From: a virus
Direction: 5' to 3' (one strand)
IMG/VR virus record: IMGVR_UViG_3300046809_000277
Location: 1-42,158 of that record
DNA length: 42,158 nucleotides
In this document: positions 1 to 42,158 of the stretch, in pieces
Numbering within the stretch: the stretch's first letter is position 1
Layout of the letters: each line of letters begins with the position of its first letter
Notes under the pieces: model-generated
The model's input: only the letters and a program-made list of their open reading frames with translations
The model's database searches: none
What the model was told of the DNA's origin: nothing
Made by a program: the position numbers and the translations under genes

Positions 1-127
1 ACGAGTCCGTGGGGGACTCCAAGCGGAGCTTGGGCATTTACCACACCATCCTTGCTCGACCGGCGGCGGCGAACAGGTCTTCCTCGGAGGAAAGCCCGCC
101 GCTTCCTGCGTAGTAGTTGAGAGTGCG
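1..127. repeat. Terminal direct repeat (left copy), circular contig overlap
   Basis: These 127 bases are identical to the last 127 bases of the window (42032-42158). Each copy contains the end of the tape-measure gene and the start of the Dit gene (start codon at 35-37, equivalent to 42066-42068), so one operon runs straight through the junction. A 127-base overlap equals a common assembler k-mer length, so it more likely reflects a circular or circularly permuted assembly than a biological terminal repeat. Confidence 0.95.
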
Positions 128-2815
128 GCCCCCGCCTACGGCGTTGGCCAGCGATGCGCCGACGCCCACCGGACCGCCGTTGCTGAAGGCGTTGGCGATG
201 TTGAGCCCCATCTCGTGAACGGCGCCGATGGCCTGATGCTGCGTGCCGGTGACGCCCACCACGACACCGGCGACGATGTCCCGGCCGTGCTTGGCGAACA
301 CCCGCGACGGCGAGTGGCTGTCGATCGCGGCGGAGAAGCCGGAGGAGATCGCGTGTCCGAGGCTCCCGATGAGGTCGGTGACCTTGTGCCATGCGCCCTT
401 GATGCCATTGATGAGGCCGTTGATGACGTCCTCGCCCGCCTGTTCGAGCCACTTCACAGCGTCCTTACAGGCGTCCTTGATGACGCCGCCGAGTCCTGAC
501 AGCGCGTCCATGGCCTTACCGGGCAAGGACTGGATGAACCCGACCGTGGCGTTGACACCGGTCTCCACAGCCGACTTGGCGTCGTTCCACAGCGTTGTGA
601 ACAGACCGGCGACCTGTCCGGGCAGCGCCGTGAGGGCATTCCACGCGTCTTCGGCGAGGCGCTTGAAGAACCCCGTGACGTCGCTCCACAGCTTGCTCAC
701 AAGTCCTGTGACGTCGTGCCACAGCGACGTGAACAGAGCGCTGACCTGTCCTGGCAACGCTGTGAGGGCGTTCCACGAGTCAACGGCGATGCGCGTGAAG
801 AACCCCGTGACGTCACTCCACAGCGCGCTCACGACACCTGTGACGTCATGCCACAGCGACGTGAACAGGTCGCTGACCTGTCCTGGCAGCGCTGTGAGGG
901 CGTTCCACACGTCCAGAGCGATGCGCTTGAAGAACCCCGTGACGTCGCTCCACAGCGCGCTCACGAGTGCTGTGACGTCATGCCACAGCGACGTGAACAG
1001 GTCGGTGACCTGTCCGGGGAAGGCCAAGATTTCCTTGTACGCGAGGCCGAGGCCGTACCCGATCGCGAAAGCGAAATCCTTGAGGCCCTGAAGCGCGAGG
1101 CCGGGGAGCGCCTTGAGGGCGCCGAGGATCCAACCGGGAAGGTCGGTAAAGAACGTGACGACCGCGTCAACGCTGGTCTTCACGGCACCGACGATGGCGC
1201 CCCAGATCTCGGAGAAGAACGCGACGGTGCCGCTCCAAGCGTCCTGGATGGCGGCGACGCTGGTCTTGACGGCGCCGACGATGTCCGTCCAGATCTTTTG
1301 GAAGAACGCGACGGTGGCGCTCCATGCGAACTTGATGGCGTCCCACGCCAGGACGAACGGGGCGACGGTCAAGGCGATGTAGAACTTGGCGGCCGTGACG
1401 ATCCGGCCCCACACCTCGACCATGAACCAGTCGGCCAGACCGGAGAACAGCCCCTTGATGAACGCCCACGCGGCCGAAAACTCCTGACCCCACAAGGCGA
1501 GCTGACCGGAAAGCCAGTCCGTCATGAAATGCCAGGCGCCGGAAAAGATGTCCTTGACGCCCTGCCAGAGCAGCGACCAGTCACCCGTAAACAGGCCCTT
1601 GATCACCTTGAAGACACCCTCAAGGATGTCGAACGCGTCGCTGATCAGCTTCACGATGGTCTTAAAGACGATGCTGATGGTGTTGAGGATCGACGGGCCG
1701 AAGATCTGCCACAGCTTGCCGACGACCACGCCGAGCGTGTCGAGTGCGTCGCCGATCGCCTTGAATGCCTTCTGTAGCAACGGGACCAGGTTCGGAAGGA
1801 TTTCCTTCCGCAGCCGATCGAAGATCTGCGTGACGATCGGCTGAAGCACCGTCCACAGCCGTTCGCCCGCGGACACGATCCCCATGAACGACGGACCGAG
1901 CTTGGAGATCGGGCCGCTCGCGCCGCCAAAGCCCGTGAACAGGCCGGCGAGCTTGGGGCCGATCGCGTTGACGAACGTCTGCACCTCGGGCGAGCCGAGG
2001 GCGTTAGCGAGGTTCGCGACAATCGGCGTCAGCGCCTTGATGATCGGCATAGCGGCCGAGCCGGCGAGGCTGATGGCCGCTTCCTTGATGCGGTCGAACG
2101 CCCCGCCGATGCTGTTTGCACCAGCGGCGGCGTCAGCGCCACCGAAGGACTTCTCGATCTGGTCGCGCAGCTTGGGCAAGGCGTCCGAGGACAAGACCTG
2201 ACCCTTGGAGATCATGTTTTGCATCTCGCCCGTGGGCACGCCGTACGCCTTGGCGAGGAGCTGGAGCGCCGGAACGCCCTGCTCGGTCATCTGCAAGATC
2301 TCGTCAGACTGGATCTTGCCCTTGGCGGCCATCTGGCCCCACGCGCGGGCGAGGGCGTCGAGCGTTTCCGGGGTGCCGCCGACGCCCGCCGTCGCGTCGC
2401 CAAGGGCGGTCATGTCCGCCGTGACGTTCTTCACGGGGTCGCCCATGCCGACGAGGATCTGACCGAGCTTCACGGCCGAGCCGGTGTCCAGCTCGCTCGA
2501 CGTCTGCGCGAGCTTCTGGAGCTGATCGATCAGGGCGTTTGCGGCCGGCGCGCTGTGGAGAAGCGACGTCAGCGCCGTGGTGGCCTGCTGAATACCGCTG
2601 TCGAACTCCAACACGGACTTGCCGATGTCGAATGCCTTGGTGACGGCCAGGCCGATACCGAGACCGCCGAGGGTGCCTATCATGGCGGTGCCGAGGCCGG
2701 CGCCGCCGGACTTGCCGGCGCTGATCGAGGCGGTCTCGGTTTCGGCGTTCAGCCTTTTCTGGAACCCGTCAAGGTTCGGGATGATGCTGATGGTGGCGTA
2801 GCCGACGTTTGCCAC
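38..2815 (-). CDS. Tape measure protein
   Basis: Sets tail length and fills the tail tube of a siphovirus. About 925 residues, the longest gene present, directly after the G/G-T chaperones as in most siphophages. An N-terminal tape-measure-type domain (roughly residues 1-240) is followed by hydrophobic helical stretches, a block of 44-residue tandem repeats rich in LWHDV and LWSDVTGFF (about residues 590-740), and a C-terminal segment containing SHSPSRVFAKHG, common at phage tape-measure C-termini. The start is the GTG at 2815, preceded by AGGAGG six bases away; a longer reading frame upstream has no ribosome site and overlaps the preceding gene. The stop abuts the ATG of the Dit gene (TAAATG), so the two are translated in tandem. 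Confidence 0.95.
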   Translation of the reverse strand: MANVGYATISIIPNLDGFQKRLNAETETASISAGKSGGAGLGTAMIGTLGGLGIGLAVTKAFDIGKSVLEFDSGIQQATTALTSLLHSAPAANALIDQLQKLAQTSSELDTGSAVKLGQILVGMGDPVKNVTADMTALGDATAGVGGTPETLDALARAWGQMAAKGKIQSDEILQMTEQGVPALQLLAKAYGVPTGEMQNMISKGQVLSSDALPKLRDQIEKSFGGADAAAGANSIGGAFDRIKEAAISLAGSAAMPIIKALTPIVANLANALGSPEVQTFVNAIGPKLAGLFTGFGGASGPISKLGPSFMGIVSAGERLWTVLQPIVTQIFDRLRKEILPNLVPLLQKAFKAIGDALDTLGVVVGKLWQIFGPSILNTISIVFKTIVKLISDAFDILEGVFKVIKGLFTGDWSLLWQGVKDIFSGAWHFMTDWLSGQLALWGQEFSAAWAFIKGLFSGLADWFMVEVWGRIVTAAKFYIALTVAPFVLAWDAIKFAWSATVAFFQKIWTDIVGAVKTSVAAIQDAWSGTVAFFSEIWGAIVGAVKTSVDAVVTFFTDLPGWILGALKALPGLALQGLKDFAFAIGYGLGLAYKEILAFPGQVTDLFTSLWHDVTALVSALWSDVTGFFKRIALDVWNALTALPGQVSDLFTSLWHDVTGVVSALWSDVTGFFTRIAVDSWNALTALPGQVSALFTSLWHDVTGLVSKLWSDVTGFFKRLAEDAWNALTALPGQVAGLFTTLWNDAKSAVETGVNATVGFIQSLPGKAMDALSGLGGVIKDACKDAVKWLEQAGEDVINGLINGIKGAWHKVTDLIGSLGHAISSGFSAAIDSHSPSRVFAKHGRDIVAGVVVGVTGTQHQAIGAVHEMGLNIANAFSNGGPVGVGASLANAVGGGRTLNYYAGSGGLSSEEDLFAAAGRARMVW
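590..1022 (-). repeat. 132-bp tandem repeats inside tape measure gene
   Basis: Three and a half near-identical 132-bp units, each encoding 44 residues from LPGQV to WNALTA, recur at a 132-base step (the same short stretch is visible near 620, 752 and 884). Because tail length follows tape-measure length, gain or loss of units would alter the tail in fixed steps. The repeats are diverged enough to show they are not an assembly artefact. Confidence 0.9.
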
Positions 2816-2825
2816 GGGGTGCCTC

Positions 2826-3466
2826 CTATGTGGCCTCCTCGGCATTCCTCGCGGCCAGGCGCTCGCGCTGAGCCTTGAGGCGGTCGATGGTGGTGGCCTG
2901 CGTTTTGGCCTTGGCCTGCGTGCCGTTGCTCGGGTGCAGGGGGTGCGCCTCGCCGGTCAGCGCGTGGAATACGTCGGCGAGCAAGATGTCGGTGAGTGAC
3001 CAGCCGTAAGGGACGCCAGCCTGAGCAGCCCAAACAGCGCTACCGACCGGTAGTTGGTTGAGCAGGACGGCCGCACGTCGGGGCGAAAGCTCGCCGCGCC
3101 AGAGGTCTCCCAAGTCGACGCCGTAGAAGCGTTGGAAATCGGCTTCTACGGCGCCCGGGTACTCGTCGAGGGCAGCGGCGAGCCGCGTCAGTTTCCCGGG
3201 CCGACCGTGGCGGCCTGGATCGCCTCGAACAGGCTGACGAGGTCGGTGACCTTGCGGCCCTTGGCCTTGTACTTGGACCACTGCTCGTCGCCGAGCAGCG
3301 TTCGGACGGTGGCGATGATCTTCCCGTCCTCGAACGCCTCCAGCGTCTCGACGCCCCACTCGGACGCGGGCGGGACGGAGTAGGTCTGACCGTCGTGCTC
3401 GAACGAGACGTTCGAGCCGGTGGCGTCGGCCTTGGCGGGGGCGGACTTGCGAGCGGCGGTAGTCAT
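2826..3466 (-). CDS. Tail assembly chaperone G-T fusion (made by -1 frameshift)
   Basis: Longer of the two tail-assembly chaperones. Translation starts at the ATG at 3466, uses the frame of the 92-residue G protein, then slips one base back at GGGAAAC (3191-3197, minus strand) and continues as LTRLAAALDEYPG to the TAG at 2826, giving about 213 residues. The T part (about 121 residues) has the usual helical, arginine-rich C-terminal half. It has no convincing start of its own, and its stop overlaps the AGGAGG ribosome site of the tape measure gene. G and G-T together bind the tape measure protein and recruit major tail subunits in phages of this type. Confidence 0.93.
3188..3466 (-). CDS. Tail assembly chaperone G
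   Basis: Unshifted product, 92 residues, ending PGN just after the slip site. Ribosome site GGAGG lies seven bases before the ATG. It sits between the major tail protein and tape measure genes, the universal position of lambda G-like chaperones. The family acts in excess over G-T and is absent from the finished particle. The sequence is small, soluble and charged, with no membrane segment. A strong hairpin upstream (3514-3554) separates it from the major tail protein gene and probably keeps its transcript level below that of the tail tube subunit. Confidence 0.93.
   Translation of the reverse strand: MTTAARKSAPAKADATGSNVSFEHDGQTYSVPPASEWGVETLEAFEDGKIIATVRTLLGDEQWSKYKAKGRKVTDLVSLFEAIQAATVGPGN
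3191..3197 (-). promoter_or_regulatory. Programmed -1 frameshift site GGGAAAC
   Basis: On the minus strand the zero frame reads CCG GGA AAC TGA, a canonical X XXY YYZ heptamer (G GGA AAC) directly before the G stop codon. A one-base backward slip opens the T frame exactly here. Confidence 0.95.
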
Positions 3467-3513
3467 GGGGTGTCCTCCGTGGACAGGGGCGGGAAGGGGA
3501 AAGTGGGAAGGAA

Positions 3514-3554
3514 AGAGCCCGAAGCGCGCTTCCCACGGCCGCGCTTCGGGCTCT
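3514..3554 (-). terminator. Strong hairpin after the major tail protein gene
   Basis: A 15-bp perfect inverted repeat (AGAGCCCGAAGCGCG and its complement) with an 11-base loop follows the major tail protein stop by 17 bases. On the minus strand it is followed by TTCCTT rather than a full T-run, so it is probably a leaky terminator that leaves the tail tube gene the most abundant message. Confidence 0.8.
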
Positions 3555-3570
3555 GGTCTTGCGGGGCTGA

Positions 3571-4116
3571 TCAGCCCGTGACAACGCCGCTGACGTCGGT
3601 GTAGAGGGTGCCGTCAGACTCGGGGTACAGGACGACGGTCACCTCGTAGGCGACGAGGTTGGCCTCGGAGTCGACCACGTCGCCGACGCTGTCGAGCGTC
3701 GCGCGCAGGACGGTCCGGCGGCGGATCTTCAGACCGTCACGGACCTCGAAGCCGATGGCGAACTCGGTGTTCGTCGGGACGACCACGGACGCCGTGGTCA
3801 GGCCGGACGCGGTGGTACGCGTCGAGCCGGGGTTGATCAGAGCGAACACGGTGGCGTTGTCTTCCAACGCGATGAACTTGATGGTGCGCTTGTGCTTGCT
3901 CTTGGTCTTCTTGACCAAGATGCCGCCCCACGCGTAGAAGTCGTTCGAGGTGTCGGACCGGGCCTCGGTCAGCCCCTTGTCGCCGTCGAGCAGGCCCACG
4001 GCGTCCCAGCCGGACCCCCACGCGGTCGAAACGTCGGTCGGGCCGGCCGTGCCGGCGGGGGCAATGTAGACATCCGCGTTCTGCCACAGCGCGGCGTTCG
4101 TCAGGTCACCACTCAC
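3571..4116 (-). CDS. Major tail protein
   Basis: Tail tube subunit, 181 residues, in the usual length range. It begins VSGDLTNAALWQNADVYIAP, with the small hydrophilic N-terminus and beta-rich body common in actinophage tail tube proteins, including a segment on RRRTVLRATL and a KKTKSKHKRTIKF strand. Position between the tail terminator and the G/G-T chaperones supports the call. The start is a GTG preceded by AGGAGG at five bases, the strongest kind of site, fitting an abundant protein. It is followed by the terminator-like hairpin at 3514-3554. Confidence 0.88.
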   Translation of the reverse strand: MSGDLTNAALWQNADVYIAPAGTAGPTDVSTAWGSGWDAVGLLDGDKGLTEARSDTSNDFYAWGGILVKKTKSKHKRTIKFIALEDNATVFALINPGSTRTTASGLTTASVVVPTNTEFAIGFEVRDGLKIRRRTVLRATLDSVGDVVDSEANLVAYEVTVVLYPESDGTLYTDVSGVVTG

Positions 4117-4125
4117 GGTGTCCTC

Positions 4126-5037
4126 CTAGATCGGAACGGGTAGCAGGCGGGCCGCTACGGTGAACGAGCAGACAGGGAACTTGCCGCTCGGATCGGTGGT
4201 CGGGAGTAGGCCGGTCGAGCGGCCGTAGTGGCGCACGTTGGCGCCGTCGCCGTGCGAGGCGAGCAGTACGGCCCGCGCCCAACCGGCGAGGGTCCGGGCT
4301 TCCTCGGGCGTCGCGGCCCAGACGGTCACACGTACGGTGGCGGTGGCGTCGGCCGCGGTCTTGGACGTCTCGCTGTCGGACGCGACGACGCCATACGGGA
4401 GGCCAGGGCCGCCCGTGGCGGCCGTATTCGGGTCGCGGGTGCCCCAGGTGGGCGCGGCGCCGGCCGGGGGCGTGGCGGCGCGCAGGATGGCCAAGGTGCC
4501 CTTGAGCGGGTCGCCGAAGTCCCAGAGCGGGCCGTACGTCGGCGGCGGGGGCGGGGTGTCGGCGGCCGGCGCGAACGCCACGTCGACGAAATAGCCCGAG
4601 TTGGCGTAGAGCGTGGTGGGGAAGCCAAACCCCGTGCCGATCGTGAAGTGTCCGGCGCCCTGCGGCGCCGTCAGGTGCGCGGCGCCCGTGGGCACGTCGA
4701 AGGCGTGTTGTGAGGCCACGTAGCGCTTGAGCACTCCGGCGGCGACGACGTAAACCTGATTGGCGACCACAGCGACCGGAGTCGAGAGGGTCGCCTCGAT
4801 CCACGTTCCGCCGGGCTGGCCGACTGACCACGTGCCGGAGGCCAGCACGGACGAACCATCCGCGCCGAGTAGCTTCCAGTCGATCGGGTCCAGCGGCGCC
4901 GGACTCGACGTGAACAGGCGCACGGCGGTCACGTGTCCGTCAACGGTGGGCGTGAACTGCGTACCCACGGTCAGGCCGGTGCCGTCCTCGGCGTACGGCA
5001 CGGCCGGGAGGGAGGTACCGAAAACCGTCTCGGTCAC
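4126..5037 (-). CDS. Tail terminator with N-terminal DUF4082 domain
   Basis: A 303-residue protein in the tail terminator position, between the neck protein and the major tail protein. Residues about 1-165 match the DUF4082 pattern (ETVFG start, GTQFTPTVDGHVTAVRLF, a WIEATLSTPVAV strand, and a YFVDVAF ending), a beta-sandwich seen in secreted and carbohydrate-related proteins. A short proline run (PPPPPT) leads to a C-terminal part of about 130 residues with the VRVTVWAATPEEARTLAGWA core of tail terminator/completion proteins, which alone would be the usual size. The start GTG overlaps the upstream stop (GTGA). The fusion would place an adhesive domain at the head-tail joint. The terminator assignment rests on position and size. 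Confidence 0.75.
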   Translation of the reverse strand: MTETVFGTSLPAVPYAEDGTGLTVGTQFTPTVDGHVTAVRLFTSSPAPLDPIDWKLLGADGSSVLASGTWSVGQPGGTWIEATLSTPVAVVANQVYVVAAGVLKRYVASQHAFDVPTGAAHLTAPQGAGHFTIGTGFGFPTTLYANSGYFVDVAFAPAADTPPPPPTYGPLWDFGDPLKGTLAILRAATPPAGAAPTWGTRDPNTAATGGPGLPYGVVASDSETSKTAADATATVRVTVWAATPEEARTLAGWARAVLLASHGDGANVRHYGRSTGLLPTTDPSGKFPVCSFTVAARLLPVPI

Positions 5038-5306
5038 GGGTGGCGCTCCCTCAACTCGAAGCCGGCCGCCTCGACAGCCCGCGTCAGGATTCCGTGCGAT
5101 GCCTGTAGCGGCGCGGGAACCGAGATGCTGGCCGAGGTGCGGTCAGTGGTGAACTCGTGGATGGGGGCCGGGGCGTCCGTGCCGATCAGGTGGAATACCT
5201 CAGCGTCGATGTCGTCGATGGCGTCCCGCACAACGGCCCGGAACTTGGCGGACTTGAGGAGCTGCGCGATGCCCTTGTGGTCAAGTTCGACGTTCCCCTT
5301 GGCCAT
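5034..5306 (-). CDS. Neck / HK97 gp10-like head-tail protein
   Basis: A 90-residue protein beginning MAKGNVELDHKGIAQLLKSA. The conserved look of a helix-rich N-terminus followed by VVRDAIDDIDAEVFHLIGTDA resembles HK97 gp10-type neck proteins, which join the connector to the tail. The start at 5306 forms a TGATG overlap with the upstream stop; a frame extending to 5345 lies wholly inside the previous gene and is not needed. The gene's stop overlaps the GTG of the tail terminator gene. Family call is by position and general composition, not by a diagnostic motif. Confidence 0.65.
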   Translation of the reverse strand: MAKGNVELDHKGIAQLLKSAKFRAVVRDAIDDIDAEVFHLIGTDAPAPIHEFTTDRTSASISVPAPLQASHGILTRAVEAAGFELRERHP

Positions 5307-5587
5307 CAGGCACCGTCCGGGAGTCGTTCGAGGGTGACGGCCCACATGACGCGCTTGCCGGGCGGGCCGAGCGGCGTAGGGGCGTTCTTCACGGCGTAGA
5401 GCCCGCCGTGGACGCTGACGCGGTCGCGCGGGCGGATGTCGGCGGCCGGCGGGAGGAACAGCGCGGCCAGGCCGAGGACGGCGCCCTTGATGGCGGGGCC
5501 GGTTGCGGTCCAGCCGGCGGCGTTCGGGTTGCCGTAGGCGTCGGCCTCGGTCGCGCGCAGGATCGTGACGTCATCGGGGAACTTCAC
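5306..5587 (-). CDS. Head-tail stopper / head closure protein
   Basis: About 93 residues from the GTG at 5587, which overlaps the upstream stop as GTGA. In-frame GTGs at 5596 and 5602 are alternatives, and none has a strong ribosome site, so coupling to the upstream gene is likely. The sequence is beta-rich (KFPDDVTILRATEADAYGN, then RDRVSVHGGLYAVKNAP and MWAVTLERLPDGA), as in small SPP1 gp16-like stopper proteins that close the connector before tail joining. Family assigned mainly by size, strand pattern and gene order. Confidence 0.6.
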   Translation of the reverse strand: MKFPDDVTILRATEADAYGNPNAAGWTATGPAIKGAVLGLAALFLPPAADIRPRDRVSVHGGLYAVKNAPTPLGPPGKRVMWAVTLERLPDGA

Positions 5588-6060
5588 GGGCGCCACGTCC
5601 ACGGGATGTAGCCGGCGACGCGCCCCCGAACGTCGGGCTTCGACGTCAGGATGGAGCCGGTGCCGTGCCACGCGTGCGTGCCGGTGCCGTAGGTGGCGAG
5701 CCGGGCGGCGGTCAGGACGGTGCGCAACTCATCGGCCGTGAGGTAGATGGCGAGAGCCTGTTGGTTGTTGCTGTTGCTGTAGGTCGCGCCGTCCGCCGAG
5801 ACGGTCTCGCTGGCGTAGCCGTTGGGGTTGTTGTAGGCGCGCATAGCGATTTGCAGCACGACCACCACCACCGCGGGCGGGGCCTCGGGCGAGCCGGTCG
5901 AGTCGGTCCAATTGACGTGACTCTCGACGCGGACCAGGTCGGAGGCGTCCGCGATGGCGGCCTCGGCGCGGGCGAGGTCGTTGCCGGCGAGGGTGCCGGG
6001 GGTCAGCCCGAGGCGGACCTCAAGCGGCGCAACGGTCGCCAGCGGGGGAAGGGCAGACAT
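5584..6060 (-). CDS. Head-tail connector (gp6-like adaptor)
   Basis: 158 residues, first of the connector genes after the capsid. It opens with LATVAPLEVRLGLTPGTL and a run of short helices (ARAEAAIADASDLVRVES) followed by VVVVVLQIAMRAYNNPNGY, the layout of HK97 gp6/SPP1 gp15-like adaptors that bind the portal underside. Starts at the ATG at 6060, 17 bases after the preceding 46-residue gene. Its stop overlaps the GTG of the next gene. Confidence 0.72.
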   Translation of the reverse strand: MSALPPLATVAPLEVRLGLTPGTLAGNDLARAEAAIADASDLVRVESHVNWTDSTGSPEAPPAVVVVVLQIAMRAYNNPNGYASETVSADGATYSNSNNQQALAIYLTADELRTVLTAARLATYGTGTHAWHGTGSILTSKPDVRGRVAGYIPWTWRP

Positions 6061-6077
6061 CGCGGGGCCTCCGGGGG

Positions 6078-6218
6078 TTAGGCGTCGTACGCGGCGAGAG
6101 CGGCGGTCAGCTTGGCGCGGGCGGCGGCGATGCTCGCCGGACCGCCGGTCAGGAAGGCGCGCTCAAGCTCCTGGAGCAGACGCACGACCTCGTTCTGAGT
6201 GCCGGAAGTGGCGGCCAT
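6078..6218 (-). CDS. Small helical protein between capsid and connector
   Basis: A 46-residue gene, MAATSGTQNEVVRLLQELER at its start, ending in an alanine-rich helix and AAYDA. The ribosome site AAAGGA lies six bases before the ATG, and the gene fills the gap between capsid and connector genes exactly. The sequence predicts two amphipathic helices and no membrane segment. Similar very small genes occupy this slot in other actinophages; I know of no function. It could be a capsid accessory or connector cofactor. Confidence 0.7.
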   Translation of the reverse strand: MAATSGTQNEVVRLLQELERAFLTGGPASIAAARAKLTAALAAYDA

Positions 6219-6284
6219 GGGTCGTCCTTTCGAGGTGTCGAAGACAGGGGTGGGGTCGCCGGCCGAGGACAGCGACCCCCTGAT

Positions 6285-6302
6285 GCGCCCAACGTTGGGC
6301 GC
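6285..6302. promoter_or_regulatory. Perfect 18-bp palindrome GCGCCCAACGTTGGGCGC
   Basis: Full-consensus copy of the dispersed palindrome, lying seven bases after the capsid gene stop in the gap before the 46-residue gene. A short inverted repeat (GGGGTCGC ... GCGACCCC, 6252-6279) follows it in the direction of transcription. No -35/-10 pair is evident here, so a block on read-through is more plausible than promoter occlusion at this copy. Confidence 0.75.
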
Positions 6303-6308
6303 AGCCGG

Positions 6309-7229
6309 TTACGAGCCGGCGCCGTCGTTGACGCGCAGCACGAAGTTGACCGGGGTGCCGGTCGAGGACACCTGAGCGTTCATCAGCGCGGCGCCCGCGT
6401 AGACGTTGAGGATCTGGCGGTCACCCAGCGCGGCGGCGTCGTAGTCGCGGATCAGCCGGACCGGAACGCCACCCTGTGCCTGGATGGACGCACCGTAGGG
6501 CACGCCCTGCGGCACGACCGGCGCCCGCAGCGCCAGCGTGATCGCGTCGCGGTGGAAGAAGATCGCCTCGGTCGGCTGGAGCCGGTTGGACTCGATCACG
6601 TTGAACCCCGCGATGCGGGCCGCGCCCGTGTTCGCGAACGGGTCCGCCCCGCCCTCGGCGCCGACCGCGGAGACCTGCGCCAGCACGTCCGCGTACACGC
6701 CCGTGCCCACGGCCGCGTAGAGGCCGGTGGCCGGCGCCGCCATGTCGCGCAGGGTCTTGCGCGCGAGCAGGAACAGCGGCATGAGGGTGCCCACGGTGCC
6801 CATCGTGTAGATGGAATCGAGGGCGGCGGCCTCGGCGACGCTCTGGAGCTTGGCCACGACCAGGTTCTCGACCGCCTCGGCGACGGCGAGGGTCTGCGGC
6901 GCGAGCACCTGCGCGACGCCATCCTCGATCCGAAGCGTCAGGTCCTCGTCGGACAGCGCCACGGCCGAGTAGATGTTGGTGGACAGGCTGACGGGCTGCG
7001 TGGTCTCGGTCAGGCTGACGACGGTCAGCGCGGTCGCGGAGTCCAGGGCGCGGCTGGACGCGGTCAGCGCGGCCGGGATCCGGACGTTCACGGTCGCGCC
7101 GCGCTTGCCGGCGAAGTCCGACGACCACGAGCGATTGACGACGCCCGCAATGCTCATGTCCTTGGACACCAGCGCGGACGCCGTGGCCGACAGGTTGTCG
7201 GCCGCGATGGTCTTGAAAGTGTTCGCCAT
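6309..7229 (-). CDS. Major capsid protein
   Basis: 306 residues following the scaffold gene. The N-terminal part (SWSSDFAGKRGATVNVRIPA, then TTQPVSLSTNIYSAVALSDE) and the later GFNVIESNRL and RDAITLALRAPV segments are typical of P22-coat-like capsid proteins of actinophages, in which the P-domain strands carry such 'covalent-free' HK97-fold features. The ATG at 7229 follows a short gap of 15 bases after the scaffold stop. A perfect regulatory palindrome lies just past its stop. The capsid role is secure from order and composition; the exact subfamily is less so. Confidence 0.88.
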   Translation of the reverse strand: MANTFKTIAADNLSATASALVSKDMSIAGVVNRSWSSDFAGKRGATVNVRIPAALTASSRALDSATALTVVSLTETTQPVSLSTNIYSAVALSDEDLTLRIEDGVAQVLAPQTLAVAEAVENLVVAKLQSVAEAAALDSIYTMGTVGTLMPLFLLARKTLRDMAAPATGLYAAVGTGVYADVLAQVSAVGAEGGADPFANTGAARIAGFNVIESNRLQPTEAIFFHRDAITLALRAPVVPQGVPYGASIQAQGGVPVRLIRDYDAAALGDRQILNVYAGAALMNAQVSSTGTPVNFVLRVNDGAGS

Positions 7230-7244
7230 GGTGGCGTTCCTTCC

Positions 7245-7805
7245 TTAGATGAGGCGCTTGTGGACTCGGTCCGCGAGCGCGTAGGGGTCGAAGGCGTCCG
7301 GCGCGTCACTGGATTCGTGACCGGCGGTCAGCTTGGGGACGGGCTTGCCGGGGATGGCCTCGGCGGCGTCGTGCTTGGCTTGGGCGGCGACGCCGAGTCG
7401 GGCGGCGAGCGCTTCCGCGCGCGCGTCCAAGTCGTCATCGGAGACACCCGCGAGGAATGCGGCGTCCGCGGCACTCAGACCGTGCTTGCTCAGTACGGCC
7501 GTGCGCTTTTCGGCGGCCTCGCGGTCCGCGATGGCCTTCTCTGCCCGCTCCGCGCGCTCAACGGCGCGCTGAATCTCGGACTTCTCGGCGTCGGCGCGCT
7601 GCTGCGCGGCCTTCTCGAACTCGGAGACCTTGCCGGTCAGCTTCTCCTTGTCGCCTCGCAGGCCCTTGATGAGGGACCACGCGCGGTCGGCGTTGAAGTC
7701 GTCACCCCACGGCGGCGTTTCGGCCGGCGCGGTCGGCGCGGTCGAGGCGGCGGCGGGGTCCGGGGCCGAGGTGGCGTCCGGGGCGGCGGGGGCAGTTTCG
7801 GGCAT
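7245..7805 (-). CDS. Scaffolding protein
   Basis: 186 residues. It has a disordered Ala/Pro-rich N-terminus, then a long charged coiled coil (about residues 50-110, LIKGLRGDKEKLTGKVSEFE and following) and a helical C-terminus ending YALADRVHKRLI, the part that in scaffolds contacts the coat. AGGAGA precedes the ATG by ten bases. It sits directly before the capsid gene, as scaffolds do. No protease gene is present, so the scaffold is probably released rather than cleaved. Confidence 0.88.
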   Translation of the reverse strand: MPETAPAAPDATSAPDPAAASTAPTAPAETPPWGDDFNADRAWSLIKGLRGDKEKLTGKVSEFEKAAQQRADAEKSEIQRAVERAERAEKAIADREAAEKRTAVLSKHGLSAADAAFLAGVSDDDLDARAEALAARLGVAAQAKHDAAEAIPGKPVPKLTAGHESSDAPDAFDPYALADRVHKRLI

Positions 7806-7872
7806 GGTGGTTGCGTCTCCTGGACGTGGTTGCGCGCTGGACCTGCCATCACGCGGGGGTTGGGGTTGGGGC

Positions 7873-8541
7873 CTAGCGGCCGTGTCGACTGCCGTTGCTG
7901 CGGATGCGGGCCGGCGAGGCGTCGAAGAGGGGTTCGACCGTGCACAGACAGTGGTCGTGATACGGGTCGTCTGCGCCCGCGGTGGAGTCGGACTTGTAGA
8001 CCGCACCGCGGCCGGCGAGCATCGCGCAGAACTCGCAGGGGTGACCATCGGTCACGCGCCGCCAACCCACTGAGCGGCGGTCACCGCTGACGTTCTCGCG
8101 GACGGTGTCCCGCCCGCCGTTGGCGATCAGGCGCGTGGTCGCGCCAGCGCTCGCCAACAGGGCCTTGGTCAGCGCCGTTTCCATCGAATCGCCGTTGCCG
8201 AGCAGCGTTTTCGCGCGCACGGGGCCGGTGACCAGTAGCGACGTCTGTATCTGCTCGGTCGGGGCGGCGTCCGCGACGAGCGGCGCATAACCGTCGTCAA
8301 TGCCGTAGAGGGCACGCATCGTGTCGTAATACGCAGCGGCGACCTGCGCCGAGGTTGCACGGCCCGAGCGGATGACCTCGGTCATCGCGAGCATGTAGGT
8401 AGCGAAGTCGTCGAGGTTGGACGGCTTCATGAGCAGTTTCCAGGCGGCCGTCAGCTTGCCCACCGAATCGAGGGCGATGTTCGCCTGTGCGACGCGGTGG
8501 GCGTCCGTCAGTTGCAGCGTGGCGGCCTCGGTCGAGGTCAC
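7873..8541 (-). CDS. MuF-like minor head protein
   Basis: 222 residues from a GTG at 8541 that overlaps the portal stop (GTGA). The C-terminal third carries paired cysteine motifs, CEFCAMLAGRGAVY and YHDHCLCTVEPLF, the signature of phage head morphogenesis (MuF/SPP1 gp7-like) proteins; the N-terminal part is helical. Such proteins ride in the procapsid near the portal and may be ejected with DNA. Some MuF proteins carry toxin domains, but the C-terminus here ends shortly after the cysteine motif, so none is attached. Confidence 0.82.
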   Translation of the reverse strand: MTSTEAATLQLTDAHRVAQANIALDSVGKLTAAWKLLMKPSNLDDFATYMLAMTEVIRSGRATSAQVAAAYYDTMRALYGIDDGYAPLVADAAPTEQIQTSLLVTGPVRAKTLLGNGDSMETALTKALLASAGATTRLIANGGRDTVRENVSGDRRSVGWRRVTDGHPCEFCAMLAGRGAVYKSDSTAGADDPYHDHCLCTVEPLFDASPARIRSNGSRHGR

Positions 8542-10028
8542 TTGGCCGGCGGAGACGAGGGCGCAACGTTGGGCGCACCCTGCGCCTGTTGGACGGCCTC
8601 GGCGGGTGTGCCGGGGGCGTTGGGCGTCGTCTGGCGCGTCAGGGCGGCCGTTAGGGCGGCGAGGCCGTCGCCGGACTTGGCCATCTTGCGCCAGCGCTTG
8701 ATGTCCGTGTCGGTGACCTCGGGAATCATCTCCCATGCCGCTTCTGGCGGGACGTCGAGGAGCTGGACCATCTTCCCGAGGGCGTCGACCGTCGCGGCGA
8801 AGCTGCGGGCTTCGGTGTCGCGCCAGCGCACCGCGGCGTTCTCGTCGGGCTCATCGCCAGCGGCGACGGCGGCGAGGTTGAAGACCTGTTCCCACGCCTC
8901 GCCGAAGAGAAGTTCGTACACGTCGGCCTGACGCTTGGTCACGTCGTAGAGCGAGGCCAGCGCCTCGGCCGAGACGTTGACCAAGTTGCCCTTGAGCAGG
9001 CCGGCCGGGAGCTGACCGAGGGTCGCGATGGTCTCTATGACCGCGTCGAGCGCGGCGAGGTGACCGTCAACCGTCGTCTGATGGAACTCGCCGAAATTGG
9101 CGGTGGCCTGATCGGTGACCCACAGCCGGTCAACGGCCGCTTGGAACGTCTCGATCGGCTGGCCGAAATTCGGGTTCGGCATGTCGAGGAACGGCGGGTT
9201 CGCCTCGGGGTCGCTCGGGCCGTCCGGGTTGTAGGCGGGGTTCGGGACCGTGATGGTCGTGTTCTCGTCGGTCGGGATGACGAGGCCGGTGGCCCAACGC
9301 TGACGGAAGGCAGCGAAATGCATGGCCATCGACAGGGCGAACACGGTGTCGTTGATACGGTCCTGCGGGATGATCAGCGGCTTGATGATGCCCGTGGGCT
9401 TGCCGTCGAGCCTGTCGCGGAAGCGGACCATCGGCGTCACGCCTAGGCCGTGCTCCTCGGTCGTGACCAGCGTGTACGAGGAACCGGAGCCGACGACCGT
9501 ATAGACGGCCACGTCGTCGATGAGTTCCCAGATGACCGCGCCCGAGGCGTCCTTGCCGCGGTGGCGCAAGCCGAACTGCGGCCACTCGTCGTCCTCGTCC
9601 TCGTACCACGCCATAGAGCGCAGCGGGTCGAGCGGACGAATCACGGGCGCCTTGTCGCCAGGCAGAACGAGCACGTAGCTCGCGCCGTACTCGATCGCGC
9701 CGCGGTGGGCGATGGTCTGGCGGGCGTCCAACTTGTTCGCCTGCCAGTAGTCCCACGCCTTGACGTTGTCGGTCTCGCCGCTGTCGCGGTAGCCCTCGAC
9801 GAACAGGAGCTTGACGAACGTGTCGCTGACGCGCGGCAAGAGGTTGGTGATGCTGCGCTGCGCCATGATGCGGTATTCGACGCGGTGTTCGCGCGGCATG
9901 TAGGGCAAGTCATGGTCACCGTCGAGGTAGCGGGCGATGACGCCGTGATGACCCGTGCGGGCGGTCGAGGCGCCATGCTGGGCGATGAGGTCTGCGGCGA
10001 GGGCGGCGGGGTTGCTGATGGTCGCCAC
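8538..10028 (-). CDS. Portal protein
   Basis: Dodecameric DNA gateway of the capsid. About 496 residues, containing YLDGDHDLPYMPREHRVEYR near the N-terminus and the NFGEFHQTTVDGHLAALDAV / GQLPAGLLKGNLVNVSAEAL segment of SPP1 gp6-like portals. Two in-frame GTGs compete: 10037 overlaps the terminase stop (GTGA), and 10028 has AGGAG about ten bases upstream; I chose 10028. The C-terminal tail (QGAPNVAPSS) is encoded by one of the dispersed AACGTTGGGCG words (8565). Followed with overlap by the MuF-like gene. Confidence 0.93.
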   Translation of the reverse strand: MATISNPAALAADLIAQHGASTARTGHHGVIARYLDGDHDLPYMPREHRVEYRIMAQRSITNLLPRVSDTFVKLLFVEGYRDSGETDNVKAWDYWQANKLDARQTIAHRGAIEYGASYVLVLPGDKAPVIRPLDPLRSMAWYEDEDDEWPQFGLRHRGKDASGAVIWELIDDVAVYTVVGSGSSYTLVTTEEHGLGVTPMVRFRDRLDGKPTGIIKPLIIPQDRINDTVFALSMAMHFAAFRQRWATGLVIPTDENTTITVPNPAYNPDGPSDPEANPPFLDMPNPNFGQPIETFQAAVDRLWVTDQATANFGEFHQTTVDGHLAALDAVIETIATLGQLPAGLLKGNLVNVSAEALASLYDVTKRQADVYELLFGEAWEQVFNLAAVAAGDEPDENAAVRWRDTEARSFAATVDALGKMVQLLDVPPEAAWEMIPEVTDTDIKRWRKMAKSGDGLAALTAALTRQTTPNAPGTPAEAVQQAQGAPNVAPSSPPAK

Positions 10029-10033
10029 GGGCC

Positions 10034-11830
10034 TCACTCTCCTAACTGGGCTTTGGCTGCTCGCGCGGCGTCGGCCATGCGGCGGTATCGGGCGGTCTCG
10101 GGGTCTTCCTCGGCGGCCTTGCGGGCGTTGGCGGCGGCCGTGTGCGCGGCCATGGCGGCGGCGTACTTGGCGGCCTGCTGCGCGGCCATGGCGGGGTTGC
10201 GCCGGCCGTAGCCGGTGAGCGTTCCGACTCCGCCCCGCTTGGCGAGGGCGTTGGTGCCGGTGATGCACGTTGCGGCCATGCGGGCGAGCAGCATGGCGGC
10301 CAGCGCGTCGACCTTGTGGCGCGACTCGCGCGATTCCTTGCCGAACGAGATACCCCAGCGGCCGGGCCGGCGCCGCGCGTTCAAGACGTGGCGGCGTAGA
10401 CGCGGGTCACCGTCGTGCGGGATGGCCTTGTCACAGATCGCGCGGTGCAGCGCTTCGGTGGCGCGGACGGTGTCGGCGCCGTGGGCGCGCATATCCCACG
10501 CCACGGCGTGTTTGACGGTCGCCTTGTGATACAGCCGCTCGCCGTACCGGTCGCGCCAGTCGTCAACGTCGGTTTCCCACTCGGCAACGTCGGCGAAGAA
10601 CGCCACGACGTCGAGGGTCGCGAACGCGTTGTCAACGGCGCCGCGGACGGCCTCGCGGTCGACCTCCCAGCCCTCGCCGGCCGTGCCGTCCGGGCGTTCC
10701 CAGAGGCCGAGGACGAACGGGGCGCCGTCGCGGATGCGGATGGCGACCAGGGCCGTACTGTCGTCGGTCCGGCCGCCGTCGAACCCGAGGGTGACGGTGT
10801 CGCCCTTGCGCCACTGACCGGGCGCCGCGCACTTGAGCGGGACGAGGTCGAGCAGGGCGTTTCCGTCCCACTCCCCGGCCGTGGCCCACGCGTCGGCGGC
10901 GTCCACGATCTGATTGAGGTAGAACCGACACGAGTCCTCGATCGGGGTGTCGGGCGAGTAGATCTCGCTGATCAGGTCGTCGTACTCGACCCACGTCGCG
11001 TCACCGTAAGCGCACTTGAGGGCGGCGCGTAGCGTCTCCTCGTTGGCGAAATCCTCGTCGGTGAGGGCGGGCGCCTCGGTGCAGTCGTAGAGCAGGTCAG
11101 CGCGGCGCGTGCGGCCCTCGACCTGCGCGAGGTGGGCGTCGTAGTAGTCGCGGCCGACCGTGTCCTGAGCGGGGTTGTGGGCGTTCGTCGTGACGATCGA
11201 GCGGCCCCGGACCTTGGCCAGGTTGCGGCGGATGACCTTGGCGAGGTTCTTACCGCCGTTGCCGATGGTCCAGTGATGGACCTCGTCCATGACGGCGAAC
11301 GTCGGGCGGGCGCCTTCCTGCGTGGCCGGATTCGTCGTGATCGGAACCAGCTTGCCGCCGCCCGCGACGAAGATGCGCGTGATGCCGACGTCGAGGCCGA
11401 ACTCCTCGGCGAACTCGCCGGAGATCATCGCGCGGACGGCGTCGAGGGTGTTGGCGGTCTGCGTCTCGGAGACGCCAGCGATGACGACCCACGGCGAGGC
11501 GTGCTCGCGGCCTATCGGGTCGCCGTTGCTGTCCCAGCCGGCGAACACCACGGGGCCGACCAGTTCGGCGAGGCAGATGGCGCCGAGGAACGGCGACTTG
11601 CCCCAACCCTTCGCGCGTCGCAGGAGACCGCGGCGGAAGCGGAAACGGCCGGTGGGGGCGAGGGCGTAGAACCAGAGGATGAAATTCTTCTGTTCGCGGG
11701 TGAGAACGAACGGCTCGCCCGCGTGGTCGCCGTCCGGCTGAATGAGCCACGTCTCGATGAACTCGATGACGCCCCAACCGAGGGACGGAATCTCGGGGTC
11801 AAAGCGGTCTAGGGTCTTGATCGGCTTCAC
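10034..11830 (-). CDS. Terminase large subunit
   Basis: Packaging motor and nuclease, about 598 residues. The ATPase domain shows RRAKGWGKSPFLG (Walker A-like, about residues 70-82) and FAVMDEVHHW (Walker B and catalytic glutamate, about residue 180). The C-terminal RNase-H-like nuclease begins at LGFDGGRTDDSTALV, with further acidic residues in VVAFFADVAEWE and a HKVDALAAMLLARMA segment. The start is GTG at 11830, 44 bases after the small subunit stop. Tail of the protein is Ala/Lys/Arg-rich. Length and domain order are normal for phage TerL. Confidence 0.96.
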   Translation of the reverse strand: MKPIKTLDRFDPEIPSLGWGVIEFIETWLIQPDGDHAGEPFVLTREQKNFILWFYALAPTGRFRFRRGLLRRAKGWGKSPFLGAICLAELVGPVVFAGWDSNGDPIGREHASPWVVIAGVSETQTANTLDAVRAMISGEFAEEFGLDVGITRIFVAGGGKLVPITTNPATQEGARPTFAVMDEVHHWTIGNGGKNLAKVIRRNLAKVRGRSIVTTNAHNPAQDTVGRDYYDAHLAQVEGRTRRADLLYDCTEAPALTDEDFANEETLRAALKCAYGDATWVEYDDLISEIYSPDTPIEDSCRFYLNQIVDAADAWATAGEWDGNALLDLVPLKCAAPGQWRKGDTVTLGFDGGRTDDSTALVAIRIRDGAPFVLGLWERPDGTAGEGWEVDREAVRGAVDNAFATLDVVAFFADVAEWETDVDDWRDRYGERLYHKATVKHAVAWDMRAHGADTVRATEALHRAICDKAIPHDGDPRLRRHVLNARRRPGRWGISFGKESRESRHKVDALAAMLLARMAATCITGTNALAKRGGVGTLTGYGRRNPAMAAQQAAKYAAAMAAHTAAANARKAAEEDPETARYRRMADAARAAKAQLGE

Positions 11831-11874
11831 GCGGGGGGCCTGCCTCGTCGTGGGACGCGCGGGCCTGCCGGGCG

Positions 11875-12348
11875 TTAGTCGTCGTCGCCCTCATCGGTCC
11901 AGCGGGCTCGCGCGGCGGCGATGCTGGTGACGGAGGCCATGCCGGGGGCGCCGTCCTCGTCGAGGTCGGCGTCGGTGAAGCGGATTCGGGCGCGCTGGCG
12001 GTCCGTGAAGGTTGCGCCGAGGCGTTCCTCGTTCATGCGCACCTCGCTGAGGATCTTCACGCGCTCACCGGGCGACAGGTCGTCGAGGAGCATGGCGCGG
12101 AGCGGGGCGAGGTCGGCGAGGCGCTGCCAGTCGGTGCCCTCGAACGAGGCGGCCTGCGGCTGCGTGCGCCAGGTCTCCCACCACGCGATGACGGGCTCTG
12201 GCCAGACGGCGCGGAAGGTCGCGGCCTCGATCGAGGGGCCGTAGACCTCGCCCGTACGCTCGAAAACACGCTCACCGGGGCCGGCCGGCGCGTTGCGGCG
12301 GCGGCGCTGGTCGGGCGGCTTGGGCGCGTGCGCGGTACCTCTGGCCAT
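11875..12348 (-). CDS. Terminase small subunit
   Basis: 157 residues directly upstream of the large subunit. A basic N-terminus (PPDQRRRRNAP) precedes RTGEVYGPSIEAATFRAVWP and a helical core with WWETWRTQPQAASFEGTDW, which is the pattern of actinophage small terminase subunits that recognise the packaging site. The ATG at 12348 has GAGGGG seven bases upstream. The C-terminus is acidic (WTDEGDDD). Confidence 0.8.
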   Translation of the reverse strand: MARGTAHAPKPPDQRRRRNAPAGPGERVFERTGEVYGPSIEAATFRAVWPEPVIAWWETWRTQPQAASFEGTDWQRLADLAPLRAMLLDDLSPGERVKILSEVRMNEERLGATFTDRQRARIRFTDADLDEDGAPGMASVTSIAAARARWTDEGDDD

Positions 12349-12442
12349 GCGTCACCCCCTCGGGCGGGTTGAAGTGTCGAGCCCCCCGCGCGCGTGGCTG
12401 TATGCGCCAGCGTTCGGCTGAGCCGTGCGCTCGGGGGGTTTG

Positions 12443-12515
12443 CTGACCGAGCAGGGATCGAACCTGCAACCTTCCGCATTTCACGCGGACGCTCTACCAA
12501 TTGAGCTATCGGCCA
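12443..12515 (-). tRNA. tRNA-Phe (GAA)
   Basis: Folds as a full 73-base cloverleaf on the minus strand: acceptor TGGCCGA/TCGGTCA, D-arm GCTC/GAGC with loop AATTGGTA, anticodon stem TCCGC/GCGGA, loop GTGAAAT with anticodon GAA after U33, and T-arm GCAGG/CCTGC with loop TTCGATC. CCA is not encoded (the DNA reads GCA). Position 73 is G where tRNA-Phe normally has A, and position 32 is G, so charging efficiency is uncertain. It lies inside the late operon between a small gene and terminase. Confidence 0.9.
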
Positions 12516-12608
12516 ATGGCCCCGTGCGCGGCATGCACGCGCTTTCCCGCTGCGGGGCGCAGCGGCCCAGCGACCAGGGCGCAGAGCGCGAGGTCGAGCC
12601 GGGGCGTC

Positions 12609-12854
12609 TTACTGATTCTGTGCGGCCTGCTCGGCGGCGGCCTGCGCGGCTGCGGCGGCCTCGGCCTTGGCTGCCTGGTCGAGGTTGAACAGCGGCGACC
12701 AGATAGCCATGATCGTCTGCACGAGGGCGTTGTACGCGGCGAGGTCGGGCGTGGTGGACGTCGGGCTGACAGCCGGGAGCGCGGCCTCAAGCTGGCCGAT
12801 GGCAGCGATCAGGGCGTCGGTGCCGGGCGTGGATGCGATCGGCGAGGCGGACAT
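12609..12854 (-). CDS. Small Ala-rich protein of unknown function
   Basis: 81 residues, MSASPIASTPGTDALIAAIG at the start, then LVQTIMAIWSPLFNLDQ and an Ala/Gln/Glu helix (AEAAAAAQAAAEQAAQNQ). AAGGA lies six bases before the ATG. It is the last of three small genes heading the late operon, just upstream of the tRNA. The C-terminal half should form a coiled coil. No family is recognised; position next to terminase suggests a packaging or capsid role, but nothing in the sequence shows it. Confidence 0.65.
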   Translation of the reverse strand: MSASPIASTPGTDALIAAIGQLEAALPAVSPTSTTPDLAAYNALVQTIMAIWSPLFNLDQAAKAEAAAAAQAAAEQAAQNQ

Positions 12855-12863
12855 GCGGGGTCC

Positions 12864-13198
<335 letters not shown>

Positions 13199-13202
<4 letters not shown>

Positions 13203-13444
13203 GCGGGGAACTCGGCGGCGCGCTCGTACCATCGGGCGATCTCCGGGGTTGTGTGGTCGGGGTAGAACGGGGCGATGCGCGCGACGTAGGCGGTCTGTGT
13301 CTCGCCGGTCAGGCGCCACGGGAAGTGACCCGCTATCCAGCTCTCCCAGTCGGCGAGGTCGAGCGGGTAGCCCCACACGACCCGTTCGGAGTTGTCCGGG
13401 GCGAAGATGTCCTCGGGCGGCGAGTAGTTGTGATCATCACGCAC
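13199..13444 (-). CDS. Hypothetical protein heading the late operon
   Basis: 81 residues from a GTG at 13444 with AAGGGA nine bases upstream. The sequence is acidic and aromatic-rich (PPEDIFAPDNSERVVWGYPL, then WESWIAGHFPWRL and EIARWYERAAEFPA). There is no membrane segment. It overlaps the next gene by four bases. No family recognised. It is the first gene after a 200-base non-coding stretch that should hold the late promoter. Confidence 0.65.
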
Positions 13445-13644
13445 TGTCGCGCGTCCCTTGCTGTGTGGTGGTTACCGAAAGTTGGCTGCCCGTACGTACA
13501 GGTAGCTGCTATGCCAACCGGGCTTGCTCGCGCGTCGAGGGGGAGTCATGCCCGGGTCCTACGCTAAGGCTCTGACCTGCATGTTTGTCCCAAGGGGCAA
13601 AATAACCCGCCTCAAGCGCGCGTCATCACGTGCACGACGTGTGA
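13445..13644. other. Non-coding gap before the late operon
   Basis: Two hundred bases between the HNH nuclease gene stop and the first late gene. It holds neither the C-tract motif nor the AACGTT palindrome. On the minus strand a weak pair TTGGCA / TACGGG with 17-base spacing is visible near 13518-13490. The late promoter is expected here, and an HNH-terminase flank is a usual place for a packaging site, but no cos sequence can be recognised by eye. Confidence 0.45.
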
Positions 13645-14037
13645 TCAGCGTGTGGCACGTGCCCGCCCCCGCCTAGGGGGCAGGGGCGTACGCACATTCG
13701 ATGATGGCTTGGCCTGACCAGGCGCATACACACGCGCTGAGGGCTTGGTCAGGCCAGGGTGCACGCGCGGCGGGCGGTAGCGCGAGGCGCGTGCGGCCAC
13801 GCCCTCGGCACTGGACTTGCGTGCATGGCACGCCTTGCACAGTGCCCGGAGGTTGGCCATGCTGTGATCATTCCCACGTTGGATGTGATCCACATCCGAG
13901 GCGGGCTTGCCGCACGGAACACCACGCTCATCAGTCAGTTGGCAGCGGTATCGGTCCCTGCGCAGCACGCGAGCCCTGAGGGTTTGCCAGTCAGGCGGTA
14001 GCTCTCCACGGCGCGCTGAGTCGTTTGACCATGCCAT
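13645..14037 (-). CDS. HNH endonuclease
   Basis: 130 residues. The core shows CQLTDERGVPCGKPASDVDH, then NLRALCKACHARKS, giving the paired cysteines and the DH...N...H arrangement of HNH nucleases. In HK97-type packaging systems a small HNH protein next to terminase is needed for DNA cleavage by the terminase complex, and this gene lies just upstream of the terminase operon. The start is the ATG at 14037 with GAAGG nine bases before it; an upstream ATG at 14085 is rejected because a terminator-like hairpin lies between. The C-terminus is basic. Confidence 0.9.
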   Translation of the reverse strand: MAWSNDSARRGELPPDWQTLRARVLRRDRYRCQLTDERGVPCGKPASDVDHIQRGNDHSMANLRALCKACHARKSSAEGVAARASRYRPPRVHPGLTKPSARVYAPGQAKPSSNVRTPLPPRRGRARATR

Positions 14038-14056
14038 AGGGAGAAGCCTTCGCGTG

Positions 14057-14079
14057 AAAAAGGGGGTCGTCTGACCCCC
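14057..14079 (-). terminator. Intrinsic terminator in front of HNH gene
   Basis: On the minus strand GGGGGTC, loop AGAC, GACCCCC, then TTTTTC: a textbook rho-independent terminator. It lies between C-tract motif copy A (14141-14161) and the HNH start (14037). It may close the upstream early operon or act as an attenuator on the HNH message. Confidence 0.85.
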
Positions 14080-14140
14080 GTGCATCCACGGCGGGTCAAC
14101 AGCACTAGGCGCCAGACGAACCTAGAGCCCTGCACCTATA

Positions 14141-14161
14141 ACGTGTCTGGCGGGGGGAAAC
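14141..14161 (-). promoter_or_regulatory. C-tract motif copy A (candidate phage promoter)
   Basis: Minus strand: GTTTCCCCCCG, CCA, GACACGT, then TATAGG. One of eight copies of an element that always precedes minus-strand genes. It starts five bases after the stop of the 112-residue gene and lies about 104 bases before the HNH start, with a terminator in between. Confidence 0.75.
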
Positions 14162-14165
14162 CCGA

Positions 14166-14504
14166 TCATGCACGTCTGCGGCGGATCAGGCGCACGGGCG
14201 CCCACCAGTCGCGGAGCAGCACCTCGGATTCGTCGGACTCGTCGAACGCGTCTTCCTCGTCCTCGTCATCGTCGTCGGCGACGATGTCCACACGGCCGGT
14301 CGTGAGCCACGACGCGACGGCGAGCGTGTCCTCGGCCGAGGGGCGCGAACCGTGCCCATCGTCGAGCAGGCTGCGCGCCGTGACGAACGCGGCCACGCGG
14401 CGGGACGACACCGAACCGCGCTTCAGCGCAAAGTCGGCGTAGATCGCATCGGCGAGCTTGTCCACATCGCCGTTCGCGCTGGCGCTGGTGAATCCGAAGG
14501 TCAT
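14166..14504 (-). CDS. Hypothetical acidic protein
   Basis: 112 residues from the ATG at 14504, which overlaps the upstream stop (ATGA). The N-terminal part is MTFGFTSASANGDVDKLADA; a helical middle is followed by an aspartate/glutamate run of about 18 residues (VADDDDEDEEDAFDESDESE) and a basic tail IRRRRA. The acid run could mimic DNA or bind a basic host protein, but this is a guess. Last gene of the seven-gene operon led by 16193. Confidence 0.65.
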   Translation of the reverse strand: MTFGFTSASANGDVDKLADAIYADFALKRGSVSSRRVAAFVTARSLLDDGHGSRPSAEDTLAVASWLTTGRVDIVADDDDEDEEDAFDESDESEVLLRDWWAPVRLIRRRRA

Positions 14505-14734
14505 GCGCCCCTCACATCTGCGGGCCGAGCGGTGAGCGCGGCCCGCGTGTCGTCGTTGATCGACCAGCCGGCGAAGAACAGGGCTTCCTCGTGGTCGTGG
14601 TAGTGGTGTGCGCAGAACACGAGGTCGTTCGGGCCGAGGACCAGCCGGATACGGCCCTCGGCGCCGCACCGGTCACACCGGTCGCGGCTGGTCAGAGGGA
14701 TGACCATGATGGGCTTGCGGCGGCGTCCGACCAT
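14501..14734 (-). CDS. DUF7455-like zinc-ribbon protein
   Basis: 77 residues. RCDRCGAEGRIRLVL followed by DLVFCAHHYHDHEEAL matches the short actinobacterial family with a CxxC and a CxHH pair, which often binds zinc and occurs in Streptomyces chromosomes and phages. The start at 14734 forms a TGATG overlap with the upstream gene; an internal ATG at 14707 is an alternative. Function of the family is unknown. Its stop overlaps the next start, so it is tightly coupled in the operon. Confidence 0.7.
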   Translation of the reverse strand: MVGRRRKPIMVIPLTSRDRCDRCGAEGRIRLVLGPNDLVFCAHHYHDHEEALFFAGWSINDDTRAALTARPADVRGA

Positions 14735-14988
14735 CAGACCCACCCGCCGCTCAGGAAGTGGACCGAGAGCCACGCCATGAACGCCACCAGCGCGAACCTG
14801 CGGGCCTGTGTCCAGCCCGAGCGGTCCTTGGTGGGTGCGGGGTCGCCGGGCTTGCTGCGGACCGTCCCGAACCACATCCAGACGTGCTCAGAGAGCGTGT
14901 CTCCGTCCTTGCTGTTGAACAGGGCGACTCCCTCGACTACGACGAAGTACGCGAGCCACGCGAGCCACGCGACGGTGAAACCGCTCAC
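14734..14988 (-). CDS. Two-segment membrane protein
   Basis: 84 residues from a GTG overlapping the kinase gene stop (GTGA). Two hydrophobic segments (FTVAWLAWLAYFVVVEGVAL at residues 4-23, and FALVAFMAWLSVHFLSGGWV at 64-83) flank a hydrophilic loop, so both ends are likely on the same side of the membrane. It is far from the lysis genes and lies in the nucleotide-metabolism operon. It could be a small exclusion protein; no family is recognised. Confidence 0.65.
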   Translation of the reverse strand: MSGFTVAWLAWLAYFVVVEGVALFNSKDGDTLSEHVWMWFGTVRSKPGDPAPTKDRSGWTQARRFALVAFMAWLSVHFLSGGWV

Positions 14989-15581
14989 GATGAGAGCCTT
15001 CCAGTGAGGGCGCGGTCAACGACCGCGGCGAGGTCGAGCAGGGAACCCGAGTTGTCGAGGTTGATGTCAGCGGGGATGTGGTCGATGGCGTGCTCGCTGA
15101 TGTGCCCGTTCCCGGTCGCCCCGGGCCGCGTGACGCGAGCGAACAGACCGCCTCGGTCGCGGATCGCGTCGACCTCGTTGGGGAAACGCACGTCAGTCAC
15201 GACCACGGGGCGCGTCTCGTCGGCGACCTTGGACAGAGCGGCGTTGATCCAGAAATCGGGCTGAAGCTCGCGGATGGCCACGCCGTAGCGCTGAAGCGTC
15301 CGGCGCACCTCGGGCCGTTCCTTGGCGGTCTCCCACCCTTCGGCGGCGACCACCTCGGACAGGCGGACGTTCGTACGCGCCCACGTGATCGCGTCGATAT
15401 CCCAGGAGAAATCAACGATGGGGTCGAGGGCGAGGGCGGCGTACCGCAGCGCGTCAGCGAACGCGTAGCGAACGAAGCCGTAGCGCTCGATCAGGTAGGC
15501 GGCCACGGTGTCCTTGCCCGAACGGGCGTGACCGCCAAGGCCGATGATGTGGTGTGGCTTGGGCCGGCTGGCAGCGTTCAT
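14985..15581 (-). CDS. Deoxynucleoside monophosphate kinase
   Basis: 198 residues. IIGLGGHARSGKDTVAAYLI is a P-loop (GHARSGKDT), followed by the SWDIDAITWARTNVR and RRTLQRYGVAIRELQPDFWI segments typical of phage dNMP kinases, and VVVTDVRFPNEVDAIRDRGG in place of the strand-and-arginine region that contacts substrates. These enzymes convert dNMPs from degraded host DNA to dNDPs. The ATG overlaps the preceding small gene's stop (ATGA). Lies in the operon controlled by C-tract motif copy B. Confidence 0.9.
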   Translation of the reverse strand: MNAASRPKPHHIIGLGGHARSGKDTVAAYLIERYGFVRYAFADALRYAALALDPIVDFSWDIDAITWARTNVRLSEVVAAEGWETAKERPEVRRTLQRYGVAIRELQPDFWINAALSKVADETRPVVVTDVRFPNEVDAIRDRGGLFARVTRPGATGNGHISEHAIDHIPADINLDNSGSLLDLAAVVDRALTGRLSS

Positions 15582-15748
15582 GGGCGTTCTGCTCTCTCCT
15601 GCGCGTCTCGCAGGAACGCGGCGGCCGACCAGAACGCGCCGGAGCCGGAAGCGGCGAGGAGCGCGATGGCGTCGGCGTAAGTGAGGGTCTGGCGAGGCTC
15701 GGCGGCCTGGCGGGCGGGATCGCTGGCGGGGCGCGTCTCGGGGTCCAT
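15578..15748 (-). CDS. Small hypothetical protein upstream of dNMP kinase
   Basis: 56 residues. It begins MDPETRPASDPARQAAEPRQ, then has an alanine-rich helix with GSGAFWSAAAFLRDAQ and ends ERAERP. Its TGA overlaps the kinase ATG, and it starts six bases after the upstream gene's stop, which supports it being a real coupled gene despite a weak ribosome site. No family recognised. Confidence 0.6.
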   Translation of the reverse strand: MDPETRPASDPARQAAEPRQTLTYADAIALLAASGSGAFWSAAAFLRDAQERAERP

Positions 15749-15753
15749 GCGGC

Positions 15754-15996
15754 TCACTGGACGGCGTCCAGCACGCGGGCATAGGTACCGGTGGACGGGT
15801 CGAAAGCCTCGGTTACGCGCTTGACGGCGGCCTCGACGGTGACGACGTCCACGAGGAACCAGTCGGCCACTTGCAGGACCAGCGCCACGCGCTCGGCGGG
15901 CTTGATCGTGCCATCGCTGTAGCCGCGCGAGTTCGCGCGCGGAGCGATGTCGTCGAGGAGCGCCACCGCAGCGGCGAGGGCTTCGGGTCGGGTCAC
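15754..15996 (-). CDS. Hypothetical helical protein
   Basis: 80 residues from a GTG overlapping the upstream stop (GTGA). VTRPEALAAAVALLDDIAPR leads to VALVLQVADWFLVDVVTVEA and AVKRVTEAFDPSTGTYARVL. The composition is that of a small soluble helical protein; the hydrophobic middle (about 18 residues) contains an Asp and is probably not a membrane span. Second gene of the operon. No family recognised. Confidence 0.6.
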   Translation of the reverse strand: MTRPEALAAAVALLDDIAPRANSRGYSDGTIKPAERVALVLQVADWFLVDVVTVEAAVKRVTEAFDPSTGTYARVLDAVQ

Positions 15997-16193
15997 TCGC
16001 CCACGCCCCGGAAGGCCGCGGTGAACTCCTCGGCGGTGGGGACTGGCGTCACACGGAACCGGCCGAGGCTGCTCAAGCTCTCGCCGAGCTTGCGCATGGC
16101 GTGGCGGAACTGCGCGGCCTTGACGGCGAGGTCTTCCTCGGGCGTGCGCGTACGGCACGCGCGATGTTCGGGGGACTCTGTCTGATCGGTCAT
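15993..16193 (-). CDS. Hypothetical protein, first gene of kinase operon
   Basis: 66 residues, MTDQTESPEHRACRTRTPEE at the start, then a charged helix (KAAQFRHAMRKLGESLSSL) and PTAEEFTAAFRGVGE. The ATG at 16193 is preceded by an AGGGAGAA ribosome site and lies 37 bases after C-tract motif copy B, making it the first gene expressed from that element. No family recognised. Confidence 0.65.
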   Translation of the reverse strand: MTDQTESPEHRACRTRTPEEDLAVKAAQFRHAMRKLGESLSSLGRFRVTPVPTAEEFTAAFRGVGE

Positions 16194-16229
16194 CGCTGGT
16201 TCTCCCTGGTCGGTGGGATTGCACTGATG

Positions 16230-16250
16230 ACGTGTCGACCGGGGGGAAAC
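16230..16250 (-). promoter_or_regulatory. C-tract motif copy B (candidate phage promoter)
   Basis: Minus strand: GTTTCCCCCCG, GTC, GACACGT, then CATCAGTGC. Lies between the integrase terminator hairpin and the first gene of the kinase operon (37 bases to the ATG). Copies G and H share the same flanks (CATCGGTGCAACC). Confidence 0.8.
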
Positions 16251-16258
16251 AGGAAGGC

Positions 16259-16277
16259 CCCCACTGGACCAGTGGGG
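16259..16277. terminator. Hairpin after the integrase gene
   Basis: CCCCACTGG, A, CCAGTGGGG: a 9-bp perfect stem, 27 bases past the integrase stop. On the minus strand it is followed by GCCTTCCTGTTT, a weak U-tract. Together with copy B immediately beyond it, it insulates integrase from the kinase operon. Confidence 0.65.
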
Positions 16278-16303
16278 ACCTCCGGCGATCGGGGGGGGGC
16301 GGG

Positions 16304-17734
16304 TTACATCACGTCCCCGAACTCATCCACGGACAGCTCTGCGACCTCGGGACGCTCGGTAAAGACAAGGCGGGGCCGAGCACCCCGCGGATAGCACGTG
16401 ATGTAGTCGAACACGTTCCGGAGTAGGTCGCGCCGGTCCTCTGGCGTCGAGGCGTGCCACGCGTCGGCGAGGGTCCGGCCGGTGGACACGCGGCGGGTCA
16501 CTCGCACCGCGGGTACCTCGTCGAGGGCTTCCCGGGCGGCGGCGTTCGCCTGAAGCTTGGCGAAGTCCTCAGCGGTGGGTGTCTTGGCAAGGCGCGTCAT
16601 GATGGCGGTGTGCTCGCGCTCCAAACGGTCGCGCTCGTCGGCGCCCGCGAGGCTGACCTCTGTGCGCGTCTCGACGAGGTGGCCCCAGCGGGTCAGGTAC
16701 CGATCTTCGGCGGCGTCCTCGGAAATCTTGAGCGTGACGGACACGGCACCCCCGCACGTGCCGCCCATGCCGGCGGTGAAGCACACGTAGCGGCCGGACG
16801 ATGGGCGCATGGGAAGTTCGCAGTCGTGGCAGATCAACAGGCCGGCGAGCAGCTTTTTCGAGGTGCGGGGTGCGCGCGCGCCGCCGTGCGTGCCGGTGGG
16901 GGTTGGGAGCAGCCGGCGGCGGAGTTCGGCCACGGTCGCGTAAGAGAGGATGGCCGGACGGGCACTGACGCCAGGGCGCAGGGGTTCGCCGGCGTTGGCA
17001 AGGTTCGTAAGGGACTGGACCACCGTTGTACGCGACCACTGGGCGGCCTTGCGGGGCTTGAAGCCTTCGGCGTTGAGCCACCGGGATACCTGACTCGGAG
17101 GCGTGTTGTTCAACACGCGGCGGGCGGCCTCGGCAACGGCCGCCGCCTCGTCGGGGTCGACGAGCAGCACGCCAGGCCGCTCGGGGTCGATGCGGTAGCC
17201 GAAGGGTATTTGCCCAACGTGGCGGCCCTGCTCAAGCATGCGGCGCACGCGCGCCGTGTTGCGGGCGACCATGCGTCGTCGCTCGCCGCGGGCGACCTCG
17301 GCGGCGATGACGAAGCGCCAGCGGAAGGCGTCGCCTTCCTCGCTGTCGAGCCGGTCGTCGAAGCTCACAAAGCGCACGGGCTCGCGGATGACCTTGCCGG
17401 TCGTTGCGTCCTTGCCCTCGACGACGTCCAGGACCATCGCAGCGGCGTTGATACCCTCGCGGGTGAGCCGGTCGCCTGACCAGGCGAGAATCATGTCGGC
17501 CTTGCCCTCGCGGCCGTCGCGTAGCCACTCAAGGAACTCGGGCCGGTCGCGGATCTCACCCGATATACCGTCGTCCACGTGAACCGCTATGACGTCCGCG
17601 TCGAGTTGCGCGGCGAGCGTGTGAAGGTCCGCGGTCATGCCGTCGCGGCTGAGGTTCGCGTCGGTCGCGGCGTTGGAGAGGCGGATGTAGAGCGAGGCGC
17701 GCAGTCGGCGGTGTTCGCGCAGGTCAAAGGGCAT
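16304..17734 (-). CDS. Large serine integrase
   Basis: 476 residues; site-specific recombinase that would insert the prophage. Domain order: resolvase catalytic domain (residues about 1-160) with ASLYIRLSNAATD supplying the nucleophilic serine, VDDGISGEIRDRPEF, and ILAWSGDRLTREG; recombinase domain from RHVGQIPFGYRIDPERPGVL; zinc beta-ribbon near 300-345 with CHDCELPM and YVCFTAGMGGTCGG; then a coiled-coil motif segment. Starts at the ATG at 17734. No ribosome site is visible, and a TAGTGT -10-like box ends only nine bases before the ATG, so the message may be leaderless. The candidate attP lies directly upstream, and the matching Gp3-like directionality factor is at 31265-32017. Confidence 0.95.
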   Translation of the reverse strand: MPFDLREHRRLRASLYIRLSNAATDANLSRDGMTADLHTLAAQLDADVIAVHVDDGISGEIRDRPEFLEWLRDGREGKADMILAWSGDRLTREGINAAAMVLDVVEGKDATTGKVIREPVRFVSFDDRLDSEEGDAFRWRFVIAAEVARGERRRMVARNTARVRRMLEQGRHVGQIPFGYRIDPERPGVLLVDPDEAAAVAEAARRVLNNTPPSQVSRWLNAEGFKPRKAAQWSRTTVVQSLTNLANAGEPLRPGVSARPAILSYATVAELRRRLLPTPTGTHGGARAPRTSKKLLAGLLICHDCELPMRPSSGRYVCFTAGMGGTCGGAVSVTLKISEDAAEDRYLTRWGHLVETRTEVSLAGADERDRLEREHTAIMTRLAKTPTAEDFAKLQANAAAREALDEVPAVRVTRRVSTGRTLADAWHASTPEDRRDLLRNVFDYITCYPRGARPRLVFTERPEVAELSVDEFGDVM

Positions 17735-17753
17735 GTAGTGACACTAGCACAGA

Positions 17754-17801
17754 TGTACTCAACTCAAAGGCTGGTGTCCAACAATATTTGAGTTGAGTAC
17801 A
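17754..17801. other. Candidate attP with 15-bp perfect inverted repeats
   Basis: TGTACTCAACTCAAA at 17754-17768 and its exact complement at 17787-17801 flank an 18-base centre (GGCTGGTGTCCAACAATA); the total is 48 bp. The length, the inverted arms and the position 20 bases upstream of the serine integrase start all fit attP sites of large serine integrases (about 50 bp). The arms are much more AT-rich than the surroundings. The crossover dinucleotide should be near 17777-17778. The right half also contains TTGAGT, usable as a -35 for integrase. An operator is the alternative reading. Confidence 0.75.
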
Positions 17802-17804
17802 AAG

Positions 17805-17834
17805 AAAACCCCCGACCGCGCTGGTCGGGGGTTT
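17805..17834. terminator. Bidirectional intrinsic terminator
   Basis: AACCCCCGACC, loop GCGCT, GGTCGGGGGTT, with AAAGAAA on the left and TTT on the right. On the minus strand the hairpin is followed by TTTTCTTT, so it ends transcripts from the 17876-18517 gene before they reach attP and integrase. Confidence 0.9.
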
Positions 17835-17875
17835 GGGTGTGCGGGGCGCCGTTGCCGAGGCACACCCACGGGGCG

Positions 17876-18517
17876 TCAGTGAGCCGCTGACGGCTTCTTA
17901 GCTTTTCCGCGAGTGGCGGGAGCTTTCGGCAGCGGCCGAGCGGCGAGAGTGGTGTCGGTGGGGTTGGTACCCCACATGATCCAGTGCGGGCCGGTGTGCA
18001 GATTCGGATAGGCGTCCGGACGGGCGCGGGCATCGTCGGTATCCCGCGCCTCGGCGGCGTCGTCGCGGTACACCACGAGGTCGTTCCGGCGCCCCTCGCC
18101 GGTACCGACGTAGCGGATTGCCTCGTCACTGACGAAGGCGTCCACGCGGGCCGAACGGCCGTCCGCGCCCGTGCAAACCTCGCTGTACTTAGCCAGCGGC
18201 ACGCACTGCCACCCGGCGGCGGCGACGGCGGCCGTGTACGTCGGATCATCGAACGCGGACGCCGCCTCGGCGGGTTGGACGGCGGTAGGCGCGAGGGCGA
18301 GCGTCCCGAGGACGGCGGCGGCGAGCAGCGAGGCGGTACGCACGCCCCGCAACAGGCCACGGCCCCGGCGGCGGCGGCGCGCGACGTTGGGCGTGTGGGC
18401 ATCCTCAGCGGGGGCGTCGTCGAGCAGCGCGAGCACGTCGGCCAGCGCCAGCGTTCCCGTGTCGAGGTAGGACAGGGCTGCGTCGTGCTGGTCCCGCTTC
18501 ATTGCGAGGTTATCCAT
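17876..18517 (-). CDS. Membrane-anchored extracytoplasmic protein
   Basis: 213 residues. A soluble N-terminal part (MDNLAMKRDQHDAALSYLDT; helical, 1-45) is followed by a basic patch (ARRRRRGRGLLRG) and one hydrophobic span (ASLLAAAVLGTLALAPTAV, about 62-80), then about 130 residues predicted outside, including two cysteines (GWQCVPLAKYSEVC). Tail is Lys/Ala/Pro-rich. The ATG has GGTAGGT six bases upstream. A near-copy of the palindrome sits 28-33 bases before the start, and another inside (18383). In a temperate phage, a surface-facing single-span protein here is a candidate superinfection-exclusion or lysogenic-conversion factor; that is inference. Confidence 0.65.
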   Translation of the reverse strand: MDNLAMKRDQHDAALSYLDTGTLALADVLALLDDAPAEDAHTPNVARRRRRGRGLLRGVRTASLLAAAVLGTLALAPTAVQPAEAASAFDDPTYTAAVAAAGWQCVPLAKYSEVCTGADGRSARVDAFVSDEAIRYVGTGEGRRNDLVVYRDDAAEARDTDDARARPDAYPNLHTGPHWIMWGTNPTDTTLAARPLPKAPATRGKAKKPSAAH

Positions 18518-18544
18518 GGTGTTACCTACCCGTGAGTAGCGCTT

Positions 18545-18550
18545 GACGTT
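18545..18550. promoter_or_regulatory. Degenerate palindrome copy upstream of membrane protein gene
   Basis: TTGACGTTGGGTG matches the dispersed element with two differences. It lies 28 bases before the 18517 start codon, where it could block the promoter or early transcript. No clear -10 box is seen. Confidence 0.45.
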
Positions 18551-18615
18551 GGGTGGAAGTGCGCGGGCGCCATGCTGCTCCTCGAACGATCAGATGGTCA
18601 AGGGCTCAAAACGAG

Positions 18616-18646
18616 AAAAACGCCCCGGTCGTAACGACCGAGGCGC
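18616..18646 (-). terminator. Intrinsic terminator after DUF2637-like gene
   Basis: On the minus strand CGCCTCGGTCG, TTA, CGACCGGGGCG, then TTTTTC. The single T-G pair makes the stem better in minus-strand RNA. It lies 20 bases after the stop at 18667. Confidence 0.9.
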
Positions 18647-18666
18647 TTGGGGCGAGTGTTACGGAT

Positions 18667-19266
18667 TTAGGCCGCGATGGGCTCGCGGGCGTCGAGGCGG
18701 TAAGCGGCCTCTATGTCGGCCAGCGCGACCGGAGCGGCGGGCCGGCGGGACGCACGGACGGGGCGCGAGGCAGCGGCGGCGGCGGCGAGCGCGGCCTGAC
18801 GGTTGGCCTCGCGGGTCGCGGCGCCGCGGCGGGCGCGCTCGGACCGGCGGGCCTGCTCCTCGGCGTCGATCGCGGCCTCGGCCTCGGGCTCGGGCTCGAC
18901 GACGGGCTCGGGCTTGGCCTTGAGGCGGCTCACGAACCACTCGGCGAGCAGGTAGGCGGCCACGGTCCAGAATCCGACGATGCGCTGAATGACGTTCTCC
19001 CCCACGGCGACGTTGGCCGCGATGCTCATGGAGCCGGCGAGGAGCAGCGTGGCCGAGGCGGCGCGACGCGACGTGTCGTCGGCCACGTCCGAGTTGCGGA
19101 CCATCGCCGAGATGAACGCCAGCACGTCCACCGTGAAGGGCACGGCGTAGGAGTACAGACCGCCGTTTGCGCGGAGCAACAGCGTCGTCTGATGCCCGTA
19201 GGACATGACGCCCGCGATGACGGCGATGGTCGAAGCGCTGACCTTGGCGGTCTTGAGGATGTTCAT
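18667..19266 (-). CDS. DUF2637-like multi-span membrane protein
   Basis: 199 residues. Four hydrophobic segments fall within residues 1-115 (SASTIAVIAGVMSYG; LYSYAVPFTVDVLAFISAMV; ASATLLLAGSMSIAANVAV; IVGFWTVAAYLLAEWFV). The VPFTVDVLAF motif resembles the PLSVDGL motif of DUF2637 proteins from Streptomyces plasmids and integrative elements. The second half is a charged, Glu-, Arg- and Ala-rich cytoplasmic tail. GGGGAGG lies six bases before the ATG. Transcription appears to start from the palindrome-overlapped promoter at 19335-19362. Role unknown; family members are linked to mobile elements. Confidence 0.65.
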   Translation of the reverse strand: MNILKTAKVSASTIAVIAGVMSYGHQTTLLLRANGGLYSYAVPFTVDVLAFISAMVRNSDVADDTSRRAASATLLLAGSMSIAANVAVGENVIQRIVGFWTVAAYLLAEWFVSRLKAKPEPVVEPEPEAEAAIDAEEQARRSERARRGAATREANRQAALAAAAAASRPVRASRRPAAPVALADIEAAYRLDAREPIAA

Positions 19267-19334
19267 GGTCTGCCTCCCCTGTCTGGTCCGGGGCCACGCC
19301 CACCGTTGGGCGTGGCTCCCGCGTGCTGTCTGCG

Positions 19335-19362
19335 ACTATATCACGCCCAACGTTGGGCGCAA
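19335..19362 (-). promoter_or_regulatory. Promoter TTGCGC-16-TATAGT overlapped by palindrome
   Basis: On the minus strand TTGCGC (19362-19357), 16-base spacer, TATAGT (19340-19335). The spacer contains CCAACGTTGGGCG, so a protein bound to the palindrome (core at 19349) would cover the space between -35 and -10. A second copy with one mismatch (19302) lies in the leader, 36 bases before the 19266 start. Confidence 0.8.
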
Positions 19363-19366
19363 GTGG

Positions 19367-19654
19367 TCAGGCTGCGAGGTCGAGGACGACGAACGAGCCG
19401 GTGCGGCCGAAGTGCGCGGCGTCGGCGCGGACCAGGGCGCGCGCGGCGGCCGTCAGCGCCTCGCTGAAGCTCGCCGGACGGGGGCGGCGGCCGGTCTCCT
19501 CGATCAGGTCGATACGGAGCGCGGACACCTGCGCGTACAGGTCCCACTCATCGGCGGGAGCGATCTCGCCGGACTCGACCAGCGCGGCGGCGGCGGTCAG
19601 CTCGGCGGCGGTGTCGATCAGTTCCAGGGCGACGGCTTCGGCGTCGAACGACAT
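19367..19654 (-). CDS. Hypothetical Ala-rich helical protein
   Basis: 95 residues, MSFDAEAVALELIDTAAELT at the start and GRTGSFVVLDLAA at the end; mainly helical and acidic. Ribosome site AGGAGA six bases before the ATG is strong. Single gene between two palindrome-bearing gaps. No family recognised. Confidence 0.65.
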   Translation of the reverse strand: MSFDAEAVALELIDTAAELTAAAALVESGEIAPADEWDLYAQVSALRIDLIEETGRRPRPASFSEALTAAARALVRADAAHFGRTGSFVVLDLAA

Positions 19655-19714
19655 GTCAGGTCTCCTGTTCGGGGTCCGGGGCCGGACCGGTGTCCGACCC
19701 CCATAGTTTGATGT

Positions 19715-19732
19715 GCGCCCAACGTTGGGCGC
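19715..19732. promoter_or_regulatory. Perfect 18-bp palindrome upstream of 19654 gene
   Basis: GCGCCCAACGTTGGGCGC, 61 bases before the 19654 start and seven bases after the upstream GNAT-like gene. The companion -10 is unclear here (AAACTAT a few bases downstream is the best candidate), in contrast to the copies at 19349 and 20172. Confidence 0.7.
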
Positions 19733-19738
19733 AGGTGC

Positions 19739-20113
19739 TCAGCGAGAGAGCGCCATGAACACGACGTCGGGCTGACCGGGCGTCCAGTTCGCCACGCGGT
19801 CGACCTCGACGAAGCCAAAGCGCCCGTAGAAGGTGGGGAGGTAGCCGTCGAAGCAATCGAGGGCGCACGCGCCGTTGAGAATCGCGGCGGTTACGATCGC
19901 GTCGCCACGGCCCTTGATGGTGGAGAAGACCCCCACCAGCTCGCCGCTGGCCTTGACCACGAACCCGCTGTTCGCGTCGGCGGTCAGGAAGCACAGCGCC
20001 TCGGCGACGTCCAGCTCAGCGGCCGAGGTGGTCGCGCCCGCGATGCGGGAATCAGCGGCCTGCGCGGCGGCCAGAGCGGCGATGTAGCTGGCGGCGGTGG
20101 TCTGAGCGAACAT
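19739..20113 (-). CDS. GNAT-like acetyltransferase protein
   Basis: 124 residues. The second half, with GELVGVFSTIKGRGDAIVTA and then LPTFYGRFGFVEVDRVANW, has the beta-strand plus FYxRxGF ending that characterises GNAT folds, and it stops close after that motif. It is shorter than most GNATs and the acetyl-CoA loop (Q/RxxGxG/A) is only approximated by IKGRGDA, so activity is uncertain. GAGGAGG lies six bases before the ATG. It is driven by the best palindrome-overlapped promoter in the window. Small GNAT-like proteins in phages can modify host proteins; no target is suggested here. Confidence 0.6.
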   Translation of the reverse strand: MFAQTTAASYIAALAAAQAADSRIAGATTSAAELDVAEALCFLTADANSGFVVKASGELVGVFSTIKGRGDAIVTAAILNGACALDCFDGYLPTFYGRFGFVEVDRVANWTPGQPDVVFMALSR

Positions 20114-20156
20114 CGGGGGCCTCCTCGGCGGTTGGTCTTCCTTGCTGCTGAGGAAA

Positions 20157-20185
20157 ACTATACCTGCGCCCAACGTTGGGCGCAA
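20157..20185 (-). promoter_or_regulatory. Promoter TTGCGC-17-TATAGT overlapped by perfect palindrome
   Basis: Minus strand: TTGCGC (20185-20180), 17-base spacer, TATAGT (20162-20157). The perfect palindrome (20166-20183) spans from within the -35 to just short of the -10, leaving a start point about 35-40 bases before the 20113 start codon. This is the clearest promoter-operator pair in the window. Confidence 0.85.
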
Positions 20186-20236
20186 GTCTCGCGAGGAAGG
20201 CCCCTCGACCGTGCGCGGGTCTACATGCTTCCGTGG

Positions 20237-20677
20237 TCAGGTCGTGCGGCCTTCGGGGCACGTCGGGTACTTGGCGGCGAGGCTGCTCACGCTCGGGCAA
20301 CAGATGAACGAGAGGGAGACGAACTCGCCACCTCCGGAGTAGAACGAATCCACGCGGTCAACGCCGTTCGTCAGCGCTGCGGCGGTCTCTGCGGCGTACG
20401 CAGCGTACGCCTGCGGTGCGTCCGCACCGCGGAGGAACAAGTACGACTCGGGTCGGGGGTTGTCGTCCATCCATCGACGGTGCCAGTCGGCCGCCTGCTC
20501 TGGAGTCTCAAACGTCGCGGTGATGCGGCCGGCCGGTCGCCGGAGCCAATCCCTGACGGTCGAGGGCGGGACATAGGACGTCATGAACTCGGGGTGCACG
20601 ACCAGACTTCCGGGGCCGTTGCTCGCCTGGTGCCCGGGAACGCGCGTCAGGTAGGTGTGGAAGTGTGACAAGATCAT
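20237..20677 (-). CDS. Hypothetical protein
   Basis: 146 residues. MILSHFHTYLTRVPGHQASN, PPSTVRDWLRRPAGRITATF and EQAADWHRRWMDDNPRPESY suggest a soluble protein with a helical middle; the last third contains FYSGGGEFVSLSFICCPSVS. The ribosome site is weak. It is flanked by an upstream hairpin (20695-20730) and by the palindrome promoter downstream. No family recognised. Confidence 0.55.
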   Translation of the reverse strand: MILSHFHTYLTRVPGHQASNGPGSLVVHPEFMTSYVPPSTVRDWLRRPAGRITATFETPEQAADWHRRWMDDNPRPESYLFLRGADAPQAYAAYAAETAAALTNGVDRVDSFYSGGGEFVSLSFICCPSVSSLAAKYPTCPEGRTT

Positions 20678-20694
20678 GCCCCTGAGACGTCGAA

Positions 20695-20730
20695 GAGGGA
20701 GAGACCGCCGCGCCGGCCGGACTCTCCCTC
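20695..20730. terminator. Hairpin between small acidic gene and 20677 gene
   Basis: GAGGGAGAG and its exact complement are separated by 18 GC-rich bases. On the minus strand it is followed by TTCGACG, without a U-run, so termination may be partial. Confidence 0.55.
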
Positions 20731-20761
20731 GACTGTAGTGGACGCGTGCGACCGTTCCGGG

Positions 20762-20872
20762 CTACTGCGAGTCCGGGCTACCGCCGCCGTGCGGGTTGCC
20801 CTCGCCGCCGCCCTCGGTGTCTTCCTGGTCGTCGTCTTCCGGGTCCGCGCTGAGCGTGATCATGTTGATCAT
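20762..20872 (-). CDS. 36-residue acidic Gly-rich peptide
   Basis: Starts MINMITLSADPEDDDQEDTE and ends in a Gly-rich tail finishing SPDSQ. A very strong ribosome site (GGAGGAGG, three to five bases before the ATG) and isolation between two hairpins argue that it is a real, well-translated gene. It carries about ten acidic residues and no basic ones, so it may bind a basic partner; no family is recognised. Confidence 0.65.
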   Translation of the reverse strand: MINMITLSADPEDDDQEDTEGGGEGNPHGGGSPDSQ

Positions 20873-20906
20873 GGTTCCTCCTCCCTCGAACTCGTTCCGG
20901 ATGGAA

Positions 20907-20953
20907 CACCCGTCCGCCGCCGGTCTGTACGGGGGGACAGTGGCGGACGGGTG
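20907..20953. terminator. 12-bp stem hairpin after 20964 gene
   Basis: CACCCGTCCGCC (20907-20918) and its perfect complement (20942-20953) form a strong stem ten bases past the stop at 20964. On the minus strand it is followed by TTCC, so it is a terminator-like structure without a long U-tract. Confidence 0.65.
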
Positions 20954-20963
20954 GCTTGGGGCG

Positions 20964-21140
20964 CTACCTCACCTTGATGTCCTCATCGGCCGAGCGGTAG
21001 GTAGCGGGGACTTTGTCGAACACGAGGGCTACGGTCTTGGACGATCCCGCGTGCGGGCGGGCGTCGGCCGCGAGTACCTGCCACGTGTCGAAGTAGGGGA
21101 GCAAGACCGCTTGCCCTGCCTTGAGTTCGGCGGCCCTCAC
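20964..21140 (-). CDS. Small hypothetical protein
   Basis: 58 residues from a GTG overlapping the upstream stop (GTGA). VRAAELKAGQAVLLPYFDTW followed by QVLAADARPHAGSSKTVALV looks like a small SH3-like beta-barrel (a G-Q-x-V-L start, then short strands), though this is only a pattern impression. Ends ADEDIKVR. Third gene of a small operon starting at 21599. Confidence 0.55.
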   Translation of the reverse strand: MRAAELKAGQAVLLPYFDTWQVLAADARPHAGSSKTVALVFDKVPATYRSADEDIKVR

Positions 21141-21499
21141 TCGCCCGCCCAGGGCGTCAGAATCTCCACGTGGTCGAGCGGGACCCATCGGCCAGCGGCG
21201 CCGAGGACGGGCCGGACGTAGACGCACCCGTAATCGCACACCGGGAACTCGCACGGCTGGACGATCGGACCGCCGGCCGGCGGCGCCAGAACGACGCTCT
21301 CGATTCCGTCTACCAGCACGGAGAGCCCTGCGCCCTCGTCGCATAGACGCCAGGAAAGGAAGCGCATCGGCTGGCAGTGTCGGCACGGACGGTCTTGTTC
21401 GTCGGTGCGCCAGTCCTTGCACGGGGCGCAGGTGTAGGACATGAGGTCCACGTGTAAGGACGACGTCAGGACCCCATCGGGGGCGAGGTCAGCGGCCAC
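21137..21499 (-). CDS. Cysteine-rich putative zinc-binding protein
   Basis: About 120 residues from GTG 21499 (GGAG eight bases before it), or 101 from ATG 21442, which lacks a ribosome site. TCAPCKDWRTDEQDRPCRHC gives two CxxC pairs near the N-terminus, a zinc ribbon; a further pair CEFPVCDYGC follows in the second half. Ends in HVEILTPWAGE. Overlaps the small genes on both sides. No family recognised. Confidence 0.6.
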   Translation of the reverse strand: MAADLAPDGVLTSSLHVDLMSYTCAPCKDWRTDEQDRPCRHCQPMRFLSWRLCDEGAGLSVLVDGIESVVLAPPAGGPIVQPCEFPVCDYGCVYVRPVLGAAGRWVPLDHVEILTPWAGE

Positions 21500-21599
21500 G
21501 GTGGGCGCTCCGAAGGAAGTTGCCCATCGCCTCGACCGCCTCGGGCAGCCCGATACGAGTCGCGGTGTGTTTCGGCTGGTGACGCTGGTTCTCGGGCAT
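21489..21599 (-). CDS. 36-residue hypothetical peptide, first minus-strand gene of divergent pair
   Basis: Reads MPENQRHQPKHTATRIGLPE and ends LRSAHRGR; basic and hydrophilic, with an EAVEAMGNFLR helix. GGAG lies four bases before the ATG. Its stop overlaps the start region of the cysteine-rich gene. It begins 110 bases from the plus-strand regulator gene, on the opposite strand, as cro-like genes do, but it has no evident helix-turn-helix. Confidence 0.5.
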   Translation of the reverse strand: MPENQRHQPKHTATRIGLPEAVEAMGNFLRSAHRGR

Positions 21600-21708
21600 G
21601 CTTCTCCGTAGGCTGATACGTGGTGATCTGATTCAAGAATGGGACGGCGCCGCTACTGCGCGTAAGTGGCCGAACCCCACCGTTGAAAGAGTGGGAAGGA
21701 GTGATCTT
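21600..21708. promoter_or_regulatory. Divergent regulatory gap of the candidate switch
   Basis: The 109 bases between the minus-strand small operon and the plus-strand regulator. No copy of the AACGTT palindrome or of the C-tract motif is seen here. On the plus strand TTCAAG, 16 bases, TACTGC is a weak promoter candidate, and the regulator's ribosome site (GGAAGGAG) lies at 21694-21701. Confidence 0.4.
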
Positions 21709-22536
21709 GTGAGCCCGCAGCGCTCGCTTGACCCGTCCGCGTCCCTCGCCCACCTCTTCGGATACGAACTCCGGACGTACCGCGAGCGGGCGAACCTGTC
21801 ACAGGACGAGTTGGGGATCCGCGTGAACTACTCGGATTCGCTGGTCGGCCAGATTGAGACGGCCCGGAAGGTGCCCTCTGAGGAGTTCGCGCGGAAGTGC
21901 GACGAGGAGCTTTCGGCCGATGGCCGGCTCATCCGACTGTGCGCCTTGCTGCTCAAGCGAGGGGAGCGCTTCCCCGCGTGGGCGCGGGACTATGTCGAGC
22001 TGGAAGCGCGAGCGTTGGAAATCCGCACCTACGAAACCCAACTCGTTCCGGGGTTGCTTCAGACCGAGGAGTACGCGCGCGCCATCCTGCGCGCCGGACG
22101 GCCGCGGGACACAGCGGAACAGGTCGAGGAGCGCGTCGCTGCCCGACTCGGCCGACAGGGCCTCTTGACGGCCGAGTCCCCACCCCTGCTTTGGGTCGTG
22201 CTCGACGAGGCGGTTTTACTCCGCCCCATCGGCGGGCCGGGCACGATGAAGGGACAACTTCAACGGCTGGTCGAGGCGGCGGACTCGCCGCACGTCGTGA
22301 TGCAGGTTCTACCGTTCGCCGCGGGCGCACACGCCGCGTTGGGCGGTTCGCTGGCCATCATCAAGGTCGACGAGGGCGACGTGGCCTACGTCGAGGGCTT
22401 AGACACCGGACGGCTTATTACCCTGGCCGAAGACGTGCGCGGGTATACCTTGGCCTACGATCTGGTTAGGGCCGGAGCGTTGCCACAGGCCGCCTCGGTG
22501 GCAATGATCCTCTTGGCATTGGAAGGTCTGACATGA
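21709..22536 (+). CDS. Helix-turn-helix/DUF5753 regulator (candidate lysogeny repressor)
   Basis: 275 residues from the GTG at 21709, preceded by GGAAGGAG at seven bases; a longer frame from 21598 has no ribosome site. An XRE-type helix-turn-helix occupies about residues 15-70 (ELRTYRERANLSQDELGIRV, NYSDSLVGQIETARKVPSEE). The rest is a DUF5753-type domain (FPAWARDYVELEARALEIRT, YETQLVPGLLQTEEYARAIL, VVLDEAVLLRPIGGPGTMKG), the WhiJ-like form abundant in Streptomyces. It overlaps the DUF397 gene by ATGA. This is the only plus-strand operon and the only clear helix-turn-helix protein in the genome, so it is the best repressor candidate. Its operator is unproven. Confidence 0.85.
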   Translation: MSPQRSLDPSASLAHLFGYELRTYRERANLSQDELGIRVNYSDSLVGQIETARKVPSEEFARKCDEELSADGRLIRLCALLLKRGERFPAWARDYVELEARALEIRTYETQLVPGLLQTEEYARAILRAGRPRDTAEQVEERVAARLGRQGLLTAESPPLLWVVLDEAVLLRPIGGPGTMKGQLQRLVEAADSPHVVMQVLPFAAGAHAALGGSLAIIKVDEGDVAYVEGLDTGRLITLAEDVRGYTLAYDLVRAGALPQAASVAMILLALEGLT

Positions 22537-22748
22537 ATCACGAAACTGACACCTCAACCCTCGTGTGGCGCAAGGCAAGCGCCAGCAACGGTCAGGGTGG
22601 GAACTGCGTTGAGCTGTCCCCGTTTGGGGACGGCGTCGCGGTCCGCGACTCCAAGGACCCGAACGGGCCGGTGCTGCACTTCACGCGCGCCGAGCTGGCC
22701 GCGTTCCTCGACGGGGCCAAGGGCGGCGAGTTCGACGACCTCGCCTAG
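22533..22748 (+). CDS. DUF397 protein, partner of the HTH/DUF5753 regulator
   Basis: 71 residues. LVWRKASASNGQGGNCVELS and GVAVRDSKDPNGPVLHFTRA are the diagnostic DUF397 core, ending in a helix (ELAAFLDGAKGGEFDDLA). DUF397 genes sit beside HTH/DUF5753 genes throughout Streptomyces, where some pairs control development (whiJ-like). The small protein is thought to modulate its regulator. The ATG overlaps the regulator stop. Confidence 0.9.
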   Translation: MNHETDTSTLVWRKASASNGQGGNCVELSPFGDGVAVRDSKDPNGPVLHFTRAELAAFLDGAKGGEFDDLA

Positions 22749-22766
22749 CAGTCCCAGCACAACACG

Positions 22767-22799
22767 AAGCCCCCGGCCGTTGCGGACCGGGGGCTTTTC
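22767..22799. terminator. Terminator between convergent genes
   Basis: GCCCCCGG (22769-22776) pairs with CCGGGGGC (22787-22794), extended inward by CC/GG, and is followed by TTTTCT on the plus strand. It ends the regulator operon; the minus-strand DUF3846-like gene stops at its right edge. Confidence 0.9.
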
Positions 22800-23176
22800 T
22801 AGTTCGGGGCGCCGGGTGTCCGCGGTAGGTGGGCGCGCAGGACGGCGAGGAACGCCTCGGGCACGTCCGTCTGACCGGCCGCGGGATCGTACCCGCAGAA
22901 CACGACGTCGCCGACGACGCGTCGAGCGTCGAGCGAGCCGGCGCAGCGCGCGTAGTGATCGAGGACAAGCGAGGCCAAGCCGTTCGCCGGCCGGCCGCGG
23001 TCGCGGGCGTGCTCGTCGCCGTACATGACCACGTCGCCGGCCGCGGGAACGGGAAACTCCTCGACGTACCCGCCGACTAGGCGCTGTAGGTCGAGGATGC
23101 CGGCGACGGTCTCGCGGGGGCACTCGTCGAGCGTGGTGGCGCTGGTGGGCACGTACAGGACGGCGGCGGGGCGCAT
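22799..23176 (-). CDS. DUF3846-like protein
   Basis: 125 residues. LVGGYVEEFPVP, VVMYGDEHARDRGRPANGLA and VVGDVVFCGYD follow the DUF3846 pattern (VGGyiE, DE...glp.N, ivGdvv) found in phages and mobile elements; the biochemical role is unknown. The ATG at 23176 has GGAG nine bases upstream. An AACGTT-type element (23191-23196, ATCGTTGGGCG) lies only 15 bases before the start, between the ribosome site and a TAGACT -10-like box. Confidence 0.75.
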   Translation of the reverse strand: MRPAAVLYVPTSATTLDECPRETVAGILDLQRLVGGYVEEFPVPAAGDVVMYGDEHARDRGRPANGLASLVLDHYARCAGSLDARRVVGDVVFCGYDPAAGQTDVPEAFLAVLRAHLPRTPGAPN

Positions 23177-23216
23177 GGCTCTGATCTCCAATCGTTGGGC
23201 GTGAGTCTAGGGCAGC

Positions 23217-23246
23217 CGAAAGGGGCCGGCCGCGTGTGGCCGACCC
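23217..23246 (-). terminator. Terminator after 23261 gene
   Basis: On the minus strand GGGGTCGGCC, ACACGC, GGCCGGCCCC, then TTTCGG. Stem of ten pairs, 15 bases past the stop at 23261. Confidence 0.75.
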
Positions 23247-23260
23247 CCGGACGGGCGCGT

Positions 23261-23656
23261 CTAGAACGTGTAGTCGTAGAACTCGTCACGGATGCCCAAC
23301 GCGAGCTTTGCGCCGTGGCGCGCGTCGGCCATCTTGACCGAGCCGGTCCACTGGTCGGTGTAGAGCTGACGGAACCGGCCCTTGGAGTCGAGGCGCCAGG
23401 TGGTCACGGGCGCGTCCTCGGCGCCGGGCTCATAGGTGTAGTCCTGCGCGTCGCTCATGCCGTAGCTGTCGACGCGGGTGACCTTGTCCTTGCGGATGTC
23501 GATTTCCTTGACCGACCCGTCGCGCTTGGTGCGGACGGCGACCACGGTACCGGCGTTGCGGTCGCTGTAGTGGCAGACCGTCACGCCCATGCCGACCTCG
23601 GGGGTGGTGCCGGTCGTCGCGGCGAGGTGGATGTTCGAGATGAGATTCATGGTCAT
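23261..23656 (-). CDS. Hypothetical phage protein
   Basis: 131 residues, MTMNLISNIHLAATTGTTPE at the start. VGMGVTVCHYSDRNAGTVVA, RDGSVKEIDIRKDKVTRVDS and VTTWRLDSKGRFRQLYTDQW suggest a small beta-barrel followed by a helical end with ARHGAKLALGIRDEFYDYTF. AGGAGA lies seven bases before the ATG. Proteins of this look recur in Streptomyces-type phages without assigned function. The palindrome-overlapped promoter at 23698-23727 drives it. Confidence 0.65.
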   Translation of the reverse strand: MTMNLISNIHLAATTGTTPEVGMGVTVCHYSDRNAGTVVAVRTKRDGSVKEIDIRKDKVTRVDSYGMSDAQDYTYEPGAEDAPVTTWRLDSKGRFRQLYTDQWTGSVKMADARHGAKLALGIRDEFYDYTF

Positions 23657-23697
23657 GGTCTGGTCTCCTGTCGGGCGCGTTCGTGCTTGCGTCCCTG

Positions 23698-23727
23698 ACC
23701 GTATCTCACGCCCAACGTTGGGCGCAA
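23698..23727 (-). promoter_or_regulatory. Promoter overlapped by perfect palindrome
   Basis: Minus strand: TTGCGC (23727-23722), then CCAACGTTGGGCG and TGA, then GATACGGT. A -10 can be read as TACGGT (18-base spacer) or GATACG (16). The palindrome core is at 23714-23719. The start point would be about 30-40 bases before the 23656 start. Confidence 0.7.
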
Positions 23728-23742
23728 CTCGCCGACGCAAAA

Positions 23743-23766
23743 GACCCCCGCGGCTTGGCGGGGGTC
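23743..23766 (-). terminator. Terminator of the sigma operon
   Basis: On the minus strand GACCCCCGC, loop, GCGGGGGTC, then TTTTGC. It lies 13 bases past the stop at 23779, the end of the four-gene sigma operon. Confidence 0.9.
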
Positions 23767-23778
23767 CTCGGCGAGTGG

Positions 23779-24069
23779 TTACGCGTCGGCGGCGAGAGCC
23801 GACAACACGATCTCGGCGCGGCGGATCATCTGGCGGGCGTCCTCCAGGGTCCGGCGCAGGCGGCGGTGACTCGGGCGCCGATACAGCCCGTAGGTCCCGC
23901 CCTCCGTCTCCGCGCAGGTCCAGCGCGCCGCGCGGACGGTCTCGCTCAAGTCGCGCAAGGCGTCGGGATCAGCGTTCCCGGACGCCACGGCGGACGCGGT
24001 GGCGCGGAGTTCGCGCGACAGGCGCCGTAGCTGCGGCTCAGACATGGAGCGGAAGCGAGGCACGGTCAC
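23779..24069 (-). CDS. Hypothetical helical protein of sigma operon
   Basis: 96 residues from a GTG overlapping the upstream stop (GTGA). Helical and arginine-rich: FRSMSEPQLRRLSRELRATA, RRTLEDARQMIRRAEIVLSA. Contains one cysteine only. Last gene of the operon led by the sigma factor. No family recognised. Confidence 0.6.
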   Translation of the reverse strand: MTVPRFRSMSEPQLRRLSRELRATASAVASGNADPDALRDLSETVRAARWTCAETEGGTYGLYRRPSHRRLRRTLEDARQMIRRAEIVLSALAADA

Positions 24070-24317
24070 GCGTCCGCGTTGTCCGCGGCGCGGTCGAGCC
24101 ACGCGGCGAACACGGGGTCGGCGGCGAGCCGGGCGCGCACGTCGGGGCGACAGTGCGCGCACGAGGGGACGGGAAGGTCCGAGTGGGCGCACCGGACGTC
24201 GAGGTCCGCGAGGGCGAAGGTTGGATCCGTGTCCGAGGCGGTGAGCAGACTCAGGTACAGGTCCAGGGGGATCACGTACGTACCGGGGGCGGAGATCTCG
24301 ACGGACTCGGCGGTCAT
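24066..24317 (-). CDS. Small Cys/His protein of sigma operon
   Basis: 83 residues from the ATG at 24317, in TGATG overlap with the previous gene. N-terminal strands (VEISAPGTYVIPLDLYLSLL) precede RCAHSDLPVPSCAHCR, a CxH plus CxHC metal-binding motif, and a helix (PDVRARLAADPVFAAWLDRA). Function unknown; tight coupling to the sigma gene makes a role with it possible. Confidence 0.6.
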   Translation of the reverse strand: MTAESVEISAPGTYVIPLDLYLSLLTASDTDPTFALADLDVRCAHSDLPVPSCAHCRPDVRARLAADPVFAAWLDRAADNADA

Positions 24318-24520
24318 CAGCGGGAAGCCTTTCCGAAGAACGAGCGGAAGAGGGAACGCGGGCGCGTGCGGGTGACCGTGAGCCGGTCGGAGAAGCACTC
24401 CGTACAGATGTGGACCACGGCGCCGTGCCGGGGGTGTGCCAGCGTCGTACCGAGGCGGTCGGGGTGACACAGGCGCTCGCAGAACCCGCAGCGGCGCCAG
24501 TCGGTCCATGTGAAGCTCAC
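24317..24520 (-). CDS. Small zinc-finger-like protein coupled to sigma gene
   Basis: 67 residues from a GTG overlapping the sigma stop (GTGA). WRRCGFCERLCHPDRLGTTL followed by HICTECFSDRL gives CxxC...CxxC with an extra Cys and His, a treble-clef or zinc-ribbon arrangement; the C-terminus is basic (RPRSLFRSFFGKASR). Immediate translational coupling to the sigma factor makes it a candidate partner (anti-sigma or co-factor), though it lacks the standard anti-sigma HxxxCxxC motif. Confidence 0.6.
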   Translation of the reverse strand: MSFTWTDWRRCGFCERLCHPDRLGTTLAHPRHGAVVHICTECFSDRLTVTRTRPRSLFRSFFGKASR

Positions 24521-25515
24521 GCGGTCGCCCCCTCGGCGCCCTCGGAGACACCCAACGTTGAGCGCAGCTTGGCGAGCGCGGCGGCCTGAATCTGGCGCAC
24601 GCGGCGGCACTTCTCCCGCTCGCCCGTGCCCTTGGACTGCTCGACCGTCACCGTGAGGCCGAGCGCGTGGCCGGTCTCGGCTTCGGTGTGCACGGGGTGA
24701 CCGTCGAGGCCATACATGCGGGCGATCACCTCGCGCTCGCGGTCGTCGAGGCCGTCGAGCATCGCGGCCACCAGGGGCTCATGCGTAACGTTGGGCGTGG
24801 CGGCCTCCCAGAGGGACGCGATGGGCTCGCCGCCCTCGCTGTGCGAGCGGCGGGCCGTGGCCTCCAGAGCCTCGCCGTTGGCCTGCACCTCGCCGAAGTG
24901 CACGACGCGGCGAACGTGCCAGTAGTCGACGGTGGAGAGCCCGAACTCGGGGGCGATCTCGGCGGCGAGATCGTCGACGTAGGGGCCGGACCCGTCCTCG
25001 GCGACCGTCCGGCGGGCGGCCTCGTCGCGGGCCTTGGAGTAGGCGAGCCGCTGCGCCTCGGGAATCTTCATGCCGAAGCGGGCCGCGTGCACGACGTCGA
25101 GGGCGGCCAGAACCTCGCGCTCGATCGTGGCCACGGGCCGGCGGTGCTTGGCGGGGTCGAAGTTGTTGAGCCCGCGCCAAAGCCCCTCAAGGGCCGACTG
25201 TCGGATGTCCTCGGAGTCCGAGCGGCGAGAGTGGACGGAGACGATGCGCTTGACCGGACCGCCCACGTAGGCGGCCGTCAGAGCCTCCCTCGCGGCCTCG
25301 CGGGCGGACGAGGGCTCACCGGACAGGGCGAGTGCCACGAGGGCGGCCTCGTCGCCGACGATGGCGGCGTGCTCGTGCGCCCAGAGGTCGCGGATGGCGG
25401 CGGCCGTGATGCCGATGAAATCGTCGGCCAGGCGGGCGGCCTCGGCCCAGATGTCGCGGGCGTCGTCGGCGTCGTCATCGTGCGCAACGTTGGGCGTGGC
25501 GGCGAGGTGAGACAT
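24517..25515 (-). CDS. Phage RNA polymerase sigma factor
   Basis: 332 residues. A sigma-70 region 2-like segment lies at about 95-150 (DSEDIRQSALEGLWRGLNNF, DPAKHRRPVATIEREVLAAL), and region 4 at about 252-319 (LDGLDDREREVIARMYGLDG, then REKCRRVRQIQAAALAKLRS), very close to the region 4 motif of principal sigma factors, with an insertion of about eight residues before the recognition helix. A long N-terminal extension (1-90) has no clear counterpart. It should redirect host RNA polymerase to phage promoters. The ATG has AAAGG nine bases upstream. Its own promoter (25587-25615) is host-type. It heads an operon of overlapping small genes. Coding copies of the palindrome occur at 24554, 24787 and 25486. 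Confidence 0.85.
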   Translation of the reverse strand: MSHLAATPNVAHDDDADDARDIWAEAARLADDFIGITAAAIRDLWAHEHAAIVGDEAALVALALSGEPSSAREAAREALTAAYVGGPVKRIVSVHSRRSDSEDIRQSALEGLWRGLNNFDPAKHRRPVATIEREVLAALDVVHAARFGMKIPEAQRLAYSKARDEAARRTVAEDGSGPYVDDLAAEIAPEFGLSTVDYWHVRRVVHFGEVQANGEALEATARRSHSEGGEPIASLWEAATPNVTHEPLVAAMLDGLDDREREVIARMYGLDGHPVHTEAETGHALGLTVTVEQSKGTGEREKCRRVRQIQAAALAKLRSTLGVSEGAEGATA

Positions 25516-25586
25516 GGATGGATACCTTTCTGATTCGGGGTATAGCTATGCCCTCTGACCTGCGCAGACGCGGGGAGGGAGGCCAA

Positions 25587-25615
25587 ACGTTAGGCGTGAC
25601 TTTGGGGTTCGTCAA
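25587..25615 (-). promoter_or_regulatory. Host-type promoter of sigma gene overlapped by palindrome
   Basis: Minus strand: TTGACG (25615-25610), 17-base spacer, TAACGT (25592-25587). The -10 is itself the core of a palindrome variant (GCCTAACGTTTGGC). This is the best consensus -35 in the window, so the sigma gene is expected to be an immediate-early gene read by the housekeeping sigma and closed by whatever binds the palindrome. Confidence 0.8.
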
Positions 25616-25682
25616 GAGGTGAACGGAGCGTCACGACGTAATGGCCCCACCAGTCACACGAGTCTCACCAGAGCGCAGGCGT

Positions 25683-26027
25683 TCACTGCGCGGCGAACCC
25701 GTGGCCGAGCCAATACGAGTAGGCGCGGTGGAGCTGGCCGAGGTAAACGCCGGAGTTGCCCTCCAACTCGGCGATGGCCTCATCGCGGCCCGCGCCGCGC
25801 GGATACGCCGTGATGAGTTGGACGTGGCCGAGGGCGTCGCGCCACGCCCACGCGAGGAAGATGCGCGCCTCGTCGCACACGGCGTCGGCGGTGGGGTCGT
25901 CGGGGCGGGTTGCGTCGTGCGCCCGGTCGGCGGCCGACAGGCGCGGGCGCGTCGAGGGGTGCCCGGGGCGCCACCGGTCGTCGGCGGTCGCGTCGAGCAG
26001 GCGAACGAGGGCGGTGAGGTTCTTCAC
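25683..26027 (-). CDS. Hypothetical protein
   Basis: 114 residues from a GTG (MKNLTALVRLLDATADDRWR), AAAGG about ten bases upstream. DEARIFLAWAWRDALGHVQL and YLGQLHRAYSYWLGHGFAAQ are aromatic-rich. It follows the 26043 gene after 15 bases, in the same transcript as motif copy C. No family recognised. Confidence 0.6.
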   Translation of the reverse strand: MKNLTALVRLLDATADDRWRPGHPSTRPRLSAADRAHDATRPDDPTADAVCDEARIFLAWAWRDALGHVQLITAYPRGAGRDEAIAELEGNSGVYLGQLHRAYSYWLGHGFAAQ

Positions 26028-26042
26028 GGGGTACGGCGCCTT

Positions 26043-26300
26043 TCAGTCGGTGAACCGGTGGCGAATGACCTGCGTCTTGATCCACTTGTCGGTGTAGAGC
26101 TCTCGCCGCTCGATCCGCGTGACCAGGTGCCGGCGAGGCGTGAAGGGTCGGTCCGTGATGAACTGCGCGACGGCGCGGCCGTAGTTCGCGAGGGCGTCGG
26201 CCTCGGTGGTCAGCCGGTCGATTACGACGCTGTCCACCGACCACTTGCCGGTGTTCCAGTCGAACGACTCGGACTCGACGCGGATGCGCCAGGAAGCCAT
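26043..26300 (-). CDS. Hypothetical small protein
   Basis: 85 residues from the ATG at 26300, 33 bases after C-tract motif copy C. MASWRIRVESESFDWNTGKW, then YGRAVAQFITDRPFTPRRHL and a basic C-terminus (RIERRELYTDKWIKTQVIRH). Likely a small beta/alpha protein. No family recognised. Confidence 0.6.
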   Translation of the reverse strand: MASWRIRVESESFDWNTGKWSVDSVVIDRLTTEADALANYGRAVAQFITDRPFTPRRHLVTRIERRELYTDKWIKTQVIRHRFTD

Positions 26301-26332
26301 GCGGGGTGTCCTCTCGTGGGGTGTCGCCGATG

Positions 26333-26353
26333 ACGTGTTCGGCGGGGGGAAAC
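26333..26353 (-). promoter_or_regulatory. C-tract motif copy C (candidate phage promoter)
   Basis: Minus strand: GTTTCCCCCCG, CCG, AACACGT, then CATCGGCG. It abuts the DNA polymerase terminator stem (26353-26387), so the GTTT of the motif doubles as the terminator U-tract. 33 bases to the 26300 start. Confidence 0.8.
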
Positions 26354-26387
26354 GGCGCCACGACGCGGTGATTGCGTCATGGCGCCG
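26353..26387 (-). terminator. Terminator after DNA polymerase gene
   Basis: CGGCGCCATGACGC and GCGTCGTGGCGCCG form a 14-pair stem (one T-G pair) on the minus strand, followed by TTTCC, within ten bases of the polymerase stop. Confidence 0.85.
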
Positions 26388-26394
26388 CTTTGCG

Positions 26395-28299
26395 TCACGC
26401 GGGGACGAGGTGGGACGGAAGGCCGTAGCCACCCGCCCACGTCCGGCCGAAGATCTCGCCGTCCGTGGCGATGGGAACGCCCTTGAACGTCGTGGCCATG
26501 CACTCGCCCACGGCGCGCATCACCTCGGCCATGTCCGCGGCGGGCGCCTGCAAGATCAGTTCGTCGTGCACGGGCAAGAGAATGTGATCGAGCAGGCCGG
26601 CCGCGTGGACGTTGACGAGAGCCTGCGCGAGCAGGTCCCGCGCGGTGGACTGAATCATGTAGTTGAGACCTGCGTACGAGCGGTCACGGTCCATCGGAAG
26701 GTGCCGGCCGGTGGGCGTCACCACCTCGCGCTTGCCGTACTGCGCTTCGCGCTGAATGGCCTTGCTGTACCTCTTGACCTCGGGATAGACGCGGTCATAG
26801 GCGGCGATGGCGCGCTTCACGGACTCCATGGCGGCGCCGGTCTGGCGGGACAGCGTGACCGCCCCGCCGCCGTAGACCTTGCCGAAGCCCACGCCCTTGA
26901 GCAGTTTGCGGAGCTTCAGCGCGTCGCTTTCCTTCGCGTCGAGGCGAGCCATGAACTCGTCGACCGTGACGCCCTCGACCATCGCGGCCGTGAACGCGTG
27001 AAGGTCGCGCCCCTCGGCGATGGCCAGGCGCATCGCCTTGACGTCGGCCAGCGCGGCGAGCACGCGCAGTTCTACGGCCTGGAAGTCGATGCCGCCGATG
27101 AGTTGCCCGGGGTCGCTGACGAAACAGCGGCGAATCGTCCAGTCACCCGATGGCAACTGCTGGAGAGGCGGACTCGACACGGACATGCGGGCCGTGCGCG
27201 CCATCAGCCCGCCAAGCGAGGGGTGGATGCGGTCGTCAGCGTCGCGGAGGTCGAGCATCGCCTCGGCGTAGGAGACACGCCACTTGTCGGCGCGCTTCGC
27301 CCGTAGCACTGCCTCGGCTACGGGGTTGGGCTCTCGGGCGCCGATGCGCTTCCAGTCGCGGTCAAGGTCGCACAAGCTGAGCAGGACGGCGCGGTCTACC
27401 TTGAACGCGCCCGAGTCGGTCTTCTCAGTCAGCCGCTCGCCCATGTCGAGCAACTTGGCGGCGACCTTGGCGGGCGAGCCCACGGAGTCGACGCCGAGCG
27501 TGGCGGCCTTGCCGCGCCAGAGGTCGCCCTCGGCCCGGAGGTTGTTCGTCAGGGTCGTTGTGTACTCGACGTCAAGGCGCATCCCACGCCGCTGCATCAC
27601 GGCGAGGATGAGGGCGATCAGGTGCTCGAACTCGGAGAGTGCGCGCTGACCGGGGATCCCGGAGATCGCCTCCCACAGGCGCGTGTCGAGGCCGGACACG
27701 AGGAGCGTGTCGAGACCGGCATACGACAGGTAGGTGGGGTGATCGATGGGGATCCCGGACCAACCGGTGTCCTTGGTCAGGCCGAGCGACCGGAACACGG
27801 CCTTGAGGCCGTCCTCGGTGTCTGGCGCCGTGTGGTCGACGTAGACAGCCGAGAGATCCTTCAGCCGTAGGCCGATGCCGCCCTCGGACTTGGAACGGGG
27901 GTCGAGCAGGTGCGCATGGATCCGCGGGTCGCGGGCCTTGGGCATGAACTCCTCAAGCTTCACGCCGAGGTGCCGATCGATCACCTGCGCGTCAAAGGGC
28001 AGGTTGTGCGCGGTGAACGCGGGATAGGTGCGGAGCACGCGACGCGCGGCCTCGGCGTAGGCGGGGCTGGTCTCCACGGGCAGAACCCACGCCTCGCCCA
28101 TGTCGAGCGAGCCGAACTGTGCGGTGCGGAGCCGGTGCGAGCGGCTGTAGATGGCGAGGTCGTTGGTTTCGGTGTCGAAGCCGAGGCGGCGGGTGCCGGC
28201 GCGCTCGACGAACGACCAGAACCGGGGTAGCTCGCGCTCGGACTCGGGAACGAATGTGACGGTCTCTCGGCCGTCGAGGGTGTGGGGGAAGACGCGCAT
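26395..28299 (-). CDS. DNA polymerase I (family A)
   Basis: 634 residues; the phage replicative polymerase. The N-terminal 3'-5' exonuclease domain has RRLGFDTETNDLAIYSRS and later HNLPFDAQVIDRH and YLSYAGLDTLLVSG, giving proofreading acidic residues. The polymerase domain shows motif A GGIDFQAVELRVLAALADVK, motif B region LLKGVGFGKVYGGGAVTLSR and motif C LLPVHDELILQAP. No 5'-nuclease domain is present, so the length is normal for phage PolA enzymes. The ATG at 28299 follows a strong leader hairpin and motif copy D. Confidence 0.97.
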   Translation of the reverse strand: MRVFPHTLDGRETVTFVPESERELPRFWSFVERAGTRRLGFDTETNDLAIYSRSHRLRTAQFGSLDMGEAWVLPVETSPAYAEAARRVLRTYPAFTAHNLPFDAQVIDRHLGVKLEEFMPKARDPRIHAHLLDPRSKSEGGIGLRLKDLSAVYVDHTAPDTEDGLKAVFRSLGLTKDTGWSGIPIDHPTYLSYAGLDTLLVSGLDTRLWEAISGIPGQRALSEFEHLIALILAVMQRRGMRLDVEYTTTLTNNLRAEGDLWRGKAATLGVDSVGSPAKVAAKLLDMGERLTEKTDSGAFKVDRAVLLSLCDLDRDWKRIGAREPNPVAEAVLRAKRADKWRVSYAEAMLDLRDADDRIHPSLGGLMARTARMSVSSPPLQQLPSGDWTIRRCFVSDPGQLIGGIDFQAVELRVLAALADVKAMRLAIAEGRDLHAFTAAMVEGVTVDEFMARLDAKESDALKLRKLLKGVGFGKVYGGGAVTLSRQTGAAMESVKRAIAAYDRVYPEVKRYSKAIQREAQYGKREVVTPTGRHLPMDRDRSYAGLNYMIQSTARDLLAQALVNVHAAGLLDHILLPVHDELILQAPAADMAEVMRAVGECMATTFKGVPIATDGEIFGRTWAGGYGLPSHLVPA

Positions 28300-28329
28300 G
28301 TCGCGAGGGGCCTTTCTGAAACGACGAAG

Positions 28330-28363
28330 CGGCCCGCCCTCGGGAGTAGTCGAGGACGGGCCG
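28330..28363 (-). promoter_or_regulatory. Leader hairpin of DNA polymerase mRNA
   Basis: CGGCCCGTCCTCG and CGAGGGCGGGCCG (13 pairs, one wobble) lie between motif copy D and the polymerase ATG, 31 bases before the start. There is no U-run after it. It may stabilise or attenuate the message, or mark the end of the upstream transcript. Confidence 0.6.
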
Positions 28364-28377
28364 GGGTGTCGCGGATT

Positions 28378-28398
28378 ACGTGGTCAGCGGGGGGAAAC
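28378..28398 (-). promoter_or_regulatory. C-tract motif copy D (candidate phage promoter)
   Basis: Minus strand: GTTTCCCCCCG, CTG, ACCACGT, then AATCCGCG. The motif overlaps the last codons and TGA of the 28384-28809 gene (GVSPR stop), 79 bases before the DNA polymerase start. Confidence 0.75.
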
Positions 28399-28809
28399 GC
28401 CCAGCTCTTGCGCGAGTACGCGGAACTCAAGGCGCCTGATCGCGGCGTCGAGGACGCTGGCGGACTTGGCATCCTCGGTCAGGTCGAGGCGCTGCACATC
28501 GCGCAGGACGGCGAGCGTCCGGGCGGCATACGGCGCGGGCAGGGCAACGTCACCCCGGTCGAACACGGCTTGCGTGACGGCGAACAGGGCCGAGGACATC
28601 CGGCGCTGTTCCTCGCCGGTCACCTCGGTCGCCAGCGCGAGCAGCGCCTCGCCCACGACCTCCCGCTCTGGCCGGTTGTCGCGGTGGACCTCGGTCCAGA
28701 TGGCCACGAACTCGCGTTCCTTGACGGCGAGCCCGCGGAGGACGGCCTCACTGGGCAGGTAGCCCGTGGCGGCCATGCGGCGGATGACGATTTCGGCCTC
28801 GGGGGTCAC
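28384..28809 (-). CDS. Hypothetical protein of replication operon
   Basis: 141 residues from a GTG overlapping the ATPase gene stop (GTGA). The sequence is mainly helical: VTPEAEIVIRRMAATGYLPS, EVVGEALLALATEVTGEEQR, DAAIRRLEFRVLAQELGVSP. The size and place between helicase-like ATPase and polymerase suggest a replication accessory. No family recognised. Confidence 0.65.
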   Translation of the reverse strand: MTPEAEIVIRRMAATGYLPSEAVLRGLAVKEREFVAIWTEVHRDNRPEREVVGEALLALATEVTGEEQRRMSSALFAVTQAVFDRGDVALPAPYAARTLAVLRDVQRLDLTEDAKSASVLDAAIRRLEFRVLAQELGVSPR

Positions 28810-30308
28810 TTGCTGCCTCCCAACGTGTCGGCGATGTCTGCGATGGACTGCGGAGCGGCCCACTGCTCGCGCGCCTCGGGCGTCACGGTCGCGTGGATGA
28901 TGCGGAACCCGTTGGACTTCCGGTAGTCGATGCACAGGCCGGCGAGGGTCAGCGCGTGCTGTTGCTTGCGCAGGTGCGTGCTCAGGCTCTTGGGCGAGGA
29001 CGGCCACCACGCACGACCGGGCCGGCCGGCGTCGTCGGGGGCGTAGCGGCCGATGGCGGACAGCAACTCACCCGCCGTGCCGGACCACTCGCCGCCGTCC
29101 TCGGTCGCCACGGCGCGGAGCAGCGCGACGAGGACGGGCTCATCAAAGACACGCTCTATCTGCGCCTCGGTCGCCTCGCGGTTGAGGGCGTCGATGTACC
29201 CGGGGGAGTCGACGCTGTCCATCGCAACGAAGATCTTTGCGAAGTTGATGAACCGGTACCCGGACGTGTCCTCGGTCGTGATTCCGTCGAGGGCGACCAG
29301 CGCGGCGGCCATGTCGTCGAGCAGCGCGCCGAGGATGTGCGGGTGTGCCTCGCGGAGGTCGACCATCAGGTCATCGTCCGCGCGGATGTTCGCCACGGTC
29401 ATCCGCTCGAACTCAAGGAAGATCATGCGTTCCTCGGCGTCGGACTCCAGGCCGGCGGGCTTGATCTTGCCGGTAAAGATGCCCGTGCGCTTCAGCGAGT
29501 ACGCCACGGTGTCCGAGTTGGTGTAGAGCTTGCGCTCGACGACGCGATGACCGGTGACCAGCGAGCACAGCCAGTTGGATACGTCCTCTGACATCTTGGT
29601 CATGTTGTCGGCGGTCAGGAGATAGTTCGCCTTGGCCACGACGTTGTTCTCGCGCTCGGATTTCTTGAGGACGGCGCCCATCTCGGTCTGCGGTTCCAGG
29701 ACGTTCGCGAGCATGAGCCCGCGCGTCGTCTTGCCGGAGCCCTGCGAGCCGAGGAAGTAGATCATCGGGCGGGCGGTGTCCGGAAGCACCTGCGCGACCA
29801 GCCACCCCCACGCGATGCGGAACCGGTCGTCATCGGCGTCGAGGGCGAGCAGCGCGGCCAGCTCGGCACGCGAGCCACCGGACGAGGGGAAGGGAAGGGC
29901 GTTGGTCGTGGCCGAGCGGGTGAACAGGGCCGGACACTCCCAGCCGTGCCGGGGGTCGCGGACCTTCCAGCCGGCCGGCGAGACCTCGACATAGGCGCCG
30001 GTCGAGTCGCCGAGGTCGAGGTAAGTCGAGTCGCCCAGACGCGCCAGGCGGAGGAAGACCTCGCGCACGGGCGCGTTGCGGGTGACCGCGGACAGGACCG
30101 TGAGTGCACTGGTCATGACCTGCGGGCCGGGGATGTCCCCCGAGGACAGGAACGCGGCGGCGAGGTCGGTGGCGGCCTGGTCGAGCGTGAGCGCGACGCG
30201 GAGCGCGTTGTCACCCTTGGGGATGGCGTACGGCTCGCCTGCGGGCGTCCTGACGAACGTAAACAGGCGGTGCGCCTCGGCCACCACATCAGCGGCGGTG
30301 ATGGCCAC
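28806..30308 (-). CDS. Helicase/primase-like P-loop ATPase
   Basis: 500 residues. The P-loop MIYFLGSQGSGKTTRGLMLA is at about residues 186-205, with GAVLKKSERENNVVAKANYL and YLLTADNMTKMSEDVSNWLC following, and SLKRTGIFTGKIKPAGL and ERMIFLEFERM beyond, the core of phage D5/P4-like SF3 helicases. The N-terminal 180 residues may hold a divergent primase or DNA-binding region. The start is GTG 30308 with GAGAGG upstream. It lies 67 bases downstream of motif copy E and is followed with overlap by a small gene and DNA polymerase, so a replicative helicase role is likely. Confidence 0.75.
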   Translation of the reverse strand: MAITAADVVAEAHRLFTFVRTPAGEPYAIPKGDNALRVALTLDQAATDLAAAFLSSGDIPGPQVMTSALTVLSAVTRNAPVREVFLRLARLGDSTYLDLGDSTGAYVEVSPAGWKVRDPRHGWECPALFTRSATTNALPFPSSGGSRAELAALLALDADDDRFRIAWGWLVAQVLPDTARPMIYFLGSQGSGKTTRGLMLANVLEPQTEMGAVLKKSERENNVVAKANYLLTADNMTKMSEDVSNWLCSLVTGHRVVERKLYTNSDTVAYSLKRTGIFTGKIKPAGLESDAEERMIFLEFERMTVANIRADDDLMVDLREAHPHILGALLDDMAAALVALDGITTEDTSGYRFINFAKIFVAMDSVDSPGYIDALNREATEAQIERVFDEPVLVALLRAVATEDGGEWSGTAGELLSAIGRYAPDDAGRPGRAWWPSSPKSLSTHLRKQQHALTLAGLCIDYRKSNGFRIIHATVTPEAREQWAAPQSIADIADTLGGSK

Positions 30309-30374
30309 TGGGCATCATGCCTCTCGTCTGATTCGGTCCGAGCCGGGGCGTCCGGCCGGTTGCTTGCGCGGATG

Positions 30375-30395
30375 ACGTGTCAGTCGGGGGGAAGG
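30375..30395 (-). promoter_or_regulatory. C-tract motif copy E (candidate phage promoter)
   Basis: Minus strand: CCTTCCCCCCG, ACT, GACACGT, then CATCCGCGC. It overlaps the last codons and TGA of the 30380-30733 nuclease gene (GLPPD stop), 67 bases before the helicase GTG. Confidence 0.75.
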
Positions 30396-30733
30396 CCGCG
30401 CAGGGCGCGCAGGACGGCGGCGAAGGTCTCCAGCGTCATCACGACGTAGGCCGATTCGACCGGGCGCCGGGCGCGCTTGACGACCGCGGCGCCGTAGGGC
30501 TGGCCGGCGACGCGCTTCTGTTTCTCGGCGCCGTCGAGCCCTTCCCGAATCGCGGTCTCCCACGACTTGTAGTTCTTCGCCTGCAAGATGAACGGGTCTA
30601 CGCCGTGCACGTCGCCCGCGTCCTCGTGGCCTTCCTCGTAGGGCTTGAACGCGTCGATGCCCTTGGAGCGCAGGAAGCGGCGCACGGCGAGTTCCCACGC
30701 GGTGCCCTTGGCCTTGTTCGCGTTCGGGCTCAC
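30380..30733 (-). CDS. Holliday junction resolvase-like nuclease
   Basis: 117 residues from a GTG overlapping the upstream stop (GTGA). GTAWELAVRRFLRSKGIDAF supplies the helix with Glu, EDAGDVHGVDPFILQAKNY the D-x(n)-QxK core of PD-(D/E)XK nucleases of the Hjc/restriction-like fold, and YGAAVVKRARRPVESAYVVM the following strands. It probably resolves recombination branches during late replication and packaging. The 3' end of the gene overlaps promoter-like motif copy E. Confidence 0.75.
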   Translation of the reverse strand: MSPNANKAKGTAWELAVRRFLRSKGIDAFKPYEEGHEDAGDVHGVDPFILQAKNYKSWETAIREGLDGAEKQKRVAGQPYGAAVVKRARRPVESAYVVMTLETFAAVLRALRGLPPD

Positions 30734-31026
30734 AGGCGCTCCCCCGGAATACCGAAGCGCGCGACGGTGAACTCGGCGGCCTGGCGGTCGTCGTAGGCAC
30801 GGCGGTACTCGTCCACGATGCGCGCGGCGCGGATGCGGCGGGCCGCTTCCTGAAGGTCGGCGGCGAGCGCGTCGAGGGTGTCGGGGTCGGAGAACACGGC
30901 GCGGCCGAAGCGGTTGACGAAGATCTCGGCGACGGGGATACCGGTGGCCTCGGCACGGCCGACGAACACCTCGGCGGAGCGGGACGGAACCAGCACAGCG
31001 ATGGGGCGGGACTTGACCTTGATCAT
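30730..31026 (-). CDS. Hypothetical small protein
   Basis: 98 residues. MIKVKSRPIAVLVPSRSAEV, VNRFGRAVFSDPDTLDALAA and a basic, Ala-rich helical C-terminal half (EAARRIRAARIVDEYRRAYD). GGAGG is six bases before the ATG. Its stop overlaps the resolvase start, so the two are translated together. No family recognised. Confidence 0.65.
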   Translation of the reverse strand: MIKVKSRPIAVLVPSRSAEVFVGRAEATGIPVAEIFVNRFGRAVFSDPDTLDALAADLQEAARRIRAARIVDEYRRAYDDRQAAEFTVARFGIPGERL

Positions 31027-31054
31027 GTTGGACCTCCGTTCGGGAACGTGGAAA

Positions 31055-31096
31055 CGCCCCGCCCCCGCGGCGTCGAGTGCGGCGGGGACGGGGCGT
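31055..31096 (-). terminator. Terminator between membrane peptide gene and 31026 gene
   Basis: On the minus strand CGCCCCGTCCCCGC, loop, GCGGGGGCGGGGCG, then TTTCC. It follows the stop at 31110 and precedes the next ribosome site. Confidence 0.85.
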
Positions 31097-31109
31097 GTCG
31101 AGGGGTGGA

Positions 31110-31268
31110 TCAGTGGGCGCCCACGGCGGTCAGCCACTCGACGATGCGGACGGCCGACCACAGGGCGACGCCGCCGAACGCGATGAGGAAGACGCCGATG
31201 ATGGCGAGGATGAGGTACGCGACGAACGTTGCGACAGCGCGGTTGGGCTCGCGCTCGTCGTCGCTCAC
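31110..31268 (-). CDS. Small single-span membrane protein
   Basis: 52 residues from a GTG overlapping the upstream stop (GTGA). A charged N-terminus (VSDDEREPNR) is followed by a long hydrophobic stretch (FVAYLILAIIGVFLIAFGGV) and WSAVRIVEWLTAVGAH. It sits after the directionality factor gene, in the same transcript. The function is unknown. Confidence 0.65.
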   Translation of the reverse strand: MSDDEREPNRAVATFVAYLILAIIGVFLIAFGGVALWSAVRIVEWLTAVGAH

Positions 31269-32017
31269 CGGACCGGACCGAGGAGCTTCAGCGCGGCGGT
31301 GTTGTACTCGACCAGCTTGCCGGCGCGGGCGCCGGTCTTGGCGGTGAAGGACACGCGCTCGATCGTGAGTTTCGCGCGGACCGGAACGGGCTCGCCGGTC
31401 TCGGAGTCCTCGGCGTAGTCGATGAGCTGCTGCTCGATCCGGTCGCGGTCGACCTGCTTGCCGATGCTCTTGCCGGTCGAGGAGTAACGGAACTTGCCGA
31501 GGTCCGAGGCGCGGCCGACGTCGCCCTGAATGGTGACGTTGCCCATGCTGTCGTCGAGGTGGAACCAGATCACCGTTTCCAGGGACGGACCGAGGCCGTC
31601 CGAGGCGAGCTTCAGCCGCTCGTCGAGGGTCATCTGTGCGTGGGGGTCGCGCTCGCCGTCCGACTTCATGGCGCCGTCGCTGGTGTAGACGACTTCACCG
31701 GCCCGGTTGCGCTGTATGAACTGCTGGCGGATCGCGCGCGGACCTTCCAGGACGATCGTGATGGACTTGGCGGCCGTGTAGACCTCCAACGCTTCCTCGC
31801 TCTTGGTCTCCCACTCCGCGGGAGCCTCGCCGCCGAGCAGTTCGTGAACGGCGTCAGCGATCACGGGGTCGCCGGTCGTCACGCGCCACTCGTTGAGGGA
31901 CTGCGGAGTCTTGTTGTCGTCGAGGTAGCCGGCGCGGAACGAGCCGACGACGTCGGCGAACTGCGCCTTGGGCTGCGCGTTCTGCTCCTCGGCGGTCCGG
32001 AAGATGTTGAGTGCCAA
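31265..32017 (-). CDS. Gp3-like recombination directionality factor
   Basis: About 250 residues. FRTAEEQNAQPKAQFADVVG, LNEWRVTTGDPVIADAVHEL, LGGEAPAEWETKSEEALEVY and a C-terminal SFTAKTGARAGKLVEYNTAA follow the Gp3-like family, whose phiC31 member turns the serine integrase into an excisionase. Size agrees. The start is taken as TTG 32017 (GAGAGG seven bases before it); no ATG or GTG fits as well. It lies with the replication genes, as in phiC31, away from the integrase. Match is by recall of the family pattern, not by alignment. Confidence 0.75.
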   Translation of the reverse strand: MALNIFRTAEEQNAQPKAQFADVVGSFRAGYLDDNKTPQSLNEWRVTTGDPVIADAVHELLGGEAPAEWETKSEEALEVYTAAKSITIVLEGPRAIRQQFIQRNRAGEVVYTSDGAMKSDGERDPHAQMTLDERLKLASDGLGPSLETVIWFHLDDSMGNVTIQGDVGRASDLGKFRYSSTGKSIGKQVDRDRIEQQLIDYAEDSETGEPVPVRAKLTIERVSFTAKTGARAGKLVEYNTAALKLLGPVR

Positions 32018-32081
32018 CGTGTTGCCTCTCTGGAAAAGCTGTCTGACGTGGGGAAAGGCCCCGGGGGGCTGACACCCTTTA

Positions 32082-32102
32082 CGTGTCTGGCGGGGGGAAG
32101 CC
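32082..32102 (-). promoter_or_regulatory. C-tract motif copy F (candidate phage promoter)
   Basis: Minus strand: GCTTCCCCCCG, CCA, GACACGT, then AAAGGGTGTC. 65 bases before the directionality factor start. Its GACAC can pair with GTGTC just downstream. A palindrome copy (32121-32126) lies 19 bases upstream, so the two motifs meet here. Confidence 0.75.
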
Positions 32103-32133
32103 CGCCCCGGGATGTGCGCAACGTTGGGCGTGA

Positions 32134-32523
32134 CTACTCGGGAAGAGGAAGGCCGGGCGGACGCGTGGGCTTGGGCTTGTTCACGCACTTGCCGGACTGG
32201 CCGAGAATCGTCGCGATGTTGCCGGACCGGCGGGATCCCATGTGGGGGAGCACGGACTCCATGACGGCGACGGCCTTGGGTCCGGACACCTCGGCGTGCC
32301 ACGTGGCCTGTGCGGGCGCCTGGTGGAGACGCAAGGTCACGTTGGACCCCATCAGCGTCGCGGCGCGGCCGACGACGTCCCGATCAGTCATGCCGACACG
32401 GACGCGGGGGTACCGGCCGCGGTGCATGTCGAAGGTGCCCTCACCTTCCAACAGGCCGGCGAGCCAGATGACGTCACGGACGTCGTCGAGGTGCGTGACG
32501 TTGTCGTTGGCGGGCGCGCTCAC
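32134..32523 (-). CDS. LAGLIDADG homing endonuclease-like protein
   Basis: 129 residues from a GTG overlapping the upstream stop (GTGA). VIWLAGLLEGEGTFDMHRGR carries one LAGLIDADG helix with the catalytic acidic residue, followed by PRVRVGMTDRDVVGRAATLM and YLPHMG-like strands (VMESVLPHMGSRRSGNIATI). A single-motif protein of this size would act as a homodimer. It is free-standing, not in an intron or intein that I can see. Such genes spread by cutting related phage DNA. Confidence 0.8.
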   Translation of the reverse strand: MSAPANDNVTHLDDVRDVIWLAGLLEGEGTFDMHRGRYPRVRVGMTDRDVVGRAATLMGSNVTLRLHQAPAQATWHAEVSGPKAVAVMESVLPHMGSRRSGNIATILGQSGKCVNKPKPTRPPGLPLPE

Positions 32524-32861
32524 GCGGACTCCTCGGGGGTGGTGGTGGTGTCGAAGACGGTGGAGAGCAGCCGGCGGGCCGTGTCCTCGTCCGTGCCAGA
32601 GAGCGCGGCGGACTGCTCGGCGGCCTGGCGGTAGGCGTCATCGGCGGAGGCGGCCACGGCGGCGTTCGCGCGGCACGCGGGACACTGCCCGCACTCGTAG
32701 GGGGCGACCAGCCCGAGGAAGACGAGGATCGCGTTCGCGTGGTTGAACGCGTCGGCGAGGGCGGCGACGGCGGACTCGGCGTCACCGGCCCCGGCGGCGG
32801 CGAGGTAGTTGGCGCGTGCGGCGGTGAAGCTCGCGGCGGCATCCTCAAGGGGTTGGAACAC
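32520..32861 (-). CDS. Hypothetical protein with Cys motif
   Basis: 113 residues from GTG 32861 (AGGA eight bases before it), 38 bases after motif copy G. Mostly helical, with FNHANAILVFLGLVAPYECG and GQCPACRANAAVAASADDAY, giving a CxxCxxC motif that could bind metal. Its stop overlaps the start of the LAGLIDADG gene. No family recognised. Confidence 0.6.
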   Translation of the reverse strand: MFQPLEDAAASFTAARANYLAAAGAGDAESAVAALADAFNHANAILVFLGLVAPYECGQCPACRANAAVAASADDAYRQAAEQSAALSGTDEDTARRLLSTVFDTTTTPEESA

Positions 32862-32899
32862 TGAAGGTTTCCTCTCTGTGCGTTGCGGTTGCACCGATG

Positions 32900-32920
32900 A
32901 CGTGTCGACCGGGGGGAAAC
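32900..32920 (-). promoter_or_regulatory. C-tract motif copy G (candidate phage promoter)
   Basis: Minus strand: GTTTCCCCCCG, GTC, GACACGT, then CATCGGTGCAACC. 38 bases to the 32861 start. The bases after the core match copy H for at least 13 positions. Confidence 0.8.
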
Positions 32921-32924
32921 GCAG

Positions 32925-32962
32925 AACGGCCCGCCCCGGCGGAGATGCCGGAACGGGCCGTT
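32925..32962 (-). terminator. Terminator after exonuclease gene
   Basis: AACGGCCCGTTCCGGC and GCCGGGGCGGGCCGTT (16 pairs with two wobbles on the minus strand) stand 11 bases past the exonuclease stop and are followed directly by motif copy G. Confidence 0.85.
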
Positions 32963-32973
32963 CGTGGGGAGGA

Positions 32974-33801
32974 TCAGCCGGAGACGCGACGGCCTCGGCG
33001 GGCGGGCTTCTGCTCGGCGGCGATGGTCTCGAAGTCGAGGGTGTAGGCGGGCATGGGGGCGATCACTTCGCGTTCCTTGCCGTCGACCCACCGGAAGATC
33101 TCACGCAGGTGCAGAAAGTACTTGAAGACGTCCTCGTCGCAGTCGACCTCGACCACCTGAATCTTCTCGGGCCGGACGTGGACGACCAGCCCGCCGTCAG
33201 CCTTGGGCGTGGGCGTGGTCGAGCCGTCCGGACTGAGGATGTGGTCGGAGTAGCGATAGGCCGAGAGCTGCAAGGCGACCTCGGCGTGAATGCCGGAACG
33301 GGTCGTCTTGTAGTCGATGAACACGGGCTTGCCGTCGATGGAGCCGAAGGCGTCGAACGAGCCCGCATAGTCGTGCTGCTCGCTGTGAACGGTCTGTTCC
33401 TGCAACTCGACCTTGAGGCCGGTCTCGTCCAACATGCGCCGGAACAGTTGCGCGAACGGAAGCACGTCGGGCGAGAGCTTGGGATCCTTGCCGTTGGCGA
33501 TCTCCTCAAACGCGGAGTGCGCGAGCGTGCCGAGGTCGGCGGCGGCGCCGGTCGTGCGGCGGGGGGCGCCCTTGAGGTAGTCGATGGCGCCTTGACGGTC
33601 GCCCCGGAGAACGATGTTCACCATGTCGCCGAGGTGGTCGATGGCGTACTCGGCCACGACCTTCCCGGTCCAGTGCTGAAGGAAGGGCTTCGGAAGCATC
33701 CCGATGACCGAGGTAACTCCGGGGATCTTGAGGCCGGTGTCGGGGTGAACGTAGTAGCGAGACGCGCCGCGTGTGAGCGTGCGGACCTTGGGGGTCGTCA
33801 T
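32974..33801 (-). CDS. RecB/Cas4-like PD-(D/E)XK exonuclease
   Basis: 275 residues. GVTSVIGMLPKPFLQHWTGK and DLGTLAHSAFEEI are the N-terminal motifs, and YAGSFDAFGSIDGKPVFIDY followed by KTTRSG contains the D...(D)xK core (GSFD, IDYKTT), with a downstream QLSAYRY helix typical of the RecB-family nuclease motif. Probably the recombination exonuclease of the phage. The ATG at 33801 lies 44 bases after motif copy H. A candidate replication origin follows upstream. Confidence 0.85.
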   Translation of the reverse strand: MTTPKVRTLTRGASRYYVHPDTGLKIPGVTSVIGMLPKPFLQHWTGKVVAEYAIDHLGDMVNIVLRGDRQGAIDYLKGAPRRTTGAAADLGTLAHSAFEEIANGKDPKLSPDVLPFAQLFRRMLDETGLKVELQEQTVHSEQHDYAGSFDAFGSIDGKPVFIDYKTTRSGIHAEVALQLSAYRYSDHILSPDGSTTPTPKADGGLVVHVRPEKIQVVEVDCDEDVFKYFLHLREIFRWVDGKEREVIAPMPAYTLDFETIAAEQKPARRGRRVSG

Positions 33802-34202
33802 GGGTGGTGGTGCCTTCCCGAGCGGGGCGGTTGGTTGCACCGATGACGTGTCGCTCGGGGGGAAACGCGGGTGAGTGAATCAGGGTCGGAAGGGTCGCAA
33901 AACGCAGGCGAAAGCGGGCCGTTCCCGTGAAGTTCTTATATATAAAGAGAGGAGAAGAGTAGTAATGTCTGAATTGAGGGGGAAGGGGGAGGGCGCGCGG
34001 CCGGCGAGGAAGCGCGGCGGTTGACCCTTGCGACCCTGCGACCCTTGCGACCCTTGCGGCCCTCCAAAACGGGCATACGCGGGCGGAGCGGGACGTCATG
34101 AAGGGTCCGGCGCCCCGGATGCCCAAAAATGTGAGGGCCGCAAACCGTGTTGGCTTGCGGCCCTGCGGCCCTGCGCGTGCGACCCTGCGGCCCTGTGCGG
34201 CC
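33802..34202. other. Candidate replication origin (400-bp non-coding)
   Basis: No gene. It contains, in order, motif copy H; AGGGTCGC (33894-33901, inverse of the repeat unit); an AT-rich tract (33930-33980 with TTATATATAAAG) in an otherwise very GC-rich genome; about five GCGRCCCT-type units at 34022-34055; and about five more at 34156-34205. Iteron-like arrays next to an AT tract and beside replication genes are the usual look of an origin. Alternative readings are a promoter (TATATATAAG on the minus strand) or a protein-binding leader. Confidence 0.55.
33845..33865 (-). promoter_or_regulatory. C-tract motif copy H (candidate phage promoter)
   Basis: Minus strand: GTTTCCCCCCG, AGC, GACACGT, then CATCGGTGCAACC. 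44 bases to the exonuclease ATG. It lies at the downstream end of the candidate origin gap. Confidence 0.8.
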
Positions 34203-34817
34203 CTACTCCGCACCGGGCGGCGGCGGCCACGTCCGGATGATCTCGTGGGCGCGGGCGGAAATCCCCTCCAACAGGAGACGTGCCTCTCGGAAGTGCTCGG
34301 GGTAGTTCGGGCTTGCCCTCTCGGCGGCGCTGAGCGGCCGAACGGCGTTGAACACGGCCAGGACGCCGCGGAGGTATGCGAGGCGAGCCTCGGGCGTCTC
34401 CGGCACGCCCTCGACACCCGCGGCGGCCACTATGGCGGACGTCCGCTCGCGTAGCTCGGCCTGGCGCTCGCGCGGGTTCTCGGCACGGAGCCCGATGGCT
34501 TCGATGTCCTCGGGGGACAAGCGCTCGCGCAGCGCGTTGGCGATGTGGTAGCGGGCGAGCTTCTGAATGGCCTTGCCCTCGTCGGGGCTGAAGTTGGCGG
34601 CGCCGTAGAGGTCGGCGATGGCGGCGCGGTAGGCGCCCGTGCGCCCGGTCCAGTCCGGCTCTCCGGAGTCGGTGAGGAAGTGCTCACGGTAGCTGAGGGT
34701 TGCCTCGGCGAGGTCGCGGAGCAGCGCCGTCCGGCGGTCGCGGTCGTCGGCCGGGAGAGAGCGGATCGCGCGGAGGACGCGGGTGACCTCGGCTTCAGTG
34801 GCGCGCTTGGTGGACAT
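34203..34817 (-). CDS. Hypothetical helical protein, first gene of the replication arm
   Basis: 204 residues from the ATG at 34817. Helical and charged: STKRATEAEVTRVLRAIRSL, DEGKAIQKLARYHIANALRE, RLLLEGISARAHEIIRTWPP. No ribosome site is seen, and a TACGAT -10 ends six bases before the ATG, so the message could be leaderless. Next to the candidate origin, so an origin-binding or replication role is possible. No family recognised. Confidence 0.65.
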   Translation of the reverse strand: MSTKRATEAEVTRVLRAIRSLPADDRDRRTALLRDLAEATLSYREHFLTDSGEPDWTGRTGAYRAAIADLYGAANFSPDEGKAIQKLARYHIANALRERLSPEDIEAIGLRAENPRERQAELRERTSAIVAAAGVEGVPETPEARLAYLRGVLAVFNAVRPLSAAERASPNYPEHFREARLLLEGISARAHEIIRTWPPPPGAE

Positions 34818-34823
34818 GCGCTC

Positions 34824-34853
34824 ATCGTAGGGCGCAGCTTGCTGCGACAGCAA
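34824..34853 (-). promoter_or_regulatory. Host-type promoter for 34817 gene
   Basis: Minus strand: TTGCTG (34853-34848), 18-base spacer, TACGAT (34829-34824). A 15-bp inverted repeat, TTGCTG-TCG-CAGCAA, begins with the -35 and could be a small operator. Not the AACGTT palindrome. Confidence 0.55.
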
Positions 34854-34860
34854 ACCGAAA

Positions 34861-34900
34861 CGCCCCGCCCAACGTCGACAGGCGACGATCGGGCGGGGCG
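34861..34900 (-). terminator. Terminator of the late operon
   Basis: CGCCCCGCCC and GGGCGGGGCG form a 10-bp stem, followed on the minus strand by TTTCGGTTTG. It ends the roughly 21-kb late operon after the endolysin-holin gene. A palindrome copy (34902-34907) sits between the gene stop and the stem, and a half-site lies in the loop (34871). Confidence 0.85.
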
Positions 34901-34925
34901 CAACGTTGGGCGCAACTAGGGCCTA

Positions 34926-35147
34926 CTAGGCGGGCGTGTGCGGCTGCTCGACCACGGTCGAGCCGCTGAGGACGCTTATCGAGGTCAGCACGGAAACCAG
35001 GGCGGCGCCACCCGCCACAGCCCCGATGTTGGACCAGTTGACCGCTACGACGTTGCTCTGACCGACGCCGAGCATGGCGACGGCCGTCTGTACGAACGTC
35101 TTGAGGCTGCGCTCGGCGACGTACTGCCAATAGGTCCGGGTCCACAT
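34926..35147 (-). CDS. Candidate internally initiated holin
   Basis: The in-frame ATG at 35147 starts a 73-residue r1t-type holin (two hydrophobic stretches, LKTFVQTAVAMLGVG and IGAVAGGAALVSVLTSISVL), the usual length for the family. GGAAGGAA lies 11 bases upstream, somewhat far but purine-rich. If used, one gene yields both a full lysin-holin and a free holin. No other holin-like gene of this type is seen. Confidence 0.55.
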   Translation of the reverse strand: MWTRTYWQYVAERSLKTFVQTAVAMLGVGQSNVVAVNWSNIGAVAGGAALVSVLTSISVLSGSTVVEQPHTPA

Positions 35148-36371
35148 AGCGCGGGGGATTCCTTCCGGGGCGGGCGCGAGGGCGTCGGGGACGACGGGAA
35201 CCTCGACGGTGGGCAGGTGGTGCGCGAACTCCTCTATGTGCGCGGCCTCGTCCTTGAGGAGCTGGACCCATTCGGCGATGGGATCCACCGGGGCCGGAGC
35301 GGGCGCAGGTACCCCCACAGGGGCCGGAGCGGGCTCAGGAGGCGCTACGGGCGTCGGCGCAGGTACCGGAGCCGGGGCCGGCGGCGGAGCGGGCACAGGG
35401 GCCGCCACGGGCGCCGGAGCCGGAGCAGGCGCCGGAGCGGCCGGGGCGGAGGCCGGCGGGGCAACCGGAACGGGCTTGGACACCGGGGCCGGGGCCGGGG
35501 CGGGCTTCGGAGCCGGCGCGGGTGCCGGCGCGGGCTTCGGAGCCGGAGCCGGCGCGGGAGCGGCCACGCCCGGGATGTGGAGCACCTGACCCGCGTGGAT
35601 CAGGTCGGGGTTCGACCCGATCGCGGCCTCGTTGGCGTGGTAGATCGTGCGCCAGTCGGCGATGTGGAAGTGAGCGGCGATGCTCGACAGGGTGTCGTTG
35701 TGCTGGACGACGTAGGTGACCCCCGCGGGCGCCGGGGCGGGCTTCGGAGCCGGGGCCGGGGCCGGCGCGGGAGCCGGCGCGGCGGTCTTGCGGCCGGCGA
35801 GGAAGGTCGTACCCACGCGGGTGTTGTGGTCGCAGTCGGCGCCGCCGCACGTGATGCCGTTGTGGTCCTGGCGGATGTGGGCGCGGGAGTCCCACTGACC
35901 GCCGGACCATGCGTAGGTCTGCCAACCGTCGTCGGTAACGCCCGCGTCGAACGCGCGCTTGACGACCCAATACCCGCCGTAGATGCCGATGCGGTAGCCC
36001 GCGGCGTGCACGATGGCCTTGGCGGCGGTCATGTAGGCGTTGATGGGGGCCTGCTGCGCCTCGGTCGCGTCGAAGTCGGCCGAGAAATAGATCGTGCTTC
36101 CGGCCGGGTAGCCGAGGGCGCGAGCCTGCTTGACGGCCTCGGCCGCGTGCAGCTTGCCCACGGCGGCGCCGCCCAACTGGTCCTTGGCGGCATATTCCCA
36201 GTTGAGGGAGACCTCGAAGCCCTTGGCGAGCAGGGCGTGATACTCGGTGGCGTTGATCACCTTGCCGTTCGGGAGCCACGACAGATAGCGGCTCATGAAC
36301 CGGTAGCCCGCGTTCCACGCGGCGGTGAGGTCGGGGTGGCTCCATGCGTAGTCGAGCCCGATGTCGGTCAC
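34926..36371 (-). CDS. Endolysin with LysM and C-terminal r1t-type holin domain
   Basis: 481 residues from a GTG overlapping the upstream stop (GTGA). Residues 1-195: DUF1906/GH25-like glycosidase (VTDIGLDYAWSHPDL, GSTIYFSADFD, RIGIYGGYWVVKRAFD). Residues 216-264: LysM (TYVVQHNDTLSSIAAHF, IHAGQVLHIPG), which binds peptidoglycan. Ala/Pro/Lys linkers flank it (about 200-215 and 265-370). Then a charged helix (IAEWVQLLKDEAAHIEEFAH), and from residue 409 a segment MWTRTYWQYVAERSLKTFVQ, VAVNWSNIGAVAGGAALVSV, LTSISVLSG, matching r1t-type holins. Such holins are normally separate genes just after the lysin, so fusion is unusual. The internal ATG may also be used (see 34926-35147). Confidence 0.85.
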   Translation of the reverse strand: MTDIGLDYAWSHPDLTAAWNAGYRFMSRYLSWLPNGKVINATEYHALLAKGFEVSLNWEYAAKDQLGGAAVGKLHAAEAVKQARALGYPAGSTIYFSADFDATEAQQAPINAYMTAAKAIVHAAGYRIGIYGGYWVVKRAFDAGVTDDGWQTYAWSGGQWDSRAHIRQDHNGITCGGADCDHNTRVGTTFLAGRKTAAPAPAPAPAPAPKPAPAPAGVTYVVQHNDTLSSIAAHFHIADWRTIYHANEAAIGSNPDLIHAGQVLHIPGVAAPAPAPAPKPAPAPAPAPKPAPAPAPVSKPVPVAPPASAPAAPAPAPAPAPVAAPVPAPPPAPAPVPAPTPVAPPEPAPAPVGVPAPAPAPVDPIAEWVQLLKDEAAHIEEFAHHLPTVEVPVVPDALAPAPEGIPRAMWTRTYWQYVAERSLKTFVQTAVAMLGVGQSNVVAVNWSNIGAVAGGAALVSVLTSISVLSGSTVVEQPHTPA

Positions 36372-36655
36372 TGGGCGGCCTCCTGTAGGCGGGCGGCGAG
36401 GGCGAGACGTTCCTGACGCTCGACGCGCATGTCTGCGCGGAGACCGGAGATCTCAGCGTCGTTGCGGCGCTGGCCGTCGATCACGGCGTCGAGCTTGGCG
36501 AGGACGGCGTCAACGTCCTCGCGGAGGTTGGTGGTGTGGCTGTTTTGGACCTGCGCGCGAATCGCGTGCGTGTTCCGGCGCTGGTGGACCGTGAGGACCG
36601 TGGTAGCGACACCCGTGGTGGCGGCGATGATGGCGGCGATGATGGTCGAGTCCAT
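36368..36655 (-). CDS. Single-span membrane protein (DUF2746-like)
   Basis: 95 residues. An N-terminal hydrophobic span (MDSTIIAAIIAATTGVATTV) is followed by a basic turn (HQRRNTHAIRAQ) and a long charged coiled coil (VLAKLDAVIDGQRRNDAEIS and onwards). Such proteins often sit beside lysins in actinophages and may act as antiholin- or spanin-like factors. Starts four bases after the previous stop, and its own stop overlaps the endolysin GTG. Confidence 0.7.
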   Translation of the reverse strand: MDSTIIAAIIAATTGVATTVLTVHQRRNTHAIRAQVQNSHTTNLREDVDAVLAKLDAVIDGQRRNDAEISGLRADMRVERQERLALAARLQEAAQ

Positions 36656-36658
36656 GGC

Positions 36659-37777
36659 TTAAACCCACGCGGTCCCGTCAGAGCTAGGGGTCTTGATCTG
36701 CACGGGGACCCAGTTCGTAGCGCTGGCGTCGGCCATGTAGACGATTGCGTCCACCCACGCCGTACCGCCCGCGTTCGGGACGTGGACGGATGGCAGGGTC
36801 AGGAATGAGAGCGAGCCGGACCAGCCCGAGGCGCCTATCGCGTTGTTCGCGCGAACGCGGACGTAGTACGTCGTGGCGGGGTTGAGGCTGGTCATCGTGT
36901 ACGGCGAGGCCGACGTTCCCACGGCCGACGTGACGAGGCCCGTGGCGAACGTGCTGTCGGTCGTCCACTGGACGTCATAGCCGGTCAGGGCCGAGCCGTT
37001 GTTGCTCGACGGGGCCGACCACGAGACGTCAGCGTTGATCGGGCCGATTGCCGAGACGGCGCCGATGGCCGGCGCGGTGGGCACGTCGGCGCCGGTCGTG
37101 ATGCTCGCCGTGGCGCTCCACGGGCCTTGCCCGATGCTGTTGACCGCCGCTACGCGGACGTAGTACGGCGTGGCGTAGGCGGGGACCGTGGCGGACGCGG
37201 AGGCCGCGCCGCTGGTCACGTAGTTCGCAACGAGCGAGGTGAACCCCGCGTCGGCTGCGACCTGATAGGCGTACCCGCCGACGCTCACGCCGCCGTTGTC
37301 GGACGGGGCCGACCACGCGGCGTTTATCGTCCGCGAGGACGGGCCGGACGAGGCGGCCAGCGACAGCGCGGGCGTGCCGGGCGTCGAGGGCGCCTTGGGG
37401 ATCCGCGGCAGGGTCATGCTCTGCGTGGACATCGTCGAGTTCGCGCCGCTGTAGCCGGTCAGGTGCCCGCTGACGGTCGTGGTGTGGTAGCCGTTGGCGT
37501 CGTGACCGACTATGTAGCTGCCCGAGGCGACCTGATACAGGCCGGTCCCGCTGGTGCCCAGCGGGTAGTCACGCACGCGGCCGGGCACGTTGTACCGGGC
37601 CGTACCGTCGAGGGTGGCCAGGCCGTTGTCAAGCTCGCGGTCAGATGGGGCGCCGAGGAAGTCCCAACCGAAGTACCACTGAATCGTGCTGTAGTTGCCG
37701 GACTGCGACTGACCCGCGAGCGTCGCCGTGATGTAGACGCGACCGTTATCGATCGTGGTCCCGTAGAACGTCGTCAT
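36659..37777 (-). CDS. Minor tail protein with two fibronectin III domains
   Basis: 372 residues. The first 130 (MTTFYGTTIDNGRVYITATL, IQWYFGWDFLGAPSDRELDN, VGHDANGYHTTTVSGHLTGY) resemble phage tail beta-sandwich (DUF859-like) modules. Then come two fibronectin type III repeats (about 133-235 and 236-330), each with the W...(Y)xV and TYYVRVRANNAIGASGWSG ending. A short C-terminal cap follows. FN3 domains in tail proteins bind cell-surface polymers weakly. ATG start, 12 bases after the upstream gene. Confidence 0.8.
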   Translation of the reverse strand: MTTFYGTTIDNGRVYITATLAGQSQSGNYSTIQWYFGWDFLGAPSDRELDNGLATLDGTARYNVPGRVRDYPLGTSGTGLYQVASGSYIVGHDANGYHTTTVSGHLTGYSGANSTMSTQSMTLPRIPKAPSTPGTPALSLAASSGPSSRTINAAWSAPSDNGGVSVGGYAYQVAADAGFTSLVANYVTSGAASASATVPAYATPYYVRVAAVNSIGQGPWSATASITTGADVPTAPAIGAVSAIGPINADVSWSAPSSNNGSALTGYDVQWTTDSTFATGLVTSAVGTSASPYTMTSLNPATTYYVRVRANNAIGASGWSGSLSFLTLPSVHVPNAGGTAWVDAIVYMADASATNWVPVQIKTPSSDGTAWV

Positions 37778-37789
37778 GGGCGGGGGTCC

Positions 37790-38473
37790 TTACGCGGTGG
37801 GCTTGATCCAAATGGTGTTTGCGGTGACGGCCGGCGTAGCCGTCTGGACCACCAGCGAGTAACCCGAACCGGGTCCCCACTTGGTCGCCTGACCGACCAG
37901 CGTTGGCAGCAAGGCGACCCACGCGGACCCGTTGCTGTACTCGTAAACGAGCGTGTCCGTGTTGAACGAGAGCTGACCGAGGCGAACGGTGTTGGCGGCC
38001 GGCCGGGTGGCGTTGCTGTGCGGGTGAACGCGCATGCCGACGAACCACCGCGCGTCGGCGACGGTCAGCGTTCCCGAGGTCGCCACGGTCACCGTTGCGA
38101 GCGGGATTTCGTAGATGTCCGTGAGCGAGCTGGCCGGCGAGGGCGCGACCCCGGAACCGGGCGTGCCGGCGACGACGAACAGCCCGATGGTGTTGGCGGT
38201 CGGGTTGAGCCGGGCAACCACGAGGTCGATGCGCGTCGAGGACGCGGGGCCGGTGACGGTCAGGGTCGCGGTCGAGTCGCTGACCACCTGAAACCCTCGG
38301 AGCAGCGCGGAGCCGGCGAGGACGTTGACGGTCGAGCCGGTGCCCACGGAGACCTTGAGGCCGGTACCCCCGGCCGAGTCGCAGACGCCCGATTCCTGAA
38401 GCTCGCGCATGATGGCGGAGTACTGCGTTTCGGTCGTGTCCGCGTTCTCGAAAGGGTAGTAGGAGAGGGCCAT
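37790..38473 (-). CDS. Minor tail / receptor-binding protein
   Basis: 227 residues, MALSYYPFENADTTETQYSA, with SVGTGSTVNVLAGSALLRGF, then PASSTRIDLVVARLNPTANT and DIYEIPLATVTVATSGTLTV, the pattern of small baseplate/receptor-binding subunits of siphophages (a cap domain with the R-I-D-x-V core). Last 60 residues (LSFNTDTLVYEYSNGSAWVA) form a short adhesion-like domain. Starts 11 bases after the large tail gene. Confidence 0.75.
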   Translation of the reverse strand: MALSYYPFENADTTETQYSAIMRELQESGVCDSAGGTGLKVSVGTGSTVNVLAGSALLRGFQVVSDSTATLTVTGPASSTRIDLVVARLNPTANTIGLFVVAGTPGSGVAPSPASSLTDIYEIPLATVTVATSGTLTVADARWFVGMRVHPHSNATRPAANTVRLGQLSFNTDTLVYEYSNGSAWVALLPTLVGQATKWGPGSGYSLVVQTATPAVTANTIWIKPTA

Positions 38474-38484
38474 TCGCAGGCTCC

Positions 38485-41169
38485 TTAGAAATAGGTGTCG
38501 ATGATGACGATTCCGGCGGAGCCGTTGCCGCCGCTGGCCGCTGCGCTGGTGCTGAATGACGCCGCGCCGCCACCACCGCCCGCGCCGAAGCCCGACCCGT
38601 TGGAGCCGGGGGCAGAGACGTTCGTGCTGGCCATCGCGCCGCCGACGCCGCCGCCGCCGAACGGAGAGCTACCGCCGTTGCCACCAGCGCCGTACTGCGG
38701 ACCACCGAAGCCGTAGCCGCCGGTGGCGCCTGCGGTGGCGACCTGGCCGGTCCCTGCGGACGCGCCGGAGCCGCCCGCGACGCCGTAGATAGCGGATGAG
38801 CCGGAGCCGCCGGGCTGCCCGCCGATTCCGCCGGGGGCGGTCACGAAACTGCCGAACGACGAGGTGCCGCCGCTACCGCCGGTCGTGCCGCCGGTCGTGC
38901 CGCTGCCGCCGCCGCCGACCGTGACGGTGACCGAGGTGCCGAAAGTGGACGCGACGAGGTAGGACTCGGCATAGCTGCCTGCCTGTCCGCCGCCCGCGTG
39001 CGATGAGTTGGTGGACGGTATGGATGCGGACGTACCGCCGCCGCCCGCGCCGCCGCCGAGACAGATGACGCGGACCCACTTCGCGCCTGCGGGCTTGGTC
39101 CACGTGCCGCCGGACGTGAAGATCTGGCGCTGCATGGGGGCACCCGCGCCGAGCAGGGAGCCACTGACGGTGAGGTCGGTACCGACCGCGAAGGCTCCCT
39201 CGGCCTTGAGGGTGCCGGCGGCCGACCGGGACATGAACGTGTCGGTGGAACCGGAGCCGGTGCCCCAGCGGTGCCGGCCGCTCATGTCGATGAAAAACCG
39301 GCCGTTCGTGTCGCCGATGGCCGAGCTTGCATAACCGTCGTCGGTCGCCGAGGCGCGGGCGGTGTTGACGACCGCGGCGGTCAGGCTCGAACCGAGGCGC
39401 AGCGTGTTGGTGTTCGCCCACTTGCCGGCCGAGTTGACCTGTAGAAAGTCGTACTGCGAGGGGCCGGACAGTGCGACGTCGGACAGGGTCGCGAAAGACG
39501 TGACGGAGCCGGTGCGTTCGAGGTTCGACAGCCGCGCGGAGAAGTCGGCTTGCTGCGCGGCCGAGGGCTGCCCGAGCAGCGCACCGAAGCGCTTGCCGGA
39601 GGCATCGGCCTTGAGGACCCAGCCGGTCACCATCGTCGAAAGCTCGGTCGCAGCGAGGTCGTTGGTACCGCCGTTGCGGACCACCACGGTCACGATGTCG
39701 CCGAGGCCGTAGTCGACGCCGAACACCCACGACGTGTCATCGGCCGGCGTGATCTGCATCGCGAACTGTGACAACCCGCCCTGAGCGAGCGCGTCGTTCC
39801 CCGCGGCCGTCAACTGCGCCGGGTCGTTGGTCTGGCGCTGGTCGACGAACTGCTCGATCCGCCGGGTCCATGCCGTCTCGGCCGTGAGGCTGGACGTGCT
39901 GACTACCTCTTGCATCGTGCGGGCCGTGCCGTCGCCCTGGCCGGCGACGATGGTTCGCGTGACGGTCGGGGCGGCCGTGGCGACCTTGCTTGAGGCCAAG
40001 GTCCCGTTGTCGACGTCGAACCGGACCGCGGCCGAGTTGTCGGCCGTCGCGTAGGTCTGGAACGTCAGCGCGGCGCCGCTCTGGACGACGCGGAAACCGA
40101 GGTGCCGGCCGGTGCCGGTCGGGTAGTCGGCGACGGTGCCGATTTCGTCGAGCAGCGCGCCGAGCGGCTGGAAGCGCGGCGCCTTGGTCAGCGTCGCCCC
40201 ACGGTGCCCGTTCGTGCCCAACGTTAGGCGCACGTCGCGGCGGCCGTAGTTGCGCGTCAGGACGACGTCATCAAGGTAGTGGACTTCTCCGGCGGCCCCG
40301 GCCGAGGTGATCTCGACGAGGGCGCGCATGTATGCGGCGCTGGCCGGCGCGGTGACGGCGGCCGTGACCTGCGTCCAGCCGGACGTAACGTTGAGCACGC
40401 GCGTACCGAAGAGCGTGCCGACGTTGACGCCGGACGCGTCGTAGAACTGCGCGGCAATCCCGATACTGCGGCCGGTGGTCGCGGCCATGGTCCATGCCGA
40501 GACGGCGACGGCGTCACCGGGCGCCACGGCCTTACCGTTCGTCGTGATGGTCGCGGCCGAGCAGGAAGCGATGTCGACGGTTCCTGCCGCCGTCGCGGTG
40601 GTCTGGAGACAGCCGGTGCCGTTGTGGAACACGGTCGTGTTCGCAGAGACGGGGCCGTTGGCCGAGTTGACCCACCCGCCGCCGGTTCCGTCGAACGTCG
40701 ATTGCGCGCCAGTGAGCAGGTTGGGCGCCTGCGCGGACGGGCCGATGTTCTGGTCTACGTATGCGTACATCAGGTCTTCGGCGGTGCCCGTGCGGGCGTC
40801 GTTCGCGGCGGTCTGCGTGGTCGCGTCGCTGTTGGCCGGCTGCGGGTAGGCGAGCCGGTCGGCGAGGATGACGTCGTCAGTGACACCGGAGACGGTGACC
40901 ATGCCGTCCGGCGCGCTGGCGGACATGTCGAGGGCGGGACTGACGACCGGCCCGGAGAGCAGGACGGTACCGAGGTCGGTACGGGTCACGACGATGCCCG
41001 CGCCCGGAGTCCGGAGCACGGGCACCATCGGGTGACCGTTGGCGATGACCAGGGTCCAGCTACCGACGTTGTTGAACGGCACGGTGGCGGTCAGGTTCAA
41101 GTCTTCGGGGAGGATCTGACCGACGCGGGCGAGGGTCTTGTCACGCACCTCGACTGTGAACTCGAACAT
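38485..41169 (-). CDS. Gp37-like tail protein with CBM and Gly-rich C-terminus
   Basis: About 894 residues from the ATG at 41169 (TGATG overlap with Dit); an ATG at 41184 has its ribosome site directly adjoining and is less likely. Residues 1-150: Gp37-like siphovirus tail fold (FEFTVEVRDKTLARVGQILP, GIVVTRTDLGTVLLSGPVVS). Residues about 160-310: jelly-roll carbohydrate-binding module (CBM4/9-like; FDGTGGGWVNSANGPVSANT, ASAAYMRALVEITSAGAAGE). The middle (310-650) holds further tail-associated beta modules; from about 710 there is a very Gly/Ser-rich collagen-like end (GGGAGGGGTSASIPSTNSSH). Likely the main tip/receptor protein. Confidence 0.88.
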   Translation of the reverse strand: MFEFTVEVRDKTLARVGQILPEDLNLTATVPFNNVGSWTLVIANGHPMVPVLRTPGAGIVVTRTDLGTVLLSGPVVSPALDMSASAPDGMVTVSGVTDDVILADRLAYPQPANSDATTQTAANDARTGTAEDLMYAYVDQNIGPSAQAPNLLTGAQSTFDGTGGGWVNSANGPVSANTTVFHNGTGCLQTTATAAGTVDIASCSAATITTNGKAVAPGDAVAVSAWTMAATTGRSIGIAAQFYDASGVNVGTLFGTRVLNVTSGWTQVTAAVTAPASAAYMRALVEITSAGAAGEVHYLDDVVLTRNYGRRDVRLTLGTNGHRGATLTKAPRFQPLGALLDEIGTVADYPTGTGRHLGFRVVQSGAALTFQTYATADNSAAVRFDVDNGTLASSKVATAAPTVTRTIVAGQGDGTARTMQEVVSTSSLTAETAWTRRIEQFVDQRQTNDPAQLTAAGNDALAQGGLSQFAMQITPADDTSWVFGVDYGLGDIVTVVVRNGGTNDLAATELSTMVTGWVLKADASGKRFGALLGQPSAAQQADFSARLSNLERTGSVTSFATLSDVALSGPSQYDFLQVNSAGKWANTNTLRLGSSLTAAVVNTARASATDDGYASSAIGDTNGRFFIDMSGRHRWGTGSGSTDTFMSRSAAGTLKAEGAFAVGTDLTVSGSLLGAGAPMQRQIFTSGGTWTKPAGAKWVRVICLGGGAGGGGTSASIPSTNSSHAGGGQAGSYAESYLVASTFGTSVTVTVGGGGSGTTGGTTGGSGGTSSFGSFVTAPGGIGGQPGGSGSSAIYGVAGGSGASAGTGQVATAGATGGYGFGGPQYGAGGNGGSSPFGGGGVGGAMASTNVSAPGSNGSGFGAGGGGGAASFSTSAAASGGNGSAGIVIIDTYF

Positions 41170-42068
41170 CAGACGACCGTCCATCTCCTAGGTTGCCAAG
41201 TGACCACGATGGTCGTGGCCGAGGTCGAGCCCGTCAGTGCGACGTTGGCGGTCGTCACTCCGGGCTGCACACGCCACAGGCGGGGCGCCGGCCCGAGCGA
41301 CGCATAGCGGGATGCGCCGGTCTGGTCGACGACCGTCGCCTGTCGGGTGTCGATGGTGAGCGTGTCCGTGCCGGCGAGGGTGCCGTTCCACGCGAAGCTC
41401 TCCCCCGTGCTCGACGTGACGACGAGGTTGGAGCCGGGGCCGGTGATGGTCCACACGGGGTAGGCGGGGGCGTCGCCGTCGTTGGCCATCGTGAACGCGC
41501 CGAGGGTCTGCGAGGCGGACACGCGCAGGAACGACAGCGACGACCCGCCGCGGGGCGAGGGGCCGGAGCCGTCCGAGTCGTAGCTCAGCAAGCCTCGGCC
41601 GGTGATGGCGCTGACCGTGGCGCGCTGGACGACCGAGGACGTCCAGAACGGGTCACCCGCGCGCAGGCTGACGACCGTGCTCGCCTCGGTGACGGCCCGG
41701 TTCGTGTCGGTACCGAGGACCATTTGACCGCCGCCGTTGCGGCGGACGCCGAGCGTCCATGACGAACCGTCGTCCTCGACGAACCGGAGCGTCATCGGGC
41801 CGGCGAGCATCCGCGCGAGGCGCGTCGTCGTCGCGCGCAACGTTGGGCGGTCCGGGGCGGCGATGTAGAGAGGCAGGTCGACGTCACGGGCGAGCACGCG
41901 CTCGCCGCGCCACACGGCGCCGTCGCCGGCCCCCTCGATCCACTGCGTACTGACGGACGGGAGCCCGACGCCGTTGACGCCATCAAGCGCCACGACGCCG
42001 AACCCCGTTCCGAAGATACCGTCAAGGTCGAACGAGTCCGTGGGGGACTCCAAGCGGAGCTTGGGCAT
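41169..42068 (-). CDS. Distal tail protein (Dit)
   Basis: 299 residues, MPKLRLESPTDSFDLDG at the start. WIEGAGDGAVWRGERVLARD, TTRLARMLAGPMTLRFVEDD and TDTNRAVTEASTVVSLRAGD match the Dit/phage-tail family (hexameric hub linking tube and tip). The second half (RVSASQTLGAFTMANDGDAP, GSNLVVTSSTGESFAWNGTL) is a galectin-like domain as in SPP1 Dit. The ATG directly follows the tape measure stop across the contig junction (TAAATG), so 42032-42158 and 1-127 are the same DNA. Confidence 0.9.
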   Translation of the reverse strand: MPKLRLESPTDSFDLDGIFGTGFGVVALDGVNGVGLPSVSTQWIEGAGDGAVWRGERVLARDVDLPLYIAAPDRPTLRATTTRLARMLAGPMTLRFVEDDGSSWTLGVRRNGGGQMVLGTDTNRAVTEASTVVSLRAGDPFWTSSVVQRATVSAITGRGLLSYDSDGSGPSPRGGSSLSFLRVSASQTLGAFTMANDGDAPAYPVWTITGPGSNLVVTSSTGESFAWNGTLAGTDTLTIDTRQATVVDQTGASRYASLGPAPRLWRVQPGVTTANVALTGSTSATTIVVTWQPRRWTVV

Positions 42069-42158
42069 TTACCACACCATCCTTGCTCGACCGGCGGCGG
42101 CGAACAGGTCTTCCTCGGAGGAAAGCCCGCCGCTTCCTGCGTAGTAGTTGAGAGTGCG
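42032..42158. repeat. Terminal direct repeat (right copy), circular contig overlap
   Basis: Exact copy of bases 1-127. Removing one copy gives a circular 42,031-bp genome in which the Dit and tape measure genes are contiguous. Confidence 0.95.

Follow-up and report, generated by a model that had tools for sequence, protein, structure and literature searches.

The 42,158-base virus record analysed here over its whole length (the window) carries a 127-bp direct terminal repeat, has a GC content of 69% and holds nearly all of its genes on the minus strand, among them those for a serine integrase, primase, polymerase, exonuclease and tail proteins. The host of this bacterial virus is probably Streptomyces-like. 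A tRNA-Phe gene (gaa; 12442-12515, minus strand) lies close to the terminase region, and the gene at 34926-36371 (minus strand) contains a repetitive coding stretch with tandem-like repeats (35272-35780). A small HNH/LAGLIDADG-like endonuclease gene (32134-32523, minus strand) is located between the exonuclease and the gene in the RDF position, the same slot as in Arthrobacter phages. The gene of main interest is an open reading frame on the minus strand that encodes 332 residues, with an ATG start and the RBS AGAAAGG.

24517 to 25515, minus strand: sigma-70-family factor, region 2 at about residues 89-147 and region 4 at about 253-322 (Pfam, PHROG, family profile, Foldseek)
24607 to 24651, minus strand: net 14-residue insertion in the region 4 helix-turn-helix, absent in the relatives G001 and L025

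In Pfam searches, Sigma70_r4 matched residues 253-288 (E 3.3e-6, 26.9 bits; cutoff 24.1 bits), and Sigma70_r2 matched residues 89-128 with this protein alone as query (E 1.3e-4, 22.1 bits, slightly below the cutoff of 24 bits). PHROG 351, 'RNA polymerase sigma factor', was also matched (E 6.4e-8). When the protein was considered together with 13 homologs from viral contigs, r4 was detected in 12 of the 14 members and r2 in 11, and a profile made from their alignment matched the SigA, SigB and RpoS structures end to end (best E 1e-18). Profile positions 22-261 were aligned to SigA 113-356, from region 1.2/2 through region 4 (E 1e-18), with regions 2, 3 and 4 in the same order as in SigA and a layout that is not that of ECF factors. 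An AlphaFold model of the protein was confident only within domains (mean pLDDT 65), and its top Foldseek matches were sigma factors. Judged from its sequence, the product is therefore a member of the sigma-70 family, as the first-pass annotation had proposed, on the strength of a region 4 score over the cutoff and of the SigA-wide alignment. That annotation had named the lack of any profile match to regions 2 and 4 as an outcome that would count against it; this outcome was not seen, with region 4 above its cutoff and region 2 just short of it.

An unusual N-terminal extension and a small insertion before the recognition helix had also been described. The extension is present, but it is not very unusual for the family, as the stretch ahead of the region 2 match is about 90 residues long here, compared to roughly 50-60 in the Arthrobacter homologs. 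The insertion was found as a net gain of 14 residues at about 290-303 (VTVEQSKGTGEREKC), in the turn preceding the recognition helix, and is private to this phage; at this site G001 and L025, whose sigma proteins are 79% and 68% identical to that of the window, read GLT-DRRIRQIQ and NLS-DRRIRQIQ, respectively. A search for prophage relatives in 84,980 genomes yielded no phage relative; its sole match was short, covered region 4 and came from a Pirellulales MAG.

Homologs of the sigma protein are encoded by 192 sequenced phages, directly after the DNA polymerase in every genome inspected, and tblastn of the window protein against those of Azeevirinae type gave values down to E 6e-11. Most are annotated only as 'DNA binding protein', and sometimes as 'RNA polymerase sigma factor' or 'RNA polymerase'. 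This naming would fit a DNA-binding protein derived from a sigma factor but no longer working as one, such as a repressor or anti-host factor, and so would the insertion in the helix-turn-helix and the weak region 2 score, which may point to a function lost in this phage. We consider this very improbable, as the alignment with SigA runs through regions 2 to 4 in their proper order, phages that carry the family also have promoter sets with the behaviour of sigma targets, and region 2.4 positions are over-represented among the residues associated with -10 bases, as described below. A working sigma factor is the reading followed here.

Immediately upstream of the gene, two overlapping features were located.

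25587 to 25615, minus strand: host-type promoter of the sigma gene, TTGACG-17-TAACGT, kept in the window, G001 and L025, with an expected start near 25580
25579 to 25598, unstranded: palindromic operator copy over the sigma -10, a GCCTAACGTT variant (palindrome search, three-phage alignment)

The promoter, TTGACG (25610-25615) followed after 17 bp by TAACGT (25587-25592) on the minus strand, is exactly the one claimed in the first-pass annotation, and the copy of a dispersed palindrome that had been placed over its -10 was confirmed. Both are conserved in the three phages, which supports the idea of a palindrome-blocked host promoter. When the upstream regions were aligned, cTTGAC and GCCTAACGTT were kept in all three, with an altered spacer. 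The consensus operator is CCCAACGTT, whereas the copy at the sigma gene reads CCTAACGTT in every one of the three, and this same C-to-T change creates the -10. The promoter was not listed by a generic sigma-70 promoter scan, because TAACGT is a weak -10. The sigma gene would be silent in the lysogen and expressed upon induction, from a start near 25580.

The palindrome consensus TGCGCCCAACGTTGGGCGCA was found at 10 sites with up to three mismatches (0.01 expected), and further, more degenerate AACGTT-centred copies were detected, including three inside the sigma ORF.

25479 to 25498, unstranded: operator-like palindrome in the sigma ORF, on codons ACG CCC AAC GTT
24780 to 24799, unstranded: operator-like palindrome in the sigma ORF, middle copy (palindrome search, codon alignment)
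24547 to 24566, unstranded: operator-like palindrome in the sigma ORF, 3'-end copy, kept in G001 and lost from L025
23707 to 23726, unstranded: operator within the host-type promoter TTGCGC-18-TACGGT of gene 23261-23656
20165 to 20184, unstranded: perfect operator in the -35/spacer of the host-type promoter TTGCGC-17-TATAGT of gene 19739-20113
19714 to 19733, unstranded: perfect operator 5' of gene 19367-19654
19342 to 19361, unstranded: operator within the host-type promoter TTGCGC-16-TATAGT of gene 18667-19266
32113 to 32132, unstranded: operator copy beside the RDF phage promoter, which it overlaps in L025

For two of the palindromes inside the ORF the codons are almost identical across the three phages (ACG/ACA CCC AAC GTT), with GTT representing about 8% of Val codons. 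The operators at 20165, 19342 and 23707 are perfect or near-perfect and cover the -35 and spacer in host-type promoters, a pattern that recurs at least five times in the third relative, which is available in two pieces (L025 and L026). As palindromes at 20177 and 19354 fall in the -35/spacer of other host-type promoters, the sigma gene would be one of several immediate-early targets. In the window and G001, the operator at the RDF-position gene directly precedes the phage promoter, and in L025 the two overlap (L025:3371-3404), which suggests that this gene, and with it excision, is doubly locked. Three operator copies in a row, in 24-bp steps, are present in the third relative (L026:9934-9982).

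Host-type promoters of Arthrobacter phages carry other repeats. In L020, L022, L023, L027-L033 and L039, a second dispersed motif, CTGTTTACACG, directly follows the -10 (TATACT/TAGACT), as at L022:10886 and L022:11243, and GTTTACACG was found also just 5' of the polymerase RBS. In L024, L030, L033 and others (e.g. L024:7709-7800), a different dispersed inverted repeat, TTGCGTAAGnCGnCTTACG, occupies the spacers of such promoters, among them those 5' of their sigma genes, the operator sequence being altered and its position kept.

The dispersed palindrome could instead be a partition, packaging or host-regulator site, as the protein that would bind it is only putative and some copies fall inside structural genes (8558, 40213). 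However, the copies concentrate in host-type promoters at fixed places (TTGCGC-16/18-TATAGT) while others lie at the RDF promoter or cover the -10 of the sigma gene and that of the candidate repressor itself, and phiC31 has a parallel set of dispersed palindromes. Such an alternative function is therefore regarded as improbable, and the palindromes are taken below as repressor operators.

The candidate for this repressor is encoded in the slot that the c gene occupies in phiC31.

34203 to 34817, minus strand: candidate repressor of 204 aa, located before the exonuclease as c is in phiC31, with homologs in this slot in 97 phages
34817 to 34836, unstranded: operator-like palindrome, 7 nt from the ATG of the candidate repressor, with the -10 TACGAT of this gene inside it
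34895 to 34914, unstranded: operator copy upstream of the candidate repressor (palindrome search)

The members of this family, found in about 97 phages, are mostly annotated as hypothetical; those of BaileyBlu and Yang appear as 'hypothetical protein' flanked by a kinase (dNMP or adenylate) and the exonuclease. In Streptomyces phage Samy a weak match was obtained with the putative immunity repressor, the gene of which was reported to be highly expressed in all conditions (PMC11302927). Another was with phiAAU2 ORF II, and the gene overlapping this ORF bears the name Aborting Lytic Development. At the start of the candidate gene (TGCGCCCTACGATGAGCGCATG), the -10 is within the operator-like palindrome and this arrangement is conserved in relatives; it looks like the layout of a leaderless, self-regulated repressor. 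The predicted structure is all-helical and confident (pLDDT 84). No recognisable HTH, PDB fold match or convincing Pfam or PHROG family was found for it, nor any profile match to the phiC31 c protein (hhalign probability 0.2%). This product is the likely repressor.

The only clear plus-strand pair of the window (21598-22748), an XRE-type HTH/DUF5753 gene followed by a gene with a DUF397-like start, was considered as repressor and rejected, as the stretch is unaligned in G001, though G001 keeps the same palindromes. Because of this lack of alignment the pair looks like accessory cargo.

A repeat search of the window revealed a second kind of dispersed sequence, reading TTTCCCCCCGnnnGACACGTCAT on the gene strand, in eight copies that are all on the minus strand (none expected in shuffled sequence).

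33843 to 33865, minus strand: predicted phage promoter element TTTCCCCCCGAGCGACACGTCAT, upstream of exonuclease 32974-33801, kept in G001 and L025
32897 to 32919, minus strand: predicted phage promoter element, upstream of gene 32520-32861 (repeat search, relatives)
32078 to 32100, minus strand: predicted phage promoter element, upstream of RDF-position gene 31265-32017 (repeat search, relatives)
30372 to 30394, minus strand: predicted phage promoter element, upstream of primase 28806-30308 (repeat search, relatives)
28375 to 28397, minus strand: predicted phage promoter element, upstream of DNA polymerase 26395-28299 (repeat search, relatives)
26330 to 26352, minus strand: predicted phage promoter element, upstream of gene 26043-26300 (repeat search, relatives)
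16227 to 16249, minus strand: predicted phage promoter element, upstream of gene 15993-16193 and downstream of the integrase (repeat search, G001)
14138 to 14160, minus strand: predicted phage promoter element, ahead of the stretch toward the terminase/structural genes (repeat search, G001)

The elements are followed by the exonuclease, RDF-position, primase and polymerase genes, by three small genes and, in one case, by the stretch toward the late genes. In most of the eight cases the distance to the start is 50-100 bp, and several copies come after a terminator-like hairpin of the preceding gene. Eight copies are also found in G001 and ten in L025/L026, where TTTCCCCCC is unchanged in most copies and CGTATC replaces CGTCAT. 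The new promoter class that the first-pass annotation had predicted for the sigma factor was thus located as eight promoter-like elements, and we infer that this factor reads them.

The architecture of these elements is unusual. TTTCC lies about 12 bp from CGTCAT, which is short for a sigma-70 promoter, and a -35 at the canonical distance is not conserved in the elements of the window clade. A -10 shifted to the right (TCGGTG, 16-17 bp past GTTTCC) was discarded, since it is CACGT and not that hexamer that is conserved in G001 and L025, and so was a canonical -35 directly 5' of TTTCC, where the hexamers are unlike one another. Either region 4 contacts the DNA closer in, or another part of the factor or another protein reads the C-tract, or the -10 is misassigned.

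This spacing would also fit a model with a genuine sigma factor in which a separate DNA-binding protein of the phage, such as an activator on TTTCCCCCC, reads the elements alone or jointly with it, the share of the sigma factor being the -10 part or nothing. The same model would accommodate the constancy of TTTCCCCCC beside a -10-like part that drifts between phages (CGTCAT, CGTATC, GTACC), and the fact that the element set is the same in the window and G001 despite the 14-residue insertion in region 4 of the window. Against it, a non-exhaustive search identified no conserved second DNA-binding protein, the elements of phiC31 are compact too, and the relatives have an undoubted -35/-10 architecture with variable 16-17 spacing before the same genes. 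On balance, we find the separate reader unlikely and favour direct recognition of the elements by the sigma factor.

This architecture of the relatives was recognised in the intergenic regions of five Arthrobacter phages, which pointed to TGAGCA-(16-17)-GGC-NNN-CTC/T; an unrestricted repeat search in Arthrobacter phages was swamped by codon bias, and intergenic inspection alone succeeded. The TGAGCA class was then seen in Zeta1847, Honk, Mysterium, Yang, Liebe, Cyan and eight prophage-like contigs. Among 19 phages of Arthrobacter, Microbacterium and Curtobacterium that encode homologous sigmas, 71 sites were found on the gene strand and 7 on the other (4 of these in Zeta1847), with a total of about 1.7 expected from shuffles. 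The sites precede exonuclease, RDF, primase and post-integrase genes, as seen in Liebe, where the second of these is the RDF-position gene. The spacer differs by one base within a phage, which fits a -35/-10 promoter.

In L029 and L034, TGAAC replaces TGAGC and the recognition helix reads SRLK[VI]QRTRxR. In Dismas and Armstrong, which have a divergent region 4, the TGAGCA class was not above background. The set of TGAGCA/TGAAC, 16-17 spacer and GGC was sought in G001 and L025 and was absent there, the TTTCCCCCC element being present instead. The strongest reason to assign the elements to the sigma factor is this coincidence of a different element, in the same places, with a different region 4.

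Nearly every phage uses a single NNN triplet in its -10, and this triplet varies from phage to phage, with 11 values among the 19 (GCA, CGT, GGA, CCC, GTC, CGA, AAC, CAT, TCC, CCT and TCT); Mysterium is mixed (CGA, GGA). When protein columns were scanned against the triplet in these phages, residues 131, 133, 134, 136, 137 and 143 (numbered as in the window sigma, in the predicted helix 127-147 of region 2.4) were among the strongest associations, triplet base 1 being paired with residue 136 and base 2 with 134/137; no column passed Bonferroni correction, and relatedness was not removed. A Mantel comparison of triplet and protein, also with relatedness not removed, gave weak correlations (region 2, r 0.27, p 0.003; region 4, r 0.18, p 0.056). 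Residues of region 2.4 are thus a lead as setters of the -10 triplet, which is possibly read by residues 131-143 of this helix. We see about an even chance that the actinophage sigmas, a large family, have diversified their -10 specificity phage by phage, the -35 staying TGAGCA, and that the window clade has gone further, with a C-tract much nearer the -10 in place of the -35. In that case, many such phages would own a near-private, orthogonal promoter set.

The early region of phiC31 has the same gene order as the window (exonuclease-RDF-primase-polymerase-sigma), with the annotated sigma factor gp12 after the polymerase, 15 palindromes and 10-11 compact elements. These intergenic elements (GGTTGCCGACTCCCTTAC) are located before the same gene classes, and also before the late tRNA. 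Both phages have a set of near-identical phage promoters before early genes, and the sequence of these promoters differs between the two phages. The early promoters of phiC31 require lytic development, and its repressor binds its dispersed palindromes. In contrast, the sigma, element, palindrome and repressor sequences of phiC31 are all unlike those of the window; gp12 was rejected as a sequence homolog of the window sigma (no BLAST match, poor alignment), and its gene has a compact element in front (29908), whereas the window sigma gene has a host-type promoter under an operator. In mycobacteriophage L5, many dispersed repressor sites, the stoperators, are also present in one genome, but these are asymmetric and oriented with transcription, unlike the promoter-tied 20-bp palindromes of the window.

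The Azeevirinae and other Arthrobacter, Microbacterium and Curtobacterium phages are closer, with a homologous sigma after DNA polymerase I as in the window, a homologous candidate repressor in the same slot and phage promoters before the same genes. Their promoters differ in having a -35 TGAGCA (TGAAC in L029 and L034) at 16-17 spacing and a -10 triplet specific to a phage or small group, whereas TTTCCCCCC of the window clade is closer to the -10. A precedent for phage sigma factors with promoters that can be computed from sequence is provided by phiEco32 and 7-11, whose predicted cognate promoters are low-copy conserved intergenic elements (PMC4331800). Those are enterobacterial lytic phages with no repressor gate, and no sequence relation to them was shown.

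Taken together, we think it quite probable that this temperate actinophage enters lytic growth through a repressor-gated cascade of phage-sigma transcription. During lysogeny, the repressor, most likely the product of 34203-34817, would bind the dispersed copies of TGCGCCCAACGTTGGGCGCA and so mask the sigma promoter at its -10 and the other immediate-early promoters at their -35/spacer. Once repression is lifted, host RNA polymerase would transcribe the sigma gene from its host-type promoter, and the sigma factor would then take the host core polymerase to the eight compact promoters. These would drive the exonuclease, RDF, primase, DNA polymerase and integrase-near genes, and probably the late genes.

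A phage sigma factor gated by a repressor and endowed with its own promoters is a kind of system already known; the promoter set of this sigma family, the diversification of its -10 and the short-spaced variant of the window clade appear to be new. If this interpretation is right, the gene labelled 'DNA binding protein' in about 190 actinophages encodes a working sigma factor, the promoter set of which can be written down from sequence, and the short spacing in the window clade represents an unusual promoter layout for a sigma-70 protein. The natural series of sigma factors and promoters with different -10 triplets would make the residues that determine -10 specificity directly testable, and could possibly provide orthogonal promoters for Streptomyces and Arthrobacter. 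It would also show how lytic growth is timed in temperate actinophages, with the repressor gating the sigma factor and the sigma factor gating replication, excision and the late genes.
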